From Verrucomicrobiota bacterium (GTDB lineage Bacteria; Verrucomicrobiota; Verrucomicrobiia; Limisphaerales; Fontisphaeraceae), in the NCBI GenBank assembly GCA_037139415.1, contig JBAXGN010000011.1:1-64000 (forward strand): a DNA stretch of 64,000 bases, given 5' to 3'. Numbering within the stretch: the first letter of the stretch is position 1; every line of letters begins with the position of its first letter. Position numbers and translations under genes: made by a program. The notes under the pieces were generated by a model that searched no databases, was not told the DNA's origin, and saw nothing but the letters and a program-made list of their open reading frames with translations. Shown one piece after another: positions 1 to 64,000 of this stretch.

Positions 1-18
1 CTGGTGTTCAAATTGGTA

Positions 19-1839
19 TCAAGCTAAATCTGGCAGATGCGGTGTTCTGAAGGTATGCACCCACACGAGATACTCGCCGCCCGCCGATAACTCGAAACGG
101 CACCGCGCCAATCCTTGATCCCGCCCGCCGCCGACTGGCACGCTGATACACTTGCCCGAGGCAATACTGGCGTCTGGGGTCACGGCCATCGGAGGAATCA
201 GGCGCATGGCGGACGCGTCAATCCTGACGATGCCCGGCTGGGTTTCCTTAAAGAGTGGCAGATCGTTGGCAATCAAAGCACCGGGCTTCAACACCAGCAG
301 CGGTGTTTTCGCATTCTGCGTTTCGGTGTCTTGCAGCGTAATGGTTTTGGCGATTTCCGCGTCGCCTTCCACCGCCATAAACGTTTTTGTGCCAGGGGGA
401 ATGAACGCGCGCCGAACCGTGATGGCTTGCGAGTTCATGAACCAGAGGACGGGGAAATCGCCTGTGCTTGCCGACGGACCAGTCAGCTCAAACGTTGCGT
501 TTTTAACATCATCGAGCACCAGCATGGGGCGCGCATCCTTTTCCCGATAGGAACAACGCAGGCCATTGACTTGCAGACCCGTCACATGCCGGCAATACAA
601 TCCGTAGGCCGGGAGCCGGCCAAACATCTGCGCCTCGGGGTAATGCTTGATCACCGTCTCATCAGGCACCTCGCGATCCACCAACTCACTGCCCCCGCCA
701 CCTTCATACTCGAGCGAGAGGTTGGACAGGCGGACGTTTTCCACGCAGTGACCAGGAATGCCGGTGATGGAGGATTCAAACATGGAGTTCACGGCAGTGA
801 TATTTTGCAGAACCACGTTGCGAATGGTTCCCGGCACTCTTGGCTCCACTTGCTGGGTTTTGCTGCTATTGCCGCCGCGATGTCCCAGCCGGATGAAAAT
901 CGGCGCCTTTAGGTTGTTCATGGTCAGGTTCGAGACCACGATGTTACTCAAGTGCGCGCCGTCCACCGACTCGATGGCAACACCTGCGAGGGTGCGCTCC
1001 AGCGGATTGGTCGAGGCGCTGTACAACTCGCAATCCCGGAAGGTGATATGGTCGAAATTATCATGGGTTTCCGTGCCGATCTTCAGTGCGTTGCAGGCGC
1101 TCCAGATGCGGCAGTTGGCCACCATGATATTACGCGACGGATGGGTATGCCCTGGCTCGGTGCTCTTAAGAACGACCCCGTCATCCCCCGTAATAATGTC
1201 GCATTCCTTGAGGGTGACATCCACGCTGGAATTGATATCTATGCCATCGGTGTTGGGACCATGGAGATAATTACGAATCGTGACGCGCTCGGCGGTTACT
1301 GCGGCACACCGCTGCAAATGCACGGTCCACGAGGGGGAATTGGTGAGCGTGATATTTCGCAGGGTTACATTGGTACAACGGGTGAGATGGATGAAGTTAG
1401 GGCGTTTGAGCGCCAGGTAATTGAATTGCGCCGTTCCGCGCCACGCCGAGTTGGAATACGTTTGCGCCTTCTTGACCCAAAAAGCGCTGCCCCGTCCGTC
1501 AATGGTTCCACCGCCCTCAATGGCAATGTCACTCGCACCAGTGGCCGAAAGCAGTTTTCCCGACGGATAATCATCCAAGCTGGTGCTGCCCAGCAGAGTC
1601 GCACCCGGCATCACTTTGAGCTTCACCCCGGATTTCAGGAGCAGAGAACCAGTCAGATATATCCCCTTGGGCACCACCACCTCGCCGCCGCCGGCGGCGG
1701 TACACGCATCAATGGCTTTTTGTAGTGCGACGGTATTCTTGGTGACACCGTCGCCCTTCGCTCCATGGAGGGTAACGTCAAATGGTGTGGCCGCAGTGAG
1801 TGCCAAGGCCGGTAAAAAAAACAACGCAAGGTGTCGCAT
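19..1839 (-). CDS. Secreted GH28-family polygalacturonase-like glycoside hydrolase
   Basis: A 606-residue protein with a short N-terminal signal peptide (about residues 1-17), followed by the start of a pectin-lyase beta helix (GAKGDG at 26-31) and a right-handed beta-helix body. The GH28 hallmark NTDGID is at 196-201 and GDDG at 218-221, supplying the expected catalytic aspartates (D198, D219, D220). The usual GH28 His-Gly motif that follows is not visible: the matching stretch reads ACNALKIGTE (about 248-257). Substrate specificity (polygalacturonan, rhamnogalacturonan or another pectic glycan) therefore cannot be fixed. Known family role: hydrolysis of pectic backbones outside the cytoplasm. 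The C-terminal roughly 150 residues form an accessory beta-rich region. The frame ends in TGA at 19-21, so the gene is complete. Confidence 0.85.
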   Translation of the reverse strand: MRHLALFFLPALALTAATPFDVTLHGAKGDGVTKNTVALQKAIDACTAAGGGEVVVPKGIYLTGSLLLKSGVKLKVMPGATLLGSTSLDDYPSGKLLSATGASDIAIEGGGTIDGRGSAFWVKKAQTYSNSAWRGTAQFNYLALKRPNFIHLTRCTNVTLRNITLTNSPSWTVHLQRCAAVTAERVTIRNYLHGPNTDGIDINSSVDVTLKECDIITGDDGVVLKSTEPGHTHPSRNIMVANCRIWSACNALKIGTETHDNFDHITFRDCELYSASTNPLERTLAGVAIESVDGAHLSNIVVSNLTMNNLKAPIFIRLGHRGGNSSKTQQVEPRVPGTIRNVVLQNITAVNSMFESSITGIPGHCVENVRLSNLSLEYEGGGGSELVDREVPDETVIKHYPEAQMFGRLPAYGLYCRHVTGLQVNGLRCSYREKDARPMLVLDDVKNATFELTGPSASTGDFPVLWFMNSQAITVRRAFIPPGTKTFMAVEGDAEIAKTITLQDTETQNAKTPLLVLKPGALIANDLPLFKETQPGIVRIDASAMRLIPPMAVTPDASIASGKCISVPVGGGRDQGLARCRFELSAGGEYLVWVHTFRTPHLPDLA

Positions 1840-1952
1840 ACGTGGTGCAATGCTAGAAGGAAAACGGAAGGCAACGCAAGCGCGGACACAGGCGTATCAA
1901 AAGTTTATTGGGACCTTGACAGAGTTAGGTGGAAGAATCATCGTCATTTTTA

Positions 1953-4900
1953 ATGAGCCATAATGCATATCAGTGTTTTGTAATCGTATCGCGTTGGCTG
2001 GTGCTGCTGCTCTTGGCATTGCCAATCACGGTGAGCGCCCAATACAATTACACTGTCACTGACGGCACAGTTACCATTACCGGGTACACTGGTCCTGGCG
2101 GAGATGTGGCCATCCCGAGCATCCTCAGTGGTTTGCCAGTCACCGACATTGGAGACCAGGCGTTCTATCACTGCGACCGCTTGATCAGCATCACGATCCC
2201 TAACAGTGTCACCAGCATTGGTTTCGCGGCGTTCCAAACATGCACCAACCTGACCAGCGTCATCATCCCCAACAGTGTTACTAACATCAGAGGCTGGGCG
2301 TTCAATCACTGTAGTAGGCTTACCAACGTCATGATCCCCAGCACTGTCAATAGCATCGAGGAAGCGGCGTTCGCTGGCTGCACCAGCCTGAACTCGATAA
2401 CGGTGAACCCGTTTAACCCTTTCTATAGTAGTGTGAATGGAGTCTTGTTCGACCAGAGCCAGACCACGCTCATCCAATGTCCGGGTGGCAAAACTGGAAG
2501 CTTCACTGTCTCGGACGGCGTCGCCAGTATTGCGGAATCGGCATTTACTTCGTGTGTCAACCTTACCAGCGTCACGATCCCCAGCAGCGTCACCAACATC
2601 GGGGACAGGACATTTTGGTTCTGTTCCAGACTCAGCACGATCACGGTGAATCCGCCCAACGCTTTCTATAGCAGTGTGAATGGAGTCTTGTTCGACCAAA
2701 GGCAGACCACGCTCATCCATTTTCCGGAGGGCAAAGCCGGCCGTTACACCGTCCCGGACGGCGTCACCAGCATTGCGGACTCGGCATTCCTAATCTGCAA
2801 TAATCTGACCAGTGTCACGATCCCCAGCAGCGTCACCAACATTGCGGAATCGGCGTTTGAATACTGCAATAACTTGGCCAATCTCGATCTCGGCATCGGT
2901 GTCACCAGCATCGGGAACGCGGCGTTCTATCGCTGCACCAGCCTGACAAACGTCATAATCCCTAGTAATGTTACCACCATTGGGACCCTCGCATTCTCTG
3001 GCTGCACCAGCCTGACGAGCGTCATTATTCCAAACCAGGTCGCTCACATTGGGCACGACGCATTCGGTTCATGCACTGGCCTGAACTCGATCACGGTGGA
3101 TCCGTTCAACGCCTTCTATAGCAGTGTGAATGGAGTCTTGTTCGACCAGAGTCAGACCACCCTAATCCAATGTCCAGGGGGCAAAGTCGGAGGCTATACC
3201 GTCCCCAATAGTGTCACCTACATTGAACTTCAAGCGTTCCGTTTCTGCACCAGCCTGGCCAGTATCACGCTCCCCAACAGCATCACCAGCATTGGTGCTT
3301 CGACGTTTCAAGACTGCCATAGCCTGACTAACGTCCTCATTCCAAACAGCGTCACCTTCATTGATGACGAGGCGTTCCGTTCCTGCTCCAACTTGGCCAG
3401 CATCACGCTCCCCAATAACGTCACCAGCATCGGGAACTCGGTATTTGCCGCTTGCGCCAGTTTGGCGGAAGTGTATTTCGAGGGCAACGCTCCCAACATA
3501 GGTACGGATGTATTTTCTGGTGACAACCACGCAACCATCTATTATTTGCCGGAGACCACGGGCTGGAGTTCGACATTGGGCGGACGTCCAACCGTGCTGT
3601 TGAGCCCGCACTCACGTCCGATCCTCATCCAAACTCCAGCGAATTTGATTTTGCGTCCGGGTGAAGTTGCGCAGTTCCAAGTACGAGCCTTCGGCACGGC
3701 TCCGCTCAATTACCGCTGGACCCGAAACAAGGTGACGATCCCCGGCGCCACCAATGCCAGCTATATCGTGAACCAGGTCAATGCCACTCATGCTGGCAAG
3801 TACCAGGTTATCGTTACCAATGCCTTGGGTAGTGCGACCAATGCATTCCCGGCGGTACTGACAGTGGATGGGGTTAAGCCCAAGTTGTTTTTCACCACCC
3901 CGCTGCCCAATACCCGTGTGAGTAATGACAGCATACAAGTCCTCGGGCGCGCTACGGATATTGGTGGTCCGTTGCAGACTGTTTATTGCCAAGTCAACCA
4001 TGGACCATGGCAAACCGCCAGTGGCACCACGAACTGGTCCGCGACCGCAGCCCATCTGGTGTCCGGCACGAATACAATCAACGTCTATGTTGCGGATGTG
4101 GCTGGGAATTTATCCCTCACCAATACCATGAAGGTGAATTACGTGTTAAGCGACCGATTAACAGTCCAGGTCGTGCCCAATCATGGCGGGACGGTGAGGC
4201 CCATCTTAAACGACCAAATTTTAGGAATCAGTAATCCGTACAGCATGGAGGCTACGGCAGCTTCGGGATTCATATTCTCCAACTGGGTGGGCAATGGTGT
4301 GGTGCTGACCAATCATCCCACCCTGCGGTTTACGATGATGTCCAATTTGGTGTTGACGGCCAATTTTGTCACGAACCGGTGGGTGGGTTTCAAAGGCGAC
4401 TATGTCGGCCTGTTTACGCCCACGAACCGGATGCCCGACGCCGCCAACTGTGGCCTGCTCAAAGTGACCATTACGGAGAAGCGCACTTTTACCGGTCAAC
4501 TGCTGTGCAAAGGAATGTCCATGGGGCTGGCTGGCAGCTTTGATGCGTTCGGACATAAGCTCTTGACGCTCACAGGACCGGGCCGGGCGCAATGGGTGGT
4601 GGACTTGTGGGTGGACTTTGACGGTCAGGAAGTCAGTGGCGCCATCCGTGAGGGCAATCTGTGGACTGCAAAGGTGGATGCCTATCGCAAAAAGACGAGT
4701 GTCGTAATGGTAAACTCCACCTTGGTGCTGGTGGCGGCGTCCACGAATATGCCAGCGGGTTATGGAGTGGCCACGGTGGTAGTTAATCCGGCAGGGACGG
4801 TTTCCATCGTCGGCAACCTGGGGGATGGCACGGCTTTGAACGTATCCCCGGCGGTGGTGGCTACGGCGGGTTATTGGCCAGTGTACGCGTCGCTGTACGG

Positions 4901-5396
4901 GAACCGGGGAATGGTGATTGGGTGGTTGAGCCCGACCAATGCGCATTTCAACCGGTTGTTCTGGCAGAAACCGGCGGGCGTGCCGAGCGCAGTGCATCGC
5001 GCGGGGTTTTCCGGCTGGCTGGAGGCGGCATTGACGGGCTATACAGCGGGAAACCACACCGCACCGGGTTGGCCGAATGGTGCGGCTGGAAAGCTCAACG
5101 TGGAGAATGGCAACGTACCGACAAATAGGACGTACGACGCGCAGATACAAATCATAAACAACTTGGCCAAGGCAACGGGCGGGGTATTGACCAACGTCAC
5201 GCTGACCATCAACGCGGCGAACGGAACGTTTCGCGGTGGGTTCAAGCACCCGGGCACACAACGCCCCACCACTTACAAAGGCGTCTTGGGCGGAGTAACG
5301 GGCACCAATGGGATAACGACGTTGGAAGGATTTGGTTGGTTTTTGGGAACTGACCAGAGCGGCAGCGTACGGTTGCAAGCGAACTTCGCAAAGTAA
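1953..5396 (+). CDS. Secreted BspA-type leucine-rich-repeat protein with Ig and InlB-like domains
   Basis: About 1,147 residues from the ATG at 1953; a GTG eight codons upstream (1929) is also in frame. A clear signal peptide ends near VSAQ. About 500 residues of BspA-type LRR_5 repeats follow (period about 23 residues, consensus like LTSVTIPSSVTNIGDAAF), interrupted by spacers reading FYSSVNGVLFDQ. Then come an Ig-like domain (roughly 560-640), a second Ig-like domain, an InlB-type B repeat (about 745-815) and a C-terminal module of about 330 residues beginning near GFKGDYVGLF, a type I associate with secreted verrucomicrobial proteins. LRR_5 proteins are known surface adhesins or binding proteins; the ligand here is unknown. 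It converges on the gene ending at 5519. A smaller relative of the giant LRR gene at 38-44.5 kb. Confidence 0.85.
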   Translation: MSHNAYQCFVIVSRWLVLLLLALPITVSAQYNYTVTDGTVTITGYTGPGGDVAIPSILSGLPVTDIGDQAFYHCDRLISITIPNSVTSIGFAAFQTCTNLTSVIIPNSVTNIRGWAFNHCSRLTNVMIPSTVNSIEEAAFAGCTSLNSITVNPFNPFYSSVNGVLFDQSQTTLIQCPGGKTGSFTVSDGVASIAESAFTSCVNLTSVTIPSSVTNIGDRTFWFCSRLSTITVNPPNAFYSSVNGVLFDQRQTTLIHFPEGKAGRYTVPDGVTSIADSAFLICNNLTSVTIPSSVTNIAESAFEYCNNLANLDLGIGVTSIGNAAFYRCTSLTNVIIPSNVTTIGTLAFSGCTSLTSVIIPNQVAHIGHDAFGSCTGLNSITVDPFNAFYSSVNGVLFDQSQTTLIQCPGGKVGGYTVPNSVTYIELQAFRFCTSLASITLPNSITSIGASTFQDCHSLTNVLIPNSVTFIDDEAFRSCSNLASITLPNNVTSIGNSVFAACASLAEVYFEGNAPNIGTDVFSGDNHATIYYLPETTGWSSTLGGRPTVLLSPHSRPILIQTPANLILRPGEVAQFQVRAFGTAPLNYRWTRNKVTIPGATNASYIVNQVNATHAGKYQVIVTNALGSATNAFPAVLTVDGVKPKLFFTTPLPNTRVSNDSIQVLGRATDIGGPLQTVYCQVNHGPWQTASGTTNWSATAAHLVSGTNTINVYVADVAGNLSLTNTMKVNYVLSDRLTVQVVPNHGGTVRPILNDQILGISNPYSMEATAASGFIFSNWVGNGVVLTNHPTLRFTMMSNLVLTANFVTNRWVGFKGDYVGLFTPTNRMPDAANCGLLKVTITEKRTFTGQLLCKGMSMGLAGSFDAFGHKLLTLTGPGRAQWVVDLWVDFDGQEVSGAIREGNLWTAKVDAYRKKTSVVMVNSTLVLVAASTNMPAGYGVATVVVNPAGTVSIVGNLGDGTALNVSPAVVATAGYWPVYASLYGNRGMVIGWLSPTNAHFNRLFWQKPAGVPSAVHRAGFSGWLEAALTGYTAGNHTAPGWPNGAAGKLNVENGNVPTNRTYDAQIQIINNLAKATGGVLTNVTLTINAANGTFRGGFKHPGTQRPTTYKGVLGGVTGTNGITTLEGFGWFLGTDQSGSVRLQANFAK

Positions 5397-5518
5397 AAAG
5401 CTGTTATCGCAAGCGATATTAGAGCTGATCACATTCCCGGATAGTGCTGCGTCCATGCCGATCAGACTACACCCCGATGGGTGCAATACCTTGAACCGAC
5501 TGTGGCGCCTACTAAAAG

Positions 5519-7156
5519 CTACGCCCGGCGTAATTGCGCGCGCCGCTCGTAAAACGCATCCTGATTGGCCTGCAGCGCGATTTCCGCGCTGCTGTAACGG
5601 TCGGCTGCCAGAAAAGCCCGCTTTTGTTCGGGCGTGGCCTGCGCGGGATTAAACATCCACAGCCAGTCGCGATAGCCAGTGGCCTCACGCACCACGGGGA
5701 ACACTCGGGCGTCCCAAAGCGAGTATTTATCCGCCGGAATGGCCGCCTCCCAAATATCCGCCGGCTCGGCTCCGACCGCCGCCAACCATTCCAGAATGGG
5801 TTGACCGCAAAAAGTGCCCTTGGCCACCGCAGGGTCTTTGAAGGTGTCGCCGATGCCGTGCGGGCGGATAAAAAATCCCGGTTGCTGAGAGCGGGAGAAT
5901 CCTTCCACCACATCCAGGCATTGCCCCGGCTGTAATTGCAACGGCGCAACGACATCAATGCCTACGACCACGTTATCGCCGGCGAGCGTCAGCAGTGCGT
6001 CGAGGCGGCAGCCCTCCACCCAGCAGTTTTTTCCCGTTACGCCGCCGCGTTCCTCCCGCGCGTTATTCAACAGCAGTTGGCCATCCGCCGGCAGGGTGCC
6101 GAGATCCTGCCGCACCAAGGTGTGGCCGGACTGAATCAATTGCCGGGTGGTGCCGAAATGCAGAAAGCTGCAACGCGAAAGCACTTGGGTCCGCAGCGGC
6201 ATCCGGTTTAAAATCGAGAACATGGCGGCCAGCAGCTCAGGTGCCCAGGCGGAACCGGCGCTTTTGGCTTGGGACCGGTGATGCGCCACGGTGGCATCCC
6301 GCCCCAGCGCACACAATACCTCGCGGTAAATATCCAGCCCCTGATTCATGACCGCCTGCTCCATGCGTGGCGAAAACGCCAGATGACCAGCGGCGTCAGC
6401 CTGCACTTCAAAGGCTTTCAACAACGCGGCGGCGGTGCTGCCATCAAAGCTCATCACGCCGATATCCAGCACGGACTTGCCAGCGTTATTGATCGCGCCC
6501 AGCCGGACCTGTTCCTCCGGCTTGGGTTTTTGCAGGTATAAACGGGTCGCCCCGTCCGGTTCCACACAGAAAACGCCGTGTTTGCTGGCGGCTTCCGGGG
6601 TGGCGTAGTCTCCCAAGGCAGTGATACCGCTGGGGGCAAGCCGAACCTCGCTGGCATCAAACTGGATCAAGGCGTCGCCGGAAGTCACCACCACTTGTCC
6701 GTCGCCAGCTCCATGATCGGGCAACGCGGCAAAAATAGGTAGTTGCCGATCAAACAGGCTCAACCCCAGAGCACTCTTGCTCTCGCCGGGCACCGGGACA
6801 AAAATTTTTCCGCACGGCCCATACGCAGGCAGCCGCCGGGAATCACCTCCGGCGTGAATGATGAGCACCCGCACCGCCTTGAGCAATCGCTCCACGCCGG
6901 TCCAATCGCCAAGGTTCACGCCGTACCGCTTCGCCTCCCGTTGGAGCACCTCGATCAGGCAAAACAGCGTGCTGCCGCCAGACCCAACGCGTTTGCCGCC
7001 GGGATCTGCCACCACGAGCGCGGTACCAATGGTGGGCAGCAGGCCCAACTGTTGCCGTAAGCTGAGCTGGGTGGTATAGGCGCGCGCCTGCAATTCATTG
7101 GAGGCCGTGACAATCAAATAGTCCCACGCGGGGGAGGTTGCTGCCGTGTTGCTCAT
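5519..7156 (-). CDS. L-fucose-1-phosphate guanylyltransferase-like protein (FKP N-terminal domain only)
   Basis: The frame is open to 7237, but the ATG at 7156 starts the recognisable domain (545 residues). The signature is DPGGKRVGSGGSTL followed by HAGGDSRRLPAYGPCGK, the nucleotide-binding region shared by mammalian FPGT and the N-terminal half of Bacteroides Fkp (PF07959 family). The C-terminal GHMP fucokinase domain of bifunctional Fkp is absent, because the protein ends after the beta-helix-like region (ending RRAQLRRA). Expected role: GTP plus L-fucose-1-phosphate to GDP-fucose, or a related sugar-phosphate nucleotidyl transfer, in the cytoplasm. No kinase partner lies next to it. It is transcribed divergently from an AraC regulator 189 bp away, which may control it. 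Confidence 0.75.
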   Translation of the reverse strand: MSNTAATSPAWDYLIVTASNELQARAYTTQLSLRQQLGLLPTIGTALVVADPGGKRVGSGGSTLFCLIEVLQREAKRYGVNLGDWTGVERLLKAVRVLIIHAGGDSRRLPAYGPCGKIFVPVPGESKSALGLSLFDRQLPIFAALPDHGAGDGQVVVTSGDALIQFDASEVRLAPSGITALGDYATPEAASKHGVFCVEPDGATRLYLQKPKPEEQVRLGAINNAGKSVLDIGVMSFDGSTAAALLKAFEVQADAAGHLAFSPRMEQAVMNQGLDIYREVLCALGRDATVAHHRSQAKSAGSAWAPELLAAMFSILNRMPLRTQVLSRCSFLHFGTTRQLIQSGHTLVRQDLGTLPADGQLLLNNAREERGGVTGKNCWVEGCRLDALLTLAGDNVVVGIDVVAPLQLQPGQCLDVVEGFSRSQQPGFFIRPHGIGDTFKDPAVAKGTFCGQPILEWLAAVGAEPADIWEAAIPADKYSLWDARVFPVVREATGYRDWLWMFNPAQATPEQKRAFLAADRYSSAEIALQANQDAFYERRAQLRRA

Positions 7157-7256
7157 AATAAAATCCGTGTCTTGTTGCTCATGTTCGTTTGTGTCGAGTC
7201 CCATGGACCCGTCAAACTTTGTCCTGACGTTTTTCAAAGTCTGTGGATATAGCGCA

Positions 7257-7270
7257 TTTCTTTCAAGAAA
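7257..7270. promoter_or_regulatory. Small inverted repeat in divergent promoter region
   Basis: TTTCTT and AAGAAA form a 6-bp dyad with a 2-nt spacer between the divergent fucose-phosphate gene and the AraC-type regulator. Its position fits an operator for autoregulation, but only one copy is seen and no promoter consensus is clear nearby. Confidence 0.25.
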
Positions 7271-7344
7271 TACATGGCCATCTTTGACTTTATGATGTTG
7301 TTTTTTGACCTGCCGTCTGTTAACTTAAACCCCGTACGCTGAGC

Positions 7345-8223
7345 ATGAAGACTAAGACCATCGCCAATCTCGATTTTCTATCGAAGCAGGTCCTCGAGGC
7401 CCGCCGGTATTACTTGAACCTGGACCCGCCCTCAACGACGCCGACGGCCGTGGTGTGCGGCGGCAGCGAACATTGCGAGCCGGAGTACCGCATCCGCCGT
7501 TCCGGTTTCCGGTATTACGGCCTGGAATTTGTGGCGCGCGGCGAGGGTGCGCTGGTGCTGGCGGGTCGCAAATACCGGCTGGTGCCCGGCATGGTGTTTG
7601 CCTATGGCCCCAAGGTGCCGCATGAAATTGTGAATGATCAGAAGTCGCCGATGGTCAAGTATTACGTGGATTTCGTTGGGAAACCAGCCTTACGCTTGCT
7701 GCAAGCCGGGCCGCTGGCGGGCTGGAAGGCCGCCCAAGTATCCGATCCGCAACAGATCTTCGAGATCTTTGAGTTGCTCCAGCGTAACGGCACTTCCATC
7801 AGCCGCCAAACCGGCGCGATTTGCGCCACCCTGCTCGAATTGCTGCTCCTCAAAGTCACCGAAAAAGCGGCGCCGGAATCCACCGGGGATTTGCGCACCC
7901 TCATCTCATACCAGCGTGCGCGCCAGTATCTTGAGCAGCATTACATGCGCCTTAAATCCGTGGAGGAAGTTGCGCAGGCGGTGCATCTGAATTTGTCTTA
8001 TCTCTGCCGCCTGTTCCGCCGCTACGACCAGGTGCCGCCCTATCAGCACCTGGTCCGGCTAAAAATGAATCGCGCGGCGGAAATGCTGCTCGAACCGGGC
8101 GTGCTGGTGAAACAGGTCTCCGAGGAACTGCAGTTTTCCGATCCCTATAATTTTTCCCGCAGCTTCAAATCCGTGTTTGGCATGTCACCCGAGAAATTCA
8201 TCCAGCGCGGGCGAAGAGACTGA
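7345..8223 (+). CDS. AraC-family transcriptional regulator with cupin sensor domain
   Basis: A 292-residue protein. Residues about 20-120 form a cupin-like ligand domain (RSGFRYYGLEFV, then YRLVPGMVFAYGPKVPHE, typical of the AraC_binding fold). The C-terminal 100 residues carry the double helix-turn-helix (ARQYLEQHYMRLKSVEEVAQ; then FSDPYNFSRSFKSVFGMSP, the conserved second HTH of the family). Known role: sugar-responsive DNA-binding activator or repressor in the cytoplasm. It is divergent from the fucose-phosphate guanylyltransferase-like gene, so regulation of that gene is a reasonable inference. The start is ATG with no strong Shine-Dalgarno sequence, as for many genes in this window. Confidence 0.9.
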   Translation: MKTKTIANLDFLSKQVLEARRYYLNLDPPSTTPTAVVCGGSEHCEPEYRIRRSGFRYYGLEFVARGEGALVLAGRKYRLVPGMVFAYGPKVPHEIVNDQKSPMVKYYVDFVGKPALRLLQAGPLAGWKAAQVSDPQQIFEIFELLQRNGTSISRQTGAICATLLELLLLKVTEKAAPESTGDLRTLISYQRARQYLEQHYMRLKSVEEVAQAVHLNLSYLCRLFRRYDQVPPYQHLVRLKMNRAAEMLLEPGVLVKQVSEELQFSDPYNFSRSFKSVFGMSPEKFIQRGRRD

Positions 8224-8225
8224 TA

Positions 8226-8262
8226 ATTGCGGATTGCGGAATTCGGATTGCGGAATAGCCAA
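8226..8262. repeat. Short degenerate ATTGCGGA/ATTCGGA repeat
   Basis: ATTGCGGATTGCGGAATTCGGATT followed by another TGCGGAAT lies between convergent genes. Related TTCGGAATTCGAAATCC strings occur at 13.1-13.3 kb and 23.33-23.37 kb, suggesting a dispersed noncoding repeat. Confidence 0.45.
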
Positions 8263-8285
8263 TTCCTGTGAGAGCTTCCGCGCGG

Positions 8286-9269
8286 TCACTGTCTTCGTTT
8301 TATCTCGAAGGTGCCTTCTTCACCAAGGGCGGATTTGAATCCGCCATCCTCGATCCATTGCTTTGCCGCCGCGTCCCCTTTTAAGTGGGCATCCCAAAAG
8401 GCGGTGGTACTCATCAGGATCAACTCATGAAAGACTGCATCTTTTGAGCGGAGACCCAGCAACCCGCTGCGCCCGCTAAAAACCATGTGGTCGCCGCCGG
8501 CAAGGATGAGCAAATATTGGTCGGCACCCGTGATGTGGTCAAAGGGGAATCGCCGCTGCTCCGGTTTGGTATCGCCAATCGGACTGTCATCTTTCGTGCC
8601 CGTGAGGTGATACACCGGCACAGTGATGCGGTCATACGACCGTTCTGCGTTTAAGCGGGGCACGGGCGCGCTCATGGCGATGGCGGCCTTGATGCGCGGC
8701 TCCTGGTATTTGTACTCCGCAACGCCAAAGCGCTGTCCCACGGTGGTCAGCGTCGTGTTCGCGCCAAAGGAATGCCCGGCCATGCCAATGCGATTGGTAT
8801 CAAGATGTTTTTCCAAGGGGCCGGGTTCGACTGCCAATTTGGCCAGTTGATCCAGCGCAAACGTCACGTCCACTGGCCGTGCAATGGCATTGCGCGGGTC
8901 GGCTGCCGCCGCCCGCATGCCGGCCATGCCGCCGGCTTTGCCGCGCCATACTCCGTCATCGCTGCCAGCATGTTGCAGGTGTACGCAGACATATCCGTGA
9001 CTGGCCCAATGTCGCCCCACGTATTCATAACCGTCGCGCGAACCGCCCAGTCCGTGCGAAAAAATGATTACCGGAAACAACCCATTGGTATTCGGGTAAT
9101 ATATCTTCACGGGCAATTCGCGCGTGCGGTTGGTGTCCTGCCACGCGGCCTTAAATACCCCTACCTCAAATGGCCCGGCAGTTTTTTTATATTCCGCTGC
9201 CCTGGCATGACTCGTTGCCAACGCCGTCAGCAGCAGCCATACCCAAATTTTGTTTAATGACCTGGTCAT
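8286..9269 (-). CDS. Secreted alpha/beta hydrolase (platelet-activating-factor acetylhydrolase / chlorophyllase-like)
   Basis: About 327 residues from the ATG at 9269 (the frame stays open to 9329, but the signal peptide MTRSLNKIWVWLLLTALA begins here). A GGAGGG lies 13 nt upstream. Alpha/beta-hydrolase landmarks are the oxyanion segment IIFSHGLGGSRDGYE, the nucleophile elbow GMAGHSFGANT with its serine, a downstream acid region (LTGTKDDSP) and a late histidine (AGGDHMVF). The family hydrolyses short-chain esters or lipids; several secreted relatives in polysaccharide-degrading bacteria are of unknown substrate. It stands alone, divergent from the signalling operon starting at 9368. Confidence 0.8.
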   Translation of the reverse strand: MTRSLNKIWVWLLLTALATSHARAAEYKKTAGPFEVGVFKAAWQDTNRTRELPVKIYYPNTNGLFPVIIFSHGLGGSRDGYEYVGRHWASHGYVCVHLQHAGSDDGVWRGKAGGMAGMRAAAADPRNAIARPVDVTFALDQLAKLAVEPGPLEKHLDTNRIGMAGHSFGANTTLTTVGQRFGVAEYKYQEPRIKAAIAMSAPVPRLNAERSYDRITVPVYHLTGTKDDSPIGDTKPEQRRFPFDHITGADQYLLILAGGDHMVFSGRSGLLGLRSKDAVFHELILMSTTAFWDAHLKGDAAAKQWIEDGGFKSALGEEGTFEIKRRQ

Positions 9270-9367
9270 CACGTCTAATGACCCTCCGCCAAGGAAACCG
9301 GTTACAGTGAAGAACCCTTTTTTATCCATTGCCCAGAGCGGGGGCTTGTCGCTATGCTGCCGGGACT

Positions 9368-10348
9368 ATGACTGAAGTGAAAGCGCCGCGTCCGTTAATC
9401 ACTCCGTTTTTAATGGGCGATCTGCTCCTGCTGGCGGTCGCGGGTGGCATTGTCTATCAAAGCCCCTGGCCGCTGACCCCGGTTTACGTCGCGTTATGCG
9501 TGGCGTCGGTCGCGCTGGGAGCCGTGTTGCTGGTCTGGCCGTTTGTTTTGCAGTATCGCGCCGAGGTGAAACTCGGGGAGGCAGAAGCCTTGAGCGCCGC
9601 CATCACCCAAATGGAAAACCTGCGGCAAATCCAGGAGCAGATTGCTGGCGCGACCAATCAGTGGACAAATATCCAGGGTGATGCCGACCGGACTACTCAG
9701 GCAGCCCAAGCTATCGCCGAACGCATGACCGCCGAGCAGACCGCATTTCAGGAGTGGTTTGCCAAAGCGAACGACTCGGAAAAAGCCACCCTGCGACTGG
9801 AAGTGGATAAGCTGCGCCGCATGGAACGCGAATGGCTCCAAGTGCTGGTGCATGTTCTGGATCACACCTACGGCTTATACACCGCTGCCGCCTCCTCCGG
9901 GCAACCCCGGCTCATCGAACAGCTTGGTCAGTTTCAATTCGTTTGCCGTGACGCGGCGCGTCGGGTGGGACTCGTTCCCTTTGAGGCTGCCAGTGGTGAA
10001 CCGTTTAATGCGGAAATACACCAGTTGGTGGCATCCGAAACGCCAGTGCCGGAAGGGGCCCGGGTTGGACGCACCCTGGCCACCGGCATCCGGTTTCAAG
10101 GGCAACTGGTACGCCCGGCGTTGGTGGAATTACCGGTGCCGGAACCGCCGCCTGTGGAAGTCGCCCCGGAGATCATTGAACCGCCCGTTTCCCTGCCTGA
10201 CGCGATTTCGGCGGACACCGCATCATCCGGGGCAGAGGCCGCTCCGGTTTTAGTGGAAACGGCTGCGCCTGAGGTTGTCGCCGAGAGCACTCCGCCGCCA
10301 GCCATGCCCGCCGAGCAAAAACCGGACCCCCAGCAAACGTTGTTATGA
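9368..10348 (+). CDS. Membrane protein with two TM helices and a coiled coil, unknown function
   Basis: 326 residues from the ATG at 9368. Two adjacent hydrophobic helices (about residues 15-35 and 40-60) are followed by a long coiled coil (EVKLGEAEALSAAITQ onward, through about 180), a compact helical region and a Pro/Ala/Glu-rich tail (from about 255). No enzyme motif is visible. The stop overlaps the next start (ATGA at 10345-10348), so it is translationally coupled to the REC-PAS-PP2C protein. I infer a membrane scaffold or signal-input role for that phosphatase; this is not a recognised family. Confidence 0.7.
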   Translation: MTEVKAPRPLITPFLMGDLLLLAVAGGIVYQSPWPLTPVYVALCVASVALGAVLLVWPFVLQYRAEVKLGEAEALSAAITQMENLRQIQEQIAGATNQWTNIQGDADRTTQAAQAIAERMTAEQTAFQEWFAKANDSEKATLRLEVDKLRRMEREWLQVLVHVLDHTYGLYTAAASSGQPRLIEQLGQFQFVCRDAARRVGLVPFEAASGEPFNAEIHQLVASETPVPEGARVGRTLATGIRFQGQLVRPALVELPVPEPPPVEVAPEIIEPPVSLPDAISADTASSGAEAAPVLVETAAPEVVAESTPPPAMPAEQKPDPQQTLL

Positions 10349-11874
10349 AGCGACCATTGCGGGTATTAATCATTGAGGATTCGGAATTCGACGCGCGCGT
10401 GGTGGTGAACGTCCTGCGCGGCGGCGAGTTTGACCCGGTATGGAAACGCGTGGAAACCGCCGAGGCGATGCGGGCGGCGTTGGCCGAACAGCCATGGGAC
10501 GTGATTCTGGCGGATTATAATCTTCCGGAATTCAGCGCGCCGGCCGCGCTCAAACTGGCGCAGGAACTCGAGGTGGACAAGCCGTTCATCATCATCTCCG
10601 GCGGCATCGGCGAAGATATCGCGGTCGAATGTATGAGGGCTGGCGCGCATGATTACCTCATGAAGGGCAGTCTGGCCCGCCTGTTGCCCGCCGTGGACCG
10701 TGAATTGCGCGAGGCCGAAAACCGCGCCGCCCGGCGCCAGGCGGAACAGAGCCTGCGCGACTCCGAACTCCGGTACCGCCTGTTGTGGGAAGCTTGCCCG
10801 GACGCCGTCATTCTGATGGACGAGGCCGGCGTGATTCACTTTGTCAATCCCGCCGTCGAGGCGGTGTTCGGTTATCAGCCGACGGAATTGCTGGGCCGCA
10901 ACCTTTCGCTGCTGCAACCAGAGGCGTTGCGCGAACCGCACCACCACAGTATCGCCAACTATATGGCCACTGGCGTGAAAAAAACCAGTTGGGTGGCCCG
11001 CGAGACGTTTGGGCTGCACAAGAATGGCCGGCAGATCATCATTGAAATCAGTGCCAGTGACATGGTGCTGAATGGCCAGCGCCGCTTTGTGGGCTTCATT
11101 CGCGACATCACCCAGCGCAAACAGGCGGAGCAAGCCCTGCAAGCCAGCCGGGAACAGCTCCGGCTGGCCCGCGAAATCCAGCAGCGGCTTTTCCCCTCCC
11201 GCCCGCCGGAAATTCCGGGCTTTGAAATTGCGGGGGCTTCGTATCCCGCCGCCGAGGCCGGGGGCGATTATTTTGATTACCTGACCATGTTGAAGGGGCG
11301 GTTTGGCGTGGTGGTGGGCGATGTGTCCGGGCACGGCATCGGCCCGGCTTTGTTGATGGCGGAAACACGCGCCTACCTGCGCCTGCTTTCGATTCGCCGT
11401 GAGGACGTGAGTGAAATTTTGTCCATCGCCAATACCGCCCTGGCGGAGGATGTCGGCCCGGGCCGCTACGTCACCCTCTTCCTGGCCCGCATCGAACCCC
11501 AAACGCGGCAAATGATCTTTGGCAGCGCGGGGCATCCCCCCTGCTTCCTCTACAACGCGCAAGGCGAAATCAAGCTGGCCATGAAACGCACGGGCATGCC
11601 CTTGGGAATGCGGTCTCAGACGACCTATCCACCAGCGCCGCCCGTGCAACTGGAAAGTGGTGACCTGCTGGTGCTCCTGACCGATGGGGTGGACGAAGCC
11701 TTGTCCACCAGGGAGGAATTTTTTGGCACCGCGCGCATCCATGATTACATCCGGGCGCATCGCGAACAATCCGCCCGGGAAATTGTCGAGGGGTTGTACC
11801 ACACGGTCTGCCAGTTTGCCGAAGGCACCGAACAAGCGGATGATCTTACTGCCATTGTGGTAAAGGTAAAATGA
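10345..11874 (+). CDS. Response regulator with PAS and PP2C (RsbU/SpoIIE-type) phosphatase domains
   Basis: A 509-residue cytoplasmic protein. An N-terminal REC domain (about 1-120) has acidic residues E11/D12, phosphoacceptor D57 in ILADYNLP and a conserved lysine in LMKGS. A PAS domain (about 140-260) ends in the PAC-like FIRDITQRKQAEQ. After a short helix (AREIQQRLFPSRPPE) comes a SpoIIE/RsbU PP2C domain (about 290-509) with GGDYFDY, GDVSGHGIGPALLM, LLTDGVDEAL and QADDLTAIVV, which hold the metal-binding aspartates. Known role of this architecture: phosphorylation-controlled serine/threonine phosphatase acting on an anti-sigma antagonist. No anti-sigma partner is in the window. Coupled by ATGA overlaps to both neighbours. 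Confidence 0.92.
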   Translation: MKRPLRVLIIEDSEFDARVVVNVLRGGEFDPVWKRVETAEAMRAALAEQPWDVILADYNLPEFSAPAALKLAQELEVDKPFIIISGGIGEDIAVECMRAGAHDYLMKGSLARLLPAVDRELREAENRAARRQAEQSLRDSELRYRLLWEACPDAVILMDEAGVIHFVNPAVEAVFGYQPTELLGRNLSLLQPEALREPHHHSIANYMATGVKKTSWVARETFGLHKNGRQIIIEISASDMVLNGQRRFVGFIRDITQRKQAEQALQASREQLRLAREIQQRLFPSRPPEIPGFEIAGASYPAAEAGGDYFDYLTMLKGRFGVVVGDVSGHGIGPALLMAETRAYLRLLSIRREDVSEILSIANTALAEDVGPGRYVTLFLARIEPQTRQMIFGSAGHPPCFLYNAQGEIKLAMKRTGMPLGMRSQTTYPPAPPVQLESGDLLVLLTDGVDEALSTREEFFGTARIHDYIRAHREQSAREIVEGLYHTVCQFAEGTEQADDLTAIVVKVK

Positions 11875-13022
11875 AACCGCCCACCCTGGCCTTATGCATG
11901 GTCCTCCGCGACCAGGGGAAATTTCTTCCGCATTGTCTCACCAGCATCGGCGGCGCGGTGGATGCGTTATATCTGGTGACCACCAAAAGCAACCCTGCCC
12001 AGCGACAATGCGCCCATCAGTTTGGCGCGTCGCTGCGCCTCATCAAGTGGACTGATGATTTCTCCGCTGCCCGTACTGCTTCCATCCGTGACGTGCCGGA
12101 AGATTGGATCTTGTTCCTCAACCCGGATGAGTGGTTTCCCGAGCCGCCGAAGGAGGCGTTACGCCGCGCGCTGAGAGGCTGTCGTCATGCCGCCTTGGCG
12201 CTGCAATATGAGGCCATCGAAGGCTACACGCCGGTCTGGTCCCGTCGGCTGTTCAAGAATCATTCCGGCATTCGGTTCGAGGGCCTGATCCATGAACATA
12301 TCCGCAGCAGTCTGGCAGAATTGCCAAACGCGACCACGGGGCATATTCCGGTGCGACTGGTCAATGGAGCCGATGACCAGCAGTCCAACCTTGGGAAACT
12401 CTGTCGCTCGCTGCCGCTGTTGCGCCGGGAATGGGACCGGGCGGTACAAGCGAAGGATTATCTGCAACAATTGCAAGTGGGCAAAGCATTGGGGCTGACG
12501 CTGATTCTGAGTGGCGATGCCGCCGCCGGCGAGTTGCACCTGATTCAAACAGTGGGCCTGCTGGCCAGCCACTCCTGCAAAGTCGGTGAAGAACAAGTCA
12601 GTCTGGAATTGGAGGCTTTGGCGGCGTTGTGTTGGCGCTATCTGAAAACCAATCGCGCCCGGGTGGCGGTTGTGTTGTGCCGAGAGCTCGAAGCGCGGAT
12701 GGGACGGCGAGCCGCGTTTCGCCTGTTACGTGGGGTGGCGCTATTATCCGCTGGTGAGGTTCCGGCCGCGTTGAAGGATTTGCGCTGGCTGGAAACGCGC
12801 GCGGATAAACTCCAACTGGAAATCGCTGTGCCCCGAAGTCATCTGGGCGTGGATTTGCAATACTGGCTTGGTCAATGCTACCAGCAGTTGGGTAATTTCC
12901 CGAAGGCGCGCCAAAAGTATCTGGCCTGTGCCAAAGCCAATCCGGATCATCTGGAGTATCGCGCCCGGGTGCGGCTGGTCGAGGTGCTGGCGAAAAATTT
13001 TGAGTCCACCGCCCGATCCTGA
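11871..13022 (+). CDS. Family 2 glycosyltransferase with C-terminal TPR region
   Basis: A 383-residue protein. Residues about 1-150 form a GT2 nucleotide-sugar transferase (start TLALCMVLRDQGKFLPHCL, DxD-like FLNPDEWF, then RLFKNHSGIRFEGLIHEHI, as in SunS-like and TPR glycosyltransferases). The C-terminal 200 residues are alpha-helical TPR repeats (ending YWLGQCYQQLGNFPKARQKY). Known role: transfer of a sugar to a peptide or envelope glycan; the acceptor is unknown. Its start overlaps the stop of the phosphatase gene (ATGA), placing glycosylation in the same transcription unit as stress-type signalling. Confidence 0.82.
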   Translation: MKPPTLALCMVLRDQGKFLPHCLTSIGGAVDALYLVTTKSNPAQRQCAHQFGASLRLIKWTDDFSAARTASIRDVPEDWILFLNPDEWFPEPPKEALRRALRGCRHAALALQYEAIEGYTPVWSRRLFKNHSGIRFEGLIHEHIRSSLAELPNATTGHIPVRLVNGADDQQSNLGKLCRSLPLLRREWDRAVQAKDYLQQLQVGKALGLTLILSGDAAAGELHLIQTVGLLASHSCKVGEEQVSLELEALAALCWRYLKTNRARVAVVLCRELEARMGRRAAFRLLRGVALLSAGEVPAALKDLRWLETRADKLQLEIAVPRSHLGVDLQYWLGQCYQQLGNFPKARQKYLACAKANPDHLEYRARVRLVEVLAKNFESTARS

Positions 13023-13482
13023 TCCAAACCCAAAATCCGAAGTTGCTCGCGGCAGTCGTGCGTCAGCGGGGTGATGTTCATGGGCTCCTCGCAATGTTGA
13101 ATGGAATGGGGGCCAGTTAAATCCGAAATCCGAGGGCCGAAAACCGAAAGAATACCGAATTCCGAAGCCGGAATCCGAGGGCTGGCACGCGGTTGGTGGC
13201 CGGTTCGCGTTTCACGTTGAAACGCGGCGTTGTTCCAGCCCGGCGACGGCCACAGGCGTCGGTGGCTCCCCTCATGGAGGTGGCGTGTTTTCGGATCTCG
13301 GATTTCGGATTTCTTTCGGAATTCCACTGCGTATTCCACCGAAAACAGCGAAGAACCCCTATTGTCAGCGCCACTTTTTAGCCCATCAGCAAGTGCCATC
13401 AATGACCACCGCGTTTGGCAAAAGTAGTTGTTGCCAAGGGGCCGGCTCGGGTGTAGCGTTATAACGACAAGTAAATCTTATT
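13023..13482. other. 460-bp noncoding stretch with inverted degenerate repeats
   Basis: No convincing gene. It holds a perfect 16-bp inverted repeat: AAATCCGAAATCCGAG at 13119-13134 and CTCGGATTTCGGATTT at 13297-13312. Further degenerate CCGAA units lie between the arms. The 3' end is upstream of the cytochrome c gene and must carry its promoter, but no clear -35/-10 pair is visible. Confidence 0.6.
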
Positions 13483-13815
13483 ATGTTTATGAAAAAACTT
13501 ATAGCATTAAGTATCGTTACGCTGGCCTTGGCCGGCTACAACACCCGTGCGGACGACGGCCAGGCGCTGTTTGAAAAAAACTGCGCCAAGTGCCATGGCG
13601 CCGACGGTAAGGGCGAGACCAAGATGGGCAAAAAACTGAACATCAAGGATCTGACCGATTCCAAGGTCCAGGACTCCTTCACCGATGAGAAAGCGTTCAA
13701 GGCCATCAAGGAAGGTGTTAAGGATGGCGACAAAACCCTGATGAAAGCGGCAGAAGACGTGTCGGATGACCAAATCAAGAGTCTGGTCTCCTTCGTTCGT
13801 AAATTCAAGAAATAG
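13483..13815 (+). CDS. Small periplasmic class I cytochrome c
   Basis: A 110-residue protein with a signal peptide (about 1-22, ending TRADD) and one heme-binding motif CAKCH at 34-38. A methionine in DKTLMKAAEDVSDDQ is a probable axial ligand, and the helix DDQIKSLVSFVRKF is the usual C-terminal helix. Two in-frame ATGs (13483 and 13489) give the same mature protein. Known role: single-electron carrier in the periplasm. It sits 450 bp ahead of a tetraheme/Fe-S/NrfD cluster and could shuttle electrons for it, but the hairpin at 13894-13922 suggests separate transcripts. Confidence 0.9.
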   Translation: MFMKKLIALSIVTLALAGYNTRADDGQALFEKNCAKCHGADGKGETKMGKKLNIKDLTDSKVQDSFTDEKAFKAIKEGVKDGDKTLMKAAEDVSDDQIKSLVSFVRKFKK

Positions 13816-13847
13816 CCGGATTGTGCCGGGTTGATCCGGAAGGTAAG

Positions 13848-13922
13848 CCGGGTTAACCCGGTGGCCAGCCCTGAATCTGTATGGCCCCCTGCCTCACCCA
13901 CCGGAGCCTGTGCGGTGGGTGA
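13848..13922 (+). terminator. Hairpin downstream of cytochrome c gene
   Basis: A perfect 10-bp stem, TCACCCACCG (13894-13903) and CGGTGGGTGA (13913-13922), has a 9-nt loop and is followed by ATTTG. A palindrome CCGGGTTAACCCGG lies just upstream (13848-13861). This is likely the transcription end of the cytochrome c gene, although the T tract is poor. Confidence 0.5.
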
Positions 13923-14266
13923 ATTTGAACACAGGCCTAGCGTGGCATTCACTGTTTTCCCAACCAAGTTTGAGGCGACCTTGCGGCGGTTAATCCAGCG
14001 CGCCTCTTTGTTTGAGGATTGTTTGCCACCGTCCGATTCGGGTGTCGCGTGAGCGTGCGGCCATATTGGCTTGTCTTTAGATATGCTAAACTAATGTATA
14101 ATTTTTCTTGATTGCCGGGTTGGATTTGGATTAAGAATCGAACCGTGAAACGAAACATGCGCCAGCGCACGAGACTTTTGGCGGCCGCCGATGCTACCGC
14201 TAAAGGGGACTTCTTTGTCACGTTTCCAGTTTTACCATCGCCTTTTCAGGCGTACGCTTTTTGAAT
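13923..14266. other. Noncoding region ahead of the tetraheme cytochrome gene
   Basis: No supported gene. An AT-rich patch (14080-14110, with TAGATATGCTAAACTAATGTATAAT) looks promoter-like on the + strand and would drive the three-gene redox cluster. Confidence 0.4.
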
Positions 14267-14710
14267 ATGCCACCACAAATTGTCAGGCTCGTTTTTGTCA
14301 CGATCGCGATTGCCGTGGGCTATTTTGCCGCGCGCAAAGTACTCACCCCCGATTCATTCGGACAATATGGGCATTTTCGCGGTAACGCCCTGGCGCTCGT
14401 CGCCAGCCGGGCGCCCGTTTATGCCGGCCAAAAAGCCTGTGATGAATGCCACTCCGAAATCCTGGCCAAGGTGGCCAAGGCACCCCACGCGCCGGTGTCG
14501 TGCGAGGCCTGCCATGCCGCCTGTCAAGCCCACGCTGCCAATCCGGAAGTTAAAACGGACAAGCTTACCGATGGTCTGTGTGCCCGCTGTCACGAGCGCA
14601 CCACCGGCCGTCCCGCCTGGCATAAGCAGATTAACCTGAAAAACCATTACAACGGGCAAGGGGCCTGCAAGACGTGCCACATTCCCCATCAACCCAACGA
14701 TACTCCATGA
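14267..14710 (+). CDS. Membrane-anchored tetraheme cytochrome c (NrfB/cytochrome c3-like)
   Basis: 147 residues from the ATG at 14267 (a TTG two codons upstream is also in frame). The N-terminal helix (about 5-22) is an uncleaved anchor or signal. Four heme motifs are visible: CDECH, CEACH, CARCH and CKTCH, with extra histidines available as distal ligands. This matches small multiheme cytochromes that pass electrons to or from NrfC/NrfD-type complexes. The stop overlaps the start of the Fe-S gene (ATGA, 14707-14710), so the two are translationally coupled. No catalytic subunit (NrfA nitrite reductase or a molybdopterin enzyme) is adjacent. Confidence 0.88.
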   Translation: MPPQIVRLVFVTIAIAVGYFAARKVLTPDSFGQYGHFRGNALALVASRAPVYAGQKACDECHSEILAKVAKAPHAPVSCEACHAACQAHAANPEVKTDKLTDGLCARCHERTTGRPAWHKQINLKNHYNGQGACKTCHIPHQPNDTP

Positions 14711-15519
14711 AACACAAAACCACTCGGCGTCAGGCCATGACGACCTGGCTGGGAGCGGGAGCCGGATTGCTGGCTGCCACCGTGTCTCGCCCACTCAAGG
14801 CCGCAACCCAACAGGCCGCCGCCCAAAACGCCCTGCCGAAGAATTACGATCCCACCCGCCATCGTTGGTTGATGGCGTTGGACGTGGATCGCTGCATTGG
14901 CTGCGGCTCCTGTGTGAAAGCGTGCAAGGCGGAAAACAAGGTGCCGACCGAGCAAGGCTGCTTTCGCACCTGGATTGAGCGTTATGTCATTAAGCGGGCC
15001 AAGCCCGGCTCAGACAAGTTGCGCGGGGAAATCAGTGTGGATTCCCCGAACGGCGCGCTGGATGGCTTTCCGCCCAGCACCGTCCCGGCGGCGGAAATAT
15101 TGAAGGCATTTTTTGTGCCCAAGCTCTGCAATCTTTGCACTCATTCACCCTGTGTCCAGGCCTGCCCGGTCGGAGCCACCTTTGATGCTCCGGATGGCAC
15201 GGTGTTGGTGGACTATAAATATTGCATCGGTTGCGGCTTCTGTATTCAAGCGTGCCCGTACGGCTGTCGCTTTTTCAACCATGACACCCATACTGCGGAC
15301 AAATGCACCTTGTGTTATCACCGCATCACTCGCGGCCTGAAACCCGCCTGCGTGGAGGTTTGCCCGGGCGGTGCCCGGATATTTGGGGATCTGCGCGATA
15401 CCCGCGAGGATAATCCGCTGTTGAGATTCATCGAGAAAAACAAAGTTCAAACCCTCAAGGCGCATCTGGGCACCGAACCCCGGGTGATGTATGCCAACCT
15501 GGATGGGGAGGTACGATAA
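14707..15519 (+). CDS. Tat-exported NrfC-like protein with four [4Fe-4S] clusters
   Basis: A 270-residue protein. A twin-arginine leader (TRRQAMTTWLGAG, followed by a hydrophobic stretch and a site near PLKAA) directs folded export. Four cysteine groups fit four cubane clusters: CIGCGSCVKAC, CNLCTHSPCVQACP, CIGCGFCIQACP and CTLCYHRI with a later CVEVCP. This is the standard electron-wire subunit of CISM-type complexes, positioned between a periplasmic cytochrome and the quinone-facing NrfD. The ATG at 14707 is chosen because it overlaps the upstream stop and begins the Tat signal. Confidence 0.92.
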   Translation: MKHKTTRRQAMTTWLGAGAGLLAATVSRPLKAATQQAAAQNALPKNYDPTRHRWLMALDVDRCIGCGSCVKACKAENKVPTEQGCFRTWIERYVIKRAKPGSDKLRGEISVDSPNGALDGFPPSTVPAAEILKAFFVPKLCNLCTHSPCVQACPVGATFDAPDGTVLVDYKYCIGCGFCIQACPYGCRFFNHDTHTADKCTLCYHRITRGLKPACVEVCPGGARIFGDLRDTREDNPLLRFIEKNKVQTLKAHLGTEPRVMYANLDGEVR

Positions 15520-15520
15520 T

Positions 15521-16753
15521 ATGAATTCCATCTCATGGCTCCCGTTGCTGGCCAACGCCAACCTGATCGAAGGTTACGTGTATCCTAACGAGCAGAACCT
15601 GCTCTGGAGCGTTTTAATCGTGGTGTACCCGTACATCACGGGTCTGGTGGCCGGCGCCTTCATTATGGCGTCGCTGGTGCGCGTGTTCAAGGTCAGCGCC
15701 TTGGAACCGGTTTATCGCATGTCGCTGTTGATTTCCTTTTCGTTTCTGCTGGTTGCGCCCTTGCCGCTCTTGTTCCACCTCGGGCATCCCGAGCGCTGTC
15801 TGGAGGTCATGATGACTCCGCATGTGAGTTCGCCGATGGCCATGTTCGGGTTTGTGTATGCCTGGTACATCATGGCGGTGCTCCTGTTGGAATTGTGGTT
15901 TGATTACCGCCGGGATTTCGTGATCTGGGGCAAGTCAACGCCCGGTTTTCAAGGATTTATGTATCGGCTGTTCACGCTGGGGGTGAACGATCTGTCGCCG
16001 GCGGCACTGCACTTGGATGAGACGATGGGCCGCGCCATTACCATTATCGGCATCCCGTCGGCGTTCCTGCTGCATGGGTATGTGGGCTTCATCTTTGGTT
16101 CCATCAAGGCCAATCCCTGGTGGGGAAATGTGCTGATGCCGGTCATCTTCATTTTCTCAGCCATCGTTTCAGGCATTGCCTTGTGCGTGGCCCTATATGT
16201 GGTGCTGACGCGTTTGCGGGGTCGCAAACTGGACGATGCCTGCCTGGACGAAATGGGTAAATTTTTATTTTACGCATTGCTGTTCGATTTTGCGATTGAA
16301 ACGCTGGATTGGGTCCATCGCCTGTATTCGGCTGAGGAATCCATTCATGTGCTCAAACAACTGGCGTCCGGCAAGCTGTTCTACACCTTGCTGATTGGCC
16401 AGGCCTGTCTGGGTACGCTGTTGCCTTTCCTGCTGTTGGGCAGCACCCAATTGTTCCGTGCCCGGATTCCCATGGCGGTGCGCCGGGTCTTTTATTTTGT
16501 GAGCAGCCTGCTGATTGTCTGCGGGGTGCTGGCCATGCGCTGGAATGTGGTCATTGGCGGCCAGCTTTTCTCCAAAAGCTTGCGTGGTTTTACCACCTAC
16601 AAGATGGAATTAGGCGGGCAGGAAGGCTGGCTGATGGCCGCTGCGCTGGTGCTGCTGCCCTTTGGGATTTTGGCCGTCATGCTCAAGTTGTTCCTGTTCA
16701 ACCGGGGTTCCGAACCCGAAACCGCACCGGCGAACTCGACCGCACATCCGTAA
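15521..16753 (+). CDS. NrfD/PsrC-family integral membrane quinone-interacting subunit
   Basis: 410 residues from the ATG at 15521, preceded by the best Shine-Dalgarno in this region (GGGGAGG). About 8-10 transmembrane helices span the protein. NrfD-family features are VYPYITGLVAGAFIMASL near the N-terminus, the HLGHPERCLEVM segment and, midway, IPSAFLLHGYVGFIFGSIKANP. Known role: quinol oxidation or quinone reduction at the membrane, coupled to the Fe-S subunit. It follows the Fe-S gene by one base, so tetraheme, Fe-S and NrfD proteins probably form one complex. The direction of electron flow is not determined by the sequence. Confidence 0.92.
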   Translation: MNSISWLPLLANANLIEGYVYPNEQNLLWSVLIVVYPYITGLVAGAFIMASLVRVFKVSALEPVYRMSLLISFSFLLVAPLPLLFHLGHPERCLEVMMTPHVSSPMAMFGFVYAWYIMAVLLLELWFDYRRDFVIWGKSTPGFQGFMYRLFTLGVNDLSPAALHLDETMGRAITIIGIPSAFLLHGYVGFIFGSIKANPWWGNVLMPVIFIFSAIVSGIALCVALYVVLTRLRGRKLDDACLDEMGKFLFYALLFDFAIETLDWVHRLYSAEESIHVLKQLASGKLFYTLLIGQACLGTLLPFLLLGSTQLFRARIPMAVRRVFYFVSSLLIVCGVLAMRWNVVIGGQLFSKSLRGFTTYKMELGGQEGWLMAAALVLLPFGILAVMLKLFLFNRGSEPETAPANSTAHP

Positions 16754-16756
16754 TTT

Positions 16757-16831
16757 GCGCTGGATTTGTCTGCTCTAAGCCGTCAAGGCAAGGCGACGGA
16801 CTAAACCAGCGCCTGTAAAGTCCGTTGCCTT
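16757..16831 (+). terminator. Long hairpin with an alternative pairing after NrfD gene
   Basis: AAGGCGACGGACT (16790-16802) pairs with AGTCCGTTGCCTT (16819-16831) over 13 positions, one of them G-U. The loop segment CCAGCGC (16806-16812) is also complementary to GCGCTGG at 16757-16763, so two exclusive structures can form. It may be a terminator or an attenuator between the NrfD gene and the flavoprotein gene; no T tract follows. Confidence 0.45.
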
Positions 16832-16968
16832 ATAAACGTTGGTGGGCAATACGGTCCGCTGGCAGGGTAAAGTGAATGCTTGGCAGGACAAGTTTCCGGA
16901 GTGGGCAGCGTGGCTGCCCGCCGGCCCGGGTGGTTTATCCATGCGGGCCAGATTCCTGGCCAGATTTT

Positions 16969-19023
16969 ATGCGTGCCACCGAACATCAAGACCGCACGTT
17001 TCTTGAGGACGGCGCCAGGGTTATGGTCATCGGCGGCGGGCCAGCAGGCGCTTTTTTTTCTCTTTTATTGCTCCGGCGGGCGCGTGAATTACACCGTAAA
17101 ATTCACGTCACCATCATTGATCGGCGGGCTCTCTGTTCCTGCGCGGATTTCTGCGGCATGGTGGGTGGCCGAAAAGGTTGCGGGCATTGTGCCGGCGGCA
17201 TCTCTCCGCGCTTGAATGATCAATTGAACGCACTCCATTTGGCGTTGCCCCCGGAAGTGATTCAAGATCGCATCCGCTCGGTGACCATCCAGGGTTACTG
17301 GAAAAACATTGAGTTGGAGATGCCGCGCGGACGGGAAATGGTGTCGGTGTTTCGCATGTCCCGAAGTGGCTCCAATCCCAATCGGCAACACAATTTTGAC
17401 GCGTTGTTGTTGGAGTATGCCGTCCGAGAGGGGGCCGAATTGGTCAGCGGCGACGTGTATGCGACCGAACGTTCGGCACAGAACAAACCAGTGGTGAAGT
17501 ATCGGGATGCCGTTGGCGAACACGCCAGTGAGGTGGATTTCCTGGTGTTCGCGGCAGGCATCAATGCCGAGGTGGACAAGGGCAATCCTGGCCCCTCGCC
17601 CGTTCAATTGATGCAACACCTGAACCCCCGGTACCTGCCACCGCAGTGCCGTCGGACGCTGGTGTTTGAACTGGAAGCGGAGGCTGGCACTTCCTCGGGT
17701 TTGGAAGGCGAACTGCACTTTGTTGAATATGGCTCCAGTTCCCTGCGACTGGAAATGTGTTCCTTGGTACCTAAAAAAGACTGTATCACCGTGGTTCTGG
17801 TTGGCCCGGCGGTGGATACCGCCACGACGAACGCGCAAAACCGGGAGCTGATCGAGCAATTCCTTGCATTGCCGCACATCCACAAATTGCTGGCTGCCCG
17901 TCATCATTTTCGCGTGACCTGCATCTGCAATCCGTGGCTGGCCGTGGGTACTGCGCACCATGCCTTTGGTGACCGCGTGGCAGCGGTGGGTGACATGGTC
18001 ACCTCCCGATTGTACAAAGACGGCATCCTGTCCGCCTTTAAGACCAGCCAGGCTTTGGCCGAAGCCTTGCTCACGTGGGGCATGGATCAACGCAGCCTTG
18101 ATGAAGCGTATGCTCCGGTCATCCGCAATTTTCGCCGCGACAACCGTTTTGCGGCCATCGTCTTCCTGCTGAATCGGGTCTTTTTTGAATCCGCCATTCT
18201 CAGCCGCGTCTTATATCAAGCGGTGATCACAGAACGCAAAACGATGCCCATTTCTGAGCGATCCCTGGCTATCATCCTGTGGCAAATTGCCAGCGGTGAT
18301 GAGGATTATGAACATGTTTTTTGGGCGCTGCTGAGGCCGTCCACCCTTTGGCTGGTTTTAACCGGCGGGCTTCTGGTCACGGTGCGCAATTACCTGACCG
18401 AGTTTTTCTTTGGGCTTTCGTGGGAGGGGTTTGGCCGATTCACGACCGGGGTGGCCAAAGAACGTTTTGAGGTGAAGCGGCGAATGTTCGCGCGCAAATT
18501 GGCGGGCGAAGGTCCGGTGCCATCCGGGTTCGAGTTTGAGCGGATGTACACCATTTCGATCCGGGCGACCCCGGCCAGCGTGCTCAGCCAATTGGGACGG
18601 TTTGGCGAGGCGGATCGTGGTTATCTTCGCCCTCGCTGGGTATCCATTCAGCGCGTTGCCGGCCAACCGAACGAGCCGGGTTGCGTGATTCGCTATACCA
18701 TCCTCGGCGGGGTGTTCGCGTTTGACTTGGGGTTGGAACAAATCCTGGATAATCACCTGGTGGTGTATCGCGTGCGCAACGGTTTCGCCTGTGGCGGCGC
18801 GTTGTTATTCGAAGTCGAACCCACCGTCAGAAATACCAACCTTTCCCTCTACGTGGCGTTCGATTTTGAACGCGGAACGAGTCTTCCCCAGCGCGTTTGG
18901 TGGTGGCTGTTTCGCCTGTTGTTCCCGGCCTATGTCCATGACGTGATCTGGAACCACGCGTTGTGCCAGTTGAAGGATATCACCGAAGCCACCGACGAGG
19001 CACCGTCCTCACCCGCGAAGTAA
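16969..19023 (+). CDS. FAD-dependent oxidoreductase (geranylgeranyl-reductase-like) with cysteine cluster and C-terminal SRPBCC-like domain
   Basis: 684 residues from the ATG at 16969; the frame is open to 16876 without domain content. The N-terminal Rossmann motif VMVIGGGPAGAFF (18-30) binds FAD. Right after it is a cysteine-rich insert with C56, C58, C62, C71 and C74, ending CAGGISP, which aligns with the CGGG-type motif of geranylgeranyl reductases. A second FAD motif (GDRVAAVGDMVTSRLYKDGI) lies near 330-350. The last 170 residues (from MYTISIRATPASVL) resemble a START/SRPBCC hydrophobic-ligand fold. Substrate unknown; a lipid or quinone-like molecule fits both halves. It follows the redox cluster on the same strand after a hairpin. 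Confidence 0.75.
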   Translation: MRATEHQDRTFLEDGARVMVIGGGPAGAFFSLLLLRRARELHRKIHVTIIDRRALCSCADFCGMVGGRKGCGHCAGGISPRLNDQLNALHLALPPEVIQDRIRSVTIQGYWKNIELEMPRGREMVSVFRMSRSGSNPNRQHNFDALLLEYAVREGAELVSGDVYATERSAQNKPVVKYRDAVGEHASEVDFLVFAAGINAEVDKGNPGPSPVQLMQHLNPRYLPPQCRRTLVFELEAEAGTSSGLEGELHFVEYGSSSLRLEMCSLVPKKDCITVVLVGPAVDTATTNAQNRELIEQFLALPHIHKLLAARHHFRVTCICNPWLAVGTAHHAFGDRVAAVGDMVTSRLYKDGILSAFKTSQALAEALLTWGMDQRSLDEAYAPVIRNFRRDNRFAAIVFLLNRVFFESAILSRVLYQAVITERKTMPISERSLAIILWQIASGDEDYEHVFWALLRPSTLWLVLTGGLLVTVRNYLTEFFFGLSWEGFGRFTTGVAKERFEVKRRMFARKLAGEGPVPSGFEFERMYTISIRATPASVLSQLGRFGEADRGYLRPRWVSIQRVAGQPNEPGCVIRYTILGGVFAFDLGLEQILDNHLVVYRVRNGFACGGALLFEVEPTVRNTNLSLYVAFDFERGTSLPQRVWWWLFRLLFPAYVHDVIWNHALCQLKDITEATDEAPSSPAK

Positions 19024-19051
19024 AGCAGCGCGAGCAACTTCGGTTTTCGGG

Positions 19052-19912
19052 TTAAGGTTTCTTTGGATGATCCCGATAAATTTGACCAACCACCGTGGCT
19101 GTCAGGTCGGGATTACACAGATGGGTGAGCACCGGCTCAGGGCCATAGCGCCATGGGGCCAGAGCAAACCACGCGTAGCGCTCCAGAAATGGCAACGCGT
19201 CCAGCATGGGCAGTGCGCGGGACAGAAAGGCGGCCTGCGTTCCCGCGTCGGCGGCTTGTTTGCTGCGGTTCCAATTGACCAACGCAAATTCCGTCAACCA
19301 CACCGGCCGCTGAAACTTGGTGTGAACCCCTTCGAGAAAAGCTCTCAACCGGTCCGTTTCAGTGGCGGGATCGGTGCCGGTGCCATACCAGTGAACACAG
19401 ATGAAGTCCACGCGGTATTTCCGGTCCTCGGCCCCGGCGATGAATCGCTCCAACCAACTCCCAGGCTTTGCCGGATCGCCGGAGGTCGCCGGACTTCCCA
19501 ATCGCAAACCGCTGCGTTCCAAGACGGGCCAAAGGTCAAGCGCCTGTTCGACGGTCAGGCGGGATTGCTGGCGATGATCCGGTTCATTGAACCCGAGCAA
19601 GTTGGTGGATCCCATCGTCTTGGCGCGCTCGATTTCATGGTCATTGGCATACTGGGCACCCCAAATCATGGGCACAAACTCCACTGCTCCGGGCGCCGCC
19701 GCCCGGTTGGTATCCGACTCCCAGGTATAGTACCAAGCCAACCGCAAACTTGCCAAAGCGCGGCTGGCATTGGGAACCGCCCAAGTACCCACCCCTTTTT
19801 TGGAGGCTGGCAGTACCGCCGCCCGGGCGGGGAGATTGGCAATAAAGCACAGCAGAAGCAGCGCCCCAAGCAGGAGCGCGCACGGCCGGAACCGTTGTGC
19901 GTGCTTGTTCGT
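19052..19912 (-). CDS. Secreted GH128-like glycosidase with non-canonical start
   Basis: The catalytic part matches the Glyco_hydro_cc/GH128 beta-1,3-glucanase family: LLGFNEPDHRQQS holds the acid/base glutamate, DFICVHWYG follows, and PVWLTEFALVNW holds the nucleophile glutamate. The first ordinary start codon is GTG at 19792, but the same frame continues 40 codons upstream and encodes a complete signal peptide (basic TNKHAQRFRP, hydrophobic CALLLGALLLLCFIANL, cleavage near PARAA). No ATG, GTG or TTG occurs before the stop at 19919-19921. The frame begins with ACG AAC AAG, so translation may start at ACG (19912), or a start codon has been lost. Predicted product about 286 residues, exported. 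Confidence 0.75.
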   Translation of the reverse strand, partial: TNKHAQRFRPCALLLGALLLLCFIANLPARAAVLPASKKGVGTWAVPNASRALASLRLAWYYTWESDTNRAAAPGAVEFVPMIWGAQYANDHEIERAKTMGSTNLLGFNEPDHRQQSRLTVEQALDLWPVLERSGLRLGSPATSGDPAKPGSWLERFIAGAEDRKYRVDFICVHWYGTGTDPATETDRLRAFLEGVHTKFQRPVWLTEFALVNWNRSKQAADAGTQAAFLSRALPMLDALPFLERYAWFALAPWRYGPEPVLTHLCNPDLTATVVGQIYRDHPKKP

Positions 19913-19918
19913 ATTACG

Positions 19919-20143
19919 TTACTGGCACAAAGTCAGCACATCGCGGCTGAGGTCCGCCGGGCTGTTGGCCAGGTAGCTCAATGGATCACGCTGGAATTCG
20001 GTCCAGGCGCTGCGGACACTATTCACGTCACGATTATAATGACGGAACGTCTTGTGGCCGAATTGCAAAAACCGGACGTTTTTCAACGTGCGGTGAATGT
20101 GGCGAAGGTGTTCGTGAGTGAGGTGAGGAGTTTGGCTTTTCAT
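19919..20143 (-). CDS. Small hypothetical protein, 74 residues
   Basis: Starts with ATG at 20143 and stops six bases before the presumed ACG start of the glycosidase frame. The product is basic and histidine-rich (LTHEHLRHIHRTLKN, HKTFRHYNRD), with no signal peptide and no recognisable domain. If real, it would lead a short operon and could couple translation into the glycosidase, which lacks a normal start codon. The Shine-Dalgarno is weak. It could also be a chance frame. Confidence 0.4.
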   Translation of the reverse strand: MKSQTPHLTHEHLRHIHRTLKNVRFLQFGHKTFRHYNRDVNSVRSAWTEFQRDPLSYLANSPADLSRDVLTLCQ

Positions 20144-20484
20144 GATTTTATGTCAATGGGTTGAGTTGGGTTTATAACGCAAAACAAGCAAAAGGCAGAC
20201 AAAAACCGACCTTGATTTCGGCTGAAGCCGAAACCGGGCCGCTACCAATCCGCTTATATGCAGGTTGTTTCAAAGTTGCAATCCGCTGATATATAAAGGC
20301 TTGAGTTTATCCTGGGGTATTCTTTTCAGAAGTCTGAAGAAAGCACCACACTGGCAGGCACCGGTCCGGCGGGTTGGGAATACCGTCCGGGCCTTTACTT
20401 CAAAAAACGGCGCCTATTTACTTACGCGCCAGCATTATAACGGTAAAAAACGGAGGTGCAAACGAATTTTTTCAGCTACGAATT
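20144..20484. other. 341-bp intergenic region
   Basis: No gene seen. It holds a small hairpin TTTCGGC-TGAA-GCCGAAA (20216-20233) and two copies of CAATCCGCT followed by ATAT-rich sequence (about 20246 and 20279). It separates the leftward membrane/TPR gene from the leftward small ORF and must carry the latter's promoter. Confidence 0.5.
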
Positions 20485-21942
20485 TTACCGCACGTTCTGA
20501 ATCCGGTGGTAGCAGGTTTGCAGCCAGGCCCGCGACCGCTCCTTGCATTCAACCGGAATATGGTTCTGGCGTTCGATCTGCTCAACCAGTCTTTGCGCGC
20601 GCCAATAGTTGGCGCAATCTTCCGCTTGGATGGCGGCGATGAGTTGGAGGGTGGCATAGTCCCCGGGATAATCCAGCAACCGTTTTTCCGTCAATTCCAG
20701 CGCCGAGCCGAACTGTCCGTTGGCCCGGAGTTCCAGGATTTCCTGGAAATCCGCGTGTTGCGCCCATGCCTCGAGGTTCAGGTAATGCGGTGGCAAACGC
20801 ACCGGCCCGGCGTTTTTCAAGCGGGGTGGCGTTTCGTGTTCGTCGGCGGCAGGCAGCGTGACCACCGGGCCGCCCGGGGTGGTTTTGACTTCGATGAATT
20901 TGCCATGCGCGGCGGCCTTGCCGGATTGCCATTCCGCCAGTTGGTTTTTGGCATATTCCTTGGCGCCGGAGCGGGTAAAATCAAGGTCCAGGATTTTGTT
21001 AATCCAGGTTTGCGCGCCCGCCAGATCGTGCAAGTCTTCGGCATAAATGGTCGCCACGAGCAACATGCCTTCAAACGGAGCGTCCGTCATCTTGAGTTGG
21101 CGTTCGGCCAAGGCGATGGCTGATTTCGGCTTTTGGGCGTGGCGCAACCGGCGTGATTCGTTGTAGTCGGGGTCGGGGCCGGGCGGTTTTCGTTCTTCGC
21201 TGGCGAGGATGCCGTCCAAGAATTGCCGGGGCTTGGTTCCCGGATGCGGGGAAACCCCTTGTGCCAGCCCGCTGCTGAGGCCGGCTTTGGGGCTCAACCG
21301 CAGCTTGCCGCTGGTTTCATCCACCGCGAAGGCCGGCTGATTGCTGCCCGAAAACATGATGGCTGTCGCATCGCCTGGATTCACGCTGAGCCGCCAGCGC
21401 TCATATTCGAGGGCCGCATATTCTTTCTGCCCGTGCGAAATGGCCTCGGCGTTGAGGATAAGTTGGGTGAAATGGCGCGCGCTCTTGAGATCGCGCAAAT
21501 CCTGGGCATGAATCAGCGCGAGCAGATATAGCCCCTCGAAGTCTTCGGGGTGATTTCGCATCCGGTCCTTGATGTTGCGGATCGCCAGGGTGGTTCTGCC
21601 GGTGGCGCGAAAATGCCTGGCGAGGGCGTAGCTGGGCGATGACATTGGCCCGGCGGGGCCGCCATCCCCCATCACCGACGCGTGGAACGCGCGAAAGGCA
21701 AAGTGCGCGACCACCTCCGACCAGACCATGCCAAACACAAAAAACACGGGCCGGGCGAGCAGGAGCAGCAAAACCATGCTCCAGACGCCCTTGGCAAAAA
21801 AGAAGAACGCCACCACGATAAGCAGGGAAGCGCCCAGCCGGAACCGGATCAGGCGCAGTTCCGGCACCCGCGTAAGCCAAACAAATCCGCCCACCACGAG
21901 GAAGAGCCACACCCACGTTTCATACTTTGCCAACCAACCCAT
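20485..21942 (-). CDS. Membrane protein with TPR-like cytoplasmic/periplasmic region
   Basis: 485 residues from the ATG at 21942 (MGWLAKYE). Three closely spaced hydrophobic helices occupy about residues 9-85, followed by a Gly/Pro-rich linker and two blocks of helical TPR-like sequence (FEGLYLLALIHAQDLRDLKS; FEGMLLVATIYAEDLHDLAG), paralogous to each other and separated by a low-complexity linker. No catalytic motif. Its start lies inside the 3' end of the upstream PEP-CTERM gene (overlap 21920-21942), implying translational coupling. The first 353 bp are duplicated at 37554-37906. Function unknown; rhomboid or O-antigen-type activity is not supported. Confidence 0.8.
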   Translation of the reverse strand: MGWLAKYETWVWLFLVVGGFVWLTRVPELRLIRFRLGASLLIVVAFFFFAKGVWSMVLLLLLARPVFFVFGMVWSEVVAHFAFRAFHASVMGDGGPAGPMSSPSYALARHFRATGRTTLAIRNIKDRMRNHPEDFEGLYLLALIHAQDLRDLKSARHFTQLILNAEAISHGQKEYAALEYERWRLSVNPGDATAIMFSGSNQPAFAVDETSGKLRLSPKAGLSSGLAQGVSPHPGTKPRQFLDGILASEERKPPGPDPDYNESRRLRHAQKPKSAIALAERQLKMTDAPFEGMLLVATIYAEDLHDLAGAQTWINKILDLDFTRSGAKEYAKNQLAEWQSGKAAAHGKFIEVKTTPGGPVVTLPAADEHETPPRLKNAGPVRLPPHYLNLEAWAQHADFQEILELRANGQFGSALELTEKRLLDYPGDYATLQLIAAIQAEDCANYWRAQRLVEQIERQNHIPVECKERSRAWLQTCYHRIQNVR

Positions 21943-21945
21943 AGT
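21590..21945 (-). repeat. Duplicated 5' gene segment, copy 1
   Basis: Aligns without gaps to 37554-37909 at an offset of 15,964 bp, differing at only a modest number of positions. It covers the first 117 codons of the membrane/TPR gene. Confidence 0.93.
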
Positions 21946-22612
21946 TATTGCTCCATTTGGCCTTCCGCCGCTTGAGCGCCAGGCCCGCCACACCAACACC
22001 TAGCAAGAGACCGGTGGAAGGCTCCGGGACAGCCCCAAAGCTGAAATCATCCATCATGAAATAGCCTTGGGCTCCCCGGATCATCACGCGGTCAATCGGC
22101 AACGCATACTGGGAAGCGATATAAAGCGGCACGCCCCCGATACCTGCGTCCGGCGTGGTGGCGACCACTTTTCCACCCGAATAAAGATCGTAACCGATGG
22201 TAAAGTAGCCGGCGAAAAACGCTCCGTTGAAAACCGTCGGTGTTGTGAAATCAATGTATGACAGGCCAGTCCAGCTTACCCCGTTCATGTTGTCATAACT
22301 GGTGACGGCTGATGGCAGAGAGTTGGCCGTGTAGTTAGGCGGCTCATTGCCAACCACAAACCAACTGTCATTCCAGATCAGGCCGCCATAATTGACGGGG
22401 ATCCGTCCGCCCGGCAGATCGTCAAAACTCAGCACCGCCGCCCGTGACGACACCAGGCCAAACAGCATGAGCGCTGCAACCAGCAAGGGAGAAAAATGGC
22501 GGTGCCGGAGGGCAACAGACCTGGGAAGCAGGCTCGTCGGTTCAGAAACGCAACTGCGTGTTACGCCCTGCTGGTTCCGGGGCTGGGAAAACTGATTACT
22601 TATGCTATTCAT
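21920..22612 (-). CDS. PEP-CTERM sorted exported protein
   Basis: 230 residues. A long polar N-terminal stretch (about 40 residues) precedes the hydrophobic signal (HFSPLLVAALMLFGLVSSRAA), so the true start may be poorly conserved. The mature domain (VLSFDDLPGG onward, with WNDSWFVVGNEPP) is a beta-rich fold without known activity. The C-terminus has the sorting signal VPEPSTGLLLGVGVAGLALKRRK. Known role of the signal: recognition by exosortase and surface or EPS association. It overlaps the downstream membrane/TPR gene start by 23 bp. Its 5' region resembles that of the giant LRR gene (see repeats). Confidence 0.82.
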   Translation of the reverse strand: MNSISNQFSQPRNQQGVTRSCVSEPTSLLPRSVALRHRHFSPLLVAALMLFGLVSSRAAVLSFDDLPGGRIPVNYGGLIWNDSWFVVGNEPPNYTANSLPSAVTSYDNMNGVSWTGLSYIDFTTPTVFNGAFFAGYFTIGYDLYSGGKVVATTPDAGIGGVPLYIASQYALPIDRVMIRGAQGYFMMDDFSFGAVPEPSTGLLLGVGVAGLALKRRKAKWSNNYGLVGKV

Positions 22613-22723
22613 CTTGCCAAGGAGGGTAACGGGGCACCCGTTGCAGTCAAGAGAATAAACTTTTAAAAAATTGCTTTGGGCCGAGTTTCAGGCGTTCGCT
22701 GGTCGCTTTGCGGTAAGAGCACA

Positions 22724-22787
22724 TTGCTTTTGGCTCACCATTCATGGGTGATGAACCGATGCCACCACCGGTGGGGAAGCAACCGTG
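22724..22787 (-). repeat. Conserved leader element, copy 1 (possible structured RNA)
   Basis: Almost identical to 44894-44957. Read on the minus strand, upstream of the PEP-CTERM gene, TTGCTT and AAGCAA close a three-way-junction-like fold with internal stems CCACC/GGTGG and TCACC/GGTGA. Weaker similarity continues to about 22548, past the gene start. Confidence 0.6.
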
Positions 22788-23023
22788 AATATTGGCAGGC
22801 GAAACCGGCTTCCGGTGCGGACGGTTGGAAAGAAAACCACGCCAAAACTGCACCGTTTCTGCACCGTTTTTGAGATTTAAACGGTGCAGTTTTATGGGCG
22901 ACTTGATTCATAAGTAATTGCGAGATAGTAGGTTGTTTAGTTTGCGCCGACTCACGTCGGCGGCTACGACGGGGGTGGGTGGTGCAGTTTTGGAAATTGT
23001 GATGTTCTTGTGATGAATTTGAT

Positions 23024-23059
23024 TTTTTCACACAAATTGTGACAAAATTGTGTGAAAAA
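23024..23059. terminator. Perfect 12-bp AT-rich hairpin
   Basis: TTTTTCACACAA (23024-23035) and TTGTGTGAAAAA (23048-23059) with a 12-nt loop; a GATTTTTTTG tract follows on the + strand. The shape is that of a bidirectional terminator, but it lies in the space between divergent genes with no transcript known to end there. Confidence 0.45.
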
Positions 23060-23103
23060 GATTTTTTTGACACAAGAGCACAAGACCGAAATCCAAAGAC
23101 TTT

Positions 23104-23240
23104 TGCAGAAAAATGAACCGGCATAAAAATGGGAAGCCGAACATGGCAGAAAAATTTACTGGCAAAAAAATTATAACCAGAAGATGCCAAGGCCGATGGC
23201 CGAAGCCAACTTTTGGAGAATAATTTTCGGGCAGAAAAAT
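23104..23240. repeat. Degenerate GGCAGAAAAAT repeat cluster
   Basis: Copies near 23104, 23121, 23143, 23160 and 23228 (GCAGAAAAAT, GGCATAAAAAT, GGCAGAAAAAT, GGCAAAAAAAT, GGCAGAAAAAT), the first four at intervals of about 17-22 bp. No coding explanation; it resembles small dispersed repeats. Confidence 0.55.
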
Positions 23241-23628
23241 CACCACCGGAAGATGGAGGTTGGCGGGCAGGAGATGGCAAAGCCAAAGGCCGCCGACCGC
23301 GAATCGCGCCAATCAACGCGAATGAGGGCCGCCATTTCGGAATTCGAAATCCGGGTTTCGGATTTATATTCATGCCATTCATGAGGGCGAGAGTAACAGG
23401 GTTCCAGGAAAAGTGGTTCCCTCCGGGAGGGAATGTTTTTCAGAAATATTGGCCGACGGAAAAATAGGGTTGGGCTTGTGGATGACGGATGGCAATCGGG
23501 TTTGTCCGCAGGGATAAAATTTTCTATTAAAAAACTTATTGACGCCCGCGCATTTATTAGGCATGAGTTATACATGAACCCCGTGGTATTGCGTTACGGT
23601 GTTTTGAGGCGGGAAAACAATCGGAATT

Positions 23629-26600
23629 ATGAACACATATACGAACCAGGTGTGGGAAGGGTTTCGACTTATTTACGTGGTTGCATGTTTGGTCATCGTC
23701 GGCCTGCCGCTTGAGGCCACCGCCAAGTCCAGGCCTGCACGGCCAACCCTGCCTGAAGGGGAGTCCCTGATATTCCGAGCCAATGACCAGCAGACCAACT
23801 TTGTGGCCGATGCGGTCTCCGGCACGGCTTATTTAAAGTCGGCACAGTTCGTGGAAGGTTGGTCCGGTACGGCTTTGCTCATGGCCGGTGAGACGCCTTC
23901 CCATTGCATGATCCCAGTCCAGGGAACCCGCAAACGGCCCAACTTCTCGCCTAACACCGGCAGTATTCGCTTGTGGTTTTCTACTGCATGGTCCAGCACT
24001 TCACTAGGTGGTCAAGGATCAGGTAAGCATGCTCGTCTGTTAGAGATAGCACACGTGAATGCGAAGACGCCAACTGGTTTTGCGCTGTACTTCGATTCGG
24101 ACGGTAACACCGTGTACTTGAGCGCGTATCAAGCTGGTCAGGCTGTGGATATCGTTCATGCTACTGTTGCTCTGGGAAAGGATGTCTTTCACCAACTGGG
24201 GCTGGTTTACGGTCCAGAAGCCACGTCACTGGTTTTGGACGGTAAGATTATCGCTACTGGCCGGGGATTGCCGGCGTTAGCCCAACCAACCGACCTGGAT
24301 AGCTGGATGTGCTTTCTGGGCTCAAATCCGGGCGGGCTGGAGAAACTGGAAGGCCAACTGGATGAAATTTACTTCTTTCCGTATGCCTGCACGGAAGCAC
24401 AGTTTGGGTGGGACTATCAATCGCAGAGCCTGTTGGCAGCCATGGGACCAGTTTCTGTGCAGGAATCCATAGCACACTATCGGACTTTGAGGCGTCATCA
24501 TGGGCCGCAGCGCGCCGAGGGATGGCCGTCGCCGCCCGATCCCGGACCCGGCGGTGGCGGTGGCAGCACTACCAACGACATGCCGTTCTATAGCAGTTGG
24601 GAATTGCCTTATAACACCAACGTTCTGCACATTTCCAAGCTGGTGTACGATACCAATGGCACTGCCTTGACCATTGCGGGCGGAGAAACCAATGGGGTGT
24701 ATGACTTGTTCTATACCACGAATCTGGTGGGCAACCATGTGACCAACAGCCAGTGGACGTGGTTCTTTCGCGGCGCTCCCGGCCAGACCAACTTCGTTCA
24801 CACCAATGCGCCCGTGCCATTTTGCCTGTATTTGGTAGGTGCCACCAACGATACGGATGGGGATTTGCTGACGGATGCCTATATTCTGCTGGTCAGCAAA
24901 ACCGCAACCAATCTCGTGGACACCGATGGGGATGGCATGCCGGATATCTGGGAACTGAAATATGGGCTGAACCCGCTGCGCAACGATGCGGAGGATGATT
25001 TCGACGGCGATTGGGTCTCCAACTACCAGGAATATATCAACCAGACCAATCCCCGCGATGACATGATTTTCGCGTGGGGCGACAATTTCCACCGGGAATG
25101 CCTGGTGCCGCCGGATTTGCGGGACGCCCGGCAGTTGGCGGGCGGGTACGGTTTCAGCCTGGCGTTGCGCAGCAACGGCACCGTGGTTGCGTGGGGCGGG
25201 CTGACCAACGTCCCAGCGGCCGTCACCAACGTGGCGGCCATCGGCGCAGCCTGGTACGACGCGATTGCCTGGTTGAGCAACGGGACCGTGATCCGTTGGA
25301 ATGCTACCACCAACTATTCCTGGAGCACCAACGGCGCAGCGTACGCCCTGGGCTATGATTACGTCCTCTGCCTGCGCAGCAACGGCACCCTGGCCTACTG
25401 GGGACAGGGTTCCTGGCGGACCAACCTGGGGCGCGGCCCCAGCAATGTGATGGCGCTGGCGGCGGGAGCCAATCATGCGGCGGCGGTGCTGTCCAACGGG
25501 CAGGTCACGGCGTGGGGGCAGAATGCCGGCAGCCTGCATTGGAACCTGACGAATGTCCCGGCCTCGCTATCAGGCGTGGCCACCCTTGCCTCCGGCTACC
25601 TGCACACGCTGGCGTTGCGCAGCAACGGGACGGTATCGGCGTGGGGTTATCCATACAATGGCCTGACGAACGTGCCCGCCGGCCTGAGCAACGTGGCGGC
25701 CCTGGTGGCGGGCATGACCTACAGCCTGGCGCTGGACAGCAACGGCACGCTCCACAGTTGGGGGCCGCTGGTGGTGCCGGAAGATCTGACGGCGGTGAAA
25801 CTGATCGGCGGCGGGGCCAGGCATGCCCTGGCATTGCGGACCGGACGGCAAACGCCGGTGGTGCTGGCCGAACCGATCAGCCAGAGCGGATTATCCGGCA
25901 CCAACATCACGCTGAATGCGCTCGGGTATGGACTGGCGGGGGTTAAATACCAATGGTTATGGGATGGTAGTGCGATTGCCGGGTCCACCAACGCCAGTTA
26001 CACGGTCACCAACCTATCCACCAGCAACGAAGGGGCGTACCAAGTGGTGATCGCCACCGGAGCGGGCGCGCGCACCAGCCGGGTGGCCCAAGTGGTCCGG
26101 TTACAGCCGCCGGTGGTGTCGGCCACCAGTCCTGGGGTGCCCAGCACCTTATGGGCGAGCAAAACCCTCATGCTGGCGGTTTACGCCACCGCCAATAGCA
26201 CGTATCCGCATCGCATCCATTACCAATGGAAGAAGGACGGCGCCACCCTCCCGGTGCTGGAACAGTCATTCATTGCCCTGCCGGACCCGTTGACCGGTCT
26301 GACCAACTTTGAAGGGGAATACACCGTGCAGGTATATAACGCGGCGGGGGGAACCAACGTGGGCACCTGGACGGTGCAGGCGGTATTGCCGGGCATGCTG
26401 GCAATGTGGGGCGACAATCAATCCGGTCAATGCCAGCGCCCGGCCAACCTGACCAACCTCCTGAGCATGGCGGCGGGCGAGACCTATTCGCTGGCGCTGC
26501 GCGGCAACGGCACGGTGCTGGGGTGGGGCAGCGGGGCTGGCACCAATGTCCCGGCGGGCTTGAGCAATGTGGTGGCCGTGGCGGCAGGCTATGCGCATGG

Positions 26601-29088
26601 CCTGGCCCTGCAAGCGGACGGCGCCGTGGTGGCCTGGGGCGACACCAACAACCCGGCACTCCATATCCCTGCCAACCTCGGACCCGTGGCCAGCCTGAGC
26701 GCGGGCAGCAACTTCTGCCTTGCGTTGCTCACCAGCGGTGAGGTAGTGGGTTGGGGCGTGAATGACTTTGGGCAAACCAACGTGCCACCGGGAAGCAACC
26801 CGGCCAAGGCGATTGCGGCGGGGGCATGGCATGGGGTGGCGCTGCGGGAGAATGGCACCGTGGCGGCCTGGGGGAATAACCAGATGGGACAAACCAACGT
26901 GCCCGCCAGTGCCACCAATATCCTGAGTGTGACGGCTGGCCGGGCGCATACTCTGGCGGTGCGCCGTGACGGCAGAGTTCTGGCCTGGGGTTTGAATGAC
27001 GCGGGCCAGTGCGATGTGCCCGCCGGGTTGAGCAACGTGACCGCCGTGGCGGCGGGGGCCAATTACAGTGTGGCGCTCAAGGACGACGGCACCCTGGTGC
27101 TGTGGGGGCAGGGCGTGGGGGTGCAGACCAATGAGATCGCCAGCCTCAACAATGTCATCCGGATTGCCGGGGGCGGCGCCCATGCGCTGGCGTTGGGCGG
27201 CACCCGCCCGGCACCCGTGAAACAGCCGGGCATGGTGGCGGCCTGGGGCCGGAACCTGAATCGGCAGTGCGAGCCGCCGCCGGGCTTTACCAATGCGGTG
27301 GCCGTGGCAGCGGGCGAAACCCACTCCGTGGCGGTGCGGGAAGACGGCACCGTGCTGGCCTGGGGCAATAACGACGCGGGGCAATGCAATGTGCCCGGCG
27401 GGCTGAGCAACATTGTGGCGGTGGCGGCGGGATATGGCCACAACCTGGCGCTGGATGATTTGGGCCGGCTGACGGCCTGGGGCGATACCAACCAGCCGGC
27501 GGCGGTGCTGGTGCCCACCAACCTGATGCGGGTATCCGCCATCAGCGCGGGGAGCAACTACAGCCTGGCCTTGCTGACCAACGGCCAGATGGTGGCCTGG
27601 GGCGTGAACGCTGCCACCAATGTCCCGGCGGATTTAACCAACGTGATCGAGTTGGCGGCGGGGGCCTGGCACGGGTTGGCGGTGACGACCCATGGCACGG
27701 TGGTCGGGTGGGGTAACAACGCCTTCGGCCAGACCAATGTGCCGCCTGAAGCCACGAACGCGGTCGCCGTGGCGGCGGGGCGCAGCCACAGCCTGGCGTT
27801 GCGGCGGAACGGAACGGTGGTGGCCTGGGGCGATAATACCTGCGGCCAGACCAATGTCCCTGCCGGCTTGAACAACGTCATGGCCATTGCCGCCGGGGCC
27901 ACCTTCAGCGTGGCCTTGAAGAATGATCGAAGCCTCGTGGTCTGGGGGCAAGGGGCCGTTACAATACTGGAAGAATACGCCGGGCTGTCCAACGTGGTTT
28001 CAGTTGCGGGCGGCGGCTATCATGCTTTGGCCACCCTGCACCAGCCTTCGCTTTCTTACCCGGTGACGGTGGAAAAAGACCTGTTGCTGATCTACAACAC
28101 CAATTCAACGGACAGCCTATGGGTGAAAGATTATTACCTGGCCCACCGCCCATTTGCCGCGAAAGCGAATGTGTTGGGAATTGGATGCACTAACATAGAA
28201 ACCGTAACTCCTCCGGAAATGGCCAATGATATTGGCTCACCATTCCAAACTTGGTTGAATGCTAACCCCACGTTGCGTCCGCAATATATTGTGTTGTTTT
28301 TGGATGTTCCATCGCGAGTGAACTGGAGCAATACACCCGGTGTTTATGACATGGATCATCTTTCTGCTCCCAGTGTCAGTGTTCAACTTCACAGTAATTT
28401 CTATACGGGGATTCTGCCGTTCGTAACCCATATCAATATGGGCGGAACGAATGATTGCCGGGCTTACATTGACAAGTTGGAATTCTTCGGGACCAATTAT
28501 TCTCTTGGAAAAATTGTTATTCGAGCGCATCCGGAGGGGTATTCCGAGGGGAATTATTATTTTGATGAATGTAAGCCAGCCAATATTTTAGGCAGCTTTG
28601 CGGGACCGGCGCGGCAAGGTGTATTAGGCGCAGGAGTGCCGGAAACGAACATTACTTTTATTACTGATCCTCCACCAATCACTCGCGGCACAAATGTTTT
28701 AGGTTATGTAAGTTGGGGCACTTACAGCTTAGGACGAGACTATGTTATTCAGGGTTCCAATAGCATCCCTGTCCTATTCTATGGCAATAGCGGTGGTTAT
28801 CTAATTCAAACCGTAGAATCTTATAATGGAGTAAGAGATTATTTTCACAGCATCGGACAGGGAACTTTTTGCCAATGGTTCTCAAGTAATGCGTTCGGTG
28901 GAATCAATTTTTCAAATACACCGATGGGGGCGGCTTCCCATGTTGGTGAGCCATACACGCCAGGCATAAACGATAGCAGGCTGTATTTTGGTTTATGGGC
29001 TTCTGGGCACCGTTTTTGCGCAGCGGCTTGGGTCTCAGCTAGAACACATCTGCTACAAATTATTGGAGATCCCATTGTAATAAAATAA
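23629..29088 (+). CDS. Giant surface protein: LamG domain, three RCC1 propellers, TIGR03790-like C-terminus
   Basis: 1,819 residues. Signal peptide about 1-32; LamG/concanavalin-like domain about 50-260; Gly-rich linker; a calcium-type TSP3 segment (DTDGDGMPDIWELKYGLNP, about 430-475); RCC1 propeller 1 (about 478-735); two Ig-like domains (about 745-915); propeller 2 (about 923-1195); propeller 3 (about 1202-1475). Each propeller has seven blades marked by AWG-type turns (for example VVAWGDNTCGQTNVP). The last 340 residues (from LLIYNTNSTDSLWVKDYYLAH) resemble TIGR03790, an uncharacterised family found in exosortase-bearing species. No PEP-CTERM tail. The stop is 6 bp before the first array gene, so it probably heads that operon. 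Confidence 0.85.
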   Translation: MNTYTNQVWEGFRLIYVVACLVIVGLPLEATAKSRPARPTLPEGESLIFRANDQQTNFVADAVSGTAYLKSAQFVEGWSGTALLMAGETPSHCMIPVQGTRKRPNFSPNTGSIRLWFSTAWSSTSLGGQGSGKHARLLEIAHVNAKTPTGFALYFDSDGNTVYLSAYQAGQAVDIVHATVALGKDVFHQLGLVYGPEATSLVLDGKIIATGRGLPALAQPTDLDSWMCFLGSNPGGLEKLEGQLDEIYFFPYACTEAQFGWDYQSQSLLAAMGPVSVQESIAHYRTLRRHHGPQRAEGWPSPPDPGPGGGGGSTTNDMPFYSSWELPYNTNVLHISKLVYDTNGTALTIAGGETNGVYDLFYTTNLVGNHVTNSQWTWFFRGAPGQTNFVHTNAPVPFCLYLVGATNDTDGDLLTDAYILLVSKTATNLVDTDGDGMPDIWELKYGLNPLRNDAEDDFDGDWVSNYQEYINQTNPRDDMIFAWGDNFHRECLVPPDLRDARQLAGGYGFSLALRSNGTVVAWGGLTNVPAAVTNVAAIGAAWYDAIAWLSNGTVIRWNATTNYSWSTNGAAYALGYDYVLCLRSNGTLAYWGQGSWRTNLGRGPSNVMALAAGANHAAAVLSNGQVTAWGQNAGSLHWNLTNVPASLSGVATLASGYLHTLALRSNGTVSAWGYPYNGLTNVPAGLSNVAALVAGMTYSLALDSNGTLHSWGPLVVPEDLTAVKLIGGGARHALALRTGRQTPVVLAEPISQSGLSGTNITLNALGYGLAGVKYQWLWDGSAIAGSTNASYTVTNLSTSNEGAYQVVIATGAGARTSRVAQVVRLQPPVVSATSPGVPSTLWASKTLMLAVYATANSTYPHRIHYQWKKDGATLPVLEQSFIALPDPLTGLTNFEGEYTVQVYNAAGGTNVGTWTVQAVLPGMLAMWGDNQSGQCQRPANLTNLLSMAAGETYSLALRGNGTVLGWGSGAGTNVPAGLSNVVAVAAGYAHGLALQADGAVVAWGDTNNPALHIPANLGPVASLSAGSNFCLALLTSGEVVGWGVNDFGQTNVPPGSNPAKAIAAGAWHGVALRENGTVAAWGNNQMGQTNVPASATNILSVTAGRAHTLAVRRDGRVLAWGLNDAGQCDVPAGLSNVTAVAAGANYSVALKDDGTLVLWGQGVGVQTNEIASLNNVIRIAGGGAHALALGGTRPAPVKQPGMVAAWGRNLNRQCEPPPGFTNAVAVAAGETHSVAVREDGTVLAWGNNDAGQCNVPGGLSNIVAVAAGYGHNLALDDLGRLTAWGDTNQPAAVLVPTNLMRVSAISAGSNYSLALLTNGQMVAWGVNAATNVPADLTNVIELAAGAWHGLAVTTHGTVVGWGNNAFGQTNVPPEATNAVAVAAGRSHSLALRRNGTVVAWGDNTCGQTNVPAGLNNVMAIAAGATFSVALKNDRSLVVWGQGAVTILEEYAGLSNVVSVAGGGYHALATLHQPSLSYPVTVEKDLLLIYNTNSTDSLWVKDYYLAHRPFAAKANVLGIGCTNIETVTPPEMANDIGSPFQTWLNANPTLRPQYIVLFLDVPSRVNWSNTPGVYDMDHLSAPSVSVQLHSNFYTGILPFVTHINMGGTNDCRAYIDKLEFFGTNYSLGKIVIRAHPEGYSEGNYYFDECKPANILGSFAGPARQGVLGAGVPETNITFITDPPPITRGTNVLGYVSWGTYSLGRDYVIQGSNSIPVLFYGNSGGYLIQTVESYNGVRDYFHSIGQGTFCQWFSSNAFGGINFSNTPMGAASHVGEPYTPGINDSRLYFGLWASGHRFCAAAWVSARTHLLQIIGDPIVIK

Positions 29089-29094
29089 TTCAAT

Positions 29095-29787
29095 ATGAAA
29101 ATAATAATAGTATTTGAGTTTTTCGCATACTTGGCGGCCACACTGCCAGGGGTTTGTGCCACGCAATTCATCAACCTCGATTTCGAATCTGCGCAGGTTG
29201 GAAATCTCGCTGCTGGGCAAGGCGAATTCGTTCAGGTTAGTAATGCATTTCCCGGCTGGAAATTTTATGTCGGCAATGAAGAACGCCCTAATGCCTATCA
29301 TAATGGCTCTAGTCTTGGCGCTAACAGCGTCTCCATTCTCGGCCCGAACTTTGGTGCGCCTAATCAAATTCTCAGCGGGAACTACACCGCCTTGCTTCAA
29401 GGCGCCTATAATTATAATTTAGACCGCGCCAGCGCCTCTCTAGCCCAAGTCGGAGAGGTACCAGATTGGGCAAATTCCATCCAGTTTAAACTATCCGCCT
29501 GGCCGGGTGATTTTCGCATCTCATTGGCTGGAAACAATCTGCCACTATTTGTGGTGGAAACCAATGCGGCATACAAAGTGATGGGGGCGGATGTGTCTTG
29601 GTATAAGGGAGCTGCGTGTGAACTACGGTTCACCTCGTTTTATCAAGGTGTCCAATATGTCAATTATGATTTATTGGACGACATTGTGTTTTCCTCCGAC
29701 GCTGTTCCCGAACCCGGCACTCTGGCGCTCTGGTGCGTCGGAGGTTTGATCGGTTACACGCTCGGCAGAAAACGAAGAGTGCCCTGA
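29095..29787 (+). CDS. PEP-CTERM array protein 1 (type A)
   Basis: 230 residues: signal peptide (ending GVCAT), then the array fold starting FINLDFESAQ and the type A hallmarks GWKFYVGNEERP, ILGPNFGAPNQILSGNYT and DWANSIQFKLS. The C-terminal sorting signal is VPEPGTLALWCVGGLIGYTLGRKRR. The central domain is closest to array gene 9, while the anchor matches array gene 12, an early sign of mosaic descent. The fold resembles the carbohydrate-binding-like PEP-CTERM exported proteins; no catalytic residues. It follows the RCC1 gene by six bases. Confidence 0.88.
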   Translation: MKIIIVFEFFAYLAATLPGVCATQFINLDFESAQVGNLAAGQGEFVQVSNAFPGWKFYVGNEERPNAYHNGSSLGANSVSILGPNFGAPNQILSGNYTALLQGAYNYNLDRASASLAQVGEVPDWANSIQFKLSAWPGDFRISLAGNNLPLFVVETNAAYKVMGADVSWYKGAACELRFTSFYQGVQYVNYDLLDDIVFSSDAVPEPGTLALWCVGGLIGYTLGRKRRVP

Positions 29788-29817
29788 ATTTGTCATGCGT
29801 TATCCATCCCTAACGAC
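29701..29817 (+). repeat. Direct repeat at 3' end of array gene 1
   Basis: Matches 37047-37166 with one 3-bp indel and a few substitutions. It covers the anchor-coding region, the stop codon and about 30 bp of the following noncoding sequence (TTATCCATCCCTAACGAC). Confidence 0.92.
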
Positions 29818-29878
29818 CTCATCTGGTGTTGGCACAGCGAGCAGTGGGCGATCCGTTAATCCGCAGATAAACAAGAAT

Positions 29879-30607
29879 ATGAAAAATTTGCACCTGAAGA
29901 ATTTGGTTACACTCCTTCTAGGAATTGGGAGTTGCCAGTCTAATATGGTTTGTGGAGCAACGGTTTTCCAAAACCTTAATTTTGAGGAAGCCACGGTTCC
30001 TGATTTGCCTAGCGGCAGTTGGAACTCTAGTGAACCCGTTGCTGATGCATTACCCGGTTGGCGGGCATTTATTGGAACGTTTGAAGTGACCACAGTTCCA
30101 CATAATGCGCACCCGTTTGGTGCTGTAAGCGTAATTATTTATGGCCCCTATTCCTGGAGCAGCGATATTCTTTCTGGTAACTACTCAGCAGGGCTTGCCG
30201 GGGCCTATTATTACCAGCCAGAATTCCGCAATGCGTCCATCGCTCAGGTTGGCGCTGTCCCAATGTGGGCCAATAGCATTCAATTCAAAGTCTCTCCCTG
30301 GGCTCATGCGTTTACGGTTTCGCTTGGCGGCAACGTGTTGCCGACGCAGCAACTCTCCTCCACGGCCCAGTATTTAATCTGGGCAGCCGATGTGTCGGCG
30401 TATGCTGGAAACGAAACGGAATTGCGCTTTACGTCCATGTACGATGGCCTGGGACCGCCCAACCTGATTAGCCTCGATGACATTCAATTCTCCACCGATA
30501 TGGTTCCAGAGCCCAGCGCATTGGCGCTAGGGTGCACAGGAGGCCTGGTTTGCTGGCGGGCGGTGCGCAGGAAAAATAAAGCCTCTATTCCGCATGGTAC
30601 TGAGTGA
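29879..30607 (+). CDS. PEP-CTERM array protein 2 (type B)
   Basis: 242 residues from the ATG at 29879 (the frame is open further upstream but the signal peptide begins here). Type B core: VFQNLNFEEATVPDLPSG, GWRAFIGTFEVTT, WANSIQFKVSPWAHAFTVSL, ELRFTSMYDG. The sorting motif VPEPSALALGCTGGLVCWRAVRRK is followed by an unusually long polar tail. The DIQFSTDMVPEPSALAL join is shared with array gene 11. A 90-bp gap separates it from gene 1, the widest in the array. Confidence 0.87.
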   Translation: MKNLHLKNLVTLLLGIGSCQSNMVCGATVFQNLNFEEATVPDLPSGSWNSSEPVADALPGWRAFIGTFEVTTVPHNAHPFGAVSVIIYGPYSWSSDILSGNYSAGLAGAYYYQPEFRNASIAQVGAVPMWANSIQFKVSPWAHAFTVSLGGNVLPTQQLSSTAQYLIWAADVSAYAGNETELRFTSMYDGLGPPNLISLDDIQFSTDMVPEPSALALGCTGGLVCWRAVRRKNKASIPHGTE

Positions 30608-30608
30608 T

Positions 30609-31307
30609 ATGAACAAGCGCCTATTGAATCCACTGCGTTTGGTTTTGCTGGGGATATTTGCAGCCGCAAATGTTCCGGCAGCAGTTTCTTTCGTCAATTT
30701 GAATTTTGAAGATGCCCAAATACCCATTGTGCCTTCGGGTCAAGCCGGGACTACTGAATCTGTTGCCAACGCCCTGCCCGGATGGCGCGCATTTATTGGA
30801 GTAAACGAATCCGCTACCGTATGGCACAATAGTGTTCCGCTTGGATCCACGCGGGTAATCGTGTTTGGACCATATTTTGACACTTGGGGTATTCTTTCCG
30901 ATAACTATTCAGCATGTGTTGGCGGTGCATACAACTATTTTCCCGATCAGCGTGACGCGTCGATCACCCAGACCGGCACGGTTCCTGTGTGGGCTAACGG
31001 CATTCAGTTTATGGTATCTCCATGGGCGCATGCTTTCACGGTATCTTTGGCCGGCAATGTCCTGCCCACCGTGACCGTTTCGTCCAACGCCAGTTACATG
31101 GTCTGGGGCGCGGATATTTCAGCCTATGCGGGGAGCACAACCGAGTTACGTTTTACTTCCCTGTACGACGGCACGGGTTTGCCTAATTTGACCAGCCTTG
31201 ATGACATTCAATTTATGGCGGAGGCTGTCCCTGAACCCGGCACCATCGCGTTGTTTGCCCTTGGCGGCATTGGGCTGTTTCTAGCCGCAAGACGCCGTGA
31301 CTCATGA
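30609..31307 (+). CDS. PEP-CTERM array protein 3 (type B)
   Basis: 232 residues from the ATG at 30609, one base after the previous stop. The signal peptide ends near VPAAV. The C-terminal half (from about 30985, GIQFMVSPWAHAFTVSLAGN onward) is nearly identical in DNA to genes 10 and 12. Its anchor IALFALGGIGLFLAARRRDS is instead the one carried by gene 5. The stop overlaps the start of the truncated gene 4 (ATGA). Confidence 0.88.
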   Translation: MNKRLLNPLRLVLLGIFAAANVPAAVSFVNLNFEDAQIPIVPSGQAGTTESVANALPGWRAFIGVNESATVWHNSVPLGSTRVIVFGPYFDTWGILSDNYSACVGGAYNYFPDQRDASITQTGTVPVWANGIQFMVSPWAHAFTVSLAGNVLPTVTVSSNASYMVWGADISAYAGSTTELRFTSLYDGTGLPNLTSLDDIQFMAEAVPEPGTIALFALGGIGLFLAARRRDS

Positions 31308-31471
31308 AAAACATAAACACAATTTTCTCCAGTTTCATGCTCGCGATTTCATGGTGGCCGCTGACGAGTAACGCCCAGGCCTTCATAAATTTGGGGTTTG
31401 AATCAGCCGTGATTAAACCCATACCCAACAATCTGAGCCACTCGTTGCAAATTGGATACGAGTATGCATAA
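31304..31471 (+). pseudogene. Truncated PEP-CTERM array gene 4 (5' fragment)
   Basis: A 55-codon frame: the signal peptide MKNINTIFSSFMLAISWWPL and the first mature residues AFINLGFESAVIKPIP are almost identical to genes 6 and 7. Homology then stops abruptly and a TAA follows after 15 unrelated codons. The core and sorting signal are missing. Its 3' end overlaps the ATG of gene 5 (31464), so the fragment may still serve to pass ribosomes along the operon. Confidence 0.85.
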
Positions 31472-32156
31472 AACAAAACCACGAAATTTTGTCCCTCCGA
31501 TTTTCATCTGCGCGGCATTGCTTATTATCCCAAGGCTAGCCAGTGCCGAAATCCTATTCACGAACCTGGGTTTTGAATCGGCAAAAATTGTGCCAATTCC
31601 TGATGATGTTTATGGGCGGGTGCAATTTGATCAAGCCGTACCAGGGTGGACTGCGTATATTGGCTCCGAGCCGCAAACAATGATCTTGTACAACAATATG
31701 TACCTCAGCTCATCAGGGTTCGCATTAATGAAAACAAATGGATATGTTTACGATGGAAAATATGCCATGGTGTTGCAGACGGGCCTTCGGACAGGTCAGC
31801 AAAATGTTTCATTATCACAAACCGGATTAATCCCTGCAGGGACGCAGTCCCTGCAGTTCAAATCCTCTGGGGAACGCTATGCGTCGTTTGATGTTGGAAT
31901 CAATGGACAGGCTCTGCCCCTCGTTATTCTGCAAACATTTGCGGGTTATGATCTTTATGCTGCAGACATTTCCCAGTTTGCAGGTCAAACGGTTGAACTG
32001 AAATTCAATGAATACATGGTCATTGGCTATCCGGGAGAGCTTTCTTTGGATTCAATCATTTTCTCACCTGTAGCCGTGCCAGAGCCAGCCTCGATCGCGT
32101 TGTTTGGCCTTGGCGGAATTGGGCTGTTTCTAGCCGCAAGACGCCGTGACTCATGA
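31464..32156 (+). CDS. PEP-CTERM array protein 5 (divergent type C)
   Basis: 230 residues from the ATG at 31464, which lies within the fragment gene 4. The signal peptide ends IPRLASAE. Core: ILFTNLGFESAKIVPIPDD, GWTAYIGSEPQ, LSQTGLIPAGTQSLQFK. The sorting motif is VPEPASIALFGLGGIGLFLAARRR. The core is the most divergent of the array and noticeably AT-rich, yet the anchor-coding DNA is nearly identical to gene 3. The stop overlaps the next start (ATGA). Confidence 0.87.
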   Translation: MHKTKPRNFVPPIFICAALLIIPRLASAEILFTNLGFESAKIVPIPDDVYGRVQFDQAVPGWTAYIGSEPQTMILYNNMYLSSSGFALMKTNGYVYDGKYAMVLQTGLRTGQQNVSLSQTGLIPAGTQSLQFKSSGERYASFDVGINGQALPLVILQTFAGYDLYAADISQFAGQTVELKFNEYMVIGYPGELSLDSIIFSPVAVPEPASIALFGLGGIGLFLAARRRDS

Positions 32157-32842
32157 AAATCATAAACACAATTTTCTCCAGTTTCATGCTCGCCATTTCA
32201 TGGTGGCCGCTGACGAGTAACGCCCAGGCCTTCATAAATTTAGGGTTTGAATCAGCCGTGATTAAACCCATACCCGACCCGAGCCATGTGGAATGGGACG
32301 CTGCAATGCCTGGGTGGTCAGGCTATTATGGAGACCTATATACTGGTGTACACCAGCGAACATCGTTGCTTTACAATACGCTCAATATCGGCTCGCCCGG
32401 CATCGCTTTGCTTGGCCCTGAGTCTGGTTATCATATTGAAGGGAACTATTGTTTGGCACTTCAGACTGGTGGTGCCGATTATGCTACAGATGTCTATATA
32501 ACACAAACTGGAGTCATACCAAATAATGCGAACTCCCTTCAATTTATAGGTTCCACAGCAAGAAATGGTTTTGCTGTTTCTCTGAACGGACAAACAATCA
32601 ACATGGCTGTGATGAAGGCCTTCGGAAGTTCTTATTACCTATACGGTGCTGATGTCTCAGGCCTTGCTGGGCAAACTGTTGAATTACGAATAACTGATAT
32701 TACTGCATTTGCATCCCCCAGTCTGTTCATTATTGATTCTTTCAATTTTTCACCCGAGGCTGTTCCTGAACCCGGCACCATCGCTTTACTTTGCCTGGGT
32801 AGCATTGGGCTGTTTCTAGCCGCAAGACGCCGCGCCTCATGA
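32153..32842 (+). CDS. PEP-CTERM array protein 6 (type C)
   Basis: 229 residues. The first roughly 190 bp (signal peptide, AFINLGFESAVIKPIPDPSH and WDAAMPGWSGYYGD) are nearly identical to gene 7, after which the two diverge strongly (here VHQRTSLLYNTLNIGSPG). The sorting motif VPEPGTIALLCLGSIGLFLAARRR combines the gene 3/5 type of anchor. It starts within ATGA and ends within ATGA. Confidence 0.88.
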   Translation: MKIINTIFSSFMLAISWWPLTSNAQAFINLGFESAVIKPIPDPSHVEWDAAMPGWSGYYGDLYTGVHQRTSLLYNTLNIGSPGIALLGPESGYHIEGNYCLALQTGGADYATDVYITQTGVIPNNANSLQFIGSTARNGFAVSLNGQTINMAVMKAFGSSYYLYGADVSGLAGQTVELRITDITAFASPSLFIIDSFNFSPEAVPEPGTIALLCLGSIGLFLAARRRAS

Positions 32843-33525
32843 AAACCATAAACACAATTTTCTCCAGTTTCATGCTCGCCATATCATGGTGGCCGCTGAT
32901 GAGTAACGCCCAAGCCTTCATAAATTTAGGGTTTGAATCAGCCGTGATTAAACCCATACCCGACCCGAGCCATGTGGAATGGGACGCTGCAATGCCTGGG
33001 TGGTCAGGATATTATGGAGATACTTATACTGGGATTAAAAAACGCACGTCTCTGGTTTACAATGACGTCAGTATTGGCTACCCAAGTATAGATTTATTGG
33101 GGCCAGGGAGTGGATATCATATCAATGGAAATTATTGCGTGTTGCTTCAAACTGGTGTCGCATTCTATTTTACCGATGTGTACCTGACGCAAACCGGGAT
33201 TGTTCCCGCTGACGCAAACTCTCTACAATTTGTAGGCTCCAATCCACGCAATGGTTTTGGCATTTCACTAAACGGACAACCCATTGCCATGTCGGTGCAG
33301 AAGACCGTTGGAAATTATTATCAGTACGTCGGTGATATTTCAGGCTTTGCCGGTCAAACAGTGGAGTTGAAAATTACGGATATTGCCGTGGCGGGTTCGA
33401 TAGGTGATTTTTTTATTGATTCCATCGCCTTTTCCACCGAAGCCGTCCCTGAGCCTGGCACCATCGCGTTGCTTGGCCTTGGCGGCGTTGGTATGTTTCT
33501 GGTTACTCGACGCCGTGTCTCATGA
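32839..33525 (+). CDS. PEP-CTERM array protein 7 (type C)
   Basis: 228 residues. The N-terminus is shared with gene 6; the middle (TYTGIKKRTSLVYNDVSIG, IDLLGPGSGYH) is shared with gene 8. The anchor VPEPGTIALLGLGGVGMFLVTRRR is its own variant. The gene is thus a bridge between two neighbours, consistent with unequal exchange. Overlaps both neighbours by 4 bp. Confidence 0.88.
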   Translation: MKTINTIFSSFMLAISWWPLMSNAQAFINLGFESAVIKPIPDPSHVEWDAAMPGWSGYYGDTYTGIKKRTSLVYNDVSIGYPSIDLLGPGSGYHINGNYCVLLQTGVAFYFTDVYLTQTGIVPADANSLQFVGSNPRNGFGISLNGQPIAMSVQKTVGNYYQYVGDISGFAGQTVELKITDIAVAGSIGDFFIDSIAFSTEAVPEPGTIALLGLGGVGMFLVTRRRVS

Positions 33526-34235
33526 AAATCAGAAACACAGTATTCTCCAGTCTCATGCTCGCCATTTCATGGTGGCCGCTGACGAGTAACGCCCAAGCCT
33601 TCATGAACCTAGACTTTGAAGCCGCAACAATAATACCAATAGTTAACGATCCATATCAGGTGGAATGGGACGCTGCAATGCCTGGGTGGTCAGGATATTA
33701 TGGAAATACTTATACTGGGATAAAAAAACGCACGTCTCTGGTTTACAATACTCTTAGTATTGGCGACCCAAGTATAGATTTGCTCGGCCCAGGGTCTGGA
33801 TATCAAATGAGTGGTAATTATTGTCTAGCTCTTCAAACTAGTGTTACCTTTTATTTTACCGATGTCTATATAACGCAAACCGGTACAATTCCTGCCGACG
33901 CTAACTCGATTCAATTCAAAGGTTCCAGCGCACGCAATGGTTTTATCGTTTCCTTAGATGGACACCCCATCAGCATGCCCGCGTTAAAAACTGACGGGAG
34001 TTATTACCAGTATGGCGGAGATATTTCTGCATTTGCCGGTCAAACTGTGGAGCTAAGAATTACGGATATTGCCGTTCCTAACTCAGAAAGTATGTTTTTT
34101 ATTGATTCCATCGCCTTTTCCACCGAAGCCGTTCCTGAGCCTGGTGTCATTACTTTATGCTGTGCCGGAGGTATGATGGTCTGGTGGTTACTGGGGCGGA
34201 GACGAAGAACCGAAAAACAGCAAAACGTTGGTTAA
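33522..34235 (+). CDS. PEP-CTERM array protein 8 (type C)
   Basis: 237 residues. Signal peptide and core are of type C (AFMNLDFEAATIIPIVNDP, WDAAMPGWSGYYGN, IQFKGSSARNGFIVSLDG), but the anchor is of the CCAGGMMVWWLLGRRRR type, followed by a polar tail ending KQQNVG that genes 9 and 10 also carry. The shared DNA runs across the stop codon into the start of the next gene, so the exchange unit crosses the gene border. Confidence 0.88.
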   Translation: MKIRNTVFSSLMLAISWWPLTSNAQAFMNLDFEAATIIPIVNDPYQVEWDAAMPGWSGYYGNTYTGIKKRTSLVYNTLSIGDPSIDLLGPGSGYQMSGNYCLALQTSVTFYFTDVYITQTGTIPADANSIQFKGSSARNGFIVSLDGHPISMPALKTDGSYYQYGGDISAFAGQTVELRITDIAVPNSESMFFIDSIAFSTEAVPEPGVITLCCAGGMMVWWLLGRRRRTEKQQNVG

Positions 34236-34236
34236 T

Positions 34237-34962
34237 ATGAAAAGGTCATCTGCATTACTGCTTGTGCTGTTGGGATTATGGTTTGGCCATGCCGAATCCG
34301 TTTTCTGCGCGCCGCAGTTCATTAATTTGGATTTCGAGTCCGCACAAGTTCCTAATTTGCCAGCGGGACAAGCAGGTGGGGATGTTTCAATTAATGATGC
34401 ATTTCCAGGTTGGAAATTTTTCGTAGGAAGCCAAGAACGGCCTTTTGCTGTGCATAATGATGTCAATCTGGGTGCTAATGGCGTCTCCATTCTTGGCCCG
34501 AACTTTGGTGCACCTAATCAAATTCTCAGCGGGAACTACACCGCGGTATTGCAAGGGGCTTATAATTATAATCTAGATAATGCCAATGCATCCTTGGCTC
34601 AAGTTGGGGAGGTGCCAGACTGGGCGAATTCGATACAGTTCAAGTTAAGTCCTTACACGGATTCATTTCGTGTTTCATTGAGTGGGAATAGTCTTCAACT
34701 TACTGCACTCGAAACCACTGCCACATATACCATCATGGGAGCGGATGTTTCATGGTACAAGGGAAGCACATCAGAACTGAGGTTCACCTCATATTACCAA
34801 GGGTTTCGATACATCAATTACCACTATTTGGATGATATTGTTTTCTCCCCAGACGCTGTTCCCGAGCCCGGCGTTATTACTTTATGGTGTGCCGGAGGTA
34901 TGATGGGCTGGTGGTTGGTGAGGCAGGGACGAAGAACCTGTAAACCGCAAAACGTTGGTTAA
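34237..34962 (+). CDS. PEP-CTERM array protein 9 (type A)
   Basis: 241 residues from the ATG at 34237, one base after the preceding stop. The core is type A like gene 1 (QFINLDFESAQVPNLPAGQ, GWKFFVGSQERP, ILGPNFGAPNQILSGNYT) though the two are 5 kb apart. The anchor is VITLWCAGGMMGWWLV with tail PQNVG, as in genes 8 and 10. Confidence 0.88.
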   Translation: MKRSSALLLVLLGLWFGHAESVFCAPQFINLDFESAQVPNLPAGQAGGDVSINDAFPGWKFFVGSQERPFAVHNDVNLGANGVSILGPNFGAPNQILSGNYTAVLQGAYNYNLDNANASLAQVGEVPDWANSIQFKLSPYTDSFRVSLSGNSLQLTALETTATYTIMGADVSWYKGSTSELRFTSYYQGFRYINYHYLDDIVFSPDAVPEPGVITLWCAGGMMGWWLVRQGRRTCKPQNVG

Positions 34963-34963
34963 T

Positions 34964-35695
34964 ATGAAAAGGTCATCAGCATTGTTAAAACCTATTTTGG
35001 CACTTTTAGGAATATTCGTTTTCCATGCCAACCCAGTCTTGGGCGAGGTTGCATTTCAAAACCTTAATTTTGAAAATGCGACGGTCCCTAATTTGCCACC
35101 AGACAGTGCCAATCCAAGTGAAGACGCGACCGCAGCGTTTCCAGGATGGCGAATTTTTTATGGCAGCTATGAGCAAACCACCGTTGTCCACAATACAGTT
35201 CCATTAGGCTCTACCAGGGTCATGATATTCGGTCCAAATTATAAATACCAAGGCATTATATCTGGAAAATATTCTGCCTGTCTTGCTGGTGCCTACAACT
35301 ATTATCCTGATCAACGTAATGCCTCTATCGCCCAAACCGGCACGGTTCCTGTGTGGGCTAATGGCATCCAGTTCATGGTATCTCCATGGGCGCATGCTTT
35401 CACGGTATCTTTGGCCGGTAATGTATTGCCAACAGTGCCCGTCTCCTCCAACGCCAATTTCATGGTCTGGGGTGCGGATATTTCAGCCTATGCGGGGAGC
35501 ACAACCGAATTACGTTTTACTTCCCTGTACGACGGCACGGGTTCACCTAATTTGACCAGCCTTGATGACATTCAATTTATGGCGGAGGCTGTTCCCGAGC
35601 CTGGCACCATCGCTTTATGCTGTGCCGGAGGTATGATGGGCTGGTGGTTGCTGGGGCGGGGACGAAGAACCGGTAAACAGCAAAACGTGGGTTAA
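34964..35695 (+). CDS. PEP-CTERM array protein 10 (type B)
   Basis: 243 residues from the ATG at 34964. The signal peptide (LLKPILALLGIFVFHANPVL) is nearly identical to gene 11, the 3' core (35350-35606) nearly identical to genes 3 and 12, and the anchor (CCAGGMMGWWLLGRGRR, tail KQQNVG) to genes 8 and 9. Three different closest relatives for three parts make it the clearest mosaic. One base separates it from each neighbour. Confidence 0.88.
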   Translation: MKRSSALLKPILALLGIFVFHANPVLGEVAFQNLNFENATVPNLPPDSANPSEDATAAFPGWRIFYGSYEQTTVVHNTVPLGSTRVMIFGPNYKYQGIISGKYSACLAGAYNYYPDQRNASIAQTGTVPVWANGIQFMVSPWAHAFTVSLAGNVLPTVPVSSNANFMVWGADISAYAGSTTELRFTSLYDGTGSPNLTSLDDIQFMAEAVPEPGTIALCCAGGMMGWWLLGRGRRTGKQQNVG

Positions 35696-35696
35696 T

Positions 35697-36427
35697 ATGA
35701 AAACATCTGCATTACTAAAACCTATTTTGGCACTTTTAGGAATATTCGTTTTCCATGCCAACCCAGTCTTGGGCGAGGTCGCATTTCAAAACTTTGATTT
35801 TGAAAGTGCCAACATACCTAATGTTCCATCAGGCCAATCCGGAGTAGATGAGCTTACTCTCGTAGCGTTACCGGGTTGGAAAACCATGTTTGGACCTTAC
35901 GAAACGACCAACGTTTTACATAATACTATACGTTAGGGTCCGCTGCTATTTCTGTGTTTGGTCCTAATGTCCAGTATGCATCTTATGTTCTCCAAGGGCG
36001 ATACTCCGTTTGCCTGATCGGAGGCTATCGTTATTTGCCAGAAGAACGTAATGTCTCTGTTTCCCAAACGGGTACCATTCCCAATTGGGCTAACAGCATC
36101 AAGTTCCTTGTCAATGCCAATGCACATGACTTTACGGTGGCGATGAATGGGAACCCCCTGTACATGCAAAAACTAACCACCAGCGGCAGTTATGCTACGT
36201 GGGGAGCTGATGCTTCCGCGTATGTGGGACAGACCGTTGATTTGCGATTCACCTCGCAATACATTTACGGTACGGTTAATCCCGTTTGGCTCGATGACAT
36301 TCAATTCTCAACCGATATGGTTCCAGAACCTAGTGCATTGGCTCTATTGTGTGGCGGGGGCATGGTTTGCTTGTGGATGATGGGGTGGAGACGAAAACCT
36401 GGTATTCAGCACAACGACGCTGGCTAA
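35697..36427 (+). pseudogene. PEP-CTERM array gene 11, frameshifted (type B)
   Basis: The reading frame from the ATG at 35697 stops at 35936 after ETTNVLHNTIR. The remaining homology (LGSAAISVFGPNVQYASYV to the sorting motif VPEPSALALLCGGGMVCLW) continues in the next frame to 36427. Comparison with the paralog sequence HNTVPLGS places a single missing base at about 35930. All other parts look intact, so this is either a recent mutation, phase-type switching or an assembly error. No slippery heptamer typical of programmed frameshifting is obvious. Confidence 0.85.
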
Positions 36428-36428
36428 G

Positions 36429-37136
36429 ATGAAAAGTTATCCTTCATTTCCCATTTTATTAGTGTTAGGGTTACTAGTTTGCCATGTTGACAGGTCGTTG
36501 GCAGGGGTCACCTTCCAAAATCTGGATTTTGAACAAGCTTCAATCCCGGACCTGGCATCAAACCAGACTTCCGATGAGTTAGTAGTTAATGCTTTGCCTA
36601 GTTGGCGCGCATTTGCCGGTATGTATGAAGTCTCCACAATGTACCATAATAGCATTCCCATTGGGTCGACGAGAATAATCATTTTCGGTCCATTTTATCG
36701 GCATCCCGAACAAATCCTTTCCGGTAAATATTCTGCCTGTCTTGCTGGTGCATACAACTATTTTCCCGATCAGCGTGACGCCTCCATCGCCCAGACCGGC
36801 ACGGTGCCCGGGTGGGCCAATGGTATTCAGTTCAAAGTGGATATTTGGGCGCATGCCTTCACGGTTTCTTTGGCCGGCAATGTCCTGCCCACCGTGACCG
36901 TTTCGTCCAACGCCAGTTACATGGTCTGGGGCGCGGATATTTCAGCCTATGCGGGTAGCACAACCGAATTACGTTTTACTTCCCTGTACGACGGCACGGG
37001 TTCACCTAATTTGACCAGCCTTGATGACATTCAATTTATGGCGGAGGCTGTTCCTGAACCGGGCACCCTGGCGCTCTGGTGCGTTGGAGGTTTGATCGGT
37101 TGGTCCACGCTCGGCAGAAAACGAAGAGTGACCTGA
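36429..37136 (+). CDS. PEP-CTERM array protein 12 (type B)
   Basis: 235 residues. Signal peptide of its own type (ILLVLGLLVCHVDRSLAG), type B core with a 3' half nearly identical to genes 3 and 10 (TVSLAGNVLPTVTVSSNASY). The anchor VPEPGTLALWCVGGLIGWSTLGRKRR is that of gene 1. Last gene of the array; the downstream 30 bp also match those after gene 1. Confidence 0.88.
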   Translation: MKSYPSFPILLVLGLLVCHVDRSLAGVTFQNLDFEQASIPDLASNQTSDELVVNALPSWRAFAGMYEVSTMYHNSIPIGSTRIIIFGPFYRHPEQILSGKYSACLAGAYNYFPDQRDASIAQTGTVPGWANGIQFKVDIWAHAFTVSLAGNVLPTVTVSSNASYMVWGADISAYAGSTTELRFTSLYDGTGSPNLTSLDDIQFMAEAVPEPGTLALWCVGGLIGWSTLGRKRRVT

Positions 37137-37166
37137 ATTTGTCATGCATTATCCATCCCTAACGAC
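37047..37166 (+). repeat. Direct repeat at 3' end of array gene 12
   Basis: Second copy of the 29701-29817 segment, in the same orientation, 7.35 kb away. Recombination between the copies would delete or amplify the whole of genes 2-12. Confidence 0.92.
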
Positions 37167-37513
37167 GTCTTCAGCCGGCAACCAATACCAGGCGAAAGGT
37201 CAACTCTTTGCTTGGCGAAAAATGCGGAAGGAACACACTGGCACCAGCGGCGGCACCGTGCCAAACATAAAGGCGCGGAGAGCTTCTGCCATCCAACACG
37301 CCAGGCGGAAAAGGGGGCAACCAAATAGTATTGTATATTTTCCGATTGATATTAAGCGGCGAATCCGCTTCCCTGTCGCCATGTTAAGCCAATCAAGAGT
37401 CCAGTCTCCAGGGGCCATTTGCCATAGCATTCGCTGCGGGGATCGTGGCAGGATTTTTACTTGGAGGCTGCGGCATGGCATAATTTGTCGGGATCAATTC
37501 AAAAGGAGGCATC
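37137..37513. other. Noncoding region after the array
   Basis: No supported gene. After the array-end repeat there is a mixed stretch that may be gene debris, ending in a very good Shine-Dalgarno (AAAGGAGG, 37502-37509). Confidence 0.5.
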
Positions 37514-37906
37514 ATGAAAAACAGGAAATACTATGGTCTGACCCCGAATAAGAGTGGTTCTGCCGGTGGCGCGGAAGTGCCTTGCGAGGGCGTAGCTGGG
37601 CGATGACATCGGCCCGGCGGGGCCACCATCCCCCATCACCGACGCGTGGAACGCGCGAAAGGCAAAATGCGCGACCACCTCCGACCAGACCATGCCAAAC
37701 ACAAAAAACACGGGCCGGGCGAGCAGGAGCAGCAAAACCATGCTCCAGACGCCCTTGGCAAAAAAGAAGAACGCCACCACGATAAGCAGGGAAGCGCCCA
37801 GCCGGAACCGGATCAGGCGCAGTTCCGGCACTCGTGTGAGCCAAACAAATCCGCCCACCACGAGGAAGAGCCAGACCATTGTTTCATACTTTGCCAACCA
37901 ACCCAT
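37499..37906 (-). pseudogene. Truncated copy of the membrane/TPR gene
   Basis: Starts MGWLAKYETMVW (ATG 37906; an in-frame ATG at 37912 also exists). It is nearly identical to the first 117 residues of the gene at 20485-21942, covering all three TM helices up to RHFRATGRTTL. It then runs into 17 unrelated codons and a stop. The entire TPR-like part is missing. A short membrane protein might still be made. Confidence 0.88.
37514..37606 (+). pseudogene. Gene start interrupted by duplicated segment
   Basis: ATG at 37514 is preceded by the strongest Shine-Dalgarno in the region. The frame MKNRKYYGLTPNK runs only 13 codons before the sequence changes, at 37554, into the duplicated 5' segment of the membrane/TPR gene (in antisense), and stops at codon 31. 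It looks like the 5' end of a gene cut by a rearrangement. Confidence 0.4.
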
Positions 37907-37909
37907 ATT
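37554..37909 (-). repeat. Duplicated 5' gene segment, copy 2
   Basis: Gapless match to 21590-21945. Same orientation, so the copies flank the RCC1 gene and PEP-CTERM array as direct repeats. Confidence 0.93.
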
Positions 37910-38256
37910 CATTGTCTCATTGGGTTGTACCCGATCGAAGATCTGGTGGCAGACGGATACCCATTCCAGCGGCCACCGGCATCAGTATTATAAGTGAGAA
38001 TCATGGGAAAACCAATACCGTTCATACGCACAGAGAGCAAGCCACAAATGCGACCTTATTCCTGTTCTATATTCCAGCCTGACATTGGCGCGTTTTGGGC
38101 GAATTGTGGCATCTCCGAAACGGCCAAGCGGAACGTCCGGCCCGGCTCGCCGGGGAAGCTGTCCTTCTGGCGCACCCGAGTACCGTTCGAGGTGGACCTG
38201 ACGTGAAATAGGCGAACGGCTGGCAAGCGTTTGAAACTAAATAGTCGGCGCAACGG
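37910..38256. other. 347-bp intergenic region
   Basis: No gene seen on either strand. It lies downstream of the giant LRR gene (leftward) and upstream of the truncated membrane gene (leftward). Confidence 0.5.
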
Positions 38257-41200
38257 TCAAGGGGAACTCAGGCGGTAGAAACGGGTAGTGGAATTCGTCC
38301 ACTTGGAATCGCGGAAAACTGCGGGGCTGCCTGTAAGGGTGTTCGTTTGCAGCGGAATCCAGACGGGGTTGACCAAGTCGGTGCAACCCTCCACCACGAT
38401 GACCAAGTTGCTGGTCCCGGTAATCGGAAACTGGAAACCGTTGGTACGAATGCCAAAACCCGGCGTACTGGTTTGTGCCTTCGGATTCCACAGCAGGGTG
38501 GGCAGACCGCCAAACGTCGCGCCCCAGTTCGTAGTTCCCGGCAAATAATAGACGGTTGCGGTGTCATCAAATGCGAAGATGCCTGAACCGGGAATGGGGG
38601 CGTTACCCAGAAAGTAGATTCCGGCCAGGCTGCTGCAAGAATAGAACGCAATATCCTCGATCCCGATGACATTGGGGCCGATAAATACGCTGGTCAGGTT
38701 GGCGCAGAAGGCGAAGGACAGGTTACCGATATTAGTGACGTTGCTGGGAGTCGCATAACGGCTGGCGGCTCTGCCCGCCGGGTATTGGATGAGGGTGGCC
38801 CGGCTCTTATCAATTAAGACCCCGTCCACACTGCCATAGGCCGAGTTCTGTGGGGCCACCGTGATTGCCAGCAAGCTGGGGCAGTTGAAGAATGAAGGGT
38901 TGTCAATACGGGTTACGCCCGAGCCAATGGCGACGTTGGTCAAGCCTCCGCAGTTGTTAAACGAGGCGTAGCCGAGGCTGAGCACGCTGTTGGGGATGGT
39001 CACACTCGTCAGCTTCGAACAGCAATAGAACCCATAGTTTCCGATGCTCAGGACCGTGTTCGGGATCGGGGCGTTGGTCAGGCTGGCGCAATAGGCGAAC
39101 ACGCCGTTGGCAATACTGGTGACGCTGGCGGGAATGGTGATATCGGCGAGAATAACGGCCTCCATAAACGCCCAGTCTCCGATGTTAGTAACGGTGTTCG
39201 GGATGATATAACTGCTTTCCGTTTTAGCGGGCGGGTACTGGATGAGCCGGGTCTGGAGCTTGTCGAACAAGATACCGTTTGTACTGCAAAAGGCGGCATT
39301 CTGTGCGTCCACGGTGATCGCCAGCAGGCTGGTACAATAATAGAACACCCACCCCCCGATACTGGTGACGCTGGCGGAGATGGTCACGTTGGTCAAGCCA
39401 TGGCAGTAGGCGAAAGCCGCGTCCGAAATCTGAATGACACTATTGGGAATAGCCATGCGGGTCAGGCTGTCGCAAGACGCGAACGCGCTATTGCCAATGT
39501 TGGTGACGTTGGATGGAATGGTGACATTGGCCAGGTTGGCACAGGATTGGAACGCTCCGTCGCCGAGGCTGGTGAGGCTGAGGGAGAGGGAGACGTTGGT
39601 GAGCGAGGGACACCCGTTAAACGCGTTGTTGCCGAGGCTGACCACCTGATTGGGAATCGTGATGGTGGGCAAGCCGGTGCAACCAGCGAATACCCCGTCC
39701 GCCAGGCTGGTGAGGTTGGTGGGGAGGGAGACGTTGGTGAGCGCGGTGCAAGCGTTAAACGCATTATTGCCGAGGTTGGTGACTGCGCCGGGAATCGTGA
39801 CGTCGGTCAAACTGGTGCAGGAGGCGAACACCGAGTCTCCAAGGCTGGTGACAGTACCGGGGAGGAGGATGCCGGGCAGGCGGCTGCACGAATTGAACAC
39901 GTTGTTTCCGAGGATCGCGACCTTGGTTCCGAGGATGACGTTGGTCAGTCCCGAACAGGATTTGAACGCCCCGTCTCCAATCTCGCTGACACTGTCCGGA
40001 AGGGTGATGCGGCCCAAGCTGGTACACGAATCGAACACCCCGCCCCCAAGGCGCAGGAGGCCGTCGGATAACGTGACGCCCGTCAGATTGGAGCAGGAAG
40101 CAAACACGCTGATCCCGAGATTGGTGACACTGATGGGGATGATCACGTCGGTCAGGCCGCTGTTCTGCTGGAACGCCCCATCCCCAAGGCTGGTGACCGG
40201 CAGACCAGTAATCGTGGACGGGATGGCCACTGCCCCCTCGCCGCCTGTGTAGCTGGTGATGGTGATCGTGCCATTGTTGGTCGTGTACGTGTAAGGCACG
40301 GGAGGGTACACCAGTACGGGTTGGAGGCCAGCAAAGGCCGTGTCCCAGCCCGTGGTACCCAAGAAACAATAAAGGGTGACATGGTCGTCGCCGACAAAGA
40401 CAGACGAATCCGCAGCCGGAGCGTTGCCGTGGAAGTAGATGGTCAGCAGGTTGGGGCAATTGGCGAACGCGTAGGGACCGATATTGGTGACCGCGCTGCC
40501 GACGGTGACGGTGGCTAGGCTGCTGCAGGCATCAAAGGCATGGCTGCCGATGCTGGTAACGTGATTGGGAATCGTGACGCTGCCCAGCGCGAGACAGCCT
40601 GCGAACGCCCCGCCTCCCAGAGTGATAACGGTGCTGGGAATGGCGAGGCGGGTCAGGTTGGTACAAGAATTAAAGGCGTTGGTCCCGATGTTGGTGACGC
40701 TGTTACCGAAGAGGAGATTCGTCAGTCCGAGGCAGGCGTTGAACGCCCCGTCCCGGATGTCGGTGACGCTGTCGGGGAGGGTGACGCTGCCCAGGCTGGT
40801 GCAAGAGTCGAACGCATTGATCCCGATGTCGGTGATACTGGGCGTGAAGGTGATGCTGGTCAGATTGGTATTGTACTGGAATGCGCCGGCCCCGATACCG
40901 GTGACCGGCAGGCCGGTGATCGTGGCCGGGAGAACTACGGCTCCGCCAACGCCGGAGTAGCCGGTGATGGTGATGGTGCCGTTGTTGGTCGTGTAGGTGT
41001 AGGGCACGGGCGGATACAGGAGCAGCGGTTGGAGACCGGCCAATCCCGCATCCCAGCCCATGGTTCCAGCCAAGCGATAGAGGGTGAGCTGACTATCCCC
41101 GTTAAACAGAGACGCATCCACGACGGGCGCGTTGCCAAAGAAATAGACGGCGGCCAGGTTGGTACAATTGGCGAACGCGTAGGCCCCAATATTGGTAATG

Positions 41201-44200
41201 CTGGCGGGGATCGTCACGCTGGTCAGCGTGCCGTTCTGTTGGAACACCACGTCGCCGATGCTGGTGACGGGCAGACCGTTGACCGTGGCCGGGATGGTCA
41301 CCGCCCCGCCGTCCCCGGTGTAGCTAACGATGGTGAGCGTGCCGTTGTTGGTGGTGCAAATGAACGGTACCGGCGGAAACAACCAGACCGGCTGAAGCCC
41401 GGCAAGTCCGGCATCCCAACCCAAGGTCCCGGCGAGGCAATAGAGGGTGAGGCGGTTGTCATTCATGAAGGGGGTGGCATCCGAAGTCGGGGCATTGCCT
41501 TGGAAATAGACGGCCGTGAGGTTGGTGCAGTTTGCGAAGGCGTAGCTGCCGAGGCTCGTGACATGGCTACCGATCACGGCACTGGCCAGGCTGGCGCAGT
41601 CCGCGAATGCCTGGTTTCCGAGGCTGGTAACCTGGTTGGGAATCGTGAGGTTGGTCAGCGCGAGGCAGCCCGAGAACGCCCCGCTGCTGACGGTGAGGAG
41701 ACTGTTGGGAAGAACGAGGCCGCCTAGACTGGTGCAGGCGTTGAACGCATTGGTCCCGATGCTGGTGACCCCGTAGCCAAGACTGACATTGGTCAAGCTA
41801 CTGCACGAGGCGAAGGTGCCGTCCCCAATGCTGGTGACGCCATTGGGGATCGTGATGCTCGTCAGATTGGTGCAGGAAGCGAATGCGCTGCTCCCGATAT
41901 TGGTAACGCCGTCGGGAATGAAAATGTTGGTCAGGCTGCCGTTGTGTTGGAACGCCCCGGCCCCGAGGCTGGTTACAGCCCGGCCCGTGAGCGTGGCGGG
42001 GATGGTGATGATCCCGCCAGGGCCGGAGTAGCCGGTGATGGTGATGGTGCCGTTGTTGGTCGTGTAGAGGTAGGGCACGGGCGCGTACACTGACACGGTC
42101 GTACGACCGCCAAAGGTCGGGCCCCAGCCAGCAGCATCCGCCGGGCGATACACCGTCACTTGGTCGTCGCCGGTGAACACGTCCGAACCCAAGGTGGGAG
42201 CGTCGCCACTGAAATAAATGGCCGTCAAGTTCGTGCAGTTGCAGAAGCCGACATCACCAATGGAGGCGACGTGGTTGCCAATCGAGGCGTTGGTCAAGCC
42301 GGTGCAATAATAAAAGGCATGGGCTCCGATGGTGACCACGCTGTTGGGAATCGTGATGGTGGTCAGGGAGGAGCAGCCCCAGAACGACATCCGCTCGAGG
42401 TTGGTGACGCCGTTGCCGATGGTCACGTTGGTCAAACCGGTGCAATCCCGGAATCCGGAGTCCCCGATGCTGGTCACGGAGTCGGGGATCGAAACGCTCC
42501 CAAGCCCGGCGCAACCATTGAAGGCACCGACGCCGACGCGGGTCACGCCGCCGGGGATCGTGTAGCTTCCGGTCTTGCCCGCCGGGCACTCGACGACCAG
42601 CGTCTGCGGTTTATCAAACAAGACCCCGTCCGCGCTGCTATAGAAGGAATTGTTCGCACCCACCGAGATCTCCGCCATGCTGGAGCAACCGCCGAACACC
42701 GCATCGCCGAGGTTGGTGACGCTGTCGGGAATCACAATGTTGGTCAGCCCGAAGCAGGCGGCGAACGCCGAATTTCCGATGCTGGTGACGTTGGTGCCGA
42801 GGGTGACGCTACCGAGGCTGTAACAATTGTAGAACGCCGAATCGGCGATGGTGATAACGCTGCTAGGGATCGTCACCCTCGTCAGATTGCCGTTCCACCG
42901 GAACGCCGCGTCGCCGATGCTGGTGACCGGCAGCCCATTCAGGGTGCTGGGGATGTTTACCGCTCCGCGGATGCCCGTATATCCAGTGAGGTTGATCGTG
43001 CCATTATTGGTGGTGTAGGTGAATGGCGGCGTCAAATAGATCATCACGGTCGGGACGCCGTAGAAGGTGGGATCGCTCCAGCCCGTGGTGCCGGCCAGGT
43101 AGTAGATGACCGCATTGGCGTCCCCGCTGAACGTGCTCCAATCGGTGCGGGGTGCGTTGCCTTGGAAATAGAGGGCCGTCAGGTTGGTGCATCCCGAAAG
43201 GGCGGAAATTCCGACGCTGGACACATTGCTGCCGATCGTCATGCTGGTCAGGTTAATACAGGACTGGAACGCGTACGAGCCGACCAGGCGAACACTGTCG
43301 GGGAGCGTGGCATTCGTCAGGTTGTGGCACGCGGCGAACGCATAACTCGCGATGTTGGTGACGCCGTTGGGAACGGTGTACGCGCCGGGACGGCCCGCTG
43401 GGCATTGGAGGAGCACGGTCTGATCCTTGTTGAACCAGACGCCATCGAGACTGCTGTAGATGGGATTGGCGGGGTCCACGGTGATCACGGCCAGGTTGGG
43501 GCAGGAATCGAAGAGGTACATTCCGTTGTTAGTCGCGCTACTCCCGAGCACGACGCTGAGGAGGTTGGTGCAGGATTGGAAGGCCATGTCGCCAAGGTGG
43601 GTGACACGGTTGGAAATGGCGATGCTAGCCAGGCCGCCGCAGAAGCGGAAGGCCCAGCTTCCAATGGTGATGAGGTTGGTGCTGAGTGTAATGTTGGTCA
43701 GGCTGGAACACGCATAGAAAGTGGAGAATCCGATGTTGGTGACCGAGTTGGGAATCGTGACGTTGGTGAGGCTGGAGCAGTACTGGAAGGCGTAGTCTCC
43801 AAGGCTGGTGACGCTGCTGCCGATGAGGACGTTGCTCAGGCTGGTGCATTGATTGAAGGTCCAGTTGGGAATGCTGGTCAGGCCGTTGCCGATCGTGGCG
43901 ATGCTGAGGTTCGAGCACCCATTGAACGCGCTCATCCCGAGGGAATTGACGCGGTCGGGAATCGTGATACTGGTCAGGCTGGGGCATTGATCGAACGCAT
44001 AATTACCGATGCTGTGGACATTCGTGCCGAGGGTGACGTTGGTCAGGCGGTAGCATAGCTCAAACGCATTGGGTCCGATCATGGTGACGCCGTCCCCGAT
44101 CGTGGCGGTGCGCAGGGCCGGGCAGTAGGCAAACGCACTGTCTGCGAGGGTGCTGACGCTGTTGGGGAGGGTGAGGCTGGTGAGGTTTGTGCAGCCCTGA

Positions 44201-44535
44201 AACGCGCTCACCCCGATGCTGGTCACCCGGTTGCCGAGGGTGAGGCTGGTCAGGCTCGAACAGGAATTAAAGGAGTAATTCCCGATGTCGGTCACCGTGT
44301 CTGGGATGGTGATGCTGGTAATGGTGGATTTGGACTGGAACGCCCGGTCGCCGATGGTCGTCACGGACACCCCGGAAAAATTGTCCGGGATAACCACATC
44401 CCCGCCGGGACCGTTATATCCTGTGATGGTGACCCCGGTGAGGTAGGTGGTGTATATAAATTGGGCCTGCAACGCAACGGGCAAGGCCAACAGTAGCATG
44501 GGGAGCGTCAGAAATCGAAGGTGGTAGTTACGCAT
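38257..44535 (-). CDS. Giant secreted BspA-type leucine-rich-repeat protein
   Basis: 2,092 residues from the ATG at 44535, where a signal peptide starts (MRNYHLRFLTLPMLLLALP); the frame is open to 44685. Nearly the whole protein is LRR_5 repeats of about 23 residues. These are grouped into six large sections, each opening with a variant of YTTNNGTITITGYTG-GGAV-IP-TLTGLPVTSIGDGAF and most closing with a GTxGWDxxxAGLQP-type spacer. The C-terminal 70 residues (FQFPITGTSNLVIVVEGCTD, ending TTRFYRLSSP) form a tail I recognise as recurrent in secreted proteins of this phylum. No sortase or PEP-CTERM motif. Probably a surface adhesin or ligand-binding fibre. Antisense open frames here are a by-product of the repeats. 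Confidence 0.88.
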   Translation of the reverse strand: MRNYHLRFLTLPMLLLALPVALQAQFIYTTYLTGVTITGYNGPGGDVVIPDNFSGVSVTTIGDRAFQSKSTITSITIPDTVTDIGNYSFNSCSSLTSLTLGNRVTSIGVSAFQGCTNLTSLTLPNSVSTLADSAFAYCPALRTATIGDGVTMIGPNAFELCYRLTNVTLGTNVHSIGNYAFDQCPSLTSITIPDRVNSLGMSAFNGCSNLSIATIGNGLTSIPNWTFNQCTSLSNVLIGSSVTSLGDYAFQYCSSLTNVTIPNSVTNIGFSTFYACSSLTNITLSTNLITIGSWAFRFCGGLASIAISNRVTHLGDMAFQSCTNLLSVVLGSSATNNGMYLFDSCPNLAVITVDPANPIYSSLDGVWFNKDQTVLLQCPAGRPGAYTVPNGVTNIASYAFAACHNLTNATLPDSVRLVGSYAFQSCINLTSMTIGSNVSSVGISALSGCTNLTALYFQGNAPRTDWSTFSGDANAVIYYLAGTTGWSDPTFYGVPTVMIYLTPPFTYTTNNGTINLTGYTGIRGAVNIPSTLNGLPVTSIGDAAFRWNGNLTRVTIPSSVITIADSAFYNCYSLGSVTLGTNVTSIGNSAFAACFGLTNIVIPDSVTNLGDAVFGGCSSMAEISVGANNSFYSSADGVLFDKPQTLVVECPAGKTGSYTIPGGVTRVGVGAFNGCAGLGSVSIPDSVTSIGDSGFRDCTGLTNVTIGNGVTNLERMSFWGCSSLTTITIPNSVVTIGAHAFYYCTGLTNASIGNHVASIGDVGFCNCTNLTAIYFSGDAPTLGSDVFTGDDQVTVYRPADAAGWGPTFGGRTTVSVYAPVPYLYTTNNGTITITGYSGPGGIITIPATLTGRAVTSLGAGAFQHNGSLTNIFIPDGVTNIGSSAFASCTNLTSITIPNGVTSIGDGTFASCSSLTNVSLGYGVTSIGTNAFNACTSLGGLVLPNSLLTVSSGAFSGCLALTNLTIPNQVTSLGNQAFADCASLASAVIGSHVTSLGSYAFANCTNLTAVYFQGNAPTSDATPFMNDNRLTLYCLAGTLGWDAGLAGLQPVWLFPPVPFICTTNNGTLTIVSYTGDGGAVTIPATVNGLPVTSIGDVVFQQNGTLTSVTIPASITNIGAYAFANCTNLAAVYFFGNAPVVDASLFNGDSQLTLYRLAGTMGWDAGLAGLQPLLLYPPVPYTYTTNNGTITITGYSGVGGAVVLPATITGLPVTGIGAGAFQYNTNLTSITFTPSITDIGINAFDSCTSLGSVTLPDSVTDIRDGAFNACLGLTNLLFGNSVTNIGTNAFNSCTNLTRLAIPSTVITLGGGAFAGCLALGSVTIPNHVTSIGSHAFDACSSLATVTVGSAVTNIGPYAFANCPNLLTIYFHGNAPAADSSVFVGDDHVTLYCFLGTTGWDTAFAGLQPVLVYPPVPYTYTTNNGTITITSYTGGEGAVAIPSTITGLPVTSLGDGAFQQNSGLTDVIIPISVTNLGISVFASCSNLTGVTLSDGLLRLGGGVFDSCTSLGRITLPDSVSEIGDGAFKSCSGLTNVILGTKVAILGNNVFNSCSRLPGILLPGTVTSLGDSVFASCTSLTDVTIPGAVTNLGNNAFNACTALTNVSLPTNLTSLADGVFAGCTGLPTITIPNQVVSLGNNAFNGCPSLTNVSLSLSLTSLGDGAFQSCANLANVTIPSNVTNIGNSAFASCDSLTRMAIPNSVIQISDAAFAYCHGLTNVTISASVTSIGGWVFYYCTSLLAITVDAQNAAFCSTNGILFDKLQTRLIQYPPAKTESSYIIPNTVTNIGDWAFMEAVILADITIPASVTSIANGVFAYCASLTNAPIPNTVLSIGNYGFYCCSKLTSVTIPNSVLSLGYASFNNCGGLTNVAIGSGVTRIDNPSFFNCPSLLAITVAPQNSAYGSVDGVLIDKSRATLIQYPAGRAASRYATPSNVTNIGNLSFAFCANLTSVFIGPNVIGIEDIAFYSCSSLAGIYFLGNAPIPGSGIFAFDDTATVYYLPGTTNWGATFGGLPTLLWNPKAQTSTPGFGIRTNGFQFPITGTSNLVIVVEGCTDLVNPVWIPLQTNTLTGSPAVFRDSKWTNSTTRFYRLSSP

Positions 44536-45178
44536 AAATGTTTTTTTCAAAAAGTGTACGAGCATTGTCACGGAATTCGGTTCGGCTCGGAAAACGGCAG
44601 CGAAGGGCTGGGGCATTTCCCATCGCCCAATCCTATCAACGCCTCCAATTCCGCTCGCCCGGCATCGTGGCCGAAGGTATTCCAAACTGCCACCCTCACC
44701 GCTTCCGATCTCTTGGTGAACCGACCTCGTTGGTTCCGGGATTGCGAAAATTGATAACTTCTTCCATTCATCTGCATGTGGAGAGTAATGGTGGCCCCGT
44801 CGCAGTCAAGTTAATAAAGTTAAAAAATTACTTTTGGGCGTCCTTCAGCTGTTCACTTGTAGCATTGCGGTAAAACAATTGCGGTTAAACGCACTGCTTT
44901 TGGCTCACCATTCATGGGTGATGAACCGATGCCACCACCGGTGGGGAAGCAATCGTGCATGGTTGCAAAGGTAATCATGAGTATTGAGTTTTAACCGCCG
45001 ATTTGACATCTTCGGCAAGGAACGCAACCGATCAAGAGAACGTTCGAAACTGAAGCATACATGAAAACGTCGAAAACCGAAATTTTGGTGGCAGCATCTG
45101 GTTCGCTAGACGTTGCGCCGCGGAGGCTCGCTTGCGCCCGGTACCGGTTTGCCCTCTAATCCCGATGACAATGCATCC
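44536..45178. other. Noncoding region between divergent LRR and esterase genes
   Basis: It holds the second copy of the leader element and, on the minus strand from 44777, a frame (MQMNGRSYQFSQSRNQRG) resembling the N-terminus of the PEP-CTERM protein at 22612. That frame does not reach a signal peptide and appears to be a relic of the shared leader block. Promoters for both flanking genes must lie here. Confidence 0.55.
44894..44957 (-). repeat. Conserved leader element, copy 2 (possible structured RNA)
   Basis: Nearly identical to 22724-22787. The closing stem is kept with one T-G wobble in place of T-A, which is compatible with selection on RNA structure. It lies upstream of the giant LRR gene on the same strand. 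Confidence 0.6.
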
Positions 45179-46834
45179 ATGAACATCATGAAAAAAATCT
45201 TAATGCTGAGTGTGGGCATCCTGGCTGTCACGGTCCCTGCCGCGCACGCGGACGTCCGGCTGCCGGGCGTATTCGCCGATCATCTGGTGCTCCAACGCGG
45301 GGTCCAATTGCCCATCTGGGGGACTGCGGACCCCGGCGAAGGCGTCACTGTGAAACTCGCGGAGCAAAGCGTGAAAACCGTGGCGGACGCAGATGGCAAA
45401 TGGCGGGTTGAACTGGCCGCGCTTGCAGCGGACACCGCCCCATTGACCCTGACGGTGAGCGGAAAGAACACGCTCACGTTTTCAGATGTGCTGGTGGGCG
45501 AGGTGTGGCTCGCCTCGGGGCAGTCGAACATGGGTTCCCCGGTGAGTTCCCTGCCCAATGCCGAGGCGGTGCTGGCGCAAGCGGAGGATGCCGAATTGCG
45601 TTTCTTCACCGTCACTAAAAAGACCGCCGCCGAGCCGCAAACCGATCTGATGGGAAAATGGGAGGCGTCCAATCCGCAAACCGCCAAGGGTTTTTCCGCC
45701 GTGGCGTATTATTTCGCGCGGGAACTGCGCCGCACCCGGAAATGTCCCGTGGCGGTGCTGCACGGTTCGTGGGGCGGAACACCCATTGAAACGTGGATCA
45801 GCCTGGACGGGTTGAAACGGGAGCCGCCGTTGACCAAAACGCTGGAGCAATGGGAAAAGGCGGCCGGGCAATACCGTAAAGTCCAAGCCGATCCAAAAAT
45901 CGCCACGGATTATGTCGCGGAACTTCAGCGTTGGAAAAAAGAAGTCGAGTCGTCATTCAATGCGGCCAGCAAGGCTTACAACGCGGCCAAGGCAGCCGGA
46001 AAGCCGGTCGGCGAAAAGCCGAAGCCCGCCTGGCCCGAGCCGACGAACCCCGACCCGATGGGGATGCCGTCGCCTTCAAGGCGTCCGCAAACGCCGGCGG
46101 TGAGTTTTAACGGCATGATTGCGCCGCTGACGCCGTATGCGATTCGCGGCGTCATCTGGTACCAAGGGGAGGCGAACGGCAGCGCCGGGCTCGATTATCG
46201 CGCGCTCTTCCCGCGCCTGATTCAGGATTGGCGGCGGCATTGGGGAACCGAGTTTCCCTTCCTGTACGTCCAATTGCCCGCTTGTGGCACTGATCCCGGC
46301 CCGGTCGCCGAAAGCGGCTGGCCCTGGACGCGGGAGGCACAATGCCTGGCGCTCAGCGAACCCCGCACGGGCATGGCCATCACCATTGACGTGGGCGATC
46401 CGAATAACGTCCACCCCGCCGACAAATTCGACGTGGGCCAACGGCTGGCGCTGCTCGCGCGCAGAGATGTGTATGGCGAGAAAATTGTTGCCTCGGGTCC
46501 GTTGTTTCGTGCGTTTGTGGTCGAGGGGGATAAAATCCGTCTCCATTTTCGCGAGTTGGGTGGCGGACTGACGCCCGGTCAGGCGCCATGGCGCGCCGCC
46601 GGGGGCGAACCATTGCCCACCGACCGTTTGATCGGTTTTTATATCGCCGGTGAAGACCATAAATGGGTCGCGGCCGAGGCGAAGATCGAAGGTGATAGCG
46701 TGCTCGTTGCCAACGCTGCCGTGCCCAAGCCGCGCGCGGTGCGCTACGGCTGGTCCAGTTCACCTCGCTGCAATCTTTACAACCGGGAAGGCTTGCCCGC
46801 GTCACCTTTCCGCACCGACACCTGGCCAAAATGA
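45179..46834 (+). CDS. Secreted sialate O-acetylesterase-type carbohydrate esterase
   Basis: About 551 residues from the ATG at 45179; an ATG at 45188 is equally possible. The signal peptide ends VPAAHAD. SGNH-hydrolase blocks: GEVWLASGQSNMG with the catalytic serine, GSWGGTPIETWIS, VIWYQGEANG, and the late NVHPADKFDVGQRLAL with the His. A Lys/Pro/Ala-rich insertion (about residues 250-290) separates blocks. The family removes acetyl groups from sialic acids or, in environmental bacteria, from plant glycans; the adjacent GH10 xylanase suggests acetylated xylan. Its stop overlaps the xylanase start (ATGA). Confidence 0.88.
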   Translation: MNIMKKILMLSVGILAVTVPAAHADVRLPGVFADHLVLQRGVQLPIWGTADPGEGVTVKLAEQSVKTVADADGKWRVELAALAADTAPLTLTVSGKNTLTFSDVLVGEVWLASGQSNMGSPVSSLPNAEAVLAQAEDAELRFFTVTKKTAAEPQTDLMGKWEASNPQTAKGFSAVAYYFARELRRTRKCPVAVLHGSWGGTPIETWISLDGLKREPPLTKTLEQWEKAAGQYRKVQADPKIATDYVAELQRWKKEVESSFNAASKAYNAAKAAGKPVGEKPKPAWPEPTNPDPMGMPSPSRRPQTPAVSFNGMIAPLTPYAIRGVIWYQGEANGSAGLDYRALFPRLIQDWRRHWGTEFPFLYVQLPACGTDPGPVAESGWPWTREAQCLALSEPRTGMAITIDVGDPNNVHPADKFDVGQRLALLARRDVYGEKIVASGPLFRAFVVEGDKIRLHFRELGGGLTPGQAPWRAAGGEPLPTDRLIGFYIAGEDHKWVAAEAKIEGDSVLVANAAVPKPRAVRYGWSSSPRCNLYNREGLPASPFRTDTWPK

Positions 46835-48045
46835 AAACATCAAGTCCCCTCAACTTCGTTATATCCATGAACCACCAACGCCGGCATCAAACCGGCACGC
46901 AAGCGACGCGGGCATTCCGAGCGCTTGGGCCGTGTATTCTTTTAACGCTCATCATTCAGTTCGTTGGGCTTCCCGCGCGCAGTGCCGGGCCGGAGGCGCG
47001 ACGTTCTTTGCGCGCTGCCGCTACGGGATTATTTCCCGTCGGTGTCGGTATCAGTGACCGCATTCCGGAGCGGGCGGAGGACTGGCCGCTGCTCACCACG
47101 CAATTCGGCGCGGTGACGCCGGAGAATTGCCTGAAACCCGATCCGGTGCAGAAGGAGGAAGGGAAATTCAATTTTACCCAGCCTGATGCATTTGTAAATT
47201 TCGCCACCTCGAACCATCTTCAGATGGTGGGGCATTGCCTGGTCTGGGCGAAGGATGACCGCACACCGCCGTGGTTCTATCGCGATGGCACCAATCCCGT
47301 CAGCCGCGAACTGCTCCTGGCACGCATGAAGACGTATATCGAGACGGTGGCGGGACGCTACCGTGGCCGCATTGCGATGTGGGACGTGGTGAATGAGGCA
47401 CTGGATGACGGCACGAATTTCCTGCGCCCCTCCGGCTGGAGCGCGGTCTGCGGCGAAGAGTTCATTGCCCGGGCGTTCGAGCAGGCGCACGCGGCGGACC
47501 CGCAGGCGCTGCTCATCTACAACGACTACAACAACGAGCTGCCAGCCAAGCGCGCCAAACAGATCCGGCTGGTGCGTTCGCTGCGGGAGAAACACGTGCC
47601 CATTCACGCCATCGGTTTGCAGGGTCACTACGAGATTGACCGCCTGCCGCTGGCGGAACTCGAAGCCACGCTCGTCGCCATGCGGGAGATGGGCGTGAAA
47701 GTGGTGGTGTCTGAGTTGGATATTGATGTGATCCCGCGAGGCGGATGGTGGGCGGATGGCGGCAAGCGGCGCGAGGAACTCGCCAAACTCGATCCTTACC
47801 GCGACGGTTGCCCGCCAGAAATCCTAAAACGGCAGGCCGAGCAATATGCCCAACTTTTCCGCCTGTTCCGCAAACACGCGGATGTCATCGCGCGCGTCTC
47901 GTTCTGGAACCTGCACGACGGCCAAAGCTGGCTGAACACGTTTCCCTGGAAACGGGTGAATCACCCGCTGCTCTTTGATCGTGAGGGAAAACCGAAGCCA
48001 GCGTTTGACGCAGTGATGGACGCGTTGCAGCGTGTGAAACCATGA
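46831..48045 (+). CDS. GH10 endo-1,4-beta-xylanase
   Basis: 404 residues with a long N-terminal leader (hydrophobic core ILLTLIIQFVGLPA; start at 46831 or at the in-frame ATG 46867). Full GH10 set: VTPENCLKPD, GHCLVWAKDDRTPPWF, acid/base glutamate in MWDVVNEAL, YNDYNNE, LQGHYEID, nucleophile glutamate in VVVSELDID, and WNLHDGQSWLN near the C-terminus. Known reaction: internal hydrolysis of beta-1,4-xylan. It is translationally coupled to the esterase upstream, giving a compact acetyl-xylan degradation pair. Confidence 0.93.
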   Translation: MKTSSPLNFVISMNHQRRHQTGTQATRAFRALGPCILLTLIIQFVGLPARSAGPEARRSLRAAATGLFPVGVGISDRIPERAEDWPLLTTQFGAVTPENCLKPDPVQKEEGKFNFTQPDAFVNFATSNHLQMVGHCLVWAKDDRTPPWFYRDGTNPVSRELLLARMKTYIETVAGRYRGRIAMWDVVNEALDDGTNFLRPSGWSAVCGEEFIARAFEQAHAADPQALLIYNDYNNELPAKRAKQIRLVRSLREKHVPIHAIGLQGHYEIDRLPLAELEATLVAMREMGVKVVVSELDIDVIPRGGWWADGGKRREELAKLDPYRDGCPPEILKRQAEQYAQLFRLFRKHADVIARVSFWNLHDGQSWLNTFPWKRVNHPLLFDREGKPKPAFDAVMDALQRVKP

Positions 48046-48126
48046 CCCGGCTTATTTGTCCGCGAATGATGCGAATCCACACGCTGCACGTTTCTTATAC
48101 TGGTATTCTTCGTTTAATCAAACCGG

Positions 48127-50484
48127 TCAATGTTTGATGTTTAACGTCATAACCCCGCCCTGGCTGGCGTTGCTCACCAGCATCTGGTATCGCGCCAGCC
48201 AGCCGGTCAACTCGCGTTTTACCGGGTGGAAGGTCTTCCGGCGCTCGGCCAATTCGCTTTCCGACACCAAAATGTCTATGCGACGATGCGGGAAGTCTAT
48301 GCGCACGCGGTCGCCTTCCTTGAGCAGTCCGATCGGGCCGCCCTCTGCCGCCTCGGGTGAGACGTGGCCGATGCAGGCGCCCGCCGTGCCGCCACTGAAA
48401 CGCCCGTCGGTGACGAGCGCCACTTTGTCGCCTAAGCCCATGCCGACGATGTAGCTGGTGGGGGAGAGCATTTCCTGCATGCCGGGGCCGCCGCGCGGCC
48501 CTTCGTTGCGGATGATGGCCACGTCGCCCGCCTTGACCTTACCGGCCAGGATGCCCGCGCAGGCGTCGTCCTGGCTTTCAAAGATGACGCACGGCCCTTC
48601 AAACACAAAGTTCGCGCCGCAATACGCCTTGAAACCCTCGCTGATACCGGCGGTTTTGATGACGCAGCCTTCCGGGGCCAGTTGCCCGTAAAGGATGGAA
48701 AGACCGCCATCCTGGGTGTACGCCGTCGGCTGGGTGCGAATGCAGTCCAGCGGCTTGAACATGAAGGCCGGATCGTACGGCATGAGGCCCGAGGCTTGTG
48801 CCTCGCCAAGCGGGGCGGGCCGCCCCTCGTAATACGCCTTGGCGATCAGCCCGCGGCGATAGGTGGAAATACGCACCAAACTGCGGCGCGTTTTCACCCC
48901 GCCTTTGGCGTATTGCCAGAATAGCAACACCGGGGTTTGCTTGAGTGATGCCAGTTCCGCGCGCACCATGCCGTGCGCGTCCTTGAAACTCTGCTCCAGC
49001 CAGGCGCGGATTTCCGCGTGGCCATGGATCGTTCTGCCCGGCTCGACTTGCAGTTCGGCATTTTCATCATACGCGGCCACTTGCGATTCCACATCGCCCG
49101 CGTTCCAGCCCGCAGCGGCGCGCCAGAGGGTCACGGCACGTTCATCGCCAGCAAAGAACAGCATGGGTTTGGGCACCAGATTGCCGCTGGCGGTGCGGCC
49201 GGCCGGTCCCAGCTTGTCGTTGGGATCCAGCACGAGCGCAGAAGCGCCGGACACCCGGATGGTTTTGGCCAGCATGGTGCAGCGTGAGGAACGGATGTCC
49301 CACTCGTCAATATTCTCGCCCAGGCTCTTGCCCGTGACGGTTTTGCAGGCGGTGGTCAGAATGCGCTCCGCCCGCGGGGTCATGCTATGGAGCGGCTTGT
49401 CGTGATTCCAGCCATTGTGTTCATCCAAGCGTTTGAGTTCGCCCAGGATGGTATGGATGCCACCGGCGCGATGCACGTCCTGCACGTGGTAGTTGGAGGA
49501 GGGGGATACCTTGCAGATGCAGGGCACGCGACGGGAAAGGGTGTCAATGCGTTTGATGTCGTAGGCGATGCCGGCCTCGCGGGCGATGGCCAGTGTGTGC
49601 AGAATGGTGTTGGTGGAGCCGCCCATGGCGACATCCAAGGCCAAGGCGTTGTCGAAGGCCTCGATGGTGGCAATATCGCGCGGCTTGAGGTCCCATTCCA
49701 CGAGCTTGAGAATCATGTCGGCCGCGCGGCGATAGAGGGCCTCGCGCTCCTTGGAGACGGCCAGGATGGTGCCGTTGCCGGGCAGCGCCATGCCGAGCGC
49801 TTCGCACAAACAGTTCATCGAGTTGGCGGTGAACATGCCGGAGCAGGAACCACAGGTTGGGCAGGCGGTCTTTTCCAGTTTGTCCAGGTCGGCGGCGGTG
49901 ATTTTGCCACTCTGAAGTTCCGCCACGCCTTTGAACACCGAGATGAGATCGGACTTCTTGGAGCCGGGTTGCAGATGCGCGGGCAGATCCCCCTCGGTAG
50001 TTTGCTCGGCAATCCCAGCGGCCATGGGCCCGCCGCTGACAAAGATGGTGGGGAGATTCACACGCATAGCGGCCATCAACATGCCTGGCACGATTTTATC
50101 GCAGTTGGGGATGCAGACCATACCATCAAAACAATGGGCCATCACCATGGTTTCGACGCAATCGGCGATCAGCTCGCGGGAGGGCAGGGAATACTTCATG
50201 CCGCCGTGGCCCATGGCGATGCCATCATCCACGCCAATGGTGTTGAAGATGAACGGCACACCGCCCGCTTCGCGGACCATGCGCTTGACCAGCGCGCCGA
50301 CCTCGTTCAGGTGGGCGTGCCCGGGAATGCAATCCGTGTAACTGTTGACGATGGCGATAAAGGGCTTGTTAAAATCCTCATCGGACTCAATGGAGCCGGT
50401 GGCGCGCAACAGACTGCGGTGCGGCGCACGTTCAAACCCTTTTTTAATCGTATCAGAGCGCATAGTATTCATAGTTTTAGCCAT
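48127..50484 (-). CDS. ilvD: Dihydroxy-acid dehydratase with an inserted NTF2/SnoaL-like domain
   Basis: 785 residues against the usual 550-620. The N-terminal catalytic half (1-393) has [25 protein letters not shown] and [18 protein letters not shown], which supply the Fe-S cysteines, up to VTGKSLGEN. The C-terminal half resumes at 580 ([20 protein letters not shown]) and contains [36 protein letters not shown]. Between them (394-579) is an extra segment whose centre (about 445-555: [40 protein letters not shown]) resembles a SnoaL/NTF2-like fold. Known reaction: 2,3-dihydroxy-isovalerate to 2-oxoisovalerate in branched-chain amino-acid synthesis. The frame is uninterrupted, so a fusion is more likely than an error. 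Confidence 0.9.
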
Positions 50485-51188
50485 TATAAAGTTGAACGTT
50501 TACTATAATGCCGAATTTGCTTTTGAAAAGCATTTCTTGCAGGAGCGCGGGCAAGGCGGTGGCCGTCGGGCGAACAATTATGCAGAAAATTGTAACCAAA
50601 AGAAGCTGGGGCCAGGGCGGAGCAGGGCTGCATCAAGCGCGTTGGTGCGTTACGAATACTATGAGGTGGACAGGGTCTGTGGTTGTGTACCCCCTCACCT
50701 GTATCCTCTCCCTCGGGGAGAGGATTGCATTATCCGGCTGAGGGAATCGGCTTAATCGCTTCACTTTCTTGCGGGTAATTCCGCGGCCATGAGAACACCC
50801 GAACCGCCGCTTCCAGCTTGAACCAAACCGAGCTTGAGGCAGCCCTGAGGGCGGAGAATAACCGCAAAAGAACGCAACGGTGGATGCAAGTACAGGCATC
50901 CGGAGGAAGGCCAGTCTCAAAATTTCAAATTGCAGAGGATGGGAGTTATGGGATGCAGGGGGACCATGGACTGTTTGCCGCTGTGATTTCGGGCCATGAG
51001 AGGCGGTAATTAGAGACTCCCCTCCGAGGATTGTCGCCGGTGCTACCAATAACTACGGCTTGACTCGTTGACACAGGGTTCTAACCTTCCAGACATGAGA
51101 GCCACGATATTTATACAAAAAACTGGCAGGCGGGAGTTGCACCCGGATGGGGCCTGTGCCAAGCTGAACCAATAAACAAGCATAAAAC
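50485..51188. other. 704-bp noncoding region
   Basis: Lies between divergent ilvD-type and discoidin genes. No supported gene. A near-perfect hairpin (CCTCTCCC-TCG-GGGAGAGG, 50705-50723) sits in a CCCTCACC...GAGGG context typical of dispersed palindromic units. Confidence 0.5.
50705..50723. repeat. 8-bp stem palindromic unit
   Basis: CCTCTCCC and GGGAGAGG with a TCG loop. No T tract follows, so a palindromic repeat is likelier than a terminator. Confidence 0.45.
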
Positions 51189-52610
51189 ATGAAACGCAGG
51201 ATTCTTATGAAAATCAAACTTTCCAGTTCGTTGGCGCTGACGTTGAGTATGACGGTTGTGCTGGCATTGTTTGGCGCGGCAGCACGGGTAAGCGCGGTGG
51301 ACCCCGTCTCGCTCAAAGTGGTCAAGGTGGATAGCGAGGAAACTGCCGGGGAAGACGGCAAAGGGGCCAATGCGGTGGACGGCGACCCCAACACCAAGTG
51401 GCACACCCAATGGCAGGATAATAGTCCGGGGTACCCGCACGAAATCATCATTGAGCTGAGTCGGGCGTGCAAGATCCAGGGCTTCACGTATCTGCCCCGT
51501 CAGGATGATACGGAGAATGGCAACATCAAAGATTACGAATTCTATGTGAGTGAGGATGGCAAGGAATTCGGGTCGCCGGTGAAGAAAGGCGCGTTTGAGC
51601 GGAGCAAGGGAAAGAAAACGGTGGTCTTCCAGCCAAAGGCCTGCAAATTCGTCAAGCTCAAGGCGCTCTCGGAAATCAACGACCAAGCGTGGGCGGCAGC
51701 GGCGGAAATCGGCGTGATCCAGGAAGGGGAAAAGGTGGTGATCAAACCCACCTTGAAAGTGGTCAAGGTGGATAGCGAGGAGACCGCCGGGGAAGATGGC
51801 AAGGGCGCGAATGCGGTGGACGGCGATCCCAACACCAAATGGCACACGCAATGGCAGGATAACAGCCCGTCGCATCCGCATGAAATCATCATCGAACTGG
51901 ACCCGCCCGCCAAAATTCAGGGGTTTACCTATCTGCCCCGCCAGGATGACGGCGAGAACGGCAGCATCAAAGATTATGAATTTTATGTCAGCGATGACGG
52001 TAAGGAATTTGGGCAACCGGTTGCGAAGGGCGCCTTTGCCGGAGGCAAGGATAAGAAGACGGTGTTGTTTGAACTGAAGCAGTGCCGGTTCGTCAAACTC
52101 AAGGCGCTTTCGGAACTGGCCGACCAAGCGTGGACCTCGGCGGCGGAAATTGGCGTGGTGGCGGAAGGGGAAAAGGTGAGCATCAAACCCGTGCTCAAAG
52201 TTGTCAAAGCGGACAGCGAAGAAACCGCCGGGGAAGATGGCAAGGCCGCCAACGCGGTGGACGGTGATCCCAACACCAAATGGCATACCCAATGGCAGGA
52301 TAACAGCCCGGGTTATCCGCATGAAATCATCATCGAACTGAATCCGCCTGGAAAAATCACCGGGTTCACGTATCTGCCCCGCCAGGATGAAGGCGAAAAT
52401 GGCACCATCAAGGATTATGAGTTTTATGTGAGCGAGGACGGCAAGGAATTCGGGCAACCGGTGAAAAAAGGCACGTTTGAATCCGGCAAGACGAAGAAGA
52501 CGGTGATATTCGACGCCACGGCCTGCAAATTCATCAAGCTCAAGGCGCTCTCCGAGGTGAACAACCAGGCCTGGGCCTCAGCGGCGGAGATTGATGTCAT
52601 TCCCGAATAG
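51189..52610 (+). CDS. Secreted protein with three tandem discoidin (F5/8 type C) domains
   Basis: 473 residues. Signal peptide to about residue 36. Three copies of one domain begin at residues 42, 189 and 336 with LKVVKVDSEETAG (or VVKADSEETAG); each contains AVDGDPNTKWHTQWQDNSP, GFTYLPRQDD and IKDYEFYVSEDGKEFG. The spacing is exactly 147 residues (441 bp). The fold is that of galactose-binding/CBM32 modules. There is no catalytic domain, so it is a binding or bridging protein at the surface, in keeping with nearby carbohydrate enzymes. The start could also be the ATG at 51207. Confidence 0.88.
   Translation: MKRRILMKIKLSSSLALTLSMTVVLALFGAAARVSAVDPVSLKVVKVDSEETAGEDGKGANAVDGDPNTKWHTQWQDNSPGYPHEIIIELSRACKIQGFTYLPRQDDTENGNIKDYEFYVSEDGKEFGSPVKKGAFERSKGKKTVVFQPKACKFVKLKALSEINDQAWAAAAEIGVIQEGEKVVIKPTLKVVKVDSEETAGEDGKGANAVDGDPNTKWHTQWQDNSPSHPHEIIIELDPPAKIQGFTYLPRQDDGENGSIKDYEFYVSDDGKEFGQPVAKGAFAGGKDKKTVLFELKQCRFVKLKALSELADQAWTSAAEIGVVAEGEKVSIKPVLKVVKADSEETAGEDGKAANAVDGDPNTKWHTQWQDNSPGYPHEIIIELNPPGKITGFTYLPRQDEGENGTIKDYEFYVSEDGKEFGQPVKKGTFESGKTKKTVIFDATACKFIKLKALSEVNNQAWASAAEIDVIPE
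51312..52610 (+). repeat. Three 441-bp tandem repeats encoding discoidin domains
   Basis: Units begin at 51312, 51753 and 52194, with no indels between them. High DNA similarity indicates recent duplication or homogenisation. Confidence 0.92.
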
Positions 52611-52636
52611 CGCGATTCACTCACCCAAAGCAGGGA

Positions 52637-53095
52637 ATGAAAATTGGCCTGATTGCGGATACGCACGATCACTTTGATCCGCGCATTCCCGAACTCTTTG
52701 CGGGCGTGGACCATATTTTGCACGCCGGTGATATTTGCCGCCCCAACATTGTCCAGGCGTTGGAACAGATTGCCCCCGTGACCGCCATCCTGGGCAACAA
52801 TGACCAGTGGCTGCCGTATCGCGAAATGGAGTTGGTGGAATTGGACGGGCTGAAAATCCTGATTCGCCATATTGTGCGTCCCGCCAATCCTCAGGACTCG
52901 ATTCATGGCGCCGTGGAACGCGCACAGGCGGACTTGGTGGTGTTTGGCCATACCCATATTGCGTATGAACAACGCTTCGGCCGAACTCTGTTTGTGAATC
53001 CTGGCTACGCGGGACGCCAGCGTTTTGCTCAAAAGCGCAGTGTGGCGTTATGCCATACCCAGCCGGAACTGCGGGTAGAGTTTCTTGGGTTGTAA
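52637..53095 (+). CDS. Small metallophosphoesterase (YfcE/MJ0936-type phosphodiesterase)
   Basis: 152 residues. Calcineurin-like metal sites in order: DTHDH (8-12), HAGDI, GNND and GHTH, then a final NPGYAG. This is the compact YfcE-type fold, a manganese-dependent phosphodiesterase of uncertain physiological substrate. It starts 26 bp after the discoidin gene on the same strand and might be co-transcribed. Cytoplasmic; no signal peptide. Confidence 0.9.
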   Translation: MKIGLIADTHDHFDPRIPELFAGVDHILHAGDICRPNIVQALEQIAPVTAILGNNDQWLPYREMELVELDGLKILIRHIVRPANPQDSIHGAVERAQADLVVFGHTHIAYEQRFGRTLFVNPGYAGRQRFAQKRSVALCHTQPELRVEFLGL

Positions 53096-53130
53096 CGGAC
53101 TTTGCGCTGGCTTCAAGAAAGGCATTTTTG

Positions 53131-53263
53131 ACCACGGATTTCGCGGATTGCACGGATTATCAATCACGAATGCTCTGAATGTTCTTCATCGGAACAGTGA
53201 ACTTTAAACGGGGATGGCGGGGATGCCACTTCTGATATCCGTGTTATCCGTGCCATCCGTGGT
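53131..53263. repeat. Inverted repeats of ACCACGGAT/CACGGAT units
   Basis: Left arm 53131-53159 holds ACCACGGATT, TCGCGGATT and GCACGGATTA; right arm 53235-53263 holds ATATCCGTG, TTATCCGTG and CCATCCGTGGT. The arms can pair over most of their length. It sits between convergent genes and could end transcription from both sides. Confidence 0.6.
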
Positions 53264-53287
53264 TAAAGAAAATTTGCGGAGCGCGGC

Positions 53288-54508
53288 TTACAACAATTCT
53301 TCGATCCGCTCGTAATTCTGGTTGTTCAGCAGATTCTCGTTGAATGGCGCCTGGCCATTCGCGGTGTCGCGGATGGCGCGGTCTATATAATACTCGTTGT
53401 GCGGTTTAAAGCCGGGGATGGTCAATACGTTGACGAATACATCAAGCCCGCGATGGCCGGTGCCGGGCGGGATATAGACGAACATGCCGGGTTCGAGCGC
53501 GTGCTGCTGGTATTGGCGCAGATTGCGCAGATCGGGAAAAAGCAAGATGGAGGCGGAGCGTCCCCACGTGTTGAGATGGTACGCCTGCGGATCGAGCACC
53601 AGGTACATCTCCCGCTGGGGAATACCGCTGCCGCCGCCAATTCCCCTGGGCGGATGAAAATGCGCCGGACTGGTTTCCTTGGGGATATTGACCACGTGAC
53701 TGTTCACCCAATTGAGGCCGTCGTTGGTTTCACCGGGATAATTGTATTGCCAGGTGAGTGGCAGCCGGCGGAACGGATCAAAATCCGGATTGCAACCGCC
53801 GGCGGTATCCGCGAGAAAACGGAGTCGGCGCACGCATGAGACGTGGCTGGTCTTGCGTTGGATATTTTCCATGGCGAGGCACGTGAAGCGGCCACGAACC
53901 CGAAGCGCCTGCTGGTCGCAGGCAATGAGTTGATCCCCGGACATCACGGGTTCCCAGGAATCCAATTGCTTTGTGGAGCAGCCGTGTTCCCGATAGTCTT
54001 GAAACAGCGATAGAAGTAGCGCGGCGAGCTGCGGGTTGGTGGACCATGGCTTCGGCAGATGATCCAGCTTCCACAGTTCTCCGGCAAAATCACCGATGAA
54101 GGTTGCCGATTCCCGGTGCCATTTGCGCAAAATAGCGGTCGCGGGAACGTAGGCCGCCGGGGTGAGAGTTGCCAAACCATCTTGAAGTGCGCCCAACTTT
54201 TCAGCAAACGCTGGATGAATGGGATCGGGTTGGTACCCGGGCGGCAAGGCCTGGCCATCGCCTTCCTGGGTACGATACCCTTTGGGAAGATAAACTTCGC
54301 CCGTGCCCCGATACAACCAGAACACGCGCATGCCACCATGTTGACTGCGCAACACGGTTTCGCCGTCCACTTGGACAACCGAAAGCCGCAGCCCGGGATT
54401 ATGCGTCTCAAAGGCGTCGCGCATCCCGGCAAACTGCCGAGCATCATCAAGCCGGATAACCCGCACCAAGCCAGTGGATCCCGCCCAAGACGATTCGCTG
54501 ACGCTCAA
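53288..54508 (-). CDS. Cupin-fold protein of unknown function
   Basis: About 406 residues if started at TTG 54508, which overlaps the stop of the upstream PilZ-like gene (TTGA). The frame is open to 54688 but that part is antisense-like and overlaps the other gene. The first third (VRVIRLDDARQFAGMRDAFE) is of unknown fold. Residues about 250-370 form a cupin: SPAHFHPPRG, MYLVLDPQAYHLNTWG and MFVYIPPGTGHRGLDVFVNV provide likely metal-binding histidines. No signal peptide. Not assigned to a pathway; a sugar-isomerase-like or dioxygenase role is possible but unsupported. Confidence 0.7.
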   Translation of the reverse strand: MSVSESSWAGSTGLVRVIRLDDARQFAGMRDAFETHNPGLRLSVVQVDGETVLRSQHGGMRVFWLYRGTGEVYLPKGYRTQEGDGQALPPGYQPDPIHPAFAEKLGALQDGLATLTPAAYVPATAILRKWHRESATFIGDFAGELWKLDHLPKPWSTNPQLAALLLSLFQDYREHGCSTKQLDSWEPVMSGDQLIACDQQALRVRGRFTCLAMENIQRKTSHVSCVRRLRFLADTAGGCNPDFDPFRRLPLTWQYNYPGETNDGLNWVNSHVVNIPKETSPAHFHPPRGIGGGSGIPQREMYLVLDPQAYHLNTWGRSASILLFPDLRNLRQYQQHALEPGMFVYIPPGTGHRGLDVFVNVLTIPGFKPHNEYYIDRAIRDTANGQAPFNENLLNNQNYERIEELL

Positions 54509-54828
54509 GCAACTTGTTCGTAAGCAATCGTTTGCAACACCGACTCCGACTGGCGGGACAAGCTGGTGAACAACATGGAAACCGCAAAGCCCTGATGGAC
54601 GTTGCCATCGCACGCCACCACGACGCCGTGACAGCGAACCCGTTTGCCGTCCTGCGGTGCTTTCAGTTCCACCGTCATTTCGACCCATTGGGGAAATGGT
54701 TCGGGTGAAAAGAATTCAATGCCGTTCTTGCGGATGCACACCGCGTCCTGTGGCAAAGCAAGCTGCTTTTGCCGCGACTCGATCAGCACCGGCTTAAAAA
54801 CGTACTTATCAGATTTTCGTGCGCCCAT
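54505..54828 (-). CDS. PilZ-like domain protein
   Basis: 107 residues. It shows the PilZ-type beta-barrel pattern (VEMTVELKAPQDGKRVRCHGVVVACDG, then FAVSMLFTSLS), but the N-terminal RxxxR c-di-GMP motif is not clearly present (SRQKQLALP lies where it would be expected). It may be a degenerate or non-binding PilZ. It is translationally coupled to the cupin gene and divergent from the kdp operon. Confidence 0.65.
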   Translation of the reverse strand: MGARKSDKYVFKPVLIESRQKQLALPQDAVCIRKNGIEFFSPEPFPQWVEMTVELKAPQDGKRVRCHGVVVACDGNVHQGFAVSMLFTSLSRQSESVLQTIAYEQVA

Positions 54829-54845
54829 GAGACACCATTATAACA

Positions 54846-54876
54846 CACTCCCGCCATCAGCGCAAATGGTGGAGTG
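54846..54876 (+). promoter_or_regulatory. Hairpin ahead of kdp operon
   Basis: CACTCC/GGAGTG (54846-54851 and 54871-54876) with inner pair CCAT/ATGG, followed by ATTTTTATG. The position between divergent transcripts allows either an attenuator in the kdp leader or a regulator site; the promoter itself is not clear. Confidence 0.35.
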
Positions 54877-54951
54877 ATTTTTATGAATTTTTAATGTTTT
54901 GGGGCGGCCTTTTGATTAGCTCAAACGCAATTGATACGCGAACTTGTATCC

Positions 54952-55035
54952 ATGAATGATTTACTATTCATCGTACTGATTGTTGGGTTCTTTGTGGTGA
55001 GCGGCCTTTACGTCCGCTTTTGTGAAAAACTATAG
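54952..55035 (+). CDS. Small membrane ORF at head of kdp operon, 27 residues
   Basis: Encodes MNDLLFIVLIVGFFVVSGLY followed by VRFCEKL: one transmembrane helix with a short basic/acidic tail. Small proteins with an equivalent R-x-C-E-x-L end precede kdpF in other genomes I recall. Eight bases before kdpF. Probably a real member of the operon; function unknown. Confidence 0.6.
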   Translation: MNDLLFIVLIVGFFVVSGLYVRFCEKL

Positions 55036-55043
55036 GAACACTT

Positions 55044-55127
55044 ATGGAAACCTTAATCGTGGGCCTCGTTGCCCTGCTATTGTTCGTTTATCTATTCGTG
55101 GCCGTGATTTGGCCGGAAAAATTCTAA
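55044..55127 (+). CDS. kdpF: KdpF, small stabilising subunit of Kdp ATPase
   Basis: 27 residues: METLIVGLVALLLFVYLFVA then VIWPEKF, matching the KdpF pattern of one helix ending in P-E-K/R-F. AGGA lies about 6 bases upstream. Known role: stabilises the KdpABC complex in the membrane. Ten bases before kdpA. Confidence 0.88.
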   Translation: METLIVGLVALLLFVYLFVAVIWPEKF

Positions 55128-55137
55128 CCACACCGTT

Positions 55138-57054
<1,917 letters not shown>

Positions 57055-57072
57055 CCTTTTATCTCAAATCCC

Positions 57073-59112
57073 ATGACAACTAAACCGGCATCTCTCTTCG
57101 ACTGGAAAATCATTCTCCCCGCCATCGGCGACTCGTTCAAAAAGCTCGACCCGCGGCTGATGATCAAGAACCCGGTCATGTTTGTGACCCAGGTTGGTGC
57201 GGTGCTGACCACCGTAGGCATTTTTACTTCGCCCACGGAGCGGGGCTTCATCGCCCAGCTTGCCGTCTGGCTCTGGTTCACCGTGCTCTTTGCGAACTTC
57301 GCCGAAGCGGTGGCGGAAGGGCGCGGCAAGGCGCAGGCGGACGCGCTGCGCAAGGCGCGCAAGGACACCGTTGCGCGACGCCTCCGCAATGGGCGCGAGG
57401 AAAAAATCGCCGCGCCTGATTTGCTGAAAGGGGACCTGGTGGTGTGCGAGGCGGGCGATGTCATTCCCGCCGACGGCGAAGTCATGGAAGGCATCGCCAG
57501 CGTGGACGAATCGGCCATCACCGGTGAAAGCGCCCCGGTCATCCGTGAAAGCGGCGGCGACCGCAGCGCGGTCACCGGCGGCACCCGCGTTATTAGCGAC
57601 CGTATTGTCATCCGCGTCACGATGGAGAAGGGTCATGGTTTTCTCGACCGGATGATCGCCATGGTGGAAGGCGCCACGCGCCAGAAAACGCCGAACGAAA
57701 TCGCCCTGACGATTTTGCTCGCGGCGTTGACGTTCATCTTCCTGCTCGTCTGTGTGACGCTGAAACCGTTCGGCATTTACTCGGGCATGACCTTTTCGGT
57801 GCCGGTGCTGATCGCGTTGCTGGTGTGTTTGATTCCCACCACGATTGGCGGGTTGCTCAGCGCCATTGGTATCAGCGGCATTGATCGGCTCATTCGCCGC
57901 AACGTCATGGCGACCAGCGGACGCGCCGTGGAAGCCGCCGGCGACGTGGATGTGCTGCTGCTCGACAAGACCGGCACCATCACCCTCGGCAACCGCATGG
58001 CAACGGCGTTTCTTCCCGCGCCGAACGTCAAGCCCGAACGCCTGGCCGACGCCGCCCAGCTCGCCTCGCTGGCGGACGAGACTCCCGAAGGCCGCTCGGT
58101 AGTGGTGCTGGCCAAGCAACAATTCAACTTGCGGGGCCGCGACGTGGCTGGACCGCACGCCAGGTTTGTACCGTTCACCGCCCAGACGCGCATGAGCGGG
58201 GTGGATTTTCCGCCGGCGGATGGCTTGCCCGCGCGCGTCATTCGCAAAGGAGCGGCTGAGACCATGCGCGTCTATGTGGACCAACTCGGCGGACAGTTTC
58301 CGCAAGCCGTCGCGCAGACCGTGGACGAGGTTTCGCGGTCCGGCGGCACCCCGCTGGTGGTCGCCGAAGGCCGTGAGGTGCTCGGGGTTGTGCAACTCAA
58401 GGATGTGGTCAAGGGCGGCATCAAGGAACGCTTCGCGCATCTCCGCAAAATGGGCATTCGCACTGTCATGATCACCGGCGACAACCCGCTCACTGCCGCC
58501 GCCATCGCGGCAGAAGCCGGGGTGGATGACTTCATGGCGCAAGCCACGCCCGAGGCGAAACTCAAACGCATCCGCGAAGAACAGGCCCAAGGCCATCTCG
58601 TGGCCATGACTGGCGACGGCACGAACGACGCTCCGGCATTGGCACAAGCCGACGTGGGTGTGGCCATGAACACGGGGACGCAGGCGGCACGGGAAGCCGG
58701 CAACATGGTGGACCTGGATAGCAACCCCACCAAGCTTATTGATATCGTGGAAATCGGCAAGCAGATGCTCATTACCCGCGGTTCGCTGACGACCTTCAGC
58801 ATCGCCAACGACGTGGCCAAGTATTTCGCGATTATTCCGGCAATGCTCATGGCCACCTTCCCCGCGGTCGCGCCGCTCAACATCATGCGGCTGGCCTCAC
58901 CGCAAAGCGCCATCTTGAGCGCGATCATTTTCAACGCCCTCATCATCGTTGCACTCATCCCGCTGGCCCTGCGCGGAGTGGCCTATAAACCCATTGGCGC
59001 GTTGGCCATCCTCCAGCGCAACCTGCTGATCTACGGTTTGGGCGGGGTCGTCGTTCCGTTCATCGGCATCAAGTTCATTGATATTGTCATCACCAACCTC
59101 AAACTCGCCTAA
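57073..59112 (+). CDS. kdpB: KdpB, P-type ATPase catalytic subunit
   Basis: 679 residues, normal length. Phosphorylation motif [10 protein letters not shown] with D298; actuator-type TGES (ITGESAPV); [21 protein letters not shown] hinge; [19 protein letters not shown] in the N/P region. Hydrolyses ATP to drive K+ through KdpA. It follows kdpA by 18 bp and precedes kdpC by 5 bp. Confidence 0.97.
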
Positions 59113-59117
59113 AACTT

Positions 59118-59711
59118 ATGAAAGAACTATTTTCTCATCTTCGCGGTGCCGTAATGTCCACGCTGGTCCTGGCCGCCGTCTGTTGCGGCGTGTACCCTTT
59201 GATTGTGTTTGGCATCGCCCAGGCGGCCTTTCGCGATCAGGCCAACGGCAGCCTGATCGTGGACCGAAATGGCACGGTGCGCGGCTCTAAATTGCTTGGC
59301 CAGGGCTTCACGGCGGACAAGTACTTTCACCCGCGCCCCTCGGCGGCGGGCAATGGCTACGATGCCGCCAACTCCGGTGGCAGCAACCTGGGGCCGACTT
59401 CGCAAAAGCTGAATGATGCCATTAAAGAATGGATCGCGGCCTATCGGAAGGAGAACGGGCTGAAGGATACCGAGCCCGTTCCTGCCGATGCCGTCACCGC
59501 GTCAGGCAGCGGCCTGGACCCGCATATTAGTGTGCCGAACGCCGAACTGCAATTGGCGCGTGTCGCGAAGGCTCGCGGATTTGATCTGCAAAGAGTCCGC
59601 GCATTGATTGAGCAAAATACCGCCAAACCTGATTTCGGTTTGCTCGGAGATTCCGGCGTGAATGTGGTTCTCCTGAATCTCGCACTCGACTCACAGACCG
59701 CGAAGCCTTGA
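59118..59711 (+). CDS. kdpC: KdpC subunit of potassium-transporting ATPase
   Basis: 197 residues, with a single N-terminal helix (AVMSTLVLAAVCCGVYPLIVFG) and periplasmic domain motifs FHPRPSAAGNGYDAANSGGSN, SGLDPHISVPNA and RVRALIEQNT. Known role: assembly and ATP-affinity subunit. Complete and typical. Confidence 0.96.
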   Translation: MKELFSHLRGAVMSTLVLAAVCCGVYPLIVFGIAQAAFRDQANGSLIVDRNGTVRGSKLLGQGFTADKYFHPRPSAAGNGYDAANSGGSNLGPTSQKLNDAIKEWIAAYRKENGLKDTEPVPADAVTASGSGLDPHISVPNAELQLARVAKARGFDLQRVRALIEQNTAKPDFGLLGDSGVNVVLLNLALDSQTAKP

Positions 59712-59787
59712 AAGGCAGAATGGCAACCAAGTGCCCTATAATTGATGACAAACTCATGGATATAATTACCCAAACCATGTGTCGTGT

Positions 59788-60021
59788 ATGAAAACCAGGA
59801 ACAAACCACTGCTTGACTGGCAACTATGGGGGCCATGGCGCGGCAGTCTGCCACCGGAAGATTCTTCCCAACCTCAGCCAGCGAAAACCGATGAACTACA
59901 AAACTGGCAACTATGGGGCGCATGGCGTAAAACAGAGACACCCGAGGAAGGTAGTGCGGGGGACAATGCGAAACCGGTGACGAACGTGTTCAAACCGGAC
60001 CCAGCGTTGGATGAGTTATGA
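59788..60021 (+). CDS. Small hypothetical protein with duplicated WQLWG motif
   Basis: 77 residues from the ATG at 59788 (a GTG three codons upstream is in frame). Two copies of a short block, LLDWQLWGPWRGSLPPED and LQNWQLWGAWRKTETPEE, are followed by a polar tail. No signal or helix. Its stop overlaps the start of the next small gene (ATGA). Located between kdpC and kdpD, in operon orientation; function unknown. Confidence 0.6.
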   Translation: MKTRNKPLLDWQLWGPWRGSLPPEDSSQPQPAKTDELQNWQLWGAWRKTETPEEGSAGDNAKPVTNVFKPDPALDEL

Positions 60022-60335
60022 ACTTTCGGTGGAATACATCGCCTGATGGCGTTGGTTTATTCGATGTCATTCTGGCTATCCTGCTTGCCGCTGGCTGTGG
60101 TTTGGGGTTGCGGATTTATTGGTGGCTCTTCGGCACTCCGTTGGTGCGGCTTTGGCAATGGGGGCGCGACGCATGGCATGAGGCCCGCCGTGAATACGAC
60201 TATTCGTCCTCGGACGAAGGCTCGTTTTTCTCCACACCTCTGAAGTGGCTCTGCCATAAATTGTTCGCTTGGGGTCGACACGTGCATTTACCGTCCAAAA
60301 AAGGCTCTGGTGTTGAGCCCGGGAATGGTTGGTGA
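60018..60335 (+). CDS. Small membrane protein, 105 residues
   Basis: One N-terminal transmembrane helix (GLFDVILAILLAAGCGLGLR) followed by a Trp/Arg-rich region (YWWLFGTPLVRLWQWGRDAW) and a polar C-terminus. Not a recognised family. It is coupled by ATGA to the small WQLWG protein and lies 86 bp before kdpD; the pair might act on the Kdp sensor or transporter, which is inference from position only. Confidence 0.6.
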   Translation: MNFRWNTSPDGVGLFDVILAILLAAGCGLGLRIYWWLFGTPLVRLWQWGRDAWHEARREYDYSSSDEGSFFSTPLKWLCHKLFAWGRHVHLPSKKGSGVEPGNGW

Positions 60336-60421
60336 CCGCTCTGGAAACAGGTTTTCTATGCGAACTACCGGTCAATATTTTACTACTCAATCGGGCTCGG
60401 ACGAAGTAATAATAGTTCGCG

Positions 60422-63103
60422 ATGGACGAAATGCGCCCTAATCCAGACGTGCTGCTGGCATCCCTGCAAAAGCAGGACGCTCAGGCGAAGCGCGGCAAGC
60501 TGAAGGTGTTCCTCGGCATGGCGCCGGGCGTGGGCAAGACCTATGCCATGCTGGAAGCGGCTCGCCGTGAACAGGCCGCCGGACGCGACGTGGTGATTGG
60601 CTACGTGGAAACCCATCGGCGCAAGGAAACCGACGCTCTGACCGAGGGTCTGCCGATTATTCCCCGGCAAAACACCGAATATCGTGGAGTGGCGCTGGCG
60701 GAGATGGATCTTGATGCGGTGTTGGCGCGGCGACCGCAACTTGCGCTGGTGGATGAGTTCGCCCATACCAACGCGCCCGGATCGCGCCATCCCAAACGCT
60801 ATCAGGACGTGCTGGAACTGCTCGAAGCGGGCATGGACGTGTTCACCACGCTGAACATTCAGCACATCGAAAGCCGCGCGGAGGCGGTGCGACAAATCAC
60901 CGGTGTCAATATTCGCGAGACCCTGCCCGACACGGCGTTGGATGGTGCTGATTTGGAGCTGGTGGATCTGCCCCCCGAGGAATTGCGCGCCCGGCTGGCC
61001 GCCGGCAAGGTGTATCTCCCGGAATCCGCCCAGGCGGCGCAGGAGCATTTCTTCCGCGCTGGCAACCTGGCCGCGTTGCGTGAATTGGCGTTGCGTTTCG
61101 CCGCTGAGCAAGTCGGCCAGGATGTGCTCGCCTACCGGCAGGCGTATCACATCGGCGATCCTTGGAAATCCGGCCAGCGCTTGCTGGTCGCGGTGAGCCC
61201 GAGTCCTTCCTCGGCGTCGCTCGTGCGCTGGACGCGCCGGCTGGCCGGGGAATTGCAGGCGCCTTGGGTGGCGGTGTATGTGGAAGGCACCCATCCGCTG
61301 AATGAGGAAGAGCAGGCGCGGCTGGCGCGCCACCTGGCGCTGGCCCGGGAACTCGGAGCCCAAGTCATCACGACCACCGATGAGGATGCGGTTCGGGGCA
61401 TTCTCCGCACCGCCCGCGAGCAAAACACGACGCAGCTCGTGGTGGGAAAACCCGTGGGTTGGCGGGTGCTTGATCTGCTCCGCGGCGGCTCGCTGCTGAA
61501 CCGGCTGATCCGCGAAAGTGGCCAAATTGACGTCCATGCGGTGCGTGCTGAAAGCGATGATACCGTATTGCGTTCGCCGTCCGCGCCACCCTTGGAGCGT
61601 GCCGATGCTCGTAATTACTTGCTGGCGCTCAGCGTGGTCGCCGGGGTCACGGGTCTCAATGCCCTGCTGCAACGTGAGCTGGGGTATCAATCCCTGGCGT
61701 TGATTTATCTTTTCAGTGTGGTGGTGCTGGCCATGTTTGTTGGTCGCGGTCCCACCCTGGCGGCGGCGACGCTCACCGCGTTGTTGTGGAATTTCTTTTT
61801 CGTGCCGCCCATCTTCACGTTTCGCATCAGCGGGGCAACGGACACGATGCTGTTTTTCACCTACTTTGCCGTGGCTTTGGCGATGGGGCATCTGGCCGCC
61901 CGGCTGCGCGCCCAACAGGCCGCCGAACGCCGGCGCGAAGAGCGCGCCACGGCGCTGTACCTGCTGACCCGCGAGCTGGCCGGTGCCTCCGACTTTGCCG
62001 ATCTGCTGGCCATTGTGGTCCGCGAGGTGGCCAAGGCATCCCAGGCCGAGGTGGCGCTTTCCTTGCTGGACGAAGCGCAAGTCGGCCGGCTGACCCCTTA
62101 CTTCGCCAGCACCTGGACTATGAGTGAGAAGGAAGAGAGTGTGGCGCTGTGGGCGTTCGCGCACCGGCAGCCAGCCGGACGCCTGACGACCACGCTTCCG
62201 TCGGCGGAGGGATTGCACCTGCCCCTCGTGGCCGGAGAGCGGGCCGTGGGGGTGCTGAGTCTGCGCTTCCGCGACGCGGTGCCGCTGTCGCCCGCCCAGC
62301 GGGATTTGATGGACACGTTCGTCCGGCAAATTGCCTTGGTGCTCGACCGGCAACGCCTGCGGGATGCGGAGCAGGAGGCCAAGTTGCTGGCGGAATCCGA
62401 GCGTCTGAGCAAAACGCTGCTCAATTCAATCTCGCATGAAATGCGCACGCCCATTGCCGCCATTACCAGCGCCGCCAGCAGCCTCAGCGAAAGCGGGGGC
62501 GGTGGGAGCCGGGAATTCCAGCAAACCATGACCGGCGAGATTCAGGAGGCGGCTGGTAGATTGAATCGGCTGGTCGGAAACCTGCTCAACATGACGCGGC
62601 TGGAAGCGGGTTATGTCAAAGCCAGACTGGACTGGTGTGATGTGCACGATTTGATCCAGGTCACCATCAAAGAAATCCAAAAGGACATGGCGCAGCACTT
62701 GGTCACGGTGGAAATCCCTTCTGGGCTGCCGCTCGCGCGCATGGACTTTGTGTTGTTGCAACAGGCGCTCACCAACCTGCTGCTGAACGCGGCGACCCAT
62801 ACGCCGCCGGGAACGGCGGTCCAAGTCCATGTATCCACGGAAAACAAAACCCTGGTTATTGCCGTGGCCGACACCGGTCCCGGCTTGGCGCCGGATATCG
62901 TCGAGCGCGTTTTCGACAAGTTTTACCGCGCTCCCTCGGCCGCCGCAGGCGGCACGGGTTTGGGGCTATCCATTGTGAAGGGCTTCATGGAAGCCCAGGG
63001 CGGACGCGTCCAGGCGGCGAACCGGCCCGGCGGCGGCGCGGTGTTTACCCTCCGGTTGCCGCTGGGCGACCCGCCGCCGGTTACTCCCGAGGTGAATCCA
63101 TGA
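60422..63103 (+). CDS. kdpD: KdpD sensor histidine kinase
   Basis: 893 residues, full length. N-terminal KdpD domain with Walker A GMAPGVGKTY (32-41), ETHRRKETD and LVDEFAHTNAPGSRHPKRY; a universal-stress-like domain (about 250-370); DUF4118 with four helices (about 400-500); GAF domain; HisKA with H in NSISHEMRTPIAAI; HATPase with NLLLNAATHTPPGT, DTGPGLAP and GGTGLGLSIV. Known role: senses K+ limitation and phosphorylates KdpE. It overlaps kdpE by four bases. Confidence 0.97.
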   Translation: MDEMRPNPDVLLASLQKQDAQAKRGKLKVFLGMAPGVGKTYAMLEAARREQAAGRDVVIGYVETHRRKETDALTEGLPIIPRQNTEYRGVALAEMDLDAVLARRPQLALVDEFAHTNAPGSRHPKRYQDVLELLEAGMDVFTTLNIQHIESRAEAVRQITGVNIRETLPDTALDGADLELVDLPPEELRARLAAGKVYLPESAQAAQEHFFRAGNLAALRELALRFAAEQVGQDVLAYRQAYHIGDPWKSGQRLLVAVSPSPSSASLVRWTRRLAGELQAPWVAVYVEGTHPLNEEEQARLARHLALARELGAQVITTTDEDAVRGILRTAREQNTTQLVVGKPVGWRVLDLLRGGSLLNRLIRESGQIDVHAVRAESDDTVLRSPSAPPLERADARNYLLALSVVAGVTGLNALLQRELGYQSLALIYLFSVVVLAMFVGRGPTLAAATLTALLWNFFFVPPIFTFRISGATDTMLFFTYFAVALAMGHLAARLRAQQAAERRREERATALYLLTRELAGASDFADLLAIVVREVAKASQAEVALSLLDEAQVGRLTPYFASTWTMSEKEESVALWAFAHRQPAGRLTTTLPSAEGLHLPLVAGERAVGVLSLRFRDAVPLSPAQRDLMDTFVRQIALVLDRQRLRDAEQEAKLLAESERLSKTLLNSISHEMRTPIAAITSAASSLSESGGGGSREFQQTMTGEIQEAAGRLNRLVGNLLNMTRLEAGYVKARLDWCDVHDLIQVTIKEIQKDMAQHLVTVEIPSGLPLARMDFVLLQQALTNLLLNAATHTPPGTAVQVHVSTENKTLVIAVADTGPGLAPDIVERVFDKFYRAPSAAAGGTGLGLSIVKGFMEAQGGRVQAANRPGGGAVFTLRLPLGDPPPVTPEVNP

Positions 63104-63795
63104 CTGACAAATCCACCATCAAACCAACCGCGTTGATCATTGACGACGAGATCCAGATGCGCCGCTTGCTGCGGGTGAACTTGGAATCCAACGGCTATCG
63201 CGTTGTGGAAGCGGCCAATGGGCAGGAGGGCATCACCCAGGTTGCCCAATGGCGACCCGCCGTGGTCGTGCTGGATCTGGGATTGCCGGATATGGATGGG
63301 GTCACAGTTCTCAAACGCCTTCGCGAATGGAGCCAGGTGCCGGTGGTGGTGCTTTCCGTGCGCGACCGTGAGGAAGACAAGGTCGCCGCGCTGGATAATG
63401 GTGCCGATGATTACGTTACCAAGCCTTTCAGCACCGGCGAATTGCTCGCCCGATTGCGTACCGCGCAGCGCCACGCCCAACCGGCGGCGGAGCTTACCGT
63501 GTTTCATGCGGGCGAGCTCGAAGTGGATCTGACCGCGCGCCTGGTGAAGCTGAAAGGCAGGGAAGTCCGCCTGACCGCCACGGAGTACAATCTCTTGCGC
63601 CTGTTTGTTTTGAACGCGGGCAAGGTGTTGACCCATCGGCAAATCCTGCGCGAAGTCTGGGGGCCGAACGCCGTCGAGCAAACGCACTATCTGCGGGTTT
63701 ACATTGCCCACCTGCGGGAGAAATTGGAGCTGGATCCCGCCAGCCCCCAACTCATCACCACCGAACCCGGCATTGGCTATCGCCTGATTGCCTGA
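63100..63795 (+). CDS. kdpE: KdpE response regulator
   Basis: 231 residues, OmpR/PhoB type. Receiver: acidic pair in ALIIDDEIQMRR, phosphoacceptor D in VVLDLGLPDMDG, conserved K in YVTKPFSTGELLARL. The C-terminal winged helix includes LTATEYNLLRLFVLNAGKVL and THYLRVYIAHLREKLE. Known role: activates kdpFABC transcription. ATG overlaps the kdpD stop. Confidence 0.97.
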   Translation: MTDKSTIKPTALIIDDEIQMRRLLRVNLESNGYRVVEAANGQEGITQVAQWRPAVVVLDLGLPDMDGVTVLKRLREWSQVPVVVLSVRDREEDKVAALDNGADDYVTKPFSTGELLARLRTAQRHAQPAAELTVFHAGELEVDLTARLVKLKGREVRLTATEYNLLRLFVLNAGKVLTHRQILREVWGPNAVEQTHYLRVYIAHLREKLELDPASPQLITTEPGIGYRLIA

Positions 63796-64000
63796 AAGGA
63801 ATTTGCTTTTTTGAGCCATACAGACCTCCTATCGCCGGACTGGCCGCGATGCGGTTAGCAAGGTCAGGGAGCCAGCGAAAGGGCGAGGAGCGATGGGGAA
63901 GAGGGATATTGGGCGTAAAAACATGCTGCTGAGAGAGGTTGTCGGATGTAAAAAAAAGGACTATGGTGATTCCGAACTGTGATCGCTACTCCGTCAAAGA

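Follow-up and report, generated by a model that had tools for sequence, protein, structure and literature searches.

Cassette loci for antigenic variation, of the vlsE, pilE/pilS, and msp2 type, consist of tandem, recombining surface-protein paralogues with an expression site and promoterless donors. The array described here resembles them in being a tandem series of recombining surface-protein paralogues, but it has neither an expression site nor promoterless donors, shows no sign of rapid change, and exchanges anchors rather than exposed cores. The PEP-CTERM/exosortase (EpsH) families (Haft et al. 2006, PMC1569441) combine a signal peptide with a tail made up of a PEP motif, a hydrophobic segment, and a basic end; they are known to expand fast within lineages, and their tails are more alike within species than between species. 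The array shares with these families the protein architecture, the presence of exosortases in the genome, the within-genome likeness of tails, and the fast gain and loss of copies, whereas its tightly packed operon-like arrangement, junction-linked mosaic ends, and attached RCC1/TIGR03790-like gene set it apart from the expansions described in that work (PMC1569441). No published description of such an array, or of a pair formed by an RCC1/TIGR03790-like gene and a PEP-CTERM gene, was found in the open-access literature. The window analyzed is a 64,000-nucleotide stretch of one contig of a verrucomicrobial genome, the source assembly being a 378-contig draft.

Results

Organization of the array

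Positions 29095 to 37136 of the window carry, on the + strand, twelve head-to-tail paralogues separated by 1-bp gaps or 4-bp overlaps, the exception being a 91-bp gap (29788–29878) after gene 1. The gene coordinates bear out this layout as given in a preliminary description of the locus, which had also counted eleven full-length genes and one fragment; the fragment is present, but the intact PEP-CTERM genes number ten because gene 11 is frameshifted. Gene 1 (29095–29787) has a type A core and an anchor in common with gene 12, and gene 2 (29879–30607) has a type B core and an anchor closest to that of gene 11. Gene 3 (30609–31307) combines a type B core with a type I anchor. Gene 4 (31304–31471) is a remnant, a 55-residue 5′ fragment with a type I signal peptide that is 97% identical to gene 6 over 126 bp. 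Gene 5 (31464–32156) has a divergent core and a type I anchor, and genes 6 (32153–32842) and 7 (32839–33525) have type C cores with both signal peptide and anchor of type I. Gene 8 (33522–34235), also with a type C core, carries a type I signal peptide and a type II anchor, so that it closes one run and opens the next. Gene 9 (34237–34962) has a type A core, a type II anchor, and a signal peptide whose start is of type II, and gene 10 (34964–35695) has a type B core, type II signal peptide and anchor, and a 98-bp exact block shared with gene 12 in the 3′ core. Gene 11 (35697–36427), with a type B-like core, stops at 35934–35936, and its remainder reads in another frame from about 35930, suggesting either a pseudogene or a sequencing error. 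Gene 12 (36429–37136) has a type B core. The first ~40 bp of the gap after gene 1 match the sequence past gene 12, and the start of this gap thus appears to be a copy of the 3′ edge of the array.

Mosaic structure and junction linkage

Nucleotide comparison upheld the proposal that gene 10 is composed of segments shared with different paralogues: its signal peptide is 90% identical to that of gene 11, including a 64-bp exact block, its 3′ core is 93% and 89% identical to those of genes 3 and 12, and its anchor is 83% and 87% identical to those of genes 8 and 9, respectively. Likewise, gene 1 shares its core with gene 9 (73/69% nucleotide identity) and its anchor with gene 12 (90%), as had been proposed. 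Exact tracts of 98, 95, 89, and 64 bp lie amid otherwise diverged copies, and none in the array is longer than 98 bp. Some exact blocks span stop/start junctions, as the preliminary description had noted, including one of 42 bp (31269–31310 and 32118–32159) and one of 31 bp (34220–34250 and 34947–34977). The silent-site difference (pS) is 0.12 to 0.3 inside the tracts, compared with 0.7 to 0.8 elsewhere.

That the copies have repeatedly undergone recombination or gene conversion was supported by the PHI test (p < 0.001), by a permuted shared-run test in which ten gene pairs gave 0 of 5000 permutations, and by AU tests, in which the anchor data rejected both the signal-peptide tree and the core tree (p ≤ 1e-5). 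The signal-peptide and core trees were compatible with each other (p = 0.30). The suggestion that signal peptides, cores, and anchors are combined differently in each gene, which one and the same tree from the three segments would refute, therefore stands for the anchors and falls for free three-part shuffling. The two halves of the core diverge jointly (coreN–coreC rho 0.86), and core similarity is not predicted by position in the array.

An anchor tends to stay with the signal peptide of the gene that follows it, over the stop/start junction: the correlation between anchor (n) and signal peptide (n+1) was 0.60 (rho, p = 0.004), whereas that between signal peptide and anchor of the same gene was only 0.26 to 0.29. 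In the run of genes 5 to 8, the first gene has only the anchor of type I, the last only the signal peptide of type I, and the inner genes have both; the run of genes 8 to 11 repeats this pattern with type II. The two patterns look like a signature of unequal exchange. Tandem duplication or unequal crossing-over that breaks within cores, together with local gene conversion, would be expected to produce such linkage.

Similar mosaic arrays occur in two relatives, G266 (seven genes, all with 4-bp overlaps) and G023 (five genes). Junction linkage in the G266 array was not significant over its six junctions (rho 0.25, p = 0.19), and the G266 contig ends within the array, beside exact repeats of 119 and 124 bp. 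The array family was absent from both same-family genomes compared, and the viral contigs searched contained no relatives.

Age and selection of the cores, and predicted fold

In an order-wide tree of 71 genes, the cores occupy three places (A + B, C, and gene 5), and the deep nodes of this tree are weak, with support of about 40. The core of gene 5 groups apart with a support of 65; the earlier assignment of genes 4 to 8 to core type C can hold for it only in a distant sense, if at all. Core dN/dS values were 0.07 to 0.25 for close pairs in which they could be estimated, silent sites being mostly saturated, and the ends are homogenized within genomes more than the cores are. The cores are thus old and under purifying selection. 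No diversifying selection on exposed regions was detected in the close pairs, in several of which silent sites are saturated.

The structure model (pLDDT 81) is a β-sandwich, for which the best Foldseek match was CBM4-2 (E 2.8e-4, TM 0.41), and VIA-align gave a Z of about 10 to CBM61 and CBM4-2. This moderate fold match predicts a carbohydrate-binding-module-like (galactose-binding-like) β-sandwich, and the array proteins are probably sugar-binding. Although they share this predicted fold with CBM4/CBM16/CBM61-like domains, they have no sequence match to a CBM family, with Pfam at E ≤ 0.1 giving PEP-CTERM only; a PDB sequence search returned nothing meaningful.

PEP-CTERM tails and exosortases

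The array proteins have the C-terminal PEP motif, hydrophobic segment, and basic end of PEP-CTERM proteins. In a scan of nine copies, genes 1, 3, 5, and 6 passed the PF07589 cut-off and genes 1, 3, 5, 6, 10, and 12 that of TIGR02595, and genes 2, 8, and 9 fell slightly under both cut-offs with the PEP motif retained. In a genome scan, 10 of the 11 array tails that were listed or expected exceeded the cut-off or came near it, and about twenty other PEP-CTERM proteins were scattered over the genome. The genome also encodes five exosortase loci above the PF09721 cut-off. These data support the earlier reading of the tails as exosortase-type sorting signals.

A partner gene upstream of the array

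A gene for a protein of 1819 residues (23629–29088, + strand) ends 6 bp before gene 1. The protein has a signal peptide, laminin-G-like, TSP3, Ig, and RCC1 repeats, and a TIGR03790-like C-terminal domain (28060–29085, + strand), and it lacks a PEP-CTERM tail. The domain, a marker for the conserved gene pair, scores 27 bits to TIGR03790; the three sequences scored (27, 21, and 36 bits) all lie under the cut-off of 67 and align only with the first ~90 of 316 model positions. Structure prediction for the domain with three sequences reached a pLDDT of only 34. The TIGR03790 family proper is near-universal in the order, whereas the domain found here, which resembles the first ~90 positions of its model, is mostly fused to RCC1/Ig repeats and, in every case open to checking, adjoins a PEP-CTERM gene.

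Seventeen other genomes of the order carry homologues of the upstream gene; wherever the sequence reaches far enough past such a homologue, a PEP-CTERM gene of the array family comes next. The reverse does not hold: many PEP-CTERM homologues, the G023 array among them, lack an RCC1/TIGR03790-like partner within the sequence read, so that the pair is obligatory only from the side of the upstream gene. Unexpectedly, this gene order makes the array the second half, in expanded form, of a gene pair that is conserved.

Discussion

We consider it likely that the array is this expanded second half, that its copies arose by tandem duplication or unequal crossing-over together with gene conversion, and that it provides co-expressed binding proteins rather than switching. 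In the host order (Pedosphaerales-like, Verrucomicrobiota), the first gene of the pair would supply a secreted RCC1/Ig protein of large size that ends in a TIGR03790-like domain and has no anchor, and the second gene small exported CBM-like β-sandwich proteins whose PEP-CTERM tails exosortase would be expected to process, attaching them outside the cell; the proteins of both genes may act as partners, with glycans as putative ligands. Here the second gene would have given rise to a closely spaced, operon-like row of copies, presumably co-transcribed. Copies would come and go through tandem duplication or unequal crossing-over that breaks within the cores, accompanied by short gene-conversion tracts, and the junction formed by anchor n and signal peptide n+1 would be kept whole while joined to different cores. 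Because the old and selectively constrained cores stay distinct, the likely benefit is not serial switching but a co-expressed set of binding proteins of the surface or matrix. The array thus has the look of a gene family that evolves slowly and is tied to a conserved partner gene, with its tails reshuffled by ordinary recombination between neighbors.

The locus had been proposed to be a dedicated antigen-type diversification locus, in which new surface variants come from repeated reshuffling of signal, core, and anchor modules by recombination. The strong recombination signal, the tracts across stop/start junctions, and the surface type of the products agree with this proposal, but the array has no expression site with silent donors, since no intact copy lacks a start, signal peptide, core, or anchor of its own and all lie in one operon-like run. 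Judged from gene structure, there are ten complete genes instead of one expressed copy with incomplete donors. A Pfam scan of twenty flanking ORFs, reaching to 54.7 kb, found no recombinase, invertase, or mobile-element families; general RecA-type recombination requires no dedicated enzyme. The low dN/dS values at mostly saturated silent sites and the cohesion of signal peptides with cores also argue against the proposal. Moreover, the anchor is not the exposed part in the sortase-like model of the PEP-CTERM system, and as it is the most discordant part here, exchange would leave the exposed epitope unchanged. An antigen-variation system is therefore not supported; the diversification reading as a whole is highly improbable, and an antigen-switching cassette system in particular was rejected.

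Plain tandem duplication and divergence without recombination, with ends made alike by convergence or constraint, would fit the joint divergence of the core halves and the fact that the composition of signal peptides and PEP-CTERM tails is constrained. The likeness, however, is at the DNA level and at silent sites, it runs across stop codons, and the anchor data reject the core trees, so that with the PHI and permutation results this explanation is strongly disfavored and scarcely credible. Short-read chimeras in a repetitive array might also have produced the mosaic and the frameshift, given the draft assembly, the exact repeats of the array, and the break in the G266 contig. Yet the longest exact block is shorter than a usual read, the mosaic blocks are mostly 5 to 20% diverged, which misjoining cannot create, and the arrays of relatives, which are independent, are similarly patterned; an artefact of this kind is a very remote possibility, and errors at single places, the gene 11 frameshift for one, are possible. 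If various PEP-CTERM genes of other genomes had entered one site repeatedly and had their ends converted to the local type, this could account for the scattered positions of the cores in the order-wide tree and for the homogenized ends. We regard it as improbable, since at such weak deep nodes old duplications and loss explain the tree equally and no mobile-element genes lie among the flanking ORFs scanned. It is also conceivable, though rather unlikely, that the PEP-CTERM proteins and their RCC1/TIGR03790-like partner make up a surface system of two components not described before, in which the TIGR03790-like domain might process or assemble the PEP-CTERM proteins and the array would vary the binding repertoire through recombined junction blocks.

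The array offers a clear case in which the resemblance among the PEP-CTERM tails of one genome, described in 2006 (PMC1569441), is readable as junction-linked recombination of tandem copies. The tie between an orphan PEP-CTERM group and a specific neighbor, a secreted RCC1 protein with a TIGR03790-like domain, makes function testable in a poorly known phylum. In a scan for regulatory sites, terminator-like sites were no commoner than in shuffled sequences, and promoter-like sites numbered 23, compared with 16.6 ± 3.8.

Organization of the PEP-CTERM array

The array occupies positions 29095-37136 of the forward strand and consists of 12 consecutive paralogous reading frames, in a window that covers the initial 64 kb of contig 11 in a draft genome (7.9 Mb, 378 contigs). 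Adjacent genes are separated by 1 bp or overlap by 4 bp, except for a 91-bp gap 3' of gene 1. The preliminary description counted twelve paralogues, one of them a fragment; the 12 reading frames and the fragment stand (gene 4, a 55-aa 5' fragment with 97% identity to the start of gene 6 across 126 bp), but only 10 genes are intact, and gene 11 carries a frameshift near 35930. Intact proteins comprise a signal peptide, a core of approximately 180 residues, and a PEP-CTERM tail (anchor). Elsewhere, the genome encodes one distant relative of the family, approximately 20 scattered PEP-CTERM proteins, and five exosortase matches above the family cut-off. Two named relatives of the array proteins come from metagenome-assembled genomes of Verrucomicrobia subdivision 3 and Pedosphaera sp., and these hits suggest a Pedosphaerales-like order. 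A further PEP-CTERM protein with a different core is encoded upstream on the opposite strand (21920-22612), and genes for very large BspA-type leucine-rich-repeat proteins border the region on both sides (38257-44685, reverse strand; 1929-5396, forward strand), with DNA tandem repeats inside them (39557-39851 and 2395-2842).

Recombination among the array genes

The array genes form a tandem family whose members recombine, which fits what is expected of PEP-CTERM proteins (PMC1569441), and a fixed partner gene accompanies them. The PHI test gave p<0.001, and matching runs in ten gene pairs were unreached in 5000 permutations, although rate variation along the genes could imitate part of this signal. 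Silent sites were therefore checked; pS was close to saturation (0.7-0.8) in the majority of segments and low (0.12-0.3) in the shared tracts. The longest exact blocks between genes were 98, 95, 89, and 64 bp. Local homogenisation also affects the C-terminal core half of genes 3, 10, and 12 (89-93% identity versus 60-65% in the N-terminal half). The mosaic is thus real, and the earlier observation of head-to-tail paralogues shaped by recombination was largely right. Clear discordance is confined to one module: in AU tests, anchor data rejected the signal peptide and core trees (p<=1e-5) and data of the remaining segments rejected the anchor tree, whereas the N-terminal core tree was accepted by signal peptide (p 0.30) and C-terminal core data (p 0.13).

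If neighbours recombined inside their cores, the duplicated unit would be a junction, namely, the tail of gene n with the head of gene n+1. At the start of a run, a gene would then carry only the run's anchor; at its end, only the run's signal peptide; and in between, both. This pattern was found twice. A type I anchor is present on genes 5, 6, and 7 and a type I signal peptide on genes 6, 7, and 8, and a type II anchor is present on genes 8, 9, and 10 with a type II start on genes 9, 10, and 11. The type I junction recurs at genes 3/4. Across the array, the anchor of gene n correlated with the signal peptide of gene n+1 (rho 0.60, p 0.004), and the correlation between signal peptide and anchor within a gene was weaker (rho 0.26, p 0.046; matched genes, 0.29, p 0.06). 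The sequence 3' of gene 12 recurs 3' of gene 1, as though one end of the array had formerly been located there.

A tree of 71 cores, with weak deep nodes, places the array genes at three positions: types A and B form one group (support 100), type C another (100), and gene 5 lies apart from both (65). Within-genome homogenisation in three arrays from different genomes was greater for signal peptides (+0.077) and anchors (+0.090) than for cores (+0.035); the array thus combines old cores with locally homogenised ends. Selection on close core pairs is purifying (dN/dS 0.07-0.25 where estimable); the proposed antigen variation was not supported.

Arrays in related genomes

The family is present in 72 of 293 genomes of the order. 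Genome G266 contains a series of seven genes overlapping by 4 bp, the contig being cut at one array end, and the G023 array comprises five genes; the mixture in both is of the same kind. For instance, genes 3 and 4 of G266 agree at 92% in signal peptide DNA versus 44% in the core, and for genes 4 and 5 the core agrees at 74-85% versus 59% for the signal peptide. The linkage between anchor and following signal peptide was not significant in the G266 array (rho 0.25, p 0.19). Repeated blocks approximately 1048 bp apart lie downstream of this array (locus L082, 5556-7000), and the five G023 genes are bracketed by a 109-bp exact direct repeat located outside them (L083), along with shorter repeats.

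A conserved partner gene

The most useful new fact is the partner gene (23629-29088, forward strand), which encodes a giant 1819-aa secreted RCC1/Ig protein and ends 6 bp before gene 1. Its C-terminal domain is TIGR03790-like, scoring under the TIGR03790 cut-off. Using this domain (28060-29085) as the marker for the gene pair across the order, we found matches in 17 other genomes. Every match with enough downstream sequence was followed by a same-strand PEP-CTERM gene of the array family, usually 16-123 bp from the aligned region; larger distances represent fragments or split genes, and four seeming exceptions are located at contig edges. RCC1 repeats occur in 9 of 10 partner proteins scanned, and Ig domains in many. 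The gene order of the pair is the same at loci L044 and L045. In G115, G148, and G276 the pair is present in more than one copy, and repeats of the module were seen at L045, L085, and L086. The pairing is one-way: many PEP-CTERM family members, the G023 array among them, lack the partner gene in the stretch read. In a phylum sample of 388 genomes, of which few belong to this order, this genome alone had the domain, which therefore looks confined to the order. The open-access literature, outside which most subscription papers lie, yielded no account of an array of this kind or of the gene pair.

Predicted fold of the cores

The structure model of the core (pLDDT 81) resembles the carbohydrate-binding beta-sandwiches CBM4-2, CBM61, and CBM16 (Foldseek E down to 2.8e-4; VIA-align Z about 10) and is also matched by gingipain adhesin and MAM domains. 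Judging from this model, the cores may bind sugar. The neighbourhood encodes GH10, GH28, and a carbohydrate esterase, consistent with a polysaccharide-using lifestyle. Three F5/8 type C (galactose-binding) domains are arranged in tandem at 51189-52610, where the DNA repeat unit is 441 bp long with approximately 79% matches.
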